Both the position numbers and the translations under genes were made by a program. From Lycium barbarum (taxonomy: Eukaryota; Streptophyta; Magnoliopsida; Solanales; Solanaceae): a DNA stretch of 64,000 nt. The stretch is from the NCBI RefSeq assembly GCF_019175385.1, contig NC_083346.1:58433821-58497820 (forward strand). The letters run 5' to 3'. Under the pieces are notes generated by a model that saw only the letters and a list, made by a program, of their open reading frames with translations, did no database searches and had not been told where the DNA came from. Shown here piece after piece: positions 1-64,000 of this stretch (its first letter is position 1; each line of letters starts with the position of its first letter).

Positions 1-991
1 GTCAGAACTACTTATGCAGCCAAGGATTATGCAAGGATTTATCATAAGGAGATTGTACGACTCCATGATGTTCTTTCAGCCATTATTTTAGATAGGGGAG
101 CACAGTTCACAGCCAGATTCTAGAAGTCTTTTCAGCGGGGATTGGGTACTCAGGTGAGTCTTAGCACCACATTCTACCCGTAGACGGATGAGAAGCAGAG
201 TGTACTATACAGACCCTTGAGGATATGCTTAGAGCTTGTGTGCTTGACTTTCAGGGCAATTGGGTGGGTCATTTGCCTCTTATCGAGTTCGCATATAACA
301 ACAGTTATCATTCCAGTATTCAGATGACTCCTTATGAGGCCTTATATGGGCGGATGTGTAGATCGCCATAGGATGGTTTAATATTAGGGAGAATCAGTTA
401 CTAGGCCCAGACTTAATACAACAAGCAGTTGATAAAGTGAAAGTGATTAGAGAGAGGTTGCTAATAGCTCAGAGCCGACATAAATCCTATGCGGATAATC
501 GGTGACTTAAGCTAGAGTTCAAGATGGGCGACTAGGTGTTCCTGAAAGTTTCGCACATGAAGGGAGTAATGAGGTTTGGTAAGAAGGGTAAGCTGAGCCC
601 TTGATATATTGGGCCATACAAGATCATTCGTATGGTGGGTACAGTGGCATATGAGCTAGAATTTCCTTCGGAGTTAGAATCGGTACATCCAGTATTTCAT
701 GTATCCATGTTTCGTAAGTGTATCAGAGATCGTTCGAGAGTTTTACCAGTGAATGATATCCAGGTGACCGAACAATTATCATACGAAGAGACTCCAGTGG
801 CTATATTGGACAGACAGGTCTGCTGGTAGCGAACCAAGGATGTAGCCTCCGTTAAAGTCTTGTGGAGGGATAAGAATGTTGAGGAAGTGACTTGGGAAGC
901 GGAAGAAGCGATAAAGATTAAGTACCTGCATTTGTTCCCAGCAGTACAGGAGGTGCAGTCGGAGGCATCACTTTTCTCATGTACTATTTCA
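1..991 (+). pseudogene. Element A: gypsy pol remnant (integrase core to chromodomain-like tail)
   Basis: This is the 3' end of a Ty3/gypsy gag-pol gene; the 5' part lies outside the window. Integrase would insert the cDNA into chromosomal DNA and the C-terminal tail would bind chromatin. Frame 1 opens inside the integrase core with the second catalytic Asp in the LDRGAQF block (about 91-111), then meets a TAG at 121 and another stop near 180. The glutamate block [10 protein letters not shown] is readable near 275-305 and PYEALYGR near 330-350 in other frames. The last open stretch, 632-829, carries the VHPVFHVSMFRKC block, and the tail TWEAEEAIKIKYLHLF follows after a stop at 827. Many stops and frame changes make it non-functional. 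Family assignment is firm; the exact 3' end of the reading frame is approximate. Confidence 0.88.
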
Positions 992-1144
992 TTTCAGTTA
1001 TCGTGATTGGTCGTGTGAGGCCATAGCATTGTATGTTATAGTATGTGGCCCTGTGAGACATTATTTTGGGTTGTTATGTGCAGGACAGATTGATATATGT
1101 ACAGGGGAAACTATGCCGAAATTCTTATAATCCAGGATTGTTTG

Positions 1145-1164
1145 AACATTCGAGGACGAATGTT
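1145..1164 (+). other. Element A: hairpin before the polypurine tract
   Basis: AACATTCGAGGACGAATGTT forms 8-bp perfect arms around an AGGA loop, 16 nt before the LTR. The same hairpin stands at this place in elements B, C, H and I, and a changed but still paired version in D and F (see findings). Confidence 0.8.
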
Positions 1165-1180
1165 CCTAAGGGGGAAAGGA
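1165..1180 (+). other. Element A: polypurine tract
   Basis: The sequence CCTAAGGGGGAAAGGA directly precedes the LTR and would prime plus-strand DNA synthesis. Similar AAGGGGGAAA tracts precede the LTRs of C and H. Confidence 0.88.
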
Positions 1181-1380
1181 TGTTACACCCCTCGTTTTCG
1201 TAGTGGTAGAACTTATGATTTTCTAGTTGAGTATGCCTTGGGAATTGAGAGCCGAGCCTGAGTTTTGGAGATAGAAAGTGTCTTACCCCGGGTGCAATGG
1301 TACCAGCAGGTATTCCTAGTGATTTACAGAGTTAGAAGTTGAACGAGTCGAATCGACGCAGTCGGAACTGAATTGGAAAA

Positions 1381-1552
1381 GTCTGCAGACACCCGTCAAG
1401 ATTGACGGGTCGTCGAACCTGTCGACGGGCCGTCGTTGTGCGGCGTCGATAGGGTTCTGCTGCCATGCATTCTGCACGCGCAGGTCGACGAGCACGTCGA
1501 CGGACCGTCGATACGTCGACGGGTCGTCGACCCGCTCGTCGAACCGGACCAC
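1381..1552 (+). repeat. Element A LTR: GTCGAC-type palindrome array
   Basis: GTCTGCAGAC is a 10-bp perfect palindrome. ACCCGTCAAGATTGACGGGT is a hairpin with 9-bp perfect arms at 1391-1410. Several overlapping GTCGACGGGTCGTCGAC-like palindromes follow. The array ends about 20 bp before the TATA box. Confidence 0.85.
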
Positions 1553-1573
1553 TGAAGCAGTTAATTCTCTGAG

Positions 1574-1580
1574 TATAAAT
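1574..1580 (+). promoter_or_regulatory. Element A LTR TATA box
   Basis: TATAAAT in the context GAGTATAAATACATGG, about 390 bp into the LTR and just after the palindrome array. It is the likely start point of retrotransposon RNA (inference from position and match). Confidence 0.7.
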
Positions 1581-3031
1581 ACATGGTCCACGACCTTATG
1601 TATTATTTCTCCCATTTCTAGATCAGAAAACCCTAATATTTTGCTCTCCCAACATTTGTGGCATAGTAGTGAAAATTTGACAACACCCGGACCCCATAAA
1701 CCCGAGCTTGTGAAGAAGAAGGTTGTTTCTAGGGTTTCTCCAAGAATGGGAAGCTTAGGAAGTTGAATTTAAAGTGATTCTTGGGATTGGCCCCTCAAGA
1801 TTTACAAGTTCAAGAAGTAGAAGTTGAGCGATTTGATATACGTCATGGTATGTTAAGGTTATTCCTTCTTTTTTTTTTGCATGATCCTATGATATGAACC
1901 GATAAGCGAGTAAGAGAGTTTCCATATTACTCTATTCCTATAAGCACTAAGAGAAATACAGTTGATGTTCCCGTGCCCCGGCTATGGTATTTTCCCCATA
2001 CACAGATTTTATGATTTCTTGTCCTAGTAGTATGAGTTTAGTATGGCCCATGAGAGGCAAATTGCCATTATATCATTTGAGAATCCTGTTGTTCAAGTCT
2101 TACTTGTATTATGCATTCACTTTCAGTTCTCAGGGGTGCAGTAAAAGGCACACTTGATAGGGGGTGAAGGTGTGACCTGTGATATTACGTTTTATATGTG
2201 AAAGGCATGCTTGACAGGGGGTGTAGGTGTGGCCTATGAGTGGTCCATGAGTGGCCTATGATGCTGGGATATATATACATGAGAAAGGCACACTTGACAA
2301 GGGGTGAAGGTGTGGCCTGCGATGTGACAATGAGGTGTATACCTACTAGATATAAAGATGTATATATGCATGTCCATACTTCCTGACATACAGATTCAGT
2401 CAGATGCAGACAGATACTAGTTTATACAGATTCATGCAGATAGTCATTCCAATTTATGAGTTCAGATCTTATTCATGATTTCTATACATATATACATGTT
2501 GTATTTATGCCTTACATATTCAGTACATTATCCGTATTAACTTGCCATTGCTCGGGGGGCTGCGTTCATGCACGCAGGTACAGGTAGACAGGGAGGTGGT
2601 ACAGCTTAGTAGGACCCTTATCCAGTAGAGATCAGTGCACTCCATTCGATCCGGAGTTGCAATCTATTTTGGTAGGCCATCCTTTTGAGATGTATATAGA
2701 TGGGTACGACGGGGCCCTGTCCCGTCCTTTGTACAACTTTATTCCAGTAGAGGTCTGTAGATAGTTTTATGTAGCAGTCAGACGATGTAGCCTTGTCGGC
2801 TTATATTCTTTTGTGTATAGTATATATAGCAGCCTAGCTGGCTTGCACTGTTCTTCCGCATGTTATGTATATACATATGTAGATTGTACAGAGTTCGGAT
2901 TTCCTCTTTATGAGATTAGTTTGTGCCATTTATGGGCTATTGATGTTCAACATGTTTTAGATATGAGTTAGGGGTGTTTGTTCGCTAGAGGTCAGACTCC
3001 TCATCACGACTCATCGATTTGGGTCGTGACA

Positions 3032-4725
3032 CGTAGGCTAGGCGTATACATATATATAATGATAATTCGAAGGCAACATAATAGCCTATAAGCAACATAT
3101 ACACTAGTTATACCTTCTGTCATTCTATCATCTTATATAGCTCGACTATTCTTATACTCATTCTTAAATAGTGAGGAGTATTATAATAAGGTCATGGTAA
3201 CCCAAGTACAATCTTCGTGAATAGCACATCCTTGTGCAAATAGTCAAAGGTGGCTCAATAGTAGGAATCATGCCAATGAAAAGAATGAATAGCATTAACA
3301 TACCTCAAGTCGTCAATGACCTTCTGACAAGTTTACTGGAGCTACCGTACCATTCCCTATAACAAGAAAAGTAGGTACAACCTCACATAATGCTAGCATA
3401 TTATGTATATGAAGGATAACTTGATCCTAAAATGAAACGGGCAGCATTTCCCCTATAATGTCTACTCCGAGCCAATCCAAAACAACTCCCAACATCAACA
3501 ACAACATGCACAAGCTAAACTCTTAGAATTCTAGCCACCACAACTCCAAAGTATACTCCAAATCAGTCCACACAATAATAACAACAACAACTTATACGAT
3601 TTCCTGCCATTAATTCCGTAGTTCTCATCTCACAATTTAGCTATGATCTAGATGAACTTTAAATATATCTTGGAGAAAATAATTCTTGTCTTATATGCCG
3701 AGAACTAGTCTTCTTCCACCTTACTTCACTTCGAAGAAAGCCCGAATCCAAGAATGCGATAAAAAGGGAACAACGAGATCGAAGCGGAGTGCAAAACCCG
3801 TGCGTTGTTCTTGATAAAAAAATATACCATGCTCCCTTAGAATTGCAACTCACGTTGCTACTATATCAATACAAAGTTGTGTTGCTATCATAAGGATGGA
3901 AGTCACGTTAATGTCCTTCCCAAAATAGAAATATATAAGATTGGACATATATACTTTTGTTGCTGCCCCAAAGTAGAAACTCACGTACAACCTCTCCAAA
4001 ATGGAAATACATTTCTGTGCTTGCATAATTTTGTTGCTGCCCCAACCCTTAGTCTTACAAGACATATTCTCTCTAATTCATATAGCAATTATGTTTTCTT
4101 AGTGGAATGTAGGTCCTACCATAAATGAGGATCTTGCAAATAAATTCTAAAAGGTTGCCACCTAACCACCTTATACTTAGCATAGTCATTAGCTAGTTAT
4201 TTCCCTTGATTGCACGTGCATGCACCCCAATTGACACCTATCCATGTAAAGATAATTGATACCATAATTAATTCCTTGCTTTCTCAGTTTATCCCATCAT
4301 TTAACCTATTACCCACATAATTAATTCTTGGTCTCAATATACTTAAATAATGAATCACTTCTAACACACTTCACATAATCATTATCATGATCACGTAATA
4401 TAATACTAGTCCATAGCTTCTTTTTTCCAAACACAATATTTTCCAATCACCGTCGTCACACTTCAAAGTCTTAAATAATTTCGGGACTCCACATTTTTAT
4501 ACCACGAGCTCTTTATTTGTGTACTTGAATATGACAAAAGTTATGCGGAGCTCGGGTCTACTTACATACGTCGAGCGATTCAAACCATAAACCGAAACCT
4601 CGGGGTGGTACATCGATGCAACTTATACCCTCTGATTCGCTTAACCATCTCAAAAATAATCTTGTCTTGAACTTATGTCAATTAACTTACAACAAATCCA
4701 ACGTACAAAAGTACGACATGTAACA
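3032..4725 (-). mobile_element. LTR fragment Q (minus strand)
   Basis: Read on the minus strand, an LTR begins TGTTACATGTCGTAC at 4725, interrupting the pol gene of element P, and runs down to 3032 where element A is inserted or joined. Its start resembles the LTR start of element H (46047). It holds the shared GGAAATGCTGCCCG block (near 3435-3455, minus) and a donor-like GGTATGT near 3298-3305 (minus). No coding region is credible here. A weak repeat of about 75 bp lies at 3850-4045. The 3' end of this LTR is not present. Confidence 0.65.
3850..4045 (-). repeat. Weak tandem repeat of about 75 bp in LTR Q
   Basis: A block containing GTTGCTGCCCCAAAGTAGAA-like sequence recurs with GTTGCT at 3881, 3959 and 4033, so about 2.3 copies with spacings of 78 and 74. 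Copies are diverged. Confidence 0.5.
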
Positions 4726-5700
4726 TCTAACCCAACCACGAACCACCTCAATCTTCTTAGGATCCACCATAATAACATCCTTAGACACTACATGTTCCAA
4801 GACTGCCACTGAACTAATCCAAAAACTTACACTTCAAAAACTTAGCATAAAGTCGCTTCTCTTTCAGAATTCCAAGCACCATCCTCAAATGATGCTCGTG
4901 CTTCTCTCTACTACAAGAGTATATCAAGATGTCATCGATGAAGACTATAAAAAAGGAGTCCAAGTACGGTCTGAGCACTCTTTTCATCAGGTCCATAAAA
5001 GTTGTTGGACATAACCAAAAACTCGTAGTTACAATAACGGGTCCTGAAAGTTGTCATACGGATATCCTCCACCCTAATCTTGAACTGATGATGATTGGAT
5101 TTCAAGTTGATCTTAGAGAACATTGAAGCACCCTGAAGTCGATCAAATAAATCATTAATACATGAAATGGGATATTTGTTCTTGATTGTAACCTTGTTCA
5201 ACTGTCGATATCAATATACATACACATAGTCCCATCCTTCTTATTCACAAATAGCACATGAGCACCCTAAGGAGAAACACTCGATCTAATAAACCCCTTC
5301 AACTCAATTAGTAACATCTGTTATGGTCGAATAGAAATAGGCTTAGTGCTCAGCTCTAAGTCAATACAGAAATCAATATCCCAATCAGGTGGAACACCTG
5401 GTAGATCCATCAAAAATACTTTCGGCAACTCCCTCGCGGCACTAGTATCAAGAACTTACGCTAAATAAGCAAAACACCCCTTCTTCAATATCCGTCAGGC
5501 CTAAGAAAATTTATAAGCCTCTTTGGTGCATGACTAATAGCACCCTTCCACTTCAACCTAGGAACTCCCGGCATGGATAACGTAGCTATCTTGGCATGAC
5601 AGTCCAAGATCGTATAACAAGGGGACATCCAATCCATGCCTAGAATAACGGGAAAAGTCATCCTCGAATGAGAAGCGTAACTCATGGAAACATTAACTAT
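4726..5700 (-). pseudogene. Element P: gypsy protease and reverse transcriptase remnant
   Basis: On the minus strand, the end of an aspartic protease domain is read at 5685-5485 (VILGMDWMSP, then LPGVPRLKWKG-like sequence). The reverse transcriptase follows at about 5201-4814 with the [20 protein letters not shown] block and an intact FIDDILIYS active site. The reading stops in the RT thumb, where LTR Q begins at 4725. The sequence is closest in style to elements D and F. Only about 210 bp separate the primer site from protease sequence, so gag and the protease active site are missing. Several stops and frame changes are present. RNase H and integrase are not seen. Confidence 0.82.
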
Positions 5701-5829
5701 GGGATTCTAACACATTACCTGTACATCTAAGGCACACCCGTACATCTAGGGCACATATGATTTGGAAGGGTTTCCACATTACGCTCTAGTCGCAATCGCA
5801 TGAAATACAGTCCTAAATGCCATGTAGCC

Positions 5830-5871
5830 TCCTAATTTTAAGTGCGGTTCACAACACACCCATAAGTAGGA
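5830..5871 (-). other. Element P: leader hairpin after the primer site (dimer-site-like)
   Basis: On the minus strand the outer stem TCCTA/TAGGA encloses an inner stem GTGTG/CGCAC and an 8-nt loop TTGTGAAC. It lies 42 nt after the primer site, the same place and size as in B, C, F and H. The loop differs by one base from the palindrome GTGCAC seen in H. Confidence 0.75.
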
Positions 5872-5913
5872 CTCTACAAGCACAGCTTCATAGACTCCTT
5901 AGGAAACAAAAAT

Positions 5914-5925
5914 GATCTGATACCA
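5914..5925 (-). other. Element P: primer binding site
   Basis: Minus-strand TGGTATCAGATC matches the 3' end of initiator methionine tRNA except near its end, and lies 4 nt after the end of LTR R. It shows that R is the 5' LTR of element P. Confidence 0.8.
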
Positions 5926-5929
5926 AGTC

Positions 5930-7697
5930 TGTGACGCCCTAAACTTGGGTGAGGCGGACCATCCATATATGAGACTATGCAAATGCAAATGCACCGGATT
6001 CACATGATACAACATTCTGTATGAACAATTGAACGATGTCACTGGCGCACACACACACATATGCTTACAAATTACATGAAACATATGACTATAATACAAA
6101 TGTACGCAAGTGGACCACAATGCATGTCTATGAAGCCTCGAAAATTACAAGGAATGTACAACTGTAACATCGACAGGACAGGGCCCCGACCTAGCCGATA
6201 TCTCTATGTATCAATAACAATACTAGACATAAATTGGCTTCAGGAATAAATGGAGCTTATCACACAATAGTTAAATTTCCGCACGTATATAGTGAGGGAG
6301 TCTGCCAACTTGTACATTTAGACCTGCAACATGAAAATAGCGCCCCCGGCAAAAGGGATGTGAGTACAAAAAGAATTGTACTCATATGTAAAGCAGATAG
6401 GATAGTATATGCAAATACTAAAACTCATATAAGAGGCAAATGAAATGGAAACACAATATATAGAACAAGCTGAGGAATAACTTGTGAATACACATTTACA
6501 AATTTGTTATTAGAATCTTTGGTATAATACGCCACGTAGGGCCTAGTACATAGAAGTACGCCAAATGTCCATCCCCCAATATTTCGACAATAGCGACAAA
6601 TGAATCCCTATTATATAACCACGCATGATCTATATGTGATCATTTTCCATGAATAGGGCTACTACATATGAATACGTCAAATATCCATTCCCTAAATATG
6701 CCCGTGTCATGCACGAAAAATGATATCTATGTATAAGCCACATCTAGGCCCCGTACTATAGACGACAAATGATTTTCCCCGCATACAACATAGTTAGCTT
6801 GCTTATGATTACCTTTATTGGACTTGCTTCGGAAGTAATATAAGATTCAAATGAAACCGTTATATGTGGAATAGTTCATTCGATACACATGTGATACAAG
6901 AACAATATGTAATAAAATAAAAGCTTAATAATATAAGACACATGGATTTCCTTATACAACAAGACTTATCGTTCTTGACTAGGCCAGGAGTCCTTCAAGA
7001 TCCTATGAAAAATTGATACGATAAGAACAATACCCCATGAAGGGGACGGTGACATCAAGTATTCAAGTAGACGGCTTATGATAAATACAAAGAACCCTAT
7101 AATCTCACGTTAAAACTCGATATAATATAAACAATTTTCTAGTTATGGAACAAATGAACATCAAGTATCGAATAGAAAATTCACGATATTACGTTTTATA
7201 GAGTTTTCATTTTAGAAAGCAAGACATATGATGGAGTCTTATGTCAAAGGACACGAATAGGATACAGTTTCTACATCCGTACATCAGTTACGACACTTAA
7301 CTCAAGATCTTCGAAATTTGTACACCAGTTCTCTTTTTACGCTCTTGAAGCTATCCTCTGTATTTAGTGAACGTAGGAAGATTTGTTATAATCTTCACAC
7401 TACTGGTGGGAGGATTCACATGTACACATATGCTGCTAAACGACTCAAACCGAGGCGTTGAGGTTCACCTTTTGAGGACACGTGAATTTAGCAACAATAT
7501 AAGTAAACCACTTATACAAACGTGATAACCAATGAAGTATGCTAGATTTGGAAGGGATCTTCAATATAAGAACTATAACAGTATAAAGAGATTCGACTTA
7601 TCAAGACATAACATATCAGAGACAACAATGAAAATAGGCGTAGGACAATTCTTTATACAAACAAAAAACCTATGACGTTTCACAATGTCACTAGAAT
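5930..7697 (-). mobile_element. Element P: 5' LTR (R), partial, minus strand
   Basis: Its 3' end on the minus strand is GGGCGTCACA at 5930, followed by the primer site. Typical LTR downstream blocks are present on the minus strand: a GGGGCCCTGTCCTGTC block near 6173-6190, the pyrimidine-loop hairpin (CCC/GGG stem, 6343-6357) and an acceptor-like TTGCAG near 6324-6330. The 5' end is cut by insertion of element C at 7698. Short open frames here are not credible genes. Confidence 0.75.
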
Positions 7698-7938
7698 TGT
7701 TACACCTCGGACATTTCATATCATTGTGCTGTGAATAGACTAACGCAAGCTTGAGGTGGACATGAAGTCCTTATGACTTTAAGGAGTGCATTTAGTAGTT
7801 TTAAAGATTCATGATTTTAAATTTATATGAATCGGTGAAACTAAGTTCGTCGGAGGAAGTGAAGTATAAGTTGTGTTTGGGAAAGTTTAGTGATTGTCGA
7901 GTTAACAATTATTTAGTAATGTCTTGGGAAGGAGTTAT
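7698..7938 (+). mobile_element. Element C: 5' LTR, first part
   Basis: It starts TGTTACACCTCGGACATTTC and matches the start of the 3' LTR of C at 26582. It is interrupted after GTTAT by element B and continues at 18133. Confidence 0.93.
7934..7938 (+). repeat. Target site duplication of element B, left copy (GTTAT)
   Basis: GTTAT directly precedes the B 5' LTR and recurs directly after the B 3' LTR at 18128-18132, which proves B inserted as one unit into the LTR of C. Confidence 0.95.
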
Positions 7939-8091
7939 TGTTACACCTCGGAAAAGTCCTCGTACATGTACAATGAACAGACCAACGAAGGGTGTGAGTA
8001 TGCGATGTTATACTAAGTAGGGAATGGCGATTTATGAATTTTGGAAATAAGGAAGTTGTAGAATTTCAACACAACCAGTGGTCGTGAATCA

Positions 8092-8262
8092 GTATACGGC
8101 CCGTAAAGTGATTTACGGACCGTATACCGCCATCGTCCTCTAGCCTTCCAAAATTTCAACTTTCTGTCAAATGGTGACATGGCTAAATACGACTTGGAAT
8201 ACGGCCCGGCCCGTAAACTGGTATACGGCCCGTAAAGTGTGGTTTACGACCACTATTCACCC
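8092..8262 (+). repeat. Element B 5' LTR: TACGGCCCGTA palindrome array
   Basis: The first unit, 8092-8127, is a hairpin with 16-nt arms (one mismatch) and a GTGA loop. More TACGGCCCGTAAA units follow up to 8240. The array is about 95 bp shorter than in the 3' LTR of the same element. Confidence 0.88.
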
Positions 8263-8292
8263 CGACTGTTGATCATTAAAAATCAAACTTTG

Positions 8293-8306
8293 AATTAATA
8301 AAAGGG
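8293..8306 (+). promoter_or_regulatory. Element B 5' LTR TATA-like box
   Basis: AATTAATAAAAGGG followed by ACCCAAG, about 350 bp into the LTR. A similar AAAAGGG(G)ACC block follows the palindrome array in M and a related one in H, which marks it as the core promoter region (inference). Confidence 0.55.
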
Positions 8307-9779
8307 ACCCAAGCCTCATTTTATTTCATTCTTCATCCATACAACTCAAGAATGCACTAGAACTCTCCAAACACTTCCTCCATAAGAATCCAAGAGAATC
8401 AAAGGGAAACTAAGATCATCAACACCAAATTCAAGCAACAAAGTGTATGAAACCTAGTTGAAGGTCATCTTCTTCAAGAATTCCAAAAAGTTGAAGTAGG
8501 GTTTCGGTGCAAAAAGAAGGATTTCACTCTAAGATTGTTCAACCATCATCTAAGGTATGTTTGATGACTATATCGTGTGATTCAAGGTATGGGAAGGACT
8601 AGATACTGGAAATGTAGAAGAATATAGGAAATGGGCCATTATTGAGAAAAAAGTGCCATAGTTGGGTGGTAGCTAGGTTGGATCATGAAAGCTGACATGC
8701 TATGATTATAAATACGTTGTAAATGATGTTTAGGTCATGAAATAAGTATTATATACAAGGAAATGTGATAACGAGCTATAACCATAAATGTGAAGGAAAT
8801 TGGAGGGAGATGGTGGGTTTTGCTTAAGGCATATAAATGATGATTGTTGCTCGCAATGTTATGAGTATTGTTGTAAATGTTTGGGGGTTGAAATAGAACG
8901 GGGGAAAAGTAGTAGAAACAAAGGAAATGCCGCCTAATCTCCCTATAGATAACGACGCATTTTTTTTAAAGGTGATTAACTAATGTTAGTACGATTCTAT
9001 CGTGAAGGTAACGACGTGACCTCGAAGGAAGACAAGTGATCGATAGTGTAGCTAAGCGACAAGGTATGTGAGGCTAGTCCTTTCTTTCCAATGGCATGAA
9101 TCCTATAGTATGAGTTCATGTATCCCGAGAAGCTAAAAGTCTATATTCCTACATGTCTATATAAGATAAGAGATATGATATGATGATGCCCTTATTGCTT
9201 ACACTCACCTCATGTACTAATTCCTGCAAGGTGAGGCAGAATATTGGTAACTGCTGCATAATGAAATCGTGGGATCACGACCTTACGTCACCCCGATAGA
9301 GTATAGAGGATCTTGAGCCTTATGCACGTATTATGTTAAGATAAGCATATTTTGATAAACATATTATTACAAGTATTTTATAGTGAGCATGTCATGATTG
9401 CATCACACCGCGCCTAGTTGGCCGGGCAGTCACCACTACGGCGGGCAGCTATACGGATACACCACGACCTTCGGGCGTGGGCAGACACCACTAGTGGGTG
9501 GCATGAGATGGTACCCCGGACGCAGGCTAATATTACTGATTATCACACCGTTCCGACATGGACGGGCAGCTTGCATGTCATGCATATACGATATGATAAT
9601 AAGTATGAGTAAGACAGCATGCTTCACTTCTCTTATGATTATCATTCAGATTTAGATGTTCATATTGATGTTCTGATTATATTATCGTGTTGTCCTTCTT
9701 CATTGTTCATGCCTCTCATACTCAGTACAATATTCGTACTGACGTCCTTTTTCTTTGGACGCTGTGTTCATGCCCTGTT

Positions 9780-10185
9780 NNNNNNNNNNNNNNNNNNNNN
9801 NNNNNNNNNNNNNNNNNNNNNNNNNNNNNNNNNNNNNNNNNNNNNNNNNNNNNNNNNNNNNNNNNNNNNNNNNNNNNNNNNNNNNNNNNNNNNNNNNNNN
9901 NNNNNNNNNNNNNNNNNNNNNNNNNNNNNNNNNNNNNNNNNNNNNNNNNNNNNNNNNNNNNNNNNNNNNNNNNNNNNNNNNNNNNNNNNNNNNNNNNNNN
10001 NNNNNNNNNNNNNNNNNNNNNNNNNNNNNNNNNNNNNNNNNNNNNNNNNNNNNNNNNNNNNNNNNNNNNNNNNNNNNNNNNNNNNNNNNNNNNNNNNNNN
10101 NNNNNNNNNNNNNNNNNNNNNNNNNNNNNNNNNNNNNNNNNNNNNNNNNNNNNNNNNNNNNNNNNNNNNNNNNNNNNNNNNNNNN
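9780..10185. other. Assembly gap (406 N)
   Basis: A run of N between ...TGCCCTGTT and GTAGACAGG. In the 3' LTR only a few bases (CACAG) lie between the matching flanks, so the real missing sequence is probably very short or the gap hides a local misassembly. Confidence 0.97.
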
Positions 10186-10596
10186 GTAGACAGGGGGGTG
10201 AGCTAGATCCAGATCCATAGCAGCGGTCAGCTGAGGGAGGGCACTCCATTGTCCGGAGGTGCTTATGCTCATTCTGTTGTTATATAGATGCATATTTTGG
10301 GCACGATGGAGTCTTGTTCCATCTATGTGTATTCAGTCTGTCAGTAGAGGCTCGTAGATACGCAGTGTGGGTTAGATGGTCTCACAAGATGTTTCTATAT
10401 GTATATATTATTTTGATAGCCGAGAGGCAAATGTGTATAAAGCATTTATGTTTCTACTTAAAATATGATTTTTCCAGCATTTCGTGTATAAATTTGCAAA
10501 GAAGTATTAAATGAGTAAGATGAGCATTAGAACGAGTGGTGCTCGGTGGATAGCTCCGGGTACCCGTCGCGGCCCCTAGCTGGGTCGTGACAAAAG

Positions 10597-10608
10597 TGGT
10601 ATCAGAGC
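10597..10608 (+). other. Element B: primer binding site (initiator Met tRNA)
   Basis: TGGTATCAGAGC, 4 nt after the 5' LTR, matches the complement of the initiator methionine tRNA 3' end used by most plant gypsy and copia elements. Confidence 0.95.
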
Positions 10609-10649
10609 AGTTCGTCCTAGGAAGTGTCTACGAGCTGTGTCTAGTAGAG

Positions 10650-10690
10650 TCTTGTTTATGGTGTGTAGCGCGCCATGCTAATAAACAAGA
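10650..10690 (+). other. Element B: leader hairpin with GCGCGC loop (dimer-site-like)
   Basis: Outer arms TCTTGTTTAT/ATAAACAAGA pair over 10 bp. An inner stem GTGTG/CATGC (two G-U pairs) closes the 8-nt loop TAGCGCGC, which holds the palindrome GCGCGC. It lies 41 nt after the primer site. A conserved GAGGCTACAGGGCATTTAGG block follows directly. Confidence 0.82.
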
Positions 10691-10797
10691 GGCTACAGGG
10701 CATTTAGGAAAATGACCATCTTCCTTCTTATGAGATCGTGCGATAGAGACATGTCTAAGATTATATCCCTCCTAAAAGTGTGTTATGATTTCAGAAT

Positions 10798-12126
10798 ATG
10801 CCGCCAAAGGGAAATGCTACCGCCGCCCAGAAGGGCAAAGCTACGACAAAAAGTCGCGTGGAAAGAGAGCTTCCGCTGAATGTAGAGGAGGGCGAATCAC
10901 AAAATGAGGCCTCGCCCCAGGTGGAAGAGCAAGGGGGTGCCTCAGTCCCAATTCCTCCACCAGTTACTTCGGGTCAACAAGTGACCGAAGCTATTCATTT
11001 GTTGACGCATTTGGTTGCCGCCCAGGCACAACGACAGAATGCGAGCCTGAGTGATCGCTCCGCCCGTACTAGAGCCCATGATTTCCTAACTTTGAATCCT
11101 CCGAAATTTTTCGGGTCGAAGCCAGATGAGGACCCACAAGGCTTTGTCGTTGAGATGTTGAGGACGCTGAAACTTATGCATGCTTCTGAGACTGAATCGG
11201 TAGAGTTGGCTTCTTATAGACTTCACGATGTGGCGGTACTGTGGTATAACAACTGGATAGCGTCGGGATCAGAAAATGCGCCTCTTCCTGTTTGGCAAGA
11301 GTTTGTTGACGCCTTTATTCGTCATTATTTGCCACCCGAGGTCCGCCGACCTAGAGCGGACAGGTTTTTGAATCTAAAGCAAGGAAGTATGAGTGCCCGA
11401 GAGTATAGTATGCAGTTTAAATCTTTGGCCAGGTATGCCCCGACTATGGTGGCCGACATGGGAGACCGGGTCCATAGATTTGTGAGTGGTTTGGGGCCAA
11501 ACTTGTTTAGAGATTGTTTGACGGTCTCTTTGCAAGACGGGATGGATATCTCCCGAATACAGGCACATGCTCAGAATCTTAAAGAGCGACAACAACAGCA
11601 AAGAAGTGATCGTGACAATGATAGAAGGCATAGTAAGATAGCTAGATTTATGGGAGTGAGCAGTGAATGTGGAGGGGTATCGAGACAGATGCATTCCAGG
11701 CATTCAGGTCAGTCAACGACTAGTGCGCCTCCCAGATTCTCAGACAGGAGGTTTGATCGTTCTTTTCAGACAGGATAGGGCCAGAGTTCGAGGGCCTCAG
11801 ATTCTCAGTTCAGAGGAGATCCCAGTCAGAGGAGACCCTCAGTACCGTGGTGTAGCCAGTGCGGTAGATTGCATTCCGGACAGTGTCGTCAGGGTTTAGA
11901 TGCCTGCTATGCCTACGGGCAGGTTGGTCATATGATGAGAGATTTCCCTTCAGTAAGAGGTAGGGTTGGGACTCAGCCCACAGGTTCAGCGGCGGGTTCT
12001 TTCTCAGTACGCCCGACAGCACAAACTTCTCAAACTACAGCAGGTAGAGGCAGAGGCAGAGGTAGAGGGGGAGCATCTACTTCAGGTGCTGTTCAGCCCC
12101 ACGTATATGCTTTGGCAGGGCGGTAG
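10798..12126 (+). pseudogene. Element B: gag (capsid and zinc knuckle), with stops
   Basis: Gag forms the virus-like particle that packages element RNA. The frame opens at ATG 10798 with a basic, Lys/Arg-rich N terminus, then a glutamate-rich stretch. The retrotransposon gag domain runs from about residue 95 (LNPPKFFGSKPDEDP) to about 250 (FVSGLGPNL). A TAG at 11776, most simply read as a mutated CAG, ends the 326-residue open part. The same frame continues into the zinc knuckle (near 11900-11945), which reads CYAYGQVGHMMRDF, so two of its four metal ligands (Cys to Tyr, Cys to Phe) are lost. An arginine-glycine tail follows, and a second TAG at 12124 separates gag from pol. There is no frameshift between gag and pol. 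Confidence 0.93.
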
Positions 12127-15100
12127 GATCTTGAGTCCTCCCAAGATGTTGTCACAGGTACCTTGACTATATTTTCCCGTGATGCATATGCTTTGATTGA
12201 TCCGGGCTCTACTTTCTCTTATGTTACTCCATATGTCGCCGATTGTATTGGGGTGAAGCCCGAGCCAATCAATCCTTTTGAAGTGTTCACTCAGGTTTGT
12301 GATCCGGTAGTAGCGAGGAAAGTGTACAAGGACTGTGTTATCGTGATATGTGATCGTCAAACCAAAGCCAATCTGATCGAGCTGGAAATGGTAGATTTCG
12401 ATGTAATCATGGGTATGGATTGGTTGGCTTCGTGCTATGCTAATGTTGATTGTCGGACGAAAATGGTTCGGTTCCAATTTCCGGGAGAACCCATACTTGA
12501 ATGGAAGGGTAATACGGCAAGCCCAAAGGGTAGGTTTATTTCCTACTTTAAGGCAAGCAAAATGATAGCTAAAGGCTATATTCATCATCTAGTTCGGGTC
12601 CATGACACTGAGGCAAGGCCTCTAGCTTTCCAATCTGTTCCGGTAGTGAATGAATTTCCCGATGTATTTCCGGACGAACTTCCAGGTCTTCCTCCCGAGA
12701 GGGAAATTGATTTCACTATTGATGTGTTACCGGACACTGAGCCTATTTCCATTCCTCCTTATTGAATGGCTCCGGTAGAATTAAAGGAACTAAAAGCACA
12801 GCTAAAAGATTTGCTTGAGAAGGGATTTATAAGGACTAGCTCATCACCGTGGGGAGCACCGGTCTTGTTCTTGAGGAAGAAGGATGGATCCCTGCGGATG
12901 TGAATTGATTACCAACAGCTGAATAGGGTAACGATAAAGAACAAGTATCCCCTCCCCAGAATTGACGATTTGTTTGATCAATTGCAGGGCGCTAAATGGT
13001 TTTCCAAGATAGATTTGAGGTCTGGTTATCATCAAGTGAGAATTAGAGTAGCGGATATTCCCAAGACTGCCTTTAGGATAAGATATGGTCACTACGAGTT
13101 CCGAGTAATGTCGTTTGGGTTGACGAATGCCCCGACAGTGTTTATGAATTTAATGAATAATGTGTTCAGACCATTCTTGGATCTCTTTGTCATAGTATTT
13201 ATTGATGATATTTTGGTATACTCTCGCACGGAGTCAGAACATGCAGATCATCTAAGAATTGTCCTCGGTGTTCTCCGAGCTCGGGAATTATATGCAAAGT
13301 TTGCAAAGTGTGAGTTTTGGATGAATTCTTTAACATTCCTAGGCCACATTATTTCCGATGATGGTATCCGAGTCGACACTCAAAAAATTGAAGCTGTGAA
13401 GACTTGGCCAAGGCCTACGACACCTACAGAAGTTCGTAGTTTCCTAGGTTTGGCAGGTTACTATAGAAGATTCGTAGAGGGCTTTTCTTCTATTTCAGCC
13501 CCACTGACGAAGTTAACTCAGAAATCCACTAGATTCCAATGGAAAGATGCGTGTGAGCGTAGTTTTTAGGAGTTGAAAGACAGATTGACTTCAGCACCAG
13601 TGCTAACACTTCCAGAAGGGTCAGAAGGCTATGTTATATATTGCGATGCTTCTGGTGTGGGACTAGGATGCGTATTAATGCAGCATGGCAAGGTTATTGC
13701 ATATGCCTCGAGACAGTTGCGGAAACATGAACAAAATTATCCAACCCATGATCTTGAATTGGCCGCGGTTATTCATGCTTTAAAAATATAGAGGAATTAT
13801 TTGTATGGTGTACATATTGATATCTATACAGATCACAAGAGTCTTCAATACATTTTCAAGAAAAAGGAGTTGAATCTGCGTTTGAGGTGGTGGTTAGAAC
13901 TGTTGAAAAACTATGATGTAAATATTCTGTACCACCCGGGAAAAGCTAACGTAGTGGCTGATGCGCTTAGCCGTCGATCAATGGGAAGCTTATGTGAAGT
14001 CCCTTCAGAAAATAAGGAAATGGTTCATGAGCTTCAACGACAAGCTAATCTTGGAGTACGCACAATTGATTCGGGTAGCACAGGTATCAGCATTAGTAAC
14101 CCCACAGTTTCATCCTTAAGTACAGAAGTAAAGGAATGACAGTACGAAGATTCCCAGTTAAGCCACTACCGAGACGTATCTCGTGAGAAGGAAAAGTCTC
14201 TATTTGAAGTCTGCACAGAAGGGGTTCTCAGATATCAGGGCAGGCTATGCGTACCGGATGTGGCAAGATTGCGCCAAAGGATTCTAGAGGAAGCTCACTA
14301 TTCTCGGTATTCTATTCATCCCGGTGCAAGCAAAATGTATCATGACCTCAAATCGATATATTGGTGGAACGGTATGAAGAGAGACATAGCAGAATTTGTA
14401 GCCCAATGTTCGAATTGCCAACAAGTAAAAGCTAAACATCAAAAGCCAGGAGGCTTATTGCAAGCAATAGAGATTCCTACATGGAAATGGGAAGAAATTA
14501 ATATGGAATTTATTGTAGGATTACCTCGTTCCTGAGGCAAATATGATTCTATATGGGTTATCCTGGACAGACTCACAAAAGCAGCTCATTTCCTCCTAGT
14601 TAGAACCACGTATTCAGCGGAAGATTATGCTAGGTTGTACTTGAAGGAAATTGTGCGAATTCACGGAATTCCTTTGGCCATTATCACAGACAGAGGGGCA
14701 CAGTTTACAGCTATGTTTTGGAAGTCCTTCCAAGAAGGTTTGGGTACTCAGGTTAAGCTCAGCACAGCGTTTCTTCCACAGACTGACGGACAAGCTGAAC
14801 GTACTATTCAGACCTTGGAGGACATGCTGCGAGTGTGTGAGTTGGATTTTGGCGGTAGTTGGGATGAACATTTACCCCTTATTGAATTTGCCTACAACAA
14901 CAACTATCATTCCGGTATCCAAATGGTCCCGTATGAAGCATTATACGGAAGGAAATGTAGATCTCCAATTGGATGGTTTGAAACCGGAGAAGCGCAACTG
15001 ATAGGCCCCGACTTGATTCAACAAGCGGTCGAAAAAGTCAAAATCATTCGAGACCGACTTCTGACAGCCCAAAGTCGCCAAAAGTCTTATGCGGACAACC

Positions 15101-15654
15101 GCCAACGAGATTTGGAATATCAGGTAAATGATTGGGTATTCCTGAAAGTATCACCGATGAAAGGGGTGATGAGATTTGGCAAGAAAGGGAAGTTAAGTCC
15201 TAGATACGTTGGACCCTATAAAATTATCCGTAAGGTGGGTCAGGTAGCATATGAACTGGACTTGCCTTCGGAGTTTGAAGCAGTTCACCCAGGTTTTCAT
15301 GTTTCGATGCTCCGCAAGTGTATTGGAGACCCAACAAAAATAGTTCCGGTTGACGATGTGCAGGTGACAGAGAATCTGACATATGAAGAAGTTCCTGTTT
15401 CTATTCTAGATAGGCAAGTGCGAAGGCTTCGGCATAAGGAAGTCGCTTCAGTCGAAGTTCAATGGCGAAATAACAACAGGGAAGAAATGACTTGGGAAGC
15501 GGAAGAGAAGATGAAAGCCAAGTACCCGCATTTATTTCAATCTCCAGAAGAGGTTCATGATGACACGCCGAGGTTATACGGTATGTATGCTTTATTTTAT
15601 GTTTTTGGTCGTTTGCAGCCATGGATATGTTGGTATTATGATGTAGCCCTGTGA
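12127..15654 (+). pseudogene. Element B: pol (protease, RT, RNase H, integrase, chromodomain-like tail), with stops
   Basis: Pol continues in the gag frame. Protease: DPGS active site at 12199 and GMDWL near 12412. [12 protein letters not shown] and an intact FIDDILVYS (Asp pair at 13204-13209). RNase H: Asp in YCDASG (13645) and YTDHKSLQ (13831). Integrase: HHCC zinc fold with CSNCQQVK intact; the first catalytic Asp is changed to Glu (NMEFIVGLP, near 14500), while TDRGAQF and [10 protein letters not shown] are intact. The tail ends TWEAEEKMKAKYPHLF, a chromodomain-like segment. In-frame stops fall at 12763, 12901, 13567, 13789, 14137 and 14533; the last open stretch, 14635-15654, is 339 residues. 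The whole gag-pol spans about 1619 codons, normal for the family. Confidence 0.94.
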
Positions 15655-15783
15655 GGCAAAGATATTATGAGTTGCTATGACAGATGGTAGTGTCAAGTTA
15701 GAAGGGAGACTCTGGCGAAATGTTTCTAGGAATCTCGAGTATTTTAACATTTGAGGATGAATGTTCCAAAAAGGGGGGAAGAA
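15655..15783 (+). other. Element B: 3' untranslated stretch with hairpin and polypurine tract
   Basis: The pre-tract hairpin AACATTTGAGGATGAATGTT is at 15746-15765; two C-to-T changes turn two stem pairs into G-U pairs. The polypurine tract AAAAAGGGGGGAAGAA at 15768-15783 abuts the 3' LTR. Confidence 0.88.
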
Positions 15784-18127
15784 TGTTACACCTCGGAAAA
15801 GTCCTCGTATATGTACAATGAACAGACCAACGAAGGGTATGAGTATGCGATGTTATACTAAGTAGGGAATGGCGATTTATGAATTTTGAAAATAAGGAAG
15901 TTGTAGAATTTCAACACAACCAGTGGTTGTGAATCAGTATACGGCCCGTAAAGTGATTTACGAACCGTATACCACCATCGTCCTCTAGCCTTCCAAAATT
16001 TCAACTTTCTGTCCAATGGTGACATGGCTAAATACGACTTGGAATACGGCCCGTAAACTGGTTTACGGACTGTAAACCTCGATCGTAAACTGCCATGATC
16101 TCAACCAACCTTTCTGTTCTGACATGCTTAAATACGACCACACTATACGGTCCGTAAACAGGTATATGGCCCGTAAAGTGTGGTTTATGACCACTGTTCA
16201 CCCCGACTGTTGATCATTAAAAATCAAACTTTGAATTAATAAAAGGGACCCAAGCCTCATTTTATTTCATTCTTCATCCATACAACTCAAGAATGCTCTA
16301 TAACTCTCCAAACACATCCTCCATAAGAATCCAAGAGAATCAAAGGGAAACTAAGATCATCAACACCAAATCCAAGCAACAAAGTGTATGAAACCTAGTT
16401 GAAGGTCATCTTCTTCAAGAATTCCAAAAAGGTGAAGTAGGGTTTTGGTGCAAAAGGAAGGATTTCACTCTAAGCTTGTTCAACCATCATCTAAGGTATG
16501 TTTCATGACTATACCGTGTGACTCAAGGTATGGGAAGACCTAGATACTGGAAATGTAGAAGAATATAGGAAATGGGCCATTATTTAGAAAAAAGTGCCAT
16601 AGTTGGGTGGTAGCTAGGTTGGATCATGAAAGCTGACATGCTATGATTATGAATACGTTGTAAATGATGTTTAGGTCATGAAATAAGTATTATATACAAG
16701 GAAATGTGATAACGAGCTATAACCATAAATGTGAAGGAAATTGGAGGGAGATGGTGGGTTTTGCTTAAGGCATATAAATGATGATTGTTGCTCGCAATGT
16801 TATGAGTATTGTTGTAAATGTTTGGGCGTTGAAATAGAACGGTGGAAAAGTAGTAGAAACAAATAAAATGCCGCCTAATCTCCCTATAGATAACGACGCG
16901 TTTTTTTTAAAGTTGATTAACTAATGTTAGTACGATTCTCTCGTGAAGGTAACAACGTGACCTCGAAGGAAGACAAGTGATCGATAGTGTAGCTAAGCGA
17001 CAAGGTATGTGAGGCTAGTCCTTTCTTTCCAATGGCATGAATCCTATAGTATGAGTTCATGTATCCCGAGAAGCTAAAAGTCTATATTCCTACATGTCTA
17101 TATAAGATAAGAGATATGATATGATGATGCCCTTATTGCTTACACTCACCTCATGTACTAATTCCTGCAAGGTGAGGCAGAATATTGGTAACTGCTCCAT
17201 AATGAAATCGGGGGATCACGACCTTACGTCACCCCGATAGAGTATAGAGGATCTTGAGCCTTATGCACGTATTATGTTAAGATAAGCATATTTTGATAAA
17301 CATATTATTACAAGTATTTTATAGTGAGCATGTCATGATTGCATCACACCGCGCCTAGTTGGCCGGGCAGTCACCGCTACGGCGGGCAGCTATACGGATA
17401 CACTACGACCTTCGGGCGTGGGCAGACACCACTAGTGGGCGGCATGAGATGGTACCCCGGACGCGGGCTAATATTACTGATTATCACACCGTTCCGACAT
17501 GGACGGGTAGCTTGCATGTCATGCATATACGATATGATGATAAGTATGAGTAAGACAGCATGCATCACTTCTCTTATGATTATCATTCAGATTTAGATGT
17601 TCATATTGATGTTCTGATTATATTATCGTGTTGTCCTTCTTCATTGTTCATGCCTCTCATACTCAGTACAATATTCGTACTGACGTCCTTTTTCTTTGGA
17701 CGTTGTGTTCATGCCCACAGGTAGACAGAGAGGTGAGCTAGATCCAGATCCATAGCAGCGGTCAGCTGAGGGAGGGCACTCCATTGTCCGGAGGTGCTTA
17801 TGCTCATTCTGTTGTTATATAGATGCATATTTTGGGCACGATGGAGTCTTGTTCCATCTATGTGTATTTAGTCTATCAGTAGAGGCTCGTAGATACGCAG
17901 TGTGGGTTAGATGGTCTCACAAGATGTTTCTATATGTATATATTATTTTGATAGCCGATAGACAAATGTGTATAAAGCATTTATGTTTCTGCTTAAAATA
18001 TGATTTTTCCTGCATTTCGTGTATAAATTTTTAAAGAAGTATTAAATGAGTAAGATGAGCATTAGAACGAGTGGTGCTCGGTGGCTAGCTCTGGGTACCC
18101 GTCGCGGCCCCTAGTTGGGTCGTGACA
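15784..18127 (+). mobile_element. Element B: 3' LTR (2344 bp)
   Basis: It matches the 5' LTR from TGTTACACCTCGGAAAAG to GGGTCGTGACA. The palindrome array (15938-16195) is the longer, probably ancestral form. The TATA-like box is at 16234-16247, donor-like GTATGT at 16496 and 17005, the pyrimidine-loop hairpin (ACGTCC/GGACGT) at 17683-17703, and the acceptor-like CACAG|GTAGACAG at 17716-17728. Confidence 0.95.
15938..16195 (+). repeat. Element B 3' LTR: long TACGGCCCGTA palindrome array
   Basis: It has the same first unit as the 5' LTR plus about 95 bp of further TACGGTCCGTAAA-type units that the 5' LTR lacks. The 5' LTR form is joined at a GGCCCGGCCCGTAAA sequence, as expected for deletion between repeats. 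Confidence 0.88.
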
Positions 18128-18132
18128 GTTAT
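18128..18132 (+). repeat. Target site duplication of element B, right copy (GTTAT)
   Basis: It matches 7934-7938. The C LTR resumes here. Confidence 0.95.
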
Positions 18133-18235
18133 AGGGCTCCTTGGATGGTTAATGAAGTGTTAAACAAGTGCCAAGAAGAAGTTATAAGGATTTTAGATCA
18201 AACGAATAAATAAAATCAATTTTGGAAAAAGGGAG

Positions 18236-18340
18236 TTATACGACCACTTATACGGTCTGTATAATGGTCTGTATAACAGTTACAGTGAAGGGTCATCACT
18301 GGTGGAATTATACGGTCACTTATACGGACCGTATAATCCA
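18236..18340 (+). repeat. Element C LTR: TATACGG/CCGTATAA palindrome array
   Basis: Repeated TTATACGGTCNNTATAA-like inverted units lie immediately upstream of the TATA-like region. Confidence 0.8.
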
Positions 18341-19028
18341 ATCGGGCAGCTTTAGTTTTTTTTATATGTGACCCAAGTTCTTATTTTTCATTTCCCATCT
18401 TATCCACACCTCTTGAGAACTCTAGAATATTCCACACAATATCAACACAAATCCAAGAGAAATCAAAGATTAAACACCAAGAATCAAGAGAATCAAGTGC
18501 AAAGAGGCTCACTAGGGTTTGTGAAAGTCAAGAATTCCTTTGGTATGGAAGTTGGGGTTTTTCTCTAGTGAAGTATCTTCATCCAAGGTTCCTTTTTATA
18601 TGCTCAAAGGTGAGTTTTACCTCCATTCCATGTTATTAAAAGTATTTGAGTGGTTGAATGACTTGGATGAGAGAAGAAAACAGAATATGAGCTCAAATAT
18701 GAAAATAATGATATTTTGAGTAGTAAGTTAACTTGAGTCATGATTCTCAGTATGTTATGAGTATAAAGTTGTTATGAATGACACTAATGATGTTGAGGGA
18801 GTATTATATGTAGATGAATACGGTGTAGTGTTGTAGTTATTGATGTGGATGACATTGAAAGGGAGTTTTGATAATTGAACAATGCTTAACTTGAAGAAGT
18901 CTATTGACCATTGTATTGTGGGTGTTGCTATTGATGTTTGGGAGATGCTTAATATATGGAGGAAGTTGTTGAAACAAAGGAAATGCTGCCCAATTTTCGT
19001 TAGCTCTTAGTCGCTTTAGTTAGACTTA

Positions 19029-19412
19029 TAGCCTGTTTGGCCAAGCTTATTTCCCCCCCCCAAAAATACTTATTTTTTCAATAAGTGATTTTTTTTTAAA
19101 AAAAATTGAGGTGTTTGGAAAAGCTTTTTAGAGAAAATAAGTGCTTTTGGAGAGTAGCAGAAGCAGTTTTTTAGAAGCTAAAAAAATAGCTTTTGCCCAA
19201 AAGTACTTTTTTGAAAAGTACTTTTGAGAAACATACACATAGAAGCACTTTTTAAAAGCTTGGCCAAACACTAATTACTGCTCTCAAGTACTTTTTAAAT
19301 TAATTGGCCAAACACAAACTGCTTTTAGCCAAAAGTAATTTTTTTGAAAAGTACTTTTGAAAAAAGTACTTTTTAAAATAAGCTGTTTTTAGAAGCTTGG
19401 CCAAACAGGCTA
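19029..19412. mobile_element. MITE (384 bp) with TTA target duplication
   Basis: Terminal inverted repeats TAGCCTGTTTGGCCAAGCTT and its exact reverse complement bound the element, and TTA flanks it on both sides (19026-19028, 19413-19415). This fits a PIF/Harbinger (Tourist-like) MITE; the 3-bp duplication is the basis for that class. The interior is AT-rich with many AAGTACTTTT motifs and no open frame. The same LTR position in element H (near 47100) lacks it. Confidence 0.9.
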
Positions 19413-20742
19413 TTAAGCATGTTTCTAATAATCTAACCTTAGTACGAATTCTCTTGTATGTAGAATTGTGAGCTTGGAAGGAAAGCGTTTAGTGGATAAA
19501 GTTAAAGAGACGTAAAGGTATGTTATGGCTAGTCCTCTTTCTTTCAAAGGCATGACTCTTATATTACAATTTCTTATATATCTCCATGACCTTCTTATAT
19601 CCCAAGAGTTGAAAGTTAAAGACCCTTAAGAGCTTCTTATGAGAAAGAGATGAGATGTTTTCTATGATGATTATGATGATGATGCTTTTAATGCTAGAAG
19701 TTCCAAAGCTTACGGTTGCAAAGATATTATGAGATAATTGAGCTTATCCTATGATTTTCGTTCTTTCATTCATTGTTATTCTCTCACCTTATGTTACTTG
19801 TTCCTTCGAGATGAGATATAGTGATGATGATTGTTCCATGAGATAATCAGAGGTCACCGACCTTACGTCACTCCTATATGATTGTAGCTTTAATTGGGCT
19901 ATCATGCATGCTTTTATGTTATGTATATGTATGATTACACCGTGCCTAGTTGGCCAGGCAGACACCACTACGCTGGGTGTAAGTGGGCGGCTTATGGATA
20001 ACACCGTGCCTAGTTGGCCAGGCAGTCACCACTAGTGGGCGACATAAGATGGTTACCTTGAATGCGGTAGGCCCAGACGCGGGCTAATGATGATCACACC
20101 ATACCTATATGGTCGGGCAGCTTATGTATGTATATATATGACATGATGTTGTTTTAATATAAAAGTTAGCATGCATGACTCCACCTTAAGAGGCAATCAG
20201 TTGCGGGTTATCCCTTCATCTTATGCTCTATTATTTCTTTACTATGTTGTTATACATTCCTTACATACTCGATACATTGTTCGTACTGACGTCCTTTCTT
20301 TTATGGACGCTGCATTTATGCTGGTAGGTAGACAGGGTGATGGTACAAATGCTTAGGAGCTATATCCGCAGATATACAGGAGCACTCCACTACTCCGGAG
20401 TTGCCGCTTATTGGTATATTCTTTTGTGCACATGTTTGGGGCATGGTGGGGTCCTATGCCGTCCTTATGATTTCAGTACTCCAATTAGAGGCTCGTAGAT
20501 ACATATGTGTGGGTAGTAGATATCATGTGATCTCTTGGTGTATATGTTCTGTTTGTCATCTTGTAGCCTCGTGGGCTTATGTACATATATGATTTGAGAG
20601 ATATTCGAAGATCATTTCATGATAAGCTTGTGTTGAGAATGGTGTATGTTCAGGTTGAGTTTGATGATAATTCTGAAAGGTGGTGCTCGGTAGGCTAACT
20701 CCAGGTACCCATCATGGCCCTCTAGTTGGGTCGTGACAAAAG

Positions 20743-20754
20743 TGGTATCAGAGC
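20743..20754 (+). other. Element C: primer binding site (initiator Met tRNA)
   Basis: TGGTATCAGAGC, 4 nt after the 5' LTR. Confidence 0.95.
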
Positions 20755-20796
20755 AGTTTTTTCCTAGGATGTGTTTACGTGCCGTGTCCAGTAGAT

Positions 20797-20838
20797 TCTT
20801 GTTTATGAGTATGAAGCACGCCACACTTATAAGCAAGA
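20797..20838 (+). other. Element C: leader hairpin (dimer-site-like)
   Basis: Outer arms TCTTGTTTAT/ATAAGCAAGA (one G-U) enclose an inner stem GTATG/CACAC (one mismatch) and the 8-nt loop AAGCACGC. The loop is one G-to-A step from GCGCGC. It lies 42 nt after the primer site. Confidence 0.75.
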
Positions 20839-20946
20839 GGCTGCGGGGCATTTAGGAATAATGACCGCCCTTCTTCTTCATAGATCGTGTATAGAGCTAT
20901 ATCATAAGATTTCTCTTTTCCCTAATTGTGCGTTATGATTTCGGCA

Positions 20947-22283
20947 TTGCCAATGAAGAGGAACGTAACAACCACCCAAAAGGGCAAGACTGTGACAAGA
21001 CGGTGGACTGAACGGGAGTCCTCAGTACATATAGAGGAGGGTGAGTCCCATAATGAGGCTCCATCTCATACTTCTCACACTCTACCTATTTTAGAGGAGG
21101 GTGAAGGGGCCTCAGCTCCAGCTCCAATACCTTCAGTCCCTCCACCTGGTTCTTCGGGCTAGCAGATGACCGAGGCTATTCAGTTATTGACCCAGCTAGT
21201 TGCTGCTCAGGCTCAGCGGCAGAGTGCGGGTCCAGGAGATAGAGCAGTTAGTGCAAGGGCCCGTGATTTTATGAGTTTGAATCCTCCTGAATTTTTCGGG
21301 TCAAAGCCAGATGAAGACCCACAAAGCTATATAGATGAGATACTGCGAAAGCTGAGAATAATACATGCTTCCGATACGGAGTCAGTGGAGTTGGCTTCCT
21401 ATAGGTTGTGGGATGTAGCCGTTCTATGGTATACTAATTGGATATCTTTGAGAAAGGAAAATGCACCTCCCCCGGTATGGTAGGAGTTCGTAGATGCTTT
21501 CATCTGCCAGTATTTACCACCTGAGGTCGGTCAGGACCGAGCTGATAGGTTTTTGAATTTAAGGCAAGGAAATATGAGTGCTCGGGAGTACAGTCTCCAT
21601 TTCAATTCATTTTCTAGGTATGCTCCGACTATGTTAGCCGATATGGGAGACCGGGTGCATCGATTTGTGAGTGGTCTAGGGCAACATTTAATCAAGGATT
21701 ACTTGACAGCTTCACTCCAGGAAGGGATGGAATCTCTCGTATTCAACCTCATGCTCAAAATTTGGAAGAGCAACAACAGCCGCACAGGGGTGAGAGCGAT
21801 ATTGATAGAGGGCATAGTAATAGGACTAGATCTGCCGGTGCTAGTAGTGCGTATAGAGAGGGTCAGAGGCAACCATATTCCAGATATTCAGGCCAGTCTA
21901 CAGCTAGTGCACCTTCTCAATTTGCGAGTAGGAGATTTGACAGCCTCATTTATTCTGGATTGGGTCAAAGTTCGAGAGTTTTAGGTCCTCAGTTTGGAGG
22001 TGATTTTAGTTAGAGGAGGACACCGGTGCCGCAATGCAACCGGTCGGGTCAGTGTCGCCGATGCTCAGATGCTTGTTATGCCTGTGGTCAGACTGGGCAT
22101 ATGATGCGTGATTGTCCCTTGATAAGTGGCAGAGTTGGGGTCCAGCCCACAGGATCGGTAGGTGGTTCTTCTTCGCCTGTGTGCCCTGTAGGGCAGACTC
22201 CCCAGACCTTAGCAGGCCGTGGCAGGGGCATAGGGGGAGCATCCCATTCGAGTGGCCCCCAACCCTGTATATATATGCATTAG
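20947..22283 (+). pseudogene. Element C: gag, frameshifted and with stops
   Basis: Alignment by eye with B places the original start at TTG 20947, so the ATG appears to have mutated; an upstream in-frame ATG at 20926 exists. The gag domain block LNPPEFFGSKPDEDPQ is near 21277-21325 and FVSGLGQHL near 21664-21690. TAG stops at 21160 and 21481 look like mutated CAG codons. A 1-bp loss near 21733 shifts the frame. The zinc knuckle CYACGQTGHMMRDC near 22074-22115 is intact (C-X2-C-X4-H-X4-C), unlike that of B. A further frame change near 22270, in a TATATATATGCA run, separates gag from pol. Confidence 0.9.
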
Positions 22284-23236
22284 CCGAACGACAGGATCTT
22301 GAGTCCTCCCCTGACGTAGTCACATGTATATTATCCGTATCCTCCTATGATGTTTATGCACTGATTGATCCGGGTTCTACCTTATCATACATCACTCCTT
22401 ATATTGCCAGTAGTATTGGGGTAAAACCCGAGCAAATCAAATCTTTCGAGGTGTCTACTCTTGTTGGTGACCCGGTAATAGCTAGACAAGTATATAGAAA
22501 TTGTGTGATTGTGGTATGTGATCATCACACTATAGTTGATTTGATTGAGCTGAAAATGTTAGATTTTGATGTTATTATGGGCATGGATTGGCTGGCCTCT
22601 TGTTATGCTAATGTGGATTGTAGAACAAAAATGGTCTGATTCCAATTCCCAGGAGAACTAGTGCTTGAATGGAAAGGTAACACAGCGTCTCCAAGAGATA
22701 GGTTTATTTCCTATCTCAAAAAGAGGAAGTTGATTGCAAAAGGCTATATTTACCATTTATCCCGGGTTCATAAAACCGAAGCAAAGCCGCCGACTCTTCA
22801 ATCCGTCCCGATAGTAAATGAGTTTCCGGATGTATTTCCAGACGAACTTCCAGGTCTTCCACCAGAACGGGAGATTGATTTTACTATTGATGTGCTACCG
22901 GACACCGAACCCATATCTATTCCCCCTTACAGAATGGCTCCTGCAGAATTGAAAGAGCTAAAGGCACAACTGAAGGATTTGCTCGAGAAGGGATTTATTA
23001 GACTAAATTCATCGCCCAGGGGAGCACCTGTCTTGTTCGTAAGAAAGAAAGATGGTTCCTTGCGAATGTGCATTGACTATAGGCAATTAAACATGGTGAC
23101 GATAAATAATAAGTATCCGCTTTCGAGAATCGATGATTTGTTTGATCAATTACAAGGTGCTAAGCGGTTTTCCAAGATAGACTTGAGGTCAGGATATCAC
23201 CAGGTGAGAGTTAGAGAAGAAGATATACCGAAAACA

Positions 23237-23872
23237 GCTTTCAAAACCAGATATGGTCATTATGAATTTCAGGTAATGTCATTTGGGTTGACTAACGCCC
23301 CGACAGTATTTATGAATTTGTTGAATAATGTATTTAGGCCTTTCTTAGATCTATTTGTGATCCTGTTCATCGATGACATTCTGGTATACTCTCGGTCAGA
23401 AGCAGAGCATACAGATCATTTACGTATCGTCTTTGGGATTTTTTGGACTCGAGAATTATATGCAAAGTTTTCAAAATGCGAGTTTTGGCTGAATTCTGTA
23501 ACTTTTCTGGGCCATATTATTTCAGCTGACGACATCCGAGTGGATACTCCGAAAATTGAGGCTGTGAAGACTTGGCCAAGGCCTACAACACCTACGGAGG
23601 TCTGTAGCTTTTTGGGATTAGCCAGTTATTACAGAAGATTTATAGAAGGATTTTCTTCTATTTCAGCACCATTGACGAAGCTAACTCATAAATCAGCAAA
23701 ATTTCAATGGACCGATGCTTGTGAGCGCAGTTTCCAGGAATTGAAAGATAGATTGACTTCAGCCCCAGTCCTGACACTTCCAGAAGGATCGGAAGGCTAT
23801 ATTGTTTATTGTGATGCCTTCGTTGTTGGGTTGGGCTGTGTATTGATGCAGCACGGTAAGGTTATTGGCTAT
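23237..23872 (+). repeat. RT-RNase H tandem duplication in element C, copy 1
   Basis: 636 bp (212 codons) from GCTTTCAAAACCAG to GTTATTGGCTAT, covering the second half of RT with the FIDD active site, the connection and the RNase H start. Copy 2 follows without a spacer. Confidence 0.9.
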
Positions 23873-24508
23873 GCTTTCAGAACCAGATATGGTCATTATG
23901 AATTTCGGGTAATGTCATTTGGGTTGACTAACGCCCCGGCAGTATTTATGAATTTGATGAATAATGTATTTAGGCCTTTCTTAGATCTATTTGTGATCGT
24001 GTTCATCGATGACATTCTGGTATACTCTCGGTCAGAAGAAGAGCATGCAGATCATTTACATATCGTCCTTGGGATTCTTTGGACTCGACAATTATATGAA
24101 AATTTTCAAAATGTGAGTTTTGGCTGAATTCTGTAACTTTTCTGGGCCATATTATCTCAGCTGACGGCATCCGAGTGGATACTCAAAAAATTGAGGCTGT
24201 AAAGACTTGGCCAAGGCCTACAACACCTACAGAGGTCCATAGCTTTCTGGGATTAGCTGGCTATTACAGAAGATTTGTAGAAGGATTTTCTTCTATTTCA
24301 GCACCATTGACGACGCTAACTCAGAAATCAGCAAAATTTCAATGGATCGATGCTTGTGAGCACAGTTTCCAGGAATTGAAAGATAGATTGACTTCAACCC
24401 CAGTCCTGACACTTCCAGAAGGATCGAAAGGTTATGTTGTTTATTGTGATGCCTTCGGTGTTTGGTTGGGCTGTGTATTGATGCAGCACGGTAAGGTTAA
24501 TGCCTATG
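23873..24508 (+). repeat. RT-RNase H tandem duplication in element C, copy 2
   Basis: It starts GCTTTCAGAACCAG and keeps the frame across the join. It differs from copy 1 at scattered bases and by a 1-bp deletion near 24105. The join lies at GCTTTCA, where the RT and RNase H sequences share a short identity. Confidence 0.9.
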
Positions 24509-26546
24509 TTTCCAGCTAGTTGCGGAAACATGAGAAGAATTATCTGACCCATGATCTTGAATTAGCTGCGATTTCCATGCACTAAAGATGTGGAGACATT
24601 ATCTGTACGACGTTCATGTTGATATTTATACGGATCATAGAAGTCTCCAGTACATTTTCAAGCAAAAGGAGTCGAGTCTTTGGCAGAGGCGATAGTTAGA
24701 GCTATTGAAAGATTATGATGTGAGTATGTTATATCATCCCGGAAAGGCAAATGTGGTGGCCGACGCTCTTAGCCGTAAATCCATGGGCAGTTTATGTGAC
24801 GTTCAGCCGGAGAATAAAGAATTAGTCTATAAGCTCCGCCAGCTAGCTAGCCTAGGAGTCCGCTTAATGGACTCGGGCAATGCAAGAGTTACTATTCATA
24901 ACCCAGCTATTTCATCCCCAGTCATGGAAGTGAAATGCGTTAATATGAAGATCCCAAGTTGAGTCACTACAGAGATGCACTTCCCAGAAGGAAAAGTCAC
25001 TATTTGAGATTTTTGTAGACGGGATTCTTAGGTATCGAAGTAGGCTATGTGTTCCAGATGTTGCAGGATTACGCTGCTAGATTCTGGAAGAAGCCCATTA
25101 CTCCCGCTATTCCATTCATCCAGGAGCGACAAAGATGTACCATGATCTCAAGTTAATGTATTTGTGGGACGACATGAAGAAAGATATAGCGAAATTTGTA
25201 GCCCAATGCCCAAATTGTTAACAAGTGAAAATCGAGCATCAAAAGCCAGAAGGATTGTTGCAGGTTATGGAAATTCCAACTTGGAAATGGGAAGTGATCG
25301 ACATGGATTTTATTGTAGGTTTGCCCCGTTCTCGGCGTAAGTACGACTCTATATGGGTAATTTTTGATAGACTCACAAAGTCAGCTCATTTTCTACCAGT
25401 TAGAACTACATACTCAGCAAAAGATGTTGCAAAGTTGTACCTTAGAGAGATAGTGAGACTTCATGGTGTTCCAGTATCCATTATCACAGATAGAGGGGCA
25501 CAATTTATAGCTAATTTCTGGAAGTCCTTTCAAGATGATTTGGGAACTCAAGTGAGACTCAACACAACATTTCACCCACAGATGGATGGACAAGCTGAAC
25601 GCACTATTCAGACCCTTGAAGATATGTCGCGGGCATGTGTATTAGACTTCGGAGGTAATTGGGATGACCATTTTCCACCTATTGAATTTGTATACAACAA
25701 CAGTTGTCACTCCAGTATCCAAATGGCCCCGTATGAGGCTCTGTACGGAAGGAAGTGTAGATCGCCAATTGGATGATTTGAAGTATGAGAGACACAACTA
25801 GTACGTCCAGAGTTGATTCAACAGGCAGTAGAAAAGATCAAGCTTATCTGAGATCGGTTGTTGACAGCTCAGAGTCCTCAGAAATCTTATGCAGACAACC
25901 ATCGACGAAACTTAAAATTCCAAGTTAATGATTGGGTATTCCTGAAAGTGTCGCCGATGAAAGGTATAATGAGATTAGGCAAGAAAGTTAAGCTTAGTCC
26001 CTAGTATGTTAGGCCTTACAGGATTGTGCGCAAAGTAGGCCAAGTGGCTTATGAACTAGATTTACCTCCAGAGCTTGAATCAGTCCATCTAGTTTTTGAT
26101 GTGTCGATGCTCCGTAAGTGTGTTGGAGATCCTTCCATAATCGTTCCTATAGATGATGTTCAAATTACTTAGAAATTGGCTTACGAAGAAGTAACCATTG
26201 CCATATTAGATAGGCAAGTACGGAAACTCAGAACCAAAGATGTAGCCTCAGTTAAAGTCCTCTGGAGAAACAATAATAGAGAGGAGATGACTTGGGAAGC
26301 AGAAGAAGATATGAAATCCAGATATCTGCATTTATTTCCACCCCCAAAAGAGGCTCAGGACGAGACGCCATTGTCCTCAGGTATGTAAGGTTTGTTTTGA
26401 TGCTTTCTTGGTCGTGTGTGACCATGCTTTCTGTTGTTGTTGTTGTAGCCCTCTGAGGAAATATATTTTGAGTTGCTGTGACAAGATGGTAGTTTCATTT
26501 TACAGGGGAAATTCTGGCGAAATTTCTGTAGAATCCCCGAGAACTT

Positions 26547-26581
26547 AACATTCGAGGACGAATGTTCTTAAGGGGGAAAAA
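26547..26581 (+). other. Element C: pre-tract hairpin and polypurine tract
   Basis: The hairpin AACATTCGAGGACGAATGTT is at 26547-26566 and the tract TTAAGGGGGAAAAA at 26568-26581 ends at the 3' LTR. Confidence 0.88.
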
Positions 26582-26760
26582 TGTTACACCTCGGACATTT
26601 CATATCGTTGTGCTGTGAATAGACTAACGCAAGCTTGAGGTGGACAGGAAGTCCTTATGACTTTAAGGAGGGCATTTGGTAGTTTTAAAGTGTATAAGAC
26701 AAGATTTTAAAGTTATATGAATCGGTGAAACTAAGTTCGTCGGAGTAAGTGAATTATAAT
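26582..26760 (+). mobile_element. Element C: 3' LTR, truncated after about 180 bp
   Basis: It matches 7698-7870 base by base except for scattered changes, then stops abruptly near 26757-26762, where the sequence becomes pol of element D. The rest of the LTR and the right target duplication (expected AGAAT) are missing. Confidence 0.9.
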
Positions 26761-28578
26761 TCGTTTCCAGTGGTATGCGAGTTTTTGGATGTGTTCCCCG
26801 CGGACTTTCCTGGTATGCCACCAGATCGTGATATTGACTTCAGGATTGATTTAGACCTAGGGACCCGTCCTATCTCTATCCCACCTTATAAGATGGCGCC
26901 AGTAGAAATTAGGGAGTTGAAAGAATAGTTGCAAGATCTTTTGAGTAAGGGGTTTATAAGCCCGAGTGCCTCTTCGTGGGGTACTCCCGTGTTGCTCGTT
27001 AAGAAGAAGGATGGGTCTATGCGTATGTGTATTGATTATCGTCAACTGAATAAGGTAACTATTCGAAACAAGTATCCCATTTCCCGTATTGATGACTTGT
27101 TTGATCAGTTACAAGGAGCCTCAGTGTTCTCTAAAATCGATTTAAGGTTAGGGTACCATCAGTTGAAGATTCGGGCAGAGGATGTTCCTAAAACCGCTTT
27201 TCGGACCAGGTATGGGCACTATGAGTTCTTAGTTATTTCTTTTGGCCTTACAAACGCCCCAACTATGTTCATGGATTTGATGAACAGTGTGCTTAATCCC
27301 TATTTAGACTCATTCGTAATAATGTTCATTAATGATATCCTGGTGTACTCTAGGAGTAAGGAAGAGCATGAGAAACATTTAAGAATTGCTCTCGGGGTAT
27401 TGCGAGAGAAGGAGTTGTATGCTAAATTCTCCAAGTGTGAATTCTGATTGTTTTCTGTGTCTTTCTTGGGGCATGTTATTTTGAAAGAGGGTATTATGGT
27501 GGATCCTCAGAAAATTCAAGGAGTCAGGGAATGGGCTAGGCCCACATCAGTGACCGAGATCCGTAATTTTGTGGGTCTGGCTAGCTATTATCGTTGATTT
27601 GTGAAAGGGTTTGCCTCTATTGCTTCTCAAATGACTCGTTTGACTCAAAAAAAGGTACTATTTCAGTGGTTCGACGAGTGTGAGGAGAGCTTTCAAAAGC
27701 TTAAAACATTGTTGACCACAACACCTATTCTAGCATTGCCCGCGGAGGGCAAGGATTTTGTTGTTTACTTTGATGCTTCACGTTCTGGTTTGGGTACGGT
27801 TTTGATGCAGGAAAAGAAGGTGATTGCTTATGCTTCTCGGTAGTTAAAGGTGCATGAGAAGAACTATCCTACTCATGATCTAGAGTTGGCAGCGGTGGTG
27901 TTTGCATTGAAAATCTGGAGGCACTACTTGTATGGTGTCCACTGTGAGGTGTACACAGACCATCGCAGTTTGCAGCATGTGTTCACTCAGAGGGATCTAA
28001 ACTCTAGACAGCGGAGATGGATGGAACTGCTAAAAAACTATGATATCACCATTTTGTATCACCCTGGTAAGGCAAATGTACTAGCCGATGCATTGAGCAA
28101 GAAGTCAGTTAGTATGGGAAGTCTGGCCCGTTTGGTTTCTTTTGAGCATCCATTGGCTAAAGAGGTGCAGACTCTGGCTAACCGTTTTATGAGACTTGAC
28201 ATTTCTAGCACAGGCAAGGTGTTGGCTTGTGGTGAGGCCCAGTCATCATTTTTTGAGTAGGTTAAGGCTAAGCAGTTTGTGGACGCTAAGTTGTTTAAAA
28301 TACGTGACAAAGTATTACGTGGTGAGGCCAAAGAGGTCGTGATTGATGAGGAAGGTATGCTGCGAATCAAAGGGCGAGTGTGACTGCCACGTGTGGGCGA
28401 CTTGATCAAGACCAGTCTGATAGAGGCTCATAGTTTGAGGTATTCTATTCATCCTGGTGCCACTAAGATGTATCGTGATTTGAGGCAATATTACTGGTGG
28501 ATTGGGATGAAGCGTGATATAGTAGAGTTCGTTGCCCAGTGTCTGAATTGCCAACGGGTGAAGTATCAACATCAAAAA

Positions 28579-28606
28579 CCTGGGAGGGGGAGGGGGGGGG
28601 GGGGGG
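28579..28606 (+). repeat. Poly-G tract in element D integrase
   Basis: A nearly pure G run (GGGAGGGGGAGGGGGG...) replaces the GGGGGTACG found at this place in element F. It may be slippage or a sequencing error. Confidence 0.7.
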
Positions 28607-29724
28607 AATTGCAGAGGATGCCCATTCCTGAGTGAAAGTGCGAAAGAATAGCCAAGGATTTCGTGGTGGGTCTTCCGAAGATGTTAGGGAAGTTTGACTC
28701 TATATTTGTTGATAGGTTGACTAAGTTTGCCCAATTTATTCCGGTGAAGATAACTTATGATGCAGAGAAATTTGCTAAAGTCTATATTCGTGAGGTGCTT
28801 AGACTCCATGGGGTTCCTGTCTCCATCGTGTCCGACAGGGGCACCACGTTCACATTCAGGTTTTGGGAGTGTTTGCACGAGAGGTCGGGGACGAAGTTAG
28901 ATCTTGGCACAACCTTCCACCCCCAGACTGACGGGCAGGCTGAACGGACTATTCAGGTTCTTGGGGATATGCTTGGTGCGTGTGTGATAGATTTCGGTGG
29001 GCATGGGGATCAATTCTTGCCTTTGGATGAATTTGCCTACAATAATAGATATCACTAAAGTATTGATATGGCCGCATTTGAGACGTTGTATGGAAAGAGG
29101 TGTAGGTCTCCTATTGGATGGTTTGATGCGTTCGAGGTGAGGCCGTGGGGTACCGATCTTCTGAGAGAGTCCCTAGAGAAGGTGAAGGTGATTCAAGCCA
29201 TGCTTTTGGCAGCACAGAGTAGGCAGAAGGAGTATGCGGACCGCAAAGTTCGAGATCTTGAGTTTGAGGAAGGAGAGCAAGTGCTGTAGAAGGTCTCACC
29301 CATGAAGGGTGTGATGAGGTTTGGGAAGAAGGGCAAGCTTAGCCCGAGCTACATTGGTCCGTTTGAGATTCGCAAACATGTGGGAGAAGTGTCTTACAAG
29401 TTGGCTTTACCTCCGGGTTTATCAGGCGTTCATCCTGTGTTCTATGTGTCAATGTTGAAGAGGTACCACGCTGATGGTTCCTACATATTTCGTTAAGATT
29501 CGATTTTGTTAGATGAGAATTTGTCGTATGAGGAAGAGCCCATTGCTATCTTAGAAAGGGATGTTCCCAAGTTGAGATCCAAGGAAATAGCTTCTGTGAA
29601 AGTTCAATGGAAGAACCGCCCAATGGAAGAAGCTACTTGGGAAACAAAATCTGATATGCGTAGCAAGTACCCTCAACTTTTTGCCGACTCAGGTAACTCC
29701 TCCATAGATTTCTCACCCTTCTCC

Positions 29725-29738
29725 GTTCGGGGACGAAC
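29725..29738 (+). other. Element D: pre-LTR hairpin (GTTCG-GGGA-CGAAC)
   Basis: 5-bp arms with a GGGA loop at the position of the AACATTCG hairpin in other families. No ordinary polypurine tract follows; the LTR starts 21 nt later. Confidence 0.72.
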
Positions 29739-29759
29739 AGTGTTTTAATTGGTACCTGG

Positions 29760-32011
29760 TGTAATGACCCTTTTGGTCGTTACAGTGAGTTAGAACTCTG
29801 TTGGGAATTTCGAGCCCTCGGTCGGATTCGTAGGGAGACTTTTTGTGTATGTGCATGTTTGTATTGTGTTTTTAAGGCCTTGGATGAAATGTGGGGTGAT
29901 AGGGGGAAAAACTGGACAAAAGTCGAGCTCACTCCCCAAAATGTACCGCTATGGCGGTGAGTGTACCGCTGCGGCGGTACCGCTATGGCGGTACTTGGAC
30001 CTCTTCAAGCGCCATCCATTTTCCTTGGTGGCTGCTGCAGCGGACAGGGTACCGTTATGGCGGCACGACTATAGCGGTGGATGGACCATCATAGCAGTCA
30101 CAGGGATTTCGTGGTGGGCCGCTATAGCGTTCACTTGACAGCTATAGTGGTACCACTGTAGCGGCGTGATGACCGCTGTGGCGGTCGACGTAAAATAGTA
30201 GCCCGAATTTTGTATACTCAGTTTTATTTTCTCTTTTCACAAAACACCAACACACTTCCCAACAAGCACCTAGGGTGAATTTTCAAACTAGGGCAAGATA
30301 CTTTTGAGAGGTAAGTTCCTTTAATTTCTATTCTATCATTCCATTCTCCTGCATTATTGTAATCCTCTTCATGGGGTTTTTAATGGTGAAATTGAAATAG
30401 AAACCCTAGAATGTTAATAAAACTTCTAAACGTGATGGGTTATGGTTATTATCGCTTAGTTATTATCTAAATTCATTGGTTAGTTGCTCTTGATCATAAA
30501 TTAAACATTTAGAGACATAAACTAAGTGATTGGAGACCTAGGGTTCTATAAAAATGGTATCTTTACCACAAACACTGTTTGTAATGGGAATGCTAATAGA
30601 TTATTGTTATAAATTGATGATTAATGATTATGAAGGGCTTTGATAGGTTGTTTTTAGACTAGAAAATCATCCACCCCATGGAATGGGGCAAGGGAAGGGT
30701 ATTCTTTCTTGGTACTTGTGAATTGAGTATTGTGACTCATTGAGCCTTCTATTTCTAGACTTTGAGCGTTCTAGGCTTTGAGGAAAGGAAAGGTTGTAGC
30801 AGAGTGACTTGCATTATTCTAGCTCTACTTTGAGGTAGTTTACGGTCTACTTGAGTTAGACTTTGGTTAGTTGATTGTATGTTTTGTGATTTTCCTTAGG
30901 AGAAAGCATGTCTAGTTTTCATCCGTGATATTGTGAGGCTAAAATCCTATGTGAATGCAAATTACGTGTTTGTGTGAGCTTCGTGCCATTATTCCTGAGT
31001 GATTAAATCTACAGTGGATGTATTGTGATGAGAAGCTAATATAATCTTCTCGATGGTATTCTGACATGAAATGATGAGCTGAGTATTGATACTGACAGGT
31101 AAGAAACGTTGTTCTGTAAGAGGTATGGAAAGGCACACATGTGAAGTAGATTATGGGCTCGTGGTCCGAGGATAGTTCCGAAAACGAGAGGTACATTGAT
31201 ATATCCCGCGTCTGAGGTTCGTTCCAGAGCAGAGATTTGTGCTCGGGTCCGAGGAGTATTCCGGAACGAGTGGTACATGGACATAATGGGTCCCCTGCAG
31301 GTCATGACTACTGAGCAATGACATCAGTTAGCATGTGTGTACAACGAGTGAGATTATTGTGGTAAGTTTACTTCCGTTATGGCTTACGCGAGTGTGATGC
31401 TTGATATCTTGGTGTTTGATTGTGGTTGTCCTTGATTGACCTGCTGTGATTTATTGATATTCATGTCTGTTGACTGGCTGGTTTTATTCTATTAATTTTA
31501 TGAAATATGCATGATACTAATCTTAGTCGGCCTATGATATCTACTGGTACATAGTGTTTGTACTGATACTACCTTGCTGCATTCTTTTGAGTGCAGATTG
31601 TGATACAGAGACCGCTACTCGCCATCACATCTAGCGTGGAGGACATTTATTGATAGATTTTAGGGTGAGCTTCTTCCCATGCCAGGCCGCCCGAAGGTCT
31701 TCTTGCTCTGATGTCTTTTCGTACCCTGGACATTATGGTTATTTATTTGTTAGACTTCAGCTCTTAGACATGTTATAGATTAGAGTCCTGTACAATGACT
31801 TTCGAATTTTGGGGAATTTTTAATAGTTAGAACTTCCGCACTTATTTCTGTATTCTATGGCATGACATATTTCGTTTATTTGATGCGTGAATGAGTATAA
31901 TCCTTTGACTTGGCTAATATAAAATTTGATATAAATGAATAGGTGTCTCGTGTGTTGGTTCGCCCACTAGGATTTAGTTGGGTACCAGTCATGGCGGGTT
32001 GGGTCCTGACA
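29760..32011 (+). mobile_element. Element D: 3' LTR (2252 bp)
   Basis: It starts TGTAATGACCC and ends GGGTCCTGACA. It holds CCGCTATAGCGG-type palindromes (29941-30190), a donor-like GAGAGGTAAGT near 30307-30317, a region of CCGAGG...TTCCGGAACGAG repeats (31150-31285), and the hairpin CTGCATTC-TTTT-GAGTGCAG at 31577-31596 whose 3' arm is the acceptor-like GTGCAG. It belongs with the LTRs of F. Confidence 0.9.
29941..30190 (+). repeat. Element D LTR: CCGCTATAGCGG palindrome array
   Basis: About ten units of the ACCGCTATGGCGGT and ACCGCTGCGGCGGT type, many perfect palindromes, some back to back. No repeat unit lies outside this stretch. Confidence 0.88.
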
Positions 32012-33039
32012 TAAAGCCTTGAGTTCTTGTTATTTATTCTTACCAAACCCTACTCACTTTCCCAGGTAAAGCAAAGTTTATGGCTTTAATCAATGTTTGC
32101 AACCATCAATTATGAATGAAGAACAAAGAATAAATAAACTCTAACAATCCATTACGCATATATCAATCCCAATCCTTAATCGTAAAACACCCATCTTAGG
32201 GTTCACAACCTTAGTAGAGAAATTAGCTACTCATAGTGGGCGAAGAACAAGAAGGAATAATAGAAATCGTAATGCTTACTTTTGATTGATTGGAATTGAA
32301 CGAAAGTAATTACAATTGTTTGTTCTCCAAAAAGACTTCAAAAACTATGAGTAATGAATGCTAAGGAATTAAAACTGAAATCTTGTAGAGAATAGTCTAC
32401 AAAAACCCTACATCAAGTATTTATAATGGTTCAAGTCTAGGAAATAAAGTTGACAAAATTGCCCCGTCGGATCATTATATGGACTGTAAATATTATACGG
32501 TCCATAAATCGCTTTATCTTGTTCGTAAAATTGATGCTTGTTCTCTGAATCTACGCCCATCATTTACTGACAGTAAATTTTTTACGGTCCATATATCTTG
32601 ACCTTGAATTCAAGCTTCATACTTGGATTCCTTGTTGTTGATCTATGGTGGGATTTTACGGACCGTAAATATTCTACGATCCATACTTTTCTGCCATAAA
32701 TTCTTTCTTCTCGGTAATTGTTTCTTTAACTTTTTTATGCCAACATTGACGGGCCGTAAAAATATACAGACTGTCTTTTCCTCCGTAAAATTCCATCTTC
32801 GGTCACTTCCACTTTTTGCACATCTTTTTCTGCTCTTGTTACTGAATTCCCCGACTTTTGCCATAAACACACTGAATACCTGCAACATGACAAAAACACA
32901 TCAAAATGACACGAACTTTCTTGAAAATAAGGAAAACTCTCCGTTAAAAGCATCAAATGTGTCGAAATTACACGACACATCAATCGCACTCTCATTGACG
33001 ACTTGGAACGGCTAATTTCAATACTATTCACCTTTAGTA
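32012..33039 (-). mobile_element. LTR- or promoter-like fragment S (minus strand), unidentified
   Basis: On the minus strand a TATA-like ATTATAAATACTT (near 32416-32431) lies just downstream of a palindrome array at 32467-32785 with TTTACGGACCGTAAAT-type units. This is the arrangement seen in the gypsy LTRs of the window, but I do not recognise the family, and neither LTR end is clear. Open frames at 32623-33015 (plus) and 32643-33079 (minus) run through the array and are not credible genes. Element D may have inserted at 32011/32012. Confidence 0.45.
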
Positions 33040-33545
33040 AAGTACTATACCTATTGACTGTAATTCTTAAAGTCATCAATTTGGTTTACTAAATAAGGAT
33101 CTGTAGCTTGGCAACAATCATCGGAATGCTATCAATATGATTCTTCTCAGGCAAGGCATTATGCCCCACTAACGGTAATCTGTATACCCTCAGTATGACC
33201 CCTCTTAAGTAGGGTTATATAACCCATCGATGATCAGCTGAAGACTATTGGTTAGATTTATCTTAAGTAACACTCTATAACCCATCAATGACACATTAGG
33301 AACCATATATGAATTTCATCTCCAATGGAACTTATAACCCATCGACGAACATCCGAAGCTATTCACATGACTCATCTTACATTACAATCTATACTCAATA
33401 ATGGCAATCCAAAAACTATCATCATGAATTATCTTAAGTGGGAGAGATACCCCATCAATATCCACCGGGAACCTATTAACTTGATTCCACTTATAATCTA
33501 TTAACAGTAGTTCATAACCAATCAATATGCTCCATCTTAAGTGTC
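33040..33545. repeat. Degenerate tandem repeat, unit about 57 bp
   Basis: ATAACCCATCRATGA-like unit starts recur at 33161, 33219, 33277, 33334, 33391, 33447 and 33514, mostly 56-58 bp apart, each unit with a CATCTTAAGT-like second half. About eight or nine diverged copies. No open frame and no link to a known element. Confidence 0.75.
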
Positions 33546-34627
33546 AACCTGGTTGGCATAAAGCTATGGGTGAAGTTTTGATGAATGAAAAATTAAAGAC
33601 TCTGAACTAATAAACCATCTTAAAGGCATGATAAAAGCTGAACTAAAGCAGATGAAGAAATTACAATAATGTTCCAAGCAAGAAAGCACAAGAATAAATA
33701 TTGATATAAAGCTTGAGCAAGTATGTGAGTGAAGATACTGGAGTAGTTAAAGAGATAGTCGATTATGAAGTAAAGGTTCTAGACAATATGAAAGGCTGAA
33801 GAGGCAAGAAGCACATGTGGTTAGAGTAGGTCCGTAGACATGCCCCATTACCGGAAAGAGCATACACATGAACCCAGATTGCAAACATATGTGCCAAGGC
33901 AAGACAAGTTGAATGATGAAAGCACAGGGTGAATGAAACTGGTCAAAATACATGTTCCATTACAGAGACAGATACAGACAAGTATCAGTTCCTGAAGATG
34001 AGGACGACACAGTCACAGAGCAGTTCAACAAGGAATAGAACAAGCATGAAAATAAGTTTTATCAAAAAAGTCAACAGTTGCAGAAGAGCAATAATGCCAA
34101 GTTATCAGATGCAGTAGAAGGATCCAATCGTGACTAGATCATGAGAAGAGAAGATGATGGTGACTCAAGATTCAGAAGTAGTTTAATCAAATAAATAGAG
34201 TTGCTGACAAAGCACATGAACCAGGTCTGAAAACATGTTCCAATAAAGAACAAGAACATAATCAGAGTCACAGAGTCAGATAAAGCTGGAGACATGATTT
34301 ATTCAAGCAAGGAATAAACTTGAATAAAGAAGAAGAAAAAGACAAACACAAAACAAAAAATGATCAATGGATCAGGTCTGTCAACATGTTCGATCATCCA
34401 TACAAAAGCAAACTCAAGACAGAGTTTCATGAATGAATGAGAAGGCAATGATGAAATAGGATCATGAAAAAACTCCATCTCAGACAGTGCAGATATTTAG
34501 AGTCAGACGAATCACGTGGATGAAACAGAATTGTGAACATGTTCAAGCGCAAGTCTTACAGCAGCTAAGATTTACAGATTTATGGTAAAGACTTTGCAGT
34601 AAAGTATGCAGATTTTCTTGCATATAT
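33546..34627. other. Unassigned sequence with dispersed AACATGTTC motifs
   Basis: I recognise no gene or element. The motif ACATGTTC occurs at about 33950, 34233, 34384 and 34537, within related purine-rich surroundings. Short open frames (33747-33953, 33929-34117) have no recognisable features. Confidence 0.5.
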
Positions 34628-35366
34628 GTTGGGGTTAGTAAGACTTCTAATAGGACAAGAAGCGGACTCAACAAGGCAAGAATCAAAATACAACACAATA
34701 CCTAACATCTCATGGGCCTACGCGAAGAGGGTTTTATATTAGCTGACCTGTTGTGCACTCAGTGTTATAACTATCCAAGTTTTACCAAGAAGAAATTTTG
34801 TGCACACACAAAGAGAGAATTCACTATATTGAGCGATAAAAAGATATATCAAGATAATTCAATAATCCAGGTGTGCGTCCCTAGTGGATGAAGAAAGATT
34901 GAAGGAGTTGTTCTACTATATGATGTTTTCCATTTCTTAAGTCTATAAACGTGTATTAGGTTGTTTATCGAGTTGTACTTTATTTATTAGATGTAGAAAG
35001 TTAGTACAAAACGTTGTAAATTCAACTTCAAGTTGGAGATCAACTTGAAGGTTGCTTGTAAGTCAGAGGTTGATTAGGAAGATAGGAATTAGAGGTTAAT
35101 TCCTAGGTTACAAAGGTTGTAACTTGAATTTTCAGAGGCTCATTGTTGTAGTGAAGTTTTAGGGAAAATCCTACAGAGGTGTAGGTCATGGTTTTTATCA
35201 CCTTTTTGAGCCGGGTGGTTTTCACGTAAAAATCATTGTGTTCTTTACTTACTTGCTATTTATATTCTGTAAGAAGCTAGCATAGAACATGTAGAGTAAC
35301 GTGTTCCATCCTGTAGGAAAAAAATAGATACGACATAGGATAGGAAGTAGGTCATGCAACCCAACA
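34628..35366 (+). mobile_element. Element E: Ty1/copia 5' LTR (739 bp)
   Basis: It starts TGTTGGGGTT and ends AACCCAACA, an inverted pair typical of copia LTRs, and is followed by a primer site. A TATA-like TTTTATATTA lies near 34731-34740. Confidence 0.82.
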
Positions 35367-35368
35367 AG

Positions 35369-35380
35369 TGTTATCAGAGC
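35369..35380 (+). other. Element E: primer binding site
   Basis: TGTTATCAGAGC, one base different from the usual TGGTATCAGAGC, 2 nt after the LTR. Confidence 0.85.
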
Positions 35381-35419
35381 AGGTTCTCCTCAAAAAGGCT
35401 AACACCTTGGGAGAAGATC

Positions 35420-35617
35420 ATGATGAATGTCACACAACCTACAAGACAAAATAGAGGGGAATCAATTTACAGATCTCCTCTGTTTAGAAGTGAGCACTTC
35501 TTCGTGTGAAGAATAGGATGCAGACCTATCTAATGGCCATGGACTACAATTTGTGGATAATCACTTTAGAAGGACCACAGATACCTATGAAGACCATGCA
35601 TGATGGAACTAGAAGAC
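35420..35617 (+). pseudogene. Element E: copia gag, first part
   Basis: The reading frame starts at ATG 35420. After PLFRSEHFF a stop replaces the usual Trp of the family's conserved start, then KNRMQTYLMAMDYNLW is readable. It is interrupted after AAGAC by element F and continues at 45375. Confidence 0.82.
35613..35617 (+). repeat. Target site duplication of element F, left copy (AAGAC)
   Basis: It matches 45370-45374 after the F 3' LTR. Confidence 0.93.
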
Positions 35618-37894
35618 TGTAACGACCCTCCCAGTTGTTATGGAAAATCAAGGATCACCCTACCAAATAGAACCCTTCCAAGGGTAGAATGAGCTAATAG
35701 AAACTCAAATGTAAAAGTCTAAGAACTGAAAACTTGGCTTGTTTGTGATTATTGTTTGGTTGTGTTGAGTCCACTTGAGGGTAATGTAGGACATTAGATC
35801 TCCGTTGGGAATCTGAGGCCACGGGTGAGTCTGTATGGTCTTTATACATTAATGTGCATGTTTTGTTTGTGTTGTGAGGCCTCGGATGCACTGTTGTGTG
35901 GTAGAGTGAAAAATTGGTAAAATTAGCGAGCTCACTGGTTCAGCGGCACCACTGCGGTAGGGCTGCTGTAGTGGCAGATCTCTCACCGCCGTGAACAGAT
36001 TGGAAATGGTAGCGGACACCGAACCGCTGTAGTGTTTCTATAGCGGGTCTGTGCTAGTCACAGCTGAGGTAGATAGCCACAACTGGTACAGTCGACGGGG
36101 ACAGAATACCGTGTTTTTAAACACTTAGTCTGAATTCTTTATTCATACAACTCCAACATAGTTTTCAAGAAGCATCTAGGATGAAATTCTAAGGCTAGGG
36201 CAAGAATATTCTTGAGAGGTAAGTCTCAACCCTTCCTTCCTTCATTACGTATTCATCTCTAAAATTATCATCATTTTATTGGGTCTACAATGGTGAGTGA
36301 GACTAGTAACCTAGAACATAATAGACCTTCTATAGTTGGTGGGGTATGAATATTATTCTGTGATTATCATCTAAAGGCTTGGATTATCACTTCCTAACAA
36401 AGAATTGAACCGTTAGGGACATGAACTAAGTGAATTGCGACTTAGGATTTCATAAAGATTGTAGCTTGACCATAGAAATTACTTGTAAGAGATAACTTGA
36501 TTGAATAACCTTATGAATTAATAGGTTATGGTTGCTAAGGCCAATGTTAAAATGATTTATACATAGAAAGCCTTCACCCATTAGAAAGGGGTAAAGTGGA
36601 AGGGTTCATTAATTTAATATTGTTGACTAGAGTGATTGTGATTTATTTAGCACCTTAATTGCTAGAATTTAAGCGTTCCGAGGCATTATAGAACGGAGAG
36701 GCTATAGCGGAGTGATTCGTGTTGTTCTAGATCTGCAGTTGAGGTAGGCTACGGTTTACTTGAGTTAGACATTGATTAGTTGATTTATGTGTTATGAGAT
36801 TGATAGGAAAAAACATGTCTAGTCTTCGGGCATAATGTGTGGTTGAAATTCCTATATGCTATTGATTGAGAGATAATGTGGGCTTAATGCCATTATTCGA
36901 TGTGTTTTGATCTATATTTTCATGAAAAATTACAATGAGAAGTTAATATGATCTTCTTGATTAAAATGAGATACTACTTGATAATCGATCATTGAAAGTG
37001 TTATGAATATATATATATATGAAAAGGCACATTTTACAGGGGGTGAGGATTTGACCTGGCACATTTGACAGGGGGTGAGGATGTGACCTAGGTTATGGGC
37101 TCGTGGTCCGAGGCCAGTTCCAGAGCGAGTGGTACATGAACACCATGGGTCCCCTGTAGGTCATATCTATTGGTCAAAGACACCAATTAGCATGTATGTA
37201 CATGAGTGGTCAGTGACTGAGTAAGTGAGAATGTTGTTGGGAGGTTTATTCCATTGCTTGCTTCCGTTGACTTGATTATTATTATCATTGGTGGACTTGA
37301 TTAATAATATCATTGATTGACTTGGTGTTGGCTATTTGATTATGTGTTGTTGACTAGTCTGTCTATTTTATTGATTTTATGATTCATGCATGATACTAAT
37401 CTTAGTCGGCCTATGATATCTACCGGTACATAGTGTTTGTATTGATACTACCTTGTCGCATTCTTTTGAGTGCAGATTGTGATACAGAGACTGCTACATG
37501 ACCTTATTTTCAGCTTGAGGCCATTTGCTGACAGATTGAGGGTGGGCTTCTATCCGTGCCAAGCCGCTCGAAGATCTTCCTTTATCTAATGTCTATTTTT
37601 ATTCCAGATATTGATGTTTGTTTATTTCAGACAGTATGAATTTCTTGGACATGTTTTGGGTTAGGGTCCTTGTACAGTGACTTTAAGATTTTGGGGTTGT
37701 AATAGTTAGGACTTCTGCATTTACTTTATTGTTTTATCGCGTGGCTACTTTTGATTAATCTTGCGTTTAATTAAATGTGCATTGAATGAATTGACTAAGT
37801 AAAAATGGACTTTGAATGAATAGATGGTTAAGTCTACTGGTTCGTCCACTGGGATTTAGAGTGGGTGCCAGTCATGGCGGGTTGGATTGTGACA
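35618..37894 (+). mobile_element. Element F: 5' LTR (2277 bp)
   Basis: It starts TGTAACGACCCTCCC and ends TTGGATTGTGACA. It holds a shortened palindrome array (35938-36110), donor-like GTAAGT at 36219, two copies of a GGCACATTTGACAGGGGGTG repeat (37025, 37060), and the hairpin GCATTC-TTTT-GAGTGC at 37458-37473 next to acceptor-like GTGCAG. The open frame 37816-38061 runs from the LTR into the leader and is not a gene. Confidence 0.93.
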
Positions 37895-37898
37895 AAGG

Positions 37899-37910
37899 TT
37901 GTATCAAAGC
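37899..37910 (+). other. Element F: degraded primer binding site
   Basis: TTGTATCAAAGC, two changes from TGGTATCAGAGC, 4 nt after the LTR. Confidence 0.7.
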
Positions 37911-37954
37911 TTTACGTTCATCGATCTTATCGTACAAGGACATATCTAGTAGAG

Positions 37955-37996
37955 TCTTGCGGATCAGTACGGAGACGTCTGTACTTACCTTCGAGA
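37955..37996 (+). other. Element F: leader hairpin with AGACGTCT loop (dimer-site-like)
   Basis: Outer arms TCTTG/CGAGA enclose an inner stem AGTAC/GTACT and a 10-nt loop holding the 8-nt palindrome AGACGTCT. It lies 44 nt after the primer site. The sequence differs from that of B, C and H but the shape and size (42 nt) are the same. Confidence 0.78.
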
Positions 37997-38121
37997 GGCT
38001 ACCGGACATTAGGAAAATTCGCTTTCTTTCTTTCTTTGTTTCTTTCTTTCGTGCTACTTGATTCCAATTGGTGTTTGGATGATTCAAATTGGTTTCCTGA
38101 CTATCCTTCATTCTCTCACAG

Positions 38122-39590
38122 ATGGCGAGAACACGCGCAGCTGCATCCTGAGGTAGAAGTGGAGGTAGAGGGGCAGCGCCGGTTGGGGACGGAGTTCCAG
38201 CAGTTGATCCCATGCGTCCAGTGACTCCTAATGAGGTCGCGGAAGATGCAGCCATACCAGCTCAGCCAGCGGCAGTGCTAGCTCTACCAGGGGGTGCAGT
38301 CTCTCCAAGTTTACTAGATGCGATGGCTCAGGTGCTGAACTGGTGACATGGGTTGGCACAGATCGAAGCGATACCGGCCGTTCCAGCAGATAGGGGTGTA
38401 GGGATAGCAGCCCCAGTTCCGGGAAATGTTCAGGCTTAGGGAGTTCTGCATGACGTAGCCATAGCTCTTCGCTTGGATGAAGTTTCGGGTTTCGAGGCAT
38501 TTTTTAGGCTAGTTATAGGACTGGTGATGACCGGTGAAGTGCATGATTTATTTTGAAGGTTCACTAAGATGAAGCCTCCGGTCTTCTGTGGTACTGAGTC
38601 AGAGGATGCGTACGAGTTCATTATATATTGTCATGAGAGGCTCCATACGATGGGGGCGGTGGACAAGTCTGGTGTTGAGTTTATGACTTTTCAGCTCTTG
38701 GGTGATGCCAAGTTGTGGTGGATGGCATATGTGGAGTGCAGGCCAGCTGGGTCACCTCCGTTCACTTAGGTTCAGTTCTATTCAGTATTTTTAGAGAAGT
38801 ATGTTCCGCGTACTCTGGGGGACAAGAAGAAGGATGAGTTTGCTAATATTTATCAAGGGAACTTGTATGTTGTTGTTTATGAGTCCCGTTTTCCTTCCTT
38901 GTCCATATATACTCTTCAGTTGCTACCTACTGAGGAGGAGAGGATCAGACATTTAGTGAAAGGATTGAACACTGGACTTCAGCTATCAGTTCTTCAGCTT
39001 GTAGCCACAGGGGCTTCATTCCAGGAGGTAGTGGAGCATGTCCGTGTTGTTGAGGGGATAAAAAGGAAAGTTATGCAAAGCAGGCAGAGAACAAGGGTCG
39101 AAAGGGTGGAAATTTCAGCAACTCCTTCTCTAGGGGTAAGAGTTCTCAGGTGTATTTAGGGCGTCTGGTTCAGTCCGCTATGCAAGTGTCTGTTGAGGGC
39201 CCATCAGGGGCCAATTATCATTCTTCGGGTCATCATGGGGGGCGCAACCCAGTTACCCAGGGTATGGGGGTTATACCGCTTCATCATCTTCTATTCAGCG
39301 ACCTACATTGGACCGTTCTTGTTACGAGTGCAGTGAGTGAGGTCATATTAAGATGTTCTGCCCCAGACTCAGACAAAGTGGTCAGGGGACTCAGTATCTG
39401 GCTCCCCAAGCTCCATTCGCACAAGATAGAGGAGACAAGGACCGTGTACAGGTAGGGCGGGGTGGCCACACCTGGGGTAGGGGTGGCACTCAGCCAAATC
39501 GAGGCATTTCTCAGGTAGGCAGAGGTGGACAGCAGTCCGACAGGGGCGGGGCTCAGACTGGACAGGGTTATAGCAATGGTTCATAGGCTA
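38122..39590 (+). pseudogene. Element F: gag, with stops and frameshifts
   Basis: It starts at ATG 38122 (MARTRAAAS), with a TGA at 38149 followed by a Gly/Arg-rich stretch. The gag domain is readable at 38569-39130 (MKPPVFCGTESEDAYEFI, later LLPTEEERIRHLVKGL) with stops at 38344, 38437, 38554 and 38767. A frame change near 39100-39150 leads to the zinc knuckle near 39317-39360, which reads CYEC, a stop, then GHIKMFC, so spacing is kept. A Gly/Arg/Gln-rich tail (39380-39580) follows. Confidence 0.88.
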
Positions 39591-42500
39591 CTGGAGGGAG
39601 CGATGACTTGCACACCTTCCCAAACATACCCTAGGCTATGGCCTCCGATGCCGTCATCACAGGTACTCTCTCAGTTTGTAAACAGATGGCTTCTGCTTTA
39701 TTTGATCCGGGTTCTACTTTTTCATACGTGTCTTCATATTTTACTGTGGGTTTGGATGTGATTTGTGATACACTTTATGCCTCTATCCATGTGTCTACTC
39801 CGGTCGGGGATTCGGTGGTGGTAGATAGATTCTACCGTTCTTGCGCTTTTACATTTATGGGGTATAGTACTTGGGCGGATTTAATGATCCTAGACATGGT
39901 AGACTTTGATGTCATCTTGGGCATGAGTTGGTTGTCCCCACATTATGCGATTCTAGATTACCACTCTAAAATAGTTACCTTAGCTATGCCCGGGGTACCT
40001 AGACTTGAGTGGAAGGGTGACCTTAGTTCCCTCCCTAAGAAAGTTATATCCTTCACTCATTCTAAGAAGCTAATAGAGGGGGCTGTTTAGCTTATTTGGC
40101 CTATATCTGTGATACCAGCGTAGATACTCCTCCTATTGATTCAGTTCGAGGGGTACGCGAGTTTGCAGATGTGTTTCCCGTGGACTTGACAGGTATGCCA
40201 CCTGACCGTGACATCGACTTCTGGATTGAGTTAGATCAGGGACTCATTCGATCTTTATTCCACCCTATAGGATGGCACCTATAGAGTTAAGGGAATTAAA
40301 AGAGTAGTTGCAAGATCTCTTGAGTAAGGGGTTTATTCGCCCGAGTACCTCTCTATGGGGTGCTCCAGTGTTGTTTGTTAAAAAGAAGGACTGGTCTATG
40401 CGCATGTGGTTGATTATCGTCAGCTGAATAAGGTCACTATCCGAAACAAGTATCCCATCCCCCGTATTAGCGGTTTATTTGATCAGCTTCAGGGAGCTTC
40501 TGTGTTCTCTAAAATTGACTTAAGGTCAGGGTATCACCAATTAAAGATTCAGGTAGAAAATGTTCCTAAGACATCCTTAAGGACCATGTGTAGACACCAT
40601 AAGTTCTTGGTTATGTCTTTCAGGCTAACTAATGCCCCAGCTGCATTTATGGATTTGATGAACAGTATTTTTAAGCCCTATTTGGATTCTTTCGTGATAG
40701 TGTTCATTGATGATATCCTGGTGTATTCTAGAAGTAAGGAGGATCATGATAAACATTTGAGGATTGATCTTGGGGTATTGCAGGAAAAGAAGTTGTATGC
40801 TAAGTTCTCCAAGTGTGAATTTTGGTTGTCTTCAGTGTCCGTCTTGGGGCATGTAATTTCAAAGGAGGGTATTATGGTGAATCCGCAGAAAATTCAGGTA
40901 GTCAGGGAATGGGCTAGGCCCACATCAGTGATCAAATTCATAGTTTCATCGATCTGGCTAGCTATTATCATCGGTTCGTGAAGGGGTATGCCTCTATTGC
41001 TTCTCATTTGACCCGTTTGACTCAGAAAAAGGTACCGTTTCAGTGGTCTGACGAGTGTGAGGAGAGCTTTCAAAAGCTCAAGACCTTGTTGATGACAGCT
41101 CCTATTCTAGCATTGCCCGTGGAGGGCAAGTATTTTGTTATTTATTGTGATGCTTCACGCTCTAGTTTGGTTACTGTTTTGATGCAGGAAATGAAGGTAA
41201 TTCCTTCCGCTTCTAGACAGTTAAAAGTGCATGAGAAGAACTATCCTACTCATGACTTTGAATTGGCAGCTATGGTGTTTGCGCTGAAAATCTAGAGGCA
41301 CTACTTGTATGGTGTTCGTTGTGAGGTGTACACTGATCATCGTACCTTGCAGCATGTGTTCACTAAGAGGGATCTGAATGCTAGGCAGCGGAGATAGATG
41401 GAGTTGCTGAAGGATTATGACATCACCATTCTATACCATCCTGGTAAGGTAAATGTGGTGGCCGACGCATTGAGTAGGAAGTTAGTCAGTATGGGACGTC
41501 TGGCTCGCTTGATCTCTTTGGAGCGTTCGTTAGCTATAGAGGTTCAGACTCTGGCTAACAGTTTTATGAGGCTGGATGTGTCTAGCATAGGCAGAGTGTT
41601 AAGGCTAGGTTATCGTTTCGGGAGCAGATTAAGGCTAAATAGTTTGAGGATGCTAAGTTGTGTAAAATTCGTGACAAGGTGTTGCGTGGTGAGGCCAACG
41701 AGGTCATGATCGATGAAGAGGGGGTGTTACGGATTAAGGGACGAGTTTGCGTGCCACGTGTGGGTGATTTGATCAAGACTACTCTAGCAGAGGCTCACAG
41801 TTTGAGGTATTCCATTCATCCTGGTGCTACTAAGGTGTATCGCGATCTGAGATAACATTATTGGTGGGCTAGGATGAAGCGTGACATAGTGGAATTTGTT
41901 GCTCAATGTTTGAACAGCTAACAGGTGAAGTATGGACATCAGAAACCTGGGGGTACGTTTCAGAGGATGCCTATTCCTGAGTGGAAGTGGGAAAAAATAG
42001 CAACATATTTCGTGGTTGGTCTTTCGAAAATGTTGGGGAAGTTTGATTCTATATGGGTTATTGTCGACAGGTTGACTAAGTCTGCTTATTTTATTCTGGT
42101 TCGGATAACTTATGACACCGAAAAATTAGCCAAGATCTACATTCGTGAGGTTATTAGACTACATAGGGTTCTTATTTCCATCGTATGCAACAAGGGCACG
42201 ATGTTTACATCTCTGTTTTTGGAAGCATCTGCATTTGGAATTGGGTACTAGGTTTGACCTTAGTACAACTTTCCACCCTCAGACTGACGGGCAGTCCAAA
42301 TGGACTATTCAGGTTCTTGAGGATAAGCTTCGGGCTTGTGTGATAGATTTTGGTGGTCACTGGGATCAGTTCTTACCATTGGCAGAGTTCGTATATAGCA
42401 ATAGCTACCACTTAAGCATTGACATGTCTCCATTTGAGGATTTGTATGGGAGGAGCTGTAGGTCTCCTATTGGTTGGTTTAATGCGTTTGAGGTGAGACC

Positions 42501-42990
42501 TTGGAGTACGAACCTTTTGAGAGAGTTATTAGAGAAGGTGAAGGTGATTCAAGCTAAGCTTTTAGCAGCACAGAGCAAAAAGACTATGCGGACCAAACGG
42601 TCCGAGATCTTGAGTTTATGGAGAGAGAGCAAGTTTTGTTGAAAATTTCACCCATGAAGGGTGTGATGAGGTTTGGGAAGAGGGGCAAGCTTATCCTAGG
42701 ATTTATTGGGCCATTTGAGATTCTCAAGAGTGTGGGGGAGGTAGCTTATAAGTTGGCTTTACGTCCTGGCTTATTAGGTGTTTATCCGGTATTTCACGTT
42801 TCGATGTTGAAGAAGTATTACGGCACTGGTTCGTACATAATACGTTAGGATTCGGTCTTAATAGATGAGAACTTGACCTATGAGGAAGAGCCTATTGTTA
42901 TCTTAGACAGAGAAGTTCAGTGGAAGAATCGGATATGCATAGCAAGTATCCTCAGCTTTTCGCCGAGACAGGTAACCGTTTTCCTAGATT
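39591..42990 (+). pseudogene. Element F: pol, frameshifted, catalytic residues lost
   Basis: Protease has DPGSTFSYVS near 39703 and ILGMSWLSP near 39918. RT spans 40406-40981 with FIDDILVYS intact. RNase H is at 40978-41360 ([17 protein letters not shown]). Integrase, 41658-42560 over two frames, has lost two of three catalytic residues: the first Asp reads Tyr (ATYFVVGL) and the second reads Asn (VCNKGTMF); the Glu in LPLAEFVYSN remains. The zinc block reads CLNS, losing a Cys. The last part, 42618-42990, has a chromodomain-like tail with internal deletions. It is not functional. Confidence 0.9.
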
Positions 42991-43003
42991 CCTCATCCTT
43001 GTC

Positions 43004-43019
43004 CGTTCGGGGACGAACG
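43004..43019 (+). other. Element F: pre-LTR hairpin (CGTTCG-GGGA-CGAACG)
   Basis: 6-bp perfect arms and a GGGA loop, 21 nt before the 3' LTR. Compared with AACATTCG-AGGA-CGAATGTT of other families, two pairs of the stem change on both sides. Confidence 0.78.
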
Positions 43020-43039
43020 ATGTTTTAATTGGTATCTGA

Positions 43040-45369
43040 TGTAACGACCCTCCCTGTCATTATGGAAAATCTAGGATCACCCTACAAAATCGAACCCTTC
43101 CATGGGTAGAATGAGTTAATAGAAACTCAAATGTAGAAGTCTAAAGACTTAAAACATGGCTTGTTTGTGATTATTGTTGGGTTATGCTGAGTCCACTTGG
43201 GGGTGATGTAGGAAATTAGATCTCCGTTGGGGATTCCGAGGCCAAGAGTGAGTCTGTATGGTGTTTTTACATTACCGTGCTTGTTTTGTTTGTGTTGTGA
43301 CGCCTCAGATGAATTGGTGAGTGGTAGAGTGAAAAACTAGTTAAATTAGCGAGCTCACTGGTTTAGTGGCACCACTGTAGCAGACGAAGCACCGCTGCGG
43401 CGGGGCCGCTGTAGAAGCGGATCTCTCACCGCCGTGGACATATGGGAAATGGGGGTGGCCGCTATGGTGGACACTGAACCGCTATAGAACTTGTCCTATA
43501 GCTTGTCCGTGCTTGCCACAGCGGAGGTAAGCATTTAGTGGAGGTCCGCTATAGCGGGCCCTTTCCCGCTATAGCGAGACCGCTGCAGCGACTGGATGAC
43601 CGCCGTAGCTGTCGAACAGGACAGAATACCGTGTTTTTAAACACTTAGTCCGAATTCTTTATTCATAAAACTCCAACACTATTTCCAAGGAGCACCTAGG
43701 GTGAAATTCTAAGGCTAGGGCAAGAATATTCTTGAGAGGTAAGTCTCAACCCTTCCTTCCTTCATTACGCATTCATCTCTAAGATTATTATTATTTTAAT
43801 GGGTCTACAATGGTGAGTGAGGCTAGAAGCCCTAGAACTTAATAGACCTTCTATAGTTGGTGAGGTATGAATATTATTGTGTGATTATCATCTAAAGGCT
43901 TGGTTATCACATCCTAACCAAGAATTGAACCGTTAGAGACATGACCTATGAAAATTGAGACCTAGGGTTTCATAAAGATGGTGGCTTTACCATAGAAATT
44001 GCTTGGAAGAGATAACTTGATTGAATAATCTTATGAGTTGATAGGTTATGGTTGCTAAGGCCAATGTTAAGATAATTTATACATAGAAAGCCTTCACCCA
44101 TTAGAAAAGGGTAAAATGGAAGGGTGTTCATTGAATTGATATTGTTTACTAGAGTGATTGTGACTTATCTATCATCTTAATTGCTAGACTTTGAGCGTTC
44201 CAACACATTAGGGAAGGGAAAGGCTATAGCAGAGTGATTCGTGTTGTTCCAGCTTTGCAGTTGAGGTGGGTTACGGTTTACATGAGTTAGACTTTGATTA
44301 GTTGATTGTATGTGTTATGAGATTGATAAGAGAAAGCATGTCTAGTCTTCGGGCATAATGTGTGGTTGAAATTCCTATATGCTATTGATTGAGTGATAAT
44401 GTGGGCTTAATGGCATTATTCGATGTGTTGTGATCTATAATTTGATGAAAATTGTGGTGAGAAGTTAATATGATCTTCTTGATGAAAATGAGATACTACG
44501 TTATGATTGATCATTGAGAGTTTTTTATATATATATATATATATATATGAAAAGGCACATTTGACTAGGTTATGGGCTCATGGTCCGAGGTCAGTTCCGG
44601 AGTGAGTGGTACGTGGACACCATGGGTCCCCTGTGGGTCATAGCTATTGGGAAAAGACACCAATTAGCATATATTTATATGATTGATCAGTGACTGAGTG
44701 AGTGAGAATGTTGTTGGGAGGTTTATTCCATTGTTTTCTTCCGTTGACTTGATTGTTAATATCATTGGTGGACTTGATTGATAATATCATTGATTGACTT
44801 GGTGTCAGCTATCTGATTATGTGTTGTTGACTGGTCTATCTATTTTATTGATTTTATGATTCATGCATGATACTAATCTTAGTCGGCCTATGATATCTAC
44901 CGGTACATAATGTTTGTACTGATACTACCTTGCTGCATTCTTTTGAGTGCAGATTGTGATTCAGAGACTGCTACTTGGCCTTATATTTAGTTTGAGGCCA
45001 TTTGCGACAGCTTGAGGGTGAGCTTCTATCCGTTCCAGGCCGCTCGAAGATCTTCCTTTATCTAATGTCTATTTCTATTGCAGACATTGATATTTATTTA
45101 GTTCAGACAGTATGAATTCCTTAGACATATTTTGGGTTAGAGTCCTTATTCGGTGACTTTCGGATTTGGGGTTGTAATAGTTAGGACTTCCGCATTTACA
45201 TTATTGTTTTATGGCATGGCTACTTTTGATTAATCTTGCGTTTAATTAATTGTGCACTGAATGAACTGACTAATTAAAAATGGACTTTGAATGAGTAGAT
45301 GGTTAATCATATTGGTTCGCCCACTAGGAGTTTGTGTGGGTGCCAGTCATTGCGGGTTGGGTCATGACA
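43040..45369 (+). mobile_element. Element F: 3' LTR (2330 bp)
   Basis: It matches the 5' LTR. Its palindrome array (43362-43612) is about 70 bp longer than in the 5' LTR, but its GGCACATTTGAC repeat is reduced to one copy (44553). A TA-repeat lies at 44524-44548. The hairpin CTGCATTC-TTTT-GAGTGCAG is at 44933-44952. Confidence 0.93.
43362..43612 (+). repeat. Element F 3' LTR: CCGCTATAGCGG palindrome array
   Basis: Units such as CCGCTATAGCGGG and CCGCTGCGGCGG, some perfect. The 5' LTR copy (35938-36110) has fewer units. Confidence 0.85.
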
Positions 45370-45374
45370 AAGAC
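45370..45374 (+). repeat. Target site duplication of element F, right copy (AAGAC)
   Basis: It matches 35613-35617. Confidence 0.93.
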
Positions 45375-46046
45375 CCAAGAAAAAAAGGGAATACATGACT
45401 AAGTATGTTGCAATGATGGAGCTAAATGCAAGAGCAGTCAACATTCTACAATGAAGCATGGGAAAAGATCAGTGCAATATAATCTTAAGATGCTCTACCG
45501 CAATGGAAATCCAGAACTTGCTTGCAAGAACGTATGAGGGTATGACTTAAGAAAAGCAACTCAGACTTAATCTGTTCATGAGAAGGTATGAAATATACTA
45601 TGAAGGAGAACGATTCATTCAGAGAGGTGTTTAACAGATTCGTCAATATTACCAGCAACCTCACAGCGCTTGGTAAGACTTTTTCCAACGAAGACCTAGT
45701 TATGAAAATACTAAGAAGCCTTTCTCCTTTGTGGGATTTGAAAGTCCAGTCCATCAGAGAATTCTATGAAATAAGCACCTTGCGAATAGAGGCGAATAGA
45801 GCTTCTATATGTCAACCTACTAGCGCATGAAACAAAGGGAGGTCCTCTAAAATCAAGAGCCATACTAGCCAATTCAGACAGCGACAAGGATGAACCAAGG
45901 ATAGACAACCTTGCACATACTGATCTGCACAAAGGATGTATTGTCTGGTGGAAATCAAATTTCCTGATTAAAAATCATCCAACATGGAGATCAAAAGGAA
46001 AAGAGGCGTTGACAGCAACATTGAGTTCAAGATCCAAGAAACTTTT
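45375..46046 (+). pseudogene. Element E: copia gag, second part
   Basis: This continues the copia gag split by F. The open stretch 45588-45830 (80 residues) has the usual copia gag pattern: MKENDSFREVFNRFVNI, then LGKTFSNEDLVMKILRSL, a helical capsid segment. Other parts are in broken frames, and from about 45840 on little is recognisable. The element is cut at 46046 by the 5' LTR of H; its pol is not in the window. Confidence 0.85.
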
Positions 46047-46419
46047 TGTTACATCTTGTAGTTTTGTACGTTGAGATTCGTTGGATGTTTGTTATCCTAG
46101 TCTTGGACATTGGAGTTATCTTCAAGGTTATATAAGATTATACATGCCTATATTATGGTTATGATGGTTTAAGTTCATGTTTAGTAAGTTATGGAAGGAT
46201 TGGAGAACAAGCGAACCAAAAAAATTAAGTTTATCGCAACTTTGGAAAAACTTGACAGAATTTTGGACAGGATTTTTGTTTCGACTTGAGAGAGGTATAT
46301 CTCCTAGAATATAAGGAGTTATGGAATGCATAACCTATGTAAATTCAAGTTCAGCGAGTCTTCTTTCCAATGCAACTGACATATCGCAAATCTGAGAAGT
46401 GCGGGACAATTTTCACAGC

Positions 46420-46552
46420 CATTTTCACGGACCATGAAAATTATATTGAGCCACCGTGAAATGGTGGCAGTGAGGTGGAGTTTCTGGAACATTTTCACTG
46501 CCACTTTCATGGCTAGTGAAAGTTTTCATGGTTCGTGAAAGTGACTGTGGAA
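46420..46552 (+). repeat. Element H LTR: CACGG/CCGTG palindrome array
   Basis: Inverted units TTTTCACGG...ACCATGAAAA and ACTTTCATGGCTAGTGAAAGT-like hairpins lie just upstream of the TATA box. Confidence 0.75.
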
Positions 46553-46583
46553 TTAAGGCGGTGGGGTTTTTTTTTTCTTTTGT

Positions 46584-46592
46584 TATAAATTA
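46584..46592 (+). promoter_or_regulatory. Element H LTR TATA box
   Basis: TATAAATTA, about 540 bp into the LTR and directly after the palindrome array. Confidence 0.65.
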
Positions 46593-47658
46593 AAGGGGGC
46601 ATGACTTGGGTTCATTATTTTCATCAAAAACATATCCCTAGTTTCTTCCCAAGGTCTCTCTAATCCCATAGACATCCCAAATCAAATCAAGAGACGATCA
46701 AGCCATAAAATCCACCACTAGTTCATAGAAGTGTGCATTCTTGTTTCTACTTGGAGTTGTAGTGAATTTGGACATGAAGCAAGTTGTGTAAGTTGAAGTT
46801 CTTCAAGTATAAGGTATGTTCTTCACTCTATTACTAATGTCTAGTTGATTTGGAGGTGTATTAAGTCTTAAAGGTGAAGAGAATCATGGTAGAGAAGTCA
46901 TAAAGTATTAAGTTGTAGTATTGGTTATGGATGGAATTTGAAAGGAAGTTTTGGAATGATTTGAGTATAATATGAATGTAATCTCTTGGTTATGGTATTT
47001 TTGATGTTGTTTTATTGTTTGGGATTTGTTTTGGAGTTTTGAGGAAGTAGATGATATAGGGGAAATGCTGCCCAAATTTCGTTAGCTCGTTTGTTAGTTT
47101 AGTTTGACCTTATAAGTGTTTCAATGACTTAACCTTAGTATGAGTCATCTTGAATGTAGATTGGCAAGCTTGGGAAGATAGATGTTGAGTGGTAACTAGA
47201 TGACAAGATATGTTAAGGTCGTCTGTTTCTTTCTTATGACATGATCTTATCGATACGAACTTACACAAATGATGTCCATAATGATTCTCTCTTGGAAATA
47301 GTAGAAGCTTATGTTTCTTGATATTGTTGATCTTTACCACATGATTATTGATCTTGTTTATTGATGTTGATCTCATCTTATGATTATGGATTCGTTCAGG
47401 GTAAGATATTTTGACGATGATAGTTCCATAATGGTAATCGGAGGTTACCGACCTTACGTCACTCCGATAGAGTTATAGCTTTTCGTTGGGCTCTCATGCA
47501 TGCTTTATATATATATTTATTTATTTTATGACACCGAGCCGCGCTATAGTCGACCGTTTACGAAACCTATTATGCACACCACTGCAGTTGGGTACGGTTA
47601 ACACCGAGCCTGTTATGGCTGGGTACGGATAACACCAAGCCTATATGGCCGGATACGG

Positions 47659-47661
<3 letters not shown>

Positions 47662-47709
<48 letters not shown>
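47662..47709. repeat. AT microsatellite in element H LTR
   Basis: About 24 AT units in a row. Confidence 0.95.
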
Positions 47710-47713
<4 letters not shown>

Positions 47714-48360
47714 TTTATGCAAATGTTTTTTTTTTTTTAAAAAGGCAAGCATGCATGACTTCATCCTAAAAAGGCATTCAGAGGTACAAGTTGATCTCTC
47801 TTACCTTATGTCATCTTCATATTTTCATTAGGTTGTTACTCATGCCTTACATACTCGGTACATTATTGGTGCTGACGTCTTTCTGCTTGTAGACACTGCA
47901 TTCATGCCCGCAGGTAGACAAGGAGATGGATCAGACCCTTCGGCAGCCTTTTCAGCGCTTGTACAGAAGCACTCCAGTTGTTTCGGAATTGCAGTTCAGC
48001 TTAGCATGATTATATTTTGTACATTTGGCACAGCGGGGTCCTGTGCCGTCCTTATTATGTTATACATTCCAGTAGAGGCTCGTAGACAGATATGCACAGC
48101 TAGATGTTCTGTGAACTTCTCGGTCCATACTTTATTGTATCATGACATTTTGACAGCCTAGTCGGCTTGTATACTTAGGTTCAGTCTGATGATGCATATG
48201 CATATATCATTTGGGCTTGTGTCCCTTATAGCTCATACTATTTATGAGTTAGCATTATGTCCCACTCAGATATGACTATGAGATGTATGCATGTTTTGTG
48301 GTGCTCGGTAGGTTAGCTATAGGTGCCCGTCATGGCCTTCCGGTTAGGTTATGACAAAAG

Positions 48361-48372
48361 TGGTATCAGAAC
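48361..48372 (+). other. Element H: primer binding site
   Basis: TGGTATCAGAAC, one G-to-A change from the initiator Met primer site, 4 nt after the LTR. Confidence 0.88.
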
Positions 48373-48412
48373 AGTTCGTCCTAGGGCTGTCAACAAGTTG
48401 TGTCTAGCAGAG

Positions 48413-48454
48413 TCCTGTTTATGGGTGTGCAGTGCACCACACTTATAAATAGGA
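48413..48454 (+). other. Element H: leader hairpin with GTGCAC loop (dimer-site-like)
   Basis: Outer arms TCCTGTTTAT/ATAAATAGGA (one G-U), inner stem GTGTG/CACAC perfect, 8-nt loop CAGTGCAC with palindrome GTGCAC. It lies 40 nt after the primer site. This is the cleanest copy in the window. Confidence 0.83.
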
Positions 48455-48567
48455 GGCTGCAGGACATTTAAGAAGATTGCCTTTCTTTCTCATCTTAGAT
48501 CGTGCGATAGAGCTGTGTTATAAGGATTCCCTTTTCCTGATCGTGTGTTATGTTTTTAGTGATGCAT

Positions 48568-49752
48568 ATGATGAGGAAAGCTTCAGCACCTTAGAAGGGC
48601 AAGTCAGTAGAAGGTAGGCGATCTGGACGGGTACCGCTTGTAGATGTTAAGGAGGGCGATTCCCAGAATGAGGTTCCATCTCAGATCTCATACTTATCCA
48701 GCTTCACAGGAGCGTAGAGGAGCTCCAGCCGTAGCTCCAGCTCCGGCTCCAGAACCCCTAGTTCCTCCACCTGATGCGTCGAGCCAGAAGATGCGAGAGG
48801 CCATTTAGTTATTGACTCAGTTAGTGACTACTCAGGCCCAGCATCATAGTACGGGTTATGGTGATAGGGCTGTTTGTGCTAGGGTATGAGATTTTATTAA
48901 TTTAGGCCCTCCAGAATTCTTTGGGTCAAAACCTGATGAGGACCCGCAAAATTTCATATATGGGATGCTGAGGACATTATGGGTGATGCATGCTTCAGAC
49001 ACCGAGTCAGTAGAGTTGGCTTCTTATAGATTACGGGATGTTGTCATTCATTGGTATGAGATTTGGGTGTCTTCTAGAGGGATTAATACATCCCCACCCA
49101 TGTAGCAGAAGTTCACAGATGCCTTTTTTCGGTATTATTTGCCGCCAGAGATTAGACGGCCCGAGCGGATAAGTTTCTGAACCTTAGATAGGGGAATATG
49201 AGTGTTTGGGAGTATGGTCTTCGTTTCAATTCACAGGTTAGATATGCTTCAACTATGGTAGCCGAGATAGAGGATCATGCGTACCGCTTTGTTAGTGGAT
49301 TGCGACCCCATTTGATTGATGACTACATGACGGCCTCACATCAGATAGGTATGGATATTTCTCGTATTCAGGCGCACGCTCAGAATCTTGAGGAGCATAG
49401 GACGCACCGGAGAGCCAAACGGGAGCATGATAGGGGTCATAGTAAAAGAGCCAGATCTTCAGGTGTTGTTAGTGAGTTCAGAAGGGGTCAGAGGCAGCAG
49501 TATTCCAGGCATTCGGGCCATTCAGCAGCTAGTGCACCTCCATGGTTTGCAGGTCAGAGATTTGATCGATCTACATATTCAGGACCAGGTGAGGGTTCCA
49601 GAGCCACAGGTTCTCAGTATAGGGGTGACTCAGGCCAGATGAGGCCACCTTTACCACGATGTACTCAGTGTGCTAAGTTACATACTGGACAGTGCCTCTT
49701 GGGTTTAGATGTTTGTTATGCTTGCGGTCAGCCAGGCCATATAATGCGGGAG
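48568..49752 (+). pseudogene. Element H: gag, interrupted in the zinc knuckle
   Basis: A likely start is ATG 48568 (MMRKASAP), with a TAG soon after. The N-terminal half is broken by stops and frame changes, though ELASYRLRDV-like gag sequence is readable near 49015-49040. The open part from 49198 (MSVWEYGLRFNS) covers the C-terminal gag domain, an Arg-rich segment and the zinc knuckle CYACGQPGHIMREC. Solo LTR M is inserted at the codon of the last Cys. The open frame runs on about 29 residues into M, which is not gag. Gag resumes at 52258. Confidence 0.88.
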
Positions 49753-52252
49753 TGTCACGACCCAACCGGAGGGCTGCGACGGGCACCCGGTGCTATCCCA
49801 CCCAGGCACCTCTTGACGTGCATACACATTTACATCTAGGTGAGCCACATAGCTAAATCATGATTTCTATCCATCAATCATACTATTTCCATTGGGCAAC
49901 AATACATTTATAGCACCATCAACAACTATGCCCGCAACAATGTACATAAGCCGACGAGGCTAACAAAATGATATCCAAAATATAAGCCGACAAGGCCAGA
50001 TACATCTAACCATATACACATGTCTACGAGCCTCTAAGGAGAGTATGTCATATCATATAGGCGGGACAGGACCCCGCTATGCCCATAAAAATGTACACAA
50101 AAGAATAAATACAAAAATCTGTATCTCCGAATGAAATGGAGCTCCGCTATGTAGTCCCTGAGTAATAAAGCTATGGATCAAGCCTGCCTCCCTGACCACC
50201 TGCGGGCATGACGCAGCGTCCACAAATAAAAGGACGTCAGTACGAACAATGTACTGAGTATGTAAAGCACGATCAACATCATTATAGAAGCATAATAAGC
50301 AACATAAGAAATAGCATAAGATGGGAGATAGTAGTATCATCGTCACAAACACTTACTTGCTTTTCATAGGGACTTTCCATTTCTAATGCGTGATTGTGTA
50401 CATACATCCGTATCCGTTTCCGTACTCATTTACATTTCGTATTCATTTTCGTATTCATATACATATTCATATTCATATACATATCATTCACATAGCATAC
50501 CCGACCATGAAAGTTCGGTGTTTCACATACCTGGCCCTACCAAGGCTTAGGGTCATACATACCGGGCCCTACCCAGGCTCAGGGTTGTCCGTACGCAACT
50601 GCAGTGGTGCGCGCGCAATATATATATATATTCTACCCAGCCTTATAAGCTCGGGATTTCATAATAGCCATACATAGGCACATATACATAAAAGCCCATA
50701 AGCGTCTTTAGCATCATTACTATCATCATTCATTACATCTATCCCTAGAGGATTACTCATCATAGGAGGAATTTAGTACAATCGTAACATATCGAGAATC
50801 ATGAGCTTAGTAGCTTTTAAAGATAGAATCATTTGGAGGACATCATAGGCTTATAGAAGATTAGATATTTGGCCAAGGAACCATGCCTTATGAAAGAAGG
50901 GTTAGCCTTACATACCTTTCCGTTCAACTATTCTATCACTTGCACGTTCTCCTACAATGCTCACGTTTCTACCTTCATTAGAGTTATACTACCATTAGAA
51001 AATCGATAGCTTAGCATACAAGACTAAAGCTTAGAGAAAATTGGACAGCATCTCCTTTATTTATACGACTTACTCCATATCATATATCAACTCCCAAACA
51101 TCAATAATAACATTCACAACATCATAACAATGGTATTTATTCACCTACATTATCTATATTCCTCAATTCACTTCGAGTCATCCATATCCATGGTCATAGC
51201 ACACTATTACATTCACTCATATAAAATGTTTATCCCATGTTCTTAATATCATTTATAACGTGATTATGATCATAAAATATGAAGAATCATGACTCAATCC
51301 AAGCTCCTACTAAAAAATGACACTATTCCCACATTCATGACCCATTTTCTATCTCCTTCTACAATCCAAGTCTTTCAACCTCTCAATACCTTAAATAACA
51401 TGGAAAGACCATAAAACTTACCTTAGATGGTGTAGGAATAAGCCTTGGGTGGAAATACTTCACTTGAGCCAAAACCCTAGTTCACCTCCAATGAAATTTC
51501 TTGACTTGGATGATCTCTAATGAGTTTTGTACACTTGGTTTTGTTAGTTTGATGAAGTTGATCATAAATTTCTCTTGAGTTCTTATGGATGAAGAGTGGA
51601 GAGGGTCCTAGAGAGTTCTTGAAGTGTTGGGTGAAAATGAAATGAAATAATGAACTTGGTCCCCTTTTTAATAACTTAAAAATCTGATCCGTCGAGAAAA
51701 TATACGGACACTTATACGGTCCGTATAAACTTATACGGTCTGTATAAGTGACCGTGAAATTGCTGCTTCAACATCTCGCTTCTGTGACCATTATACGGCA
51801 CATTTTACGGTCCGTAAGTGACTGTATAATCCCATCAATGAGGGACCTTCAGTATGACGATTCTGCGGACCATTATACGGACCGTATAACATTGTACGGA
51901 CCGTGTAACCCATCTTTTCTCTGATCTTGTTCTCGTTACTTCGTTTGATCTCCATTCATTATGGAACCTTCTTGATACTTGCTTAACACCTCATTAACGA
52001 TCTAAGGGACGTTATAATTCTTATCCAAGACACTATTAAATCATCATTAACTTGTTACTCGTAAGTCCTTTATGATACACATCGTATGTGTTGCCCTCTC
52101 TTAGCAAACTTTCTCCTCTTACTCCGAATGTCTTTGAAAATCTCAATTAGGGTCATCAAATGTCATTTCTCACTTATTGTAATACTGTATACTTCGTGCC
52201 CTTCGTTAGTCTATTCATTGTGCATCAACGGGGAATTTTCCGAGGTGTAACA
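49753..52252 (-). mobile_element. Solo LTR M (2500 bp, minus strand)
   Basis: On the plus strand it runs TGTCACGACCC...GGTGTAACA and is flanked by GGGAG on both sides (49748-49752 and 52253-52257). There is no internal sequence, so it is a solo LTR left by recombination between two LTRs. On the minus strand it has a palindrome array (51697-51905), a TATA-like TTATTAAAAAGGGG block, the hairpin CGTCC/GGACG (50236-50217) and the acceptor-like GCCCGCAG|GT. A stretch of TATTCATA-like hexamer repeats lies at 50400-50490. The open frame at 50390-50677 comes from this repeat and is not a gene. Confidence 0.94.
51697..51905 (-). repeat. Solo LTR M: TATACGGTCCGTATAA palindrome array
   Basis: Several near-perfect units (TTATACGGTCCGTATAAA and TATACGGACCGTATAACA types). 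It lies immediately upstream of the TATA-like block on the minus strand. Confidence 0.85.
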
Positions 52253-52257
52253 GGGAG

Positions 52258-54900
52258 TGTCCGTCGAGAGGCGGTAGAGGTAAAGTTCAGCCTGCAAGAT
52301 CAGCAACTAGTTCATCATAATCTATAAGCCCTCCTGGGCAAGGCTTTTAGACACCAGTAGGCTGCGGTTGAGGCAGAGGGGGAGCATCTAATTCGAGCGG
52401 TCGCATTTATGCATTAACCGCTCGACAGGATCTCGAGTCTTCACCTAATGTTGTTACAAGTATATTATTAGTATCTTCTCATGATGTATATGCATTGATT
52501 GATCCAGGTTCTATATTGTCGTATGTTACCCTTATATTGCTAGTCAGTTAGGGGTGAAACCTGAGTTGATTAAACCTTTTGAGGTGCGTACATCCATTGG
52601 TCAACTAGTGATAGCTAGACGGGTATATAGAGATTGTGAAGTTATAGTTTGTCATCGTCATACTATGGCAGACTTGGTTGAATTAGATATGATAGACATT
52701 GATGTCATTATGGGCACGGATTGGTTGTTTTCTTGTTATAATATTGATTATAGAACGAAGATGGTTCGATTCCAGTTTTTAGGAGAGCCAGTTCTGGAGT
52801 GGAAGGGTAATACAACATCACCGAGAGGTAGGTTTATTTCCTATCTTAAGGAAAGAAGATGGTTGCAAAGGTTTGTATTTATCATTTACTCCGGGTTCAG
52901 GATACAGAAGAAAAGCCACTGACTCTTCAGTTTGTTTTAGTAATTAATGAATTTGCAAATGTATTCTCGGATGAACTTCCAGGTCTTCCACCAGAGCGGG
53001 AGATTGACTTTGCTACTGATGTATTACTAGATACTCAGGCAATATTTATTCCTCCTTATAGAATGACGCCTCCTGAGTTGAGAGAATTGAAGGAGAAATT
53101 GAAGGACTTGCTTAAGAAACGCTTTATTAGGCCTAGTACGTCACCAAGGGAAGCACCGGTGTTATTTGTAAGGAATAAAGATGGCCCCTTGCGAATGTGT
53201 ATTGATTATAGGCAGCTGAATAAGGTGACAATAAAGAACAAGTATCCACTCCCGAGGATTGATGATTTATTTGATCAGTTGCAAGGTCCCAAATGGTTCT
53301 CGAAGATAGATTTGAGATCAGGGTATCACCAGGTGAGGGTTAGAGAGGAAGACATTCTGAAGACAATCGTTTAGAACCAGATACGGTCACTTTGAGTTTC
53401 GTGTAATGTTATTTGGGTTGACTAATGCACCGGTGGTGTTTATGGATTTAATGAATAGTGTATTTAGGCCTTTCTTAGATCTGTTCGTGATTGGGTTTAT
53501 TGATGATATTCTGGTATACTCTCGATTAGAGGCAGAGCATGCAGATCAATTGCGTGTTGTCCTTAAAGTTCTTCAGGCTCGGAAGTTGTATGCAAAGTTC
53601 TCTAAATGCGAGTTTTGGTTGAACTCTGTGACTTTTCTGGGTATATTATTTCAGATAAAGGTATTAGGGTGGATACATAGAAGATTGAAGCCGTGAAGAC
53701 TTGGCCGAGACCCACAACACCTATGGAGGTTCATAGTTTTCTGGGCTTGGCAAGTTATTACAGGAGATTTGTAGAGCATTTTCCTTCCATTTCTGCACCA
53801 CTGACAATGCTGACTCAGAAATCAGCTAAGTTTCAGTGGACAAATGCTTGTAAGCGTAGTTTTCGAGAGTTGAAGAACAGATTAACTTCGGCTCCAGTTC
53901 TGACACTTCCAGAAGGATTGGTGGGTTCTGTTATTTATTATGATGCTTTCAACATTAGGTTAGGTTGTGTGTTAATGCAGCATGGTAGAGTTATCGGTTA
54001 TGCTTCAAGGCAGTTGTGGAAGCACGAGAAGAATTTCCCGACACATGACTTAGAGTTAGCCGCGGTGATTCATGCATTGAAGATGTGGAGGCACTACTTA
54101 TACAGCGTTTATGTTGATATTTATACAAACCATAAGAGCCTCCAGTATATTTCAAGCAAAAAGGTGTTGAATTTGCGACAAAGATGATGGTTAGAGTTAT
54201 TAAAAGATTATGATGTGAGTATCTTGTACCATCTTGGGATGGTGAATGTAGTAGTCGACGCCCTTACCTATAAATACATGGGTAGTTTAATTTATGTCCA
54301 GCTAGAGAAAATGGAGTTAGTTCATGAACTTCAGTAGTTAGCTAGCCTAAGAGTTTGATTATTGGACTCGGGTGATACAAGGGTTGCTATCCATAAGTCT
54401 TATGGAGATAATCATCGACAAGACTTTGAATTCCAGGTTGATGACTGTGTATTCTTGAAGGTATCGCCTATGAAAGGAGTTAAGAGATTTGGTAAGAAGG
54501 GTAAGCTTAGTCATCGTTACATTGGACCTCATAGGATTGTTCGTAGAGTGGGCCAGAGGGCCTATAAATTAGACCTACCATCAGATTTAGAGTCAGTCTA
54601 TCCTGTCTTCCATGCATCGATGCTTTGTAAATGTATTGGAGATCCTTCATGAGTCATGCGCATTGATGATGTTCAAGTTACTGAGCAACTATCATATGAA
54701 GAGGTTCCTATTGCCATTCTAGATCAACAGGTTCGGAGATTGTGAATTAAGAATGTAGCCTCAGTTGAAGTCCTTTGGAGGAACAGGAATATCGATAAGA
54801 TGACTTGGGACGCTGAGGAAGATATGAGATCCAGATATCTGCATTTGTTTCTACTCCTAGAGGAGGAGCTTCAGACATCGACATCATTGCCTTCAGGTGC
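52258..54900 (+). pseudogene. Element H: gag tail and pol, integrase core deleted
   Basis: Gag resumes with TGTCCGTCGAGAGG (zinc-knuckle Cys, then a basic tail). Protease has DPGS near 52500 and MGTDWLFSC near 52708. RT runs 52940-53690 with FIDDILVYS intact (near 53500) but a frameshift near 53370. RNase H follows at 53693-54190 (YYDAFNIRLG, YTNHKSLQ, the latter with Asp to Asn). Near 54390 the sequence jumps from the linker after RNase H directly to the integrase C-terminal part (SYGDNHRQDFEFQVDD), so the whole zinc fold and catalytic core, about 900 bp, are missing. The chromodomain-like tail TWDAEEDMRSRYLHLF is present. Confidence 0.9.
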
Positions 54901-55064
54901 GTATTGTTTTATTCCTTATAATTATTGGTCGTGTGAGGCCGTTATTGTCATTGTTTATTGTGGCCCTGTGTGGCGTTGTATATTTTGGGTTGTTGTGACA
55001 GGTTGGTAGTAGTACAGTTACAGGGGAAACTCTGCCAAATTTTTTATAAGATCTCTGAGAATTT

Positions 55065-55098
55065 AACATTCGAGGACGAATGTTTCTAAAAGGGGAAG
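55065..55098 (+). other. Element H: pre-tract hairpin and polypurine tract
   Basis: The hairpin AACATTCGAGGACGAATGTT is at 55065-55084 and the tract TCTAAAAGGGGAAG at 55085-55098. The next base starts an LTR of the opposite orientation, not the H 3' LTR. Confidence 0.88.
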
Positions 55099-55260
55099 TG
55101 TCACGCCCCAAATCTAGAGTGGCGTGACCGACACCTGATGCCAAACTAGGCCCGAGCGAATCACTCTAAATCTGAAACTCTGGGAGATTAACCCCCACCT
55201 TAAACCGATAAGTCCTACCTACACACAGACAATACCAACAAGCCGACGAGGCCGTAATAT

Positions 55261-55311
<51 letters not shown>

Positions 55312-57395
55312 CTGACTATCTCGTCTGAACTGTCACACACACACACCCAAAATATATATACACAACTGAGCAAGCCAAGGAGGTTGCTATGATTGTGCTA
55401 AGCCAACAGTATCTAAAGAGACGTATACAAGCCAACAAGGCTATCACACAGACACACTATACATAGGACTCGTCTACAAGCCTATAGGGAAAGTATGGCT
55501 GTACCATTGTCGGGACAGGGCTCCGGCCCGCCCATACAATCTGTAATTAAAAGGGAGAGACTCTAAAGACCTGGCAACCCTGAATGAAAAAGGAGCTCAC
55601 CAATCAGCTGATATCAGATCCTGCCTACTGGTGAGGTCTATCAATCTGTACCTGTAGGCATAAATGCAGCACCCCCGGCAAAAGGGACGTCAGTACGAAA
55701 AAATTTCCCTAGTATGTAAGGCAAACGATAACTAAAACTGAACTGAAGACAATACAGTCTGGAGGCCAAAGAATTCCCCTAATTTCCTTCTCATCTGTCG
55801 CAAATGAAATGCAATACAATAGTATCATATATCTCACTGACCAAGTGGTAGGGCAAGTATAAAATCTCACTAACCCGTTATCCCAGCAAAATAATAATGT
55901 CTCACTGAACAAGTGGCCAGGCTAAATAAAATGTCTCACTGATCTGTAGGCCAGGCATATCTGTCTCACTTACCAAGTGGCCAGGCTAAGGAAAATATAT
56001 ATATATATCATGCATGTGCTGAGAAATACCGATACTGTAACCTGTCTCTTCTGTCCCTCTATGAACTCAAGGACATTAGGAGGGGATATGGTCCCTCAGA
56101 AAGAATAACATAACACTCGGAAACTATGCAACAATATGACAAGATCTACTTTGACAAATCTCTAATTATAAGGTTCATTACGCTCTTACCATATATGGAA
56201 TCATGCTAAGAAAAGAAGGAATAGCCTTAACGTACCTAGAAGCTTACTTCTTGACTTTCCAACCAACCTCCTGTCTTGCGATCTATTTAAGATCATTCGT
56301 AGTCTCGTAATCTACCTATAAAACCATTCATACTATTGTTAGGCTTATCGTCATATATTTGTCTTAAGCCTTCAAATAAAATCCTTTTAGAACTTGCCTA
56401 AATTTGGGCAACATCTCCTCTGTTTATATCCGTAGCCCAAAATTACAATACCAACAAAACAACAACAATAGCCATGCTAATATCCACCACATCATCATCA
56501 ATACAATTATGCTCAATAAAACATCCATACGATGTTTACCCGATTTCTCAATCAACTACTTCATTATACGACTATTTAATAGCTCTATCTTCCTAAGTAA
56601 ACCTAAATCAATATCAATAAGGGGAGATTCATACCTTGTTCTCATTGGAACCACAATATCTTCAATATTCACCTTGGATCCAAGCTAAGATCCACCGCAA
56701 TACGATACTATAATCACAACTATACGCTATCCGAACCTAATCCCGAGATTTCACTTGATTTGAGCTACAATTTTATGGGTGGAAGTTGGGAGAATGTTGA
56801 AGGTTAAGGATAGGTTTGAGGGGTTAATGATTGAAAATAAGGGGTAAATCCCCTTTTTATCTTGTTTTGGAGTCGGTTTGCACTGACTTAAAATTTGCTC
56901 TGCGCGTTCGCACAGCCTTGGGGCGTGTTCACCCAGAGTTGCGTAGTGCTCCTCTATGCGTTCGCGCGACTCCCAGGCACATTCGCGCAGGGTTAATCCC
57001 TTCTCTGACAGTCCGTCTTGAAATACTCACCGCGTTTGATTCCAATGTCGGATCGACGCACGGTTTGTTGCGTTGGAAACTAGACTTTCTAAACTTAAAT
57101 TTAGGCTTTTGTTTTTATTCAAAACTCCTGATATACTAGGAGATATTCCTTTCTCAATTTAGAGCAAAATTATCTTACGAAACCTTGCCCATCCTTTCTC
57201 CAAAGTTCCAACAAGCTTAATTTACTTAATCCACTTATTCTCTAATCCTTCCATGACCTATTATATGAACTTAAACCCTCATAACCATAAGATAGGCGCA
57301 TATAATCTCATATATCCTAAAAAATGACTCCAGTGTGTACAATTGAACAATTAACACCTAAAGAATCTCAACGTACAAAACTACAAGGTGTAACA
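55099..57395 (-). mobile_element. Element I: 3' LTR (2297 bp, minus strand)
   Basis: On the plus strand it runs TGTCACGCCCC...GGTGTAACA. On the minus strand it begins TGTTACACCTTGTAG, close to the H LTR start, and has a GCGCGAACGCGC-type array (57005-56895), a donor-like site, five CTCACTGACCAAGTGGCCAGG-related repeats (55840-55990), a CCC/GGG pyrimidine-loop hairpin (55686-55672) and acceptor-like TGCCTACAG|GT. An AT microsatellite lies at 55263-55307. Open frames at 56404-56688 and 56831-57139 are LTR sequence without coding features. Confidence 0.9.
55263..55307. repeat. AT microsatellite in LTR of element I
   Basis: About 22 AT units. Confidence 0.95.
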
Positions 57396-57431
57396 TTCCT
57401 CCCCCCTTAGAAACATTCATCCTCGAATGTT
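57396..57431 (-). other. Element I: polypurine tract and hairpin
   Basis: Minus-strand tract AAGGGGGGAGGAA at 57408-57396 abuts the LTR, with the hairpin AACATTCGAGGATGAATGTT at 57431-57412 before it; one C-to-T change gives a G-U pair. Confidence 0.88.
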
Positions 57432-57589
57432 AAACTCTTAGGAATTCTACGAAAATTTCGCCTAAGTTTCCCATGTAATTGTACCACTACCATCTATCAC
57501 AACAACCCAAAATGTACTGTGCCTCACAGGGCTACAACAATAACAACAATAACGGCCCCACACGACTAAGTAACTATAAAAGGAAAGCA

Positions 57590-59319
57590 TCACGCACCTG
57601 AAAACAATGATGTCCCTTTTTGAACTCCTTCCGGGGGTGGAAACAAATGTGGGTACCTGGACTTCACGTCTTTCTCAGCTTTCCAAGTCATTTCTTCCAT
57701 ATTATTGTTTCTCCATAGAACTTTAACTGAGGCTACATCCTTAGTTCTCAGCCTCTGAACTTGTCTATCCAGGATTACAATGGGAACTTCTTCGTAGGAT
57801 AATTGTTCAGTGATCGGGACATCATTCACATGTATAACTCTAGAAGGATCTCGTATGCACTTATGAAGCATTGACACATGAAAGACTAGATGGACTGTCT
57901 CCAACTCTAAGGGTAGATCTAACTCGTAGGCTACTTGGCCCACTTTGTGTACAATCTTGTAGGGTCCAATGTATCGAGGGCTATGCTTACCCTTCTTACC
58001 AAATCTCATAACGCCTTTCATCTGCGACACCTTCAGGAATACCCAATCATTAACTTGGAACTCCAAGTCTCACCGGCTATTATCCGCATAAGACTTATGT
58101 CGACTTTAGGCTGTTAATAATCGATCTTGAATAAACTTAACTTTCTCCACCGCTTGCTGGATTGAGTCTGGCCCTACTAATTTCGTCTCTCCTACTTCAA
58201 ACCATCCAATTGGTGATCTACACTTTCGCCCATATAAAGCTTCATACGGGGCCATCTGAATACAGGAGTGGTAACTATTGTTGTACGCAAACTCAATAAG
58301 TTGCAAATGATCATCCTAATTACCTCTAAAATCTAGCACACATGCCCTTAACATGTCTTAAAGGGTATGAATAGTATGATCAACATGTCCGTCTGTCTGG
58401 GGGTGAAATGTTGTGCTAAGACTCACCTGAGTCCCCAAACCCTCCTAAAAGATTTCCAAAAATTAGCTGCAAACTGCGCACCCCTATCGGAGATAATTGA
58501 TATAGGAACACCGTGAAGTAAGACTATCTCCTTAATATAAAGCTTCGCATAATCCTCGGCGGAGTAAGTAGTCATAACAGGCAGAAAATCTGCTGATTTT
58601 TTCACTCTATCAACAATTACCCATACAGAATCAAACCTACGCTGAGACCGGGGTAAGCCTGAAATGAAATCCATATTAACTACTTCCCACTTCCAAGTCG
58701 AAATCTCCATAGCCTGCAATAATTCATCGGGCTTCTGATCCTCAATCTTCACCTGTTGACAATTAGGACGCTGGGCTAAGAACTCCGCTATATCCTTCTT
58801 TATTCCATTCCACCAATAAACCTCTTTGATGTCGTGGTAAATCTTTGTTGACCCTGGATGAATAGAACAACGAGACCAATGAGCCTCCGTCATAATCTTT
58901 TGATGTAACCCCGCAACATCGGAAACACATAACCTACCTCGATACGTGAGGACGCCATCTCCAGTAATACCGAATGGTGATTTTTTCTTTTGCAGAGCTG
59001 TATCCATGTAATAGGTATTTGAAGGGTCTTCATACTGACGCCTTTTCACCTCGGCTACTAAGGCTGATGTTGCTATAGTTTGAATAGTAACTCCTGCATC
59101 TCCTGAATCTATCACTCTGACCCCCAAATTGGCTAACTGAAGATGCTCACGAACCAACTCCCTCTTTCCAGTCTGCAGGTATGCTAAACTGCCCATATAT
59201 TTGCAGCTGAGGGCATCTGCTACCACATTCGCCTTCCCCGGGTGGTACAAAATGTCAACATCATAATTTTTCAGCAATCCTAACCACCGGCTCTGCCGCA
59301 AGTTTAGCTTCTTCTGCTT
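57590..59319 (-). pseudogene. Element I: gypsy pol remnant (RNase H end to chromodomain), minus strand
   Basis: The 292-residue open stretch 59301-58423 begins at the end of RNase H ([23 protein letters not shown]) and holds the integrase zinc fold, in which the first Cys is Arg (AQRPNCQQ), then the core with NMDFISGLP and SDRGAQF. A frameshift after FWKSF leads to 58306-58106 with LIEFAYNN. The open stretch 58066-57590 carries the integrase C-terminal part (FQVNDWVFLKVS) and the chromodomain-like tail TWKAEKDVKSRYPHLF. The 5' side is cut at 59319 by LTR J. It is among the least damaged integrases here. Confidence 0.9.
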
Positions 59320-59632
59320 TGTTACACCTCGTACTTTTAGAGAAACACTTATTAAATTTGAAGGTAAGTATGTCGAGCTATGGCAAAGTAAAACAACTTT
59401 GGATTATGAGGAACTAAGCATTATTAAATAAATTGTATGAGTAAATTAAAGTAAGCTCAGAGAGGTCATGGAACCCTTATAAGGTTAATGAATACTCTTA
59501 ACAAGTGTCAACCAAGTGCCTAAAGGTTCCGGGACCAAGCAAATTGAAGAAAATAAATTTGTCGAAAAAAATTTGGAAAAAAAGTTGCCAGAATTTTGGG
59601 CAGATTTTTAGTCAACTTTGGAGGGTAATATC
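59320..59632 (+). mobile_element. LTR fragment J (plus strand)
   Basis: It starts TGTTACACCTCGTAC inside the RNase H region of element I and resembles the first 300 bp of the H LTR (shared GAATTTTGGRCAG block). It is cut at 59632 by K. Confidence 0.78.
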
Positions 59633-60966
59633 TATCATGACCCAAACCGATGGGCTATGACTACTGCCCGAGCTAGACACTCGTATACGAACCTGCTAGA
59701 TATAATCAGGCTGAAACTAAGGACAATATGGCAATTTGTAAAAGCAGTTTGTACACTCATAATGTCACATATCAGAACGAACTTGTCTCCTGAGGACTCA
59801 CAGCTAACCAAAACACAACAAAATATGCAAGCCGACAAAGCCGCCACTATACACGGGAATATCCAAAGTGAACTACATCTGTATAGCTGACCAAACTATA
59901 TATACAACCCACACATGTCCACAGACCTCTAAGAGTATGACAGTGAAATATGGCGGTACAGGGCCCCGCCGTACCCCTGAATATGCATAAGTCTATATCA
60001 AAGGATCTGTACCAAAATGACTCAGGTTCCGGAATAATGGAGCTCTCTAAGCAGCTGAGCAGTAGTCATTTTGAGTAACTGTACCTGCGGGCATGAAACG
60101 CTCAGCCCCCGAAGAAAAGGGGTCAGTACGAAAAATGTACTGAGTATGTAAAGCATGAAGTACAGTACTGAAGATCATGACCGAATGAAAGGATGACAGG
60201 AGATAAGTATGATAACAAGGGATACCAATGCGCCTGTGCCTTATGAGATGAGTCATGCATATATATATTTTGTATACCGTACCCGGCCCATTATGGAACT
60301 CGGTGAGATAATAATATATACTATACCGGCCCTCTAGTGAGGGACTCGGTGAAATAATCATATATACAATACCCGACCCTCTAGTGAGGGACTCGGTGAA
60401 ATAATCATATATACCGTACCCGGCCCTCTAGTGAGAGACTCGGTGAAATAATCATATATACCGTACCCGACCCTTTAGTGAGTGACGCGGTGAAATAATC
60501 ATATATATACGTACTCGGCCCTCTAGTGAGGGACTCGATGAAGTGATGCAATGACAATGTGCACGAATAGAAGCAATCATGTACAAACTGAATCGCCATT
60601 TGAGACTCGAGAGAATAGATAGAATGAACCAACACTTGGGGAAACAAAAATAACTGTCATGTCAGGTACTACTGAGAACTAGAGTGCATTGGAATCATAT
60701 GTGTTCGTCGTTTGCTCATTTTATGTAATTCATACCAAAGAAGAAAGAAGGGATAACTGGGATAACTTTACATACCTTGAAGCTTATCTATTCGCTCAAC
60801 TTCTACTTCTCGAACTTGTAAATCTACAATCAAGGGAATTCATACTATCGTTAGGCTCGTCATCAAGTGCTTATCTTAAGACTTTAAATTAACTCTTTCT
60901 AGAATCTGCCGAAATTTCGGCAGCACCTCCCATGTTTATATCCCTAGCCCGAAATCACAGTTACCA
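59633..60966 (-). mobile_element. LTR fragment K (minus strand)
   Basis: Its 3' end (minus strand) is GGTTTGGGTCATGATA, where the usual final CA is TA. It has the CCCC/GGGG pyrimidine-loop hairpin (60122-60106), acceptor-like GCCCGCAG|GTAC, a 47-bp tandem repeat, and the perfect palindrome CTGCCGAAATTTCGGCAG (60906-60923). It is cut by L at 60967. Open frames here follow the tandem repeat and are not genes. Confidence 0.8.
60281..60545 (-). repeat. 47-bp tandem repeat in LTR K, about 6 copies
   Basis: Units start at 60281, 60325, 60371, 60418, 60465 and 60513. Most hold a small hairpin CCCTC-TAGT-GAGGG followed by ACTCGGTGAAATAATCATAT. Confidence 0.93.
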
Positions 60967-62087
60967 TGTCACGACCCAACCGGAGGGCCGCGACGGGCAC
61001 CTGGTGCTAGCCCACCCGGGCAATTCTTGACATACCTTTACACTTACATCTAGGTGAGCCACACATTAAAACATACATTTCTATTCATCGATCATACTAG
61101 TCCCATTGGACAACAATACCTTTATATCATCATTGGCATTCATACCCATATCAATGTACATAAGCCGACGAGGCTAACAAAATGAAATAAAAAATATAGG
61201 CCGACAAGGCCAAACACATCTAACTGTATACATATATCTATGAGCCTCTAAAAAGAGTATGTCATATCCTATAGGCGGGACAGGACCCCGCTATGTCCAT
61301 AAATATATCTACACAAAAGAATCAATACAAAAAGCTATAGCTCCGAATGAAATGGAGCTCCGCTATGTAGTCCCTGAGAATGCAGCTATGGATCAAGTCT
61401 GTCTCCCTAGGCACCTGTGGGCATGACACAGCGTCCACAAATAAAAGGACGTCAGTACGAAGAATGTACTGAGTATGTAAAGCATGATCAACATCAATAT
61501 GGAAGCATAATAAGCAACATAAGGAAAAGCATAAGATGGGAGATAGTAGAATCATCATCATAAGCGCTTACTTGCTTTTCATAGGGACTTTCCATTTCTA
61601 TTACAAGATTGTGTACATACGTCCGTATTCATATTCGTATTCGTATCTATATCCGTACTCATTTATATTCGTATCCATAATCGTATTCATATACATATCC
61701 ATGTTATATACATATCACTAACATAGCATACCCGACCACAAAGGTTCAGTGTTTCACGTACCCGTCCACGGTTAGGCTCGGTGATCATACATACCTGGCC
61801 AACCAAGGCTCAGTGTTACACATACCTAGCCCTACCAAGGCTCAGTGTTACCCGTACCCAACTGCAGTGGTGCGCGCATATCGTCACATGCATATATATA
61901 TTCTACCCGGCCATATAAGCTCGGGGTTTCATAATAGCCATACATAGGCACACATACATATAAGCTCATAGGCATCTTTAGCATTATCACCACTATCATC
62001 GTCATCATTGTCGTTATCGCTATTATCGTCGTTATCATTATCGTCATTACCATTATCGTCATTCATTACGTCTATCCTTATAGGATT
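60967..62087 (-). mobile_element. LTR fragment L (minus strand), same family as M
   Basis: It begins TGTCACGACCCAACCGGAGG like M and stays similar up to about 62080, where N interrupts it. It has the CGTCC/GGACG hairpin (61451-61432), acceptor-like TGCCCACAG|GTG, and CGTATTCATATTC-type repeats (61618-61712). Confidence 0.9.
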
Positions 62088-63267
62088 TGTTATGTCCCGT
62101 GTTTTCGCATAATTGGAAATCGTGAAAATAATTAAGACTTGTATGTTATTAGGCAATATTTTGATTTTAGTTAATATGTCTAGGTTGTTTATGAAAAACA
62201 GTGGTGTGGGAATATGGAGGAAGTCCGAGGGCAAATTTGGAATTTCGGAAATTAGTTTCGGGAATTACAAAACGAGATTTCAACGAATTGGGCCAAGACA
62301 AATTTGAAGGAAAATTGAGGCCAAAACCTTAGGGGGTGGCCGGCCAAGAGGCTTGGCCCAAGCCCCATTTTAAGTGGTCATGTGATCAACATGTGACCAC
62401 TTAATCAATGCATATATCCATGTTTATCTATAGAAGGATCAAGAAACAAATTAAAAACTCATCTTGGAGTTCTTGAACCTATTCGGCCGAACCCCATAGA
62501 GAGAAAGAAAAAAAAAATTCCTAGCCTTGTTTTGATTCTAAAAATCTTGTTCTTCTCATATTTGTAGTAAGTTCAAGACGCTCTCCGACGTGATACAATT
62601 TGTTTGGCGAAAGAATCACGTTTGCGGCAAGTCGGAATTTCAAGAAAAGGTAAGAATTTTGCCACTTTTGTGTTATGGAATTTGTATGAATATTATAAGG
62701 ATTGAGAATAGACGAGAATTTCGTAGTTTTGGTGTGTGCGTGAAACCGTGGGTGTGTGTGTGTGTGGTGAAGTGGCCATGAGCCATGTTATGGCGAGGGA
62801 GACGAATTTGATTGTTGTTTAGTTTGCTAGTTGCGTCGTTGTGGCATTTATGACGTAAATGAATGTTTAACGAGTTGAATCGGCATTGGAGATGGTTGCG
62901 GGTTTTTATGGGAAATTATATGATTTTTGCACATTCCTATATAATTGTGGAAGTAAGACATTAAATGTGGATTATGGTTGTTGCTAATAAATTTGGAAGG
63001 AAGACAATGTGATTTGGGAAGTTTTGTTGCATTCGTAGAAGTTTTGAATAGAATATGGAAAGTAGCGGATTGCTTAAATTCATGCATATCGCTTGGAATA
63101 TTATTGGAATGTGTTTGAATAACTTTGAATGAGTAAATGAATATGATAATGTGGATGTTAGTTTGATGTTGTGAAGTTTGGACGAAAGTTGTTGATTTAT
63201 GTAGAAAGAAAGAATATTGACGTTAGAGTGATTTTGTTATGACTTGTGATGTTTGTGATATTGTGGG

Positions 63268-63301
<34 letters not shown>

Positions 63302-64000
63302 ATATGGAGCCGAGTTAAGTCTCGGGGTGTTATATATAAGGGAAATGCTGCCGAAATTTCGGTAGACAAAAATGAGGTTAAGTGAATTCTTAAGCCTTGA
63401 AATCCCTAATTGGCAACTTTGACCATTTGCAGATTCTGAGCGAAACGGGACTTGAGTTTTGGGCCAGCGTAAGACGCATATAAGGTATGTAAGGCTACCC
63501 ATTCCTTCTTTTGGCATGTCTTAGGTATACTAGGTCGATATTCGAGCCCCGAGGGCAATTCTGTTCCTAGAAATCCGAATTGGAAATTTAGTATTATTCA
63601 TTCAATTGAATTGAATTATAAAACTCATATTATATTGAAAAGTGATCTAATGTCCGAAACTTTTGTAAATGTAATCAAGTTGCCTCGAGACTTCCATGTA
63701 CGATTCCATAGACCCCAAATGTCTGTGATTCATGTCCGCCACCTCGACTTGACCCACGGTGGGCCCGCTAGCATCGAGACTTCTTTGTTTGCTCTATTAT
63801 GCCCATTCTTGTCTAATGTCGGCAAAACACTTTTGGTTATGAATTTGGCTATCATAAAATAATGTTTGACTGCCATGATATTCTAAACGATATTTTGAAC
63901 CATAAATACTATGTTGGAAATACTGTTGTGAAACGAACCCTGTATTGACTAGTTATTCGAACTATTTGATTAATGAGTTAGCATATGATATTATCAAGTT
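62088..64000 (+). mobile_element. LTR N, 5' part (plus strand), continues past the window
   Basis: It starts TGTTATGTCCCGTG inside L. It has a hairpin with arms AAGTGGTCA/TGACCACTT (62372-62402) just before a TATA-like GCATATATCC (near 62411), donor-like GTAAGA near 62650 and GTATGT at 63485, and CTGCCGAAATTTCGGTAG at 63348-63365. No coding sequence is seen; the open frame 63611-63862 has no recognisable feature. No LTR end is reached. Confidence 0.72.
63267..63300 (+). repeat. TTG microsatellite in LTR N
   Basis: About eleven TTG units. Confidence 0.95.

Follow-up and report, generated by a model that had tools for sequence, protein, structure and literature searches.

A predicted dimer-initiation hairpin with a palindromic loop in the leaders of plant Ty3/gypsy retrotransposons

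Elements and leader hairpins in the window

The window, by which we mean the whole stretch of plant DNA analysed (64,000 nt), contains five retrotransposon leaders with a hairpin downstream of the primer binding site, in elements labelled B, C, F, H and P. In element B, the primer binding site at 10597-10609 (plus strand; exact TGGTATCAGAGCA), putatively of the initiator-methionine type, is followed by the hairpin at 10638-10702 (plus strand) and by a gag open reading frame at 10798-11778 (plus strand) with Pfam matches to Retrotrans_gag (3.5e-17) and Ty3_capsid (3.2e-8). This order of leader and gag was checked for element B only. Overall, the reading frames of the B region match Retrotrans_gag, Ty3_capsid, RVT_1 and SH3_Tf2-1, and a match to Chromo (E 3.6e-5, 24.0 bits) lies just below the cutoff of 25.1. 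The combination of gag, reverse transcriptase (RT), SH3_Tf2-1 and a sub-cutoff chromodomain makes it likely that this element is a Ty3/gypsy retrotransposon of the chromovirus type.

A likely LTR pair delimits element B at 8398-18127 (97-98% identity over 1,378 and 407 nt), and another one delimits element F at 36091-45372 (87.6% over 1,811 nt, and 78% over another 408 nt); the loop palindrome is still perfect in both of them. In element C, part of the RT region is tandemly duplicated at 23237-24398, the copies being about 635 nt apart and 93-94% identical. Element P has an RT-like stretch at 5925-4726 (minus strand), 38% identical to the RT of C, which begins about 430 nt past the primer site and leaves little room for gag; 14 stops interrupt one piece in the frame tried. 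Judged from its sequence, P appears to be a degenerate, rearranged or chimeric copy.

The 13-nt primer-site match is free of mismatches in B and C, and has one mismatch in H and P and three in F. The first-pass annotation had described a hairpin of 41-42 nt starting 40-44 nt past this match in all five elements. Hairpins are indeed present at those coordinates and at that distance, but they proved to be larger: RNAfold adds a lower stem and predicts a single hairpin of about 66 nt in each of the five window leaders. Besides the hairpin of element B, these are located at 20785-20850 (C), 37943-38008 (F, the representative of an F-like lineage) and 48401-48466 (H) on the plus strand and at 5817-5884 (P) on the minus strand, as defined by sequence and RNAfold. 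In most leaders the lower stem pairs TGTCY, a mismatch and GYAG with CTRC and GGRCA, while F and P deviate. Above it follow an internal loop, AG/GG (AT/GG in element C), a middle stem of the form TCYTG...CARGA, extended by TTTAT/ATAAA in most leaders, and an apical stem that is mostly of the GTGTG/CACAC type. The apical loop has 8 nt, of which two are free and the other six often form a palindrome. The block following the smaller hairpin (GAGGCT; GAGGCTRCRGGRCATTTAGG) had been noted as a further shared feature. It is common to the elements, with four occurrences in the window at three or fewer mismatches (B, C, H and P) against 0.04 expected and a more diverged version in F, but it is not a separate feature, since the 3' arm of the predicted lower stem lies within it.

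The loop sequences differ between the elements. B carries GCGCGC at 10668-10673 (plus strand), the commonest type with 36 of the 105 loops compiled below, H carries GTGCAC at 48432-48437 (plus strand) and F carries GACGTC at 37974-37979 (plus strand), inside AGACGTCT. The F loop had been read as one of 10 nt; it can also be read as an 8-nt loop with a closing G-U pair, and GACGTC then aligns in register with the other loops. Loop palindromes had been claimed for the window elements, and they are perfect in these three of the five; the loops of C (GCACGC, 20816-20821, plus strand) and P (GTGAAC, 5847-5852, minus strand) are imperfect, each one base away from a palindrome present in other copies. 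For C this is GCGCGC, which other copies in the genome carry with the same AA flank, and for P it is GTGCAC. A blastn search with all 105 leaders (E 1e-3) found no sixth leader in the window. No Rfam family reached its gathering score over the window, and there was no match to a curated RNA family that would speak for descent from HIV-1 SL1.

Conservation of stem and loop in the genome

The primer site followed by 68-98 free bases and GAGGCTNC was found at 21,037 places in the 1.67-Gb plant genome that contains the window, and the reversed pattern had no match in the same genome. The pattern fixes the primer site, GAGGCTNC and the GG on the 3' side of the internal loop, and it leaves the loop and the 5' arm of the hairpin free. 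The main sample consists of 100 listed places of the 21,037, all within the first 25.3 Mb of contig C1, together with the five window leaders (105 in total). Of these, 103 are distinct after two duplicates were dropped, and 104 entered the loop-dealing and folding counts, as one leader whose loop contains a gap was left out. All comparisons are within this one plant genome. Beyond it, none of 21 stretches in viral contigs with the primer site and GAGGCT resembled this leader, nor did any of five stretches matching a second hairpin pattern in other collections or the single match of the shared block in a genome-contig collection; of four pattern stretches from an RT query, none was confirmed as this leader.

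In the 103 distinct leaders, the 26 stem pairs hold in 2,487 of 2,644 cells (94%), compared with 38-56% when the partners are slid by 1-3 columns. The weakest is pair 72-93, with just 45 of 79 cells paired. The stem changes listed in the first-pass annotation are found in the sequence, and two-sided changes occur in the sample at pairs 67-98 (TA/GC), 69-96 (TA/GC/CG), 76-89 (GC/AT) and 77-88 (TA/CG). G-U pairs are frequent, such as at pair 52-113 (TG 63, TA 30) and at pair 73-92 (GT 61, GC 34). The 5' side of the internal loop is likewise conserved, with A in 102 and G in 98 of 105 leaders. The hairpin also outlasts the divergence of the proteins: that of F folds much like the others, although the gag of F is only 25% identical to that of B and its RT 43-67% identical to that of C over four pieces.

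Such strong conservation of the stem and of the purine internal loop could also be explained by a leader structure with another task, such as Gag binding and packaging, the control of translation or leader protection, in which the palindrome has no intermolecular role. The loop itself is what this explanation has to accommodate. Perfect 6-nt palindromes occupy 78 of the 105 loops and are of seven kinds: GCGCGC (36), GTGCAC (32), GCCGGC (4), GACGTC (3) and, once each, GGCGCC, GCATGC and GTCGAC. A 6-nt palindrome is expected by chance about once in 64, and we counted 244 among the 15,267 6-mers of the same leaders, the loops included (1.6%); of the distinct loops, 77 of 103 are palindromic. Dealing the loop halves at random 20,000 times, a procedure that ignores kinship, gave a mean of 31 palindromes and never more than 49, compared with 78 of 104 observed. 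The loop slid by -2 still pairs in 84% of cells, and slid by +3 in 71%, because GCGCGC and GTGCAC themselves alternate.

Most of the 27 non-palindromic loops (22) are one base off one of the seven palindromes. By hand count, these 22 changes resemble G to A in 13 cases and C to T in 4, the remaining 5 being of other kinds; the counts are small and partly common by descent, and some of these loops may have arisen otherwise. Grouped by the number of broken stem pairs (25 counted), the leaders have palindromic loops in 35 of 43 cases if no pair is broken, in 21 of 29 if a single pair is, in 21 of 30 for two to four broken pairs and in 0 of 2 for five or six; one leader with more than six falls outside these groups. 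The loss of palindromes with broken stems fits decay after insertion, but the trend is weak and the difference slight.

Two further samples from the same genome extend the range of palindromes. A pattern in which only the 5' half of the loop is fixed (GNY) has 2,167 places. Thirty loci from it carry GCCGGC (18), GCTGGC (5), GCCAGC (2), GCCGAC (2) and, once each, GCCGGT, GCCGGG and GCCCTC, and by hand GCCGGC was counted in 71 of the 100 matches listed, so that this sample is mainly one family type. The imperfect palindrome GCCGAC recurs in 9 of the 100 matches listed, again by hand count (C1:23569558, C1:32856713 and others), and may mark a subfamily with a mismatched kissing pair. An F-like pattern has 985 places; among the 100 matches listed, three of which are also in the first sample, four rows of other length were dropped and 96 full-length rows were kept. 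These have 31 distinct loops, and 55 of the 96 are palindromic (GAGCTC 38, GACGTC 16, TACGTA 1), compared with a mean of 30 and a maximum of 46 in random dealing. Across the samples there are thus at least nine kinds of palindrome, five in more than one copy and four found once each. Six of the seven palindromes of the main sample, as well as GAGCTC and TACGTA, have a central G-C or C-G step, GCATGC being the exception.

The palindrome could in principle act in DNA, by binding a protein dimer or by contributing to a cruciform. DNA often has palindromic sites, and at this level the hairpin sequence forms an inverted repeat; however, several different palindromes at one place ill suit a single sequence-specific protein, a cruciform would by reasoning not need a palindromic loop, and the frequent G-U pairs in the stem fit RNA. 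We consider a role in DNA extremely improbable.

For an RNA contact the loop has to be accessible, and the predicted folds largely agree with this. In the minimum-energy folds of hairpins folded alone, all six loop bases are open in 88 of 104. Among the window copies, B prefers another apex, in which most of the palindrome is buried, and F pairs two of the six palindrome bases; only one out of three GACGTC loops is open at all six bases. For each of the five window hairpins, the co-fold of two copies has a lower energy than a pair of monomers (B -64.7 versus -52.0, H -82.3 versus -70.4, with gains of about 3 for C, F and P), a gain that would be expected of any such self-complementary stems.

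Between the primer site and the hairpin, we also observed a second palindrome, CCTAGG, at 10616-10621, 20763-20768 and 48380-48385. Its place is the next-best fixed palindromic site, found in 52% of leaders and of a single type. It could be a further dimer contact, or it could be due to chance.

Joint change of loop bases on trees

Since related copies share their loops by descent, the palindromes were also examined on trees, using our own scripts and ranking 10,878 column pairs. Loop pair 2-5 is composed of CG 53, TA 38, CA 5, AT 4, GC 1 and GT 1, and pair 3-4 of GC 81, CG 11, AT 1 and 10 others. By the G statistic these two pairs rank first and second of the 10,878, but against a null simulated on the tree they are not significant (E 0.6 and 9.6). 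A second test counts double changes, in which two columns pass together from one Watson-Crick pair to a different one on the same branch, and we gave this same-branch test more weight than the G statistic. With a tree built without the hairpin, pairs 2-5 and 3-4 again rank first and second, with 9 and 7 events as compared with 4 for the next best (P 0 of 20,000 and 5e-5, respectively). With a tree that omits the loop only, the 4 events of pair 3-4 are matched by one other column pair (P 0.007), and pair 2-5, with 2 events, is not significant (P 0.30). Pair 1-6 is near-constant and shows no double change in any tree test.

We repeated the test with an enlarged set. Of 37 extra loci, 11 were dropped (one without the stem and 10 without the primer core) and 4 were already included, leaving 22 added leaders, which came from searches picked for B-like leaders or GNY loops. 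On the hairpin-free tree, pair 3-4 then ranks first (7 events, P 0.0008) and pair 2-5 second (6 events, P 0.0006), with 5 events for the next-best column pair; on the tree including the stem they rank fourth (P 0.025) and eighth (P 0.13). The significance of the loop pairs thus depends on the tree.

These results bear on the question whether ancestry alone could account for the loops, with a few founder families that had palindromes by chance and statistics that count relatives. Of the 78 palindromic loops, 68 are GCGCGC or GTGCAC, and three of the seven kinds are single, which is in line with such founders, as are the non-significant G statistic against the simulated null and the loss of significance for pair 2-5 on the tree that includes the stem. 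However, seven palindromes would have had to arise at one place where the chance rate is so low, and parsimony counts 13 palindrome-to-palindrome switches on the hairpin-free tree and 10 on the tree omitting the loop only. In a gag-region tree of 35 elements, which is without support values, the palindrome types are scattered: GCCGGC stands beside GCGCGC, GGCGCC beside GACGTC, and GCGCGC occurs in several branches. The F-like lineage, moreover, holds two well-populated palindromes. Shared ancestry as the sole explanation therefore seems very unlikely to us.

The same changes speak against a conserved leader structure whose palindrome has no intermolecular role. It leaves unexplained why one palindrome is replaced by another (seven types, with GAGCTC added), and also why the adjacent loop bases 3 and 4 change jointly. 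These two bases cannot pair within one loop, and their joint change indicates pairing between molecules. We regard such a purely structural function as unlikely.

Proposed role and relation to known systems

Our data argue that the hairpin, with high probability, serves the genomic RNA of chromovirus-type plant Ty3/gypsy elements as a dimer-initiation site in its 5' leader. The position between primer site and gag (in element B), the conserved stem, the loop palindrome and the replacement of palindromes are directly supported. A kissing-loop hairpin kept by compensatory change, as proposed in the first-pass annotation, is well supported by the sequence comparison, through the 94% stem pairing, the palindrome switches and the ranks of the loop pairs on the hairpin-free tree; the interpretation given in that annotation is, as a whole, partly supported. 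We infer from this that the RNAs would dimerise in the cell: two copies would first meet by pairing their 6-nt loop palindromes in a kissing complex, after which the stem, long and nearly self-complementary, could open and pair anew across the two molecules to give an extended duplex. Gag or nucleocapsid would be likely to make contact at the conserved purine internal loop, coupling dimerisation to packaging. The extended duplex, Gag binding and packaging via the hairpin are speculative, and the Gag contact is suggested by analogy with HIV-1 SL1, whose internal loop is described as a Gag/NC site (PMC5874298).

Does the choice of palindrome matter? In HIV-1, the two central G-C pairs are reported to be critical to the stability of the kissing complex (PMC5874298), and a discordant GCGCGC/GUGCAC combination to lower co-packaging 2.3-fold (PMC3605237). 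By analogy, palindrome choice could matter for partner choice in the plant elements too, but two palindromes dominate across families. It is conceivable, though we are doubtful, that the loop palindrome acts as a self-recognition tag, with families in one nucleus switching between GC-rich palindromes by paired changes and their RNAs preferring their own kind. If true, this would limit co-packaging and recombination with other families, or parasitism by them. The earlier suggestion that differing palindromes could bar pairing between families, as a family-specific code, has weak support, since GCGCGC and GTGCAC each recur in separate families.

To our knowledge, the choice and pairing of genomic RNA in plant LTR retrotransposons is little understood. 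With thousands of copies of this leader hairpin in a single genome, and a range of naturally occurring palindromes among them, it can be tested directly on natural sequences, and if partner choice follows the palindrome, this would bear on recombination between families and on parasitism. In the open-access PMC literature, none of the titles and abstract openings listed points to such a hairpin in plant gypsy elements, and the main text of a 2025 review on host factors of plant LTR retrotransposons has no word beginning with 'dimer' (PMC12786077). The barley elements BARE1 and BARE2, likewise plant LTR retrotransposons but of the Copia superfamily, are stated to have conserved dimerisation and packaging signals (PMC3735527); words beginning with 'palindrom' or 'kissing' are absent from the main text of that paper. 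In the fungal copia element GalEa, a palindromic hairpin in the primer region has been described, which its authors distinguish from a dimer-initiation site (PMC5445492).

Among the other systems, Ty1 of yeast has been proposed to use kissing loops, SL1a and SL3a, in the 5' part of its RNA, and the divergence of Ty1 and Ty2 has been suggested to impede their joint packaging (PMC5454406). Ty1 combines two different complementary 7-nt loops with a pseudoknot, whereas the plant hairpin has one self-complementary loop. A closer parallel in superfamily is the yeast element Ty3, where deletion of the palindrome DS/PAL6 (CUGCAG) stops dimerisation in vitro; it lies at nt 391-396 and is the sixth of six palindromes, of which the 5' UTR and the GAG ORF are reported to contain three each (PMC11381356). 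Like the plant loops, DS/PAL6 is a GC-rich 6-nt palindrome, and it sits apically in a short hairpin. The plant palindrome, in contrast, is found in the untranslated leader soon past the primer site, on a longer conserved stem and with covariation across families.

The hairpin resembles HIV-1 SL1 in that both are leader hairpins with an internal loop whose apical loop carries a 6-nt palindrome, and in that GCGCGC and GTGCAC occur in both. The plant loop has 8 nt (2+6), unlike that of SL1, which has 9 nt. In HIV-1, GCGCGC, GUGCAC and GUGCGC are given as the three prevalent palindromes (PMC5874298), compared with five recurrent and four single ones in the plant genome. Palindromic kissing loops are an accepted feature of retroviruses and have been proposed for Ty3, as have complementary kissing loops for Ty1. 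What appears to be new, judging from the titles and abstract openings listed, is a probable instance of the kissing-loop site in plant gypsy elements with many palindromes in one genome, which would extend the retroviral kissing-loop principle to these elements on evolutionary evidence.
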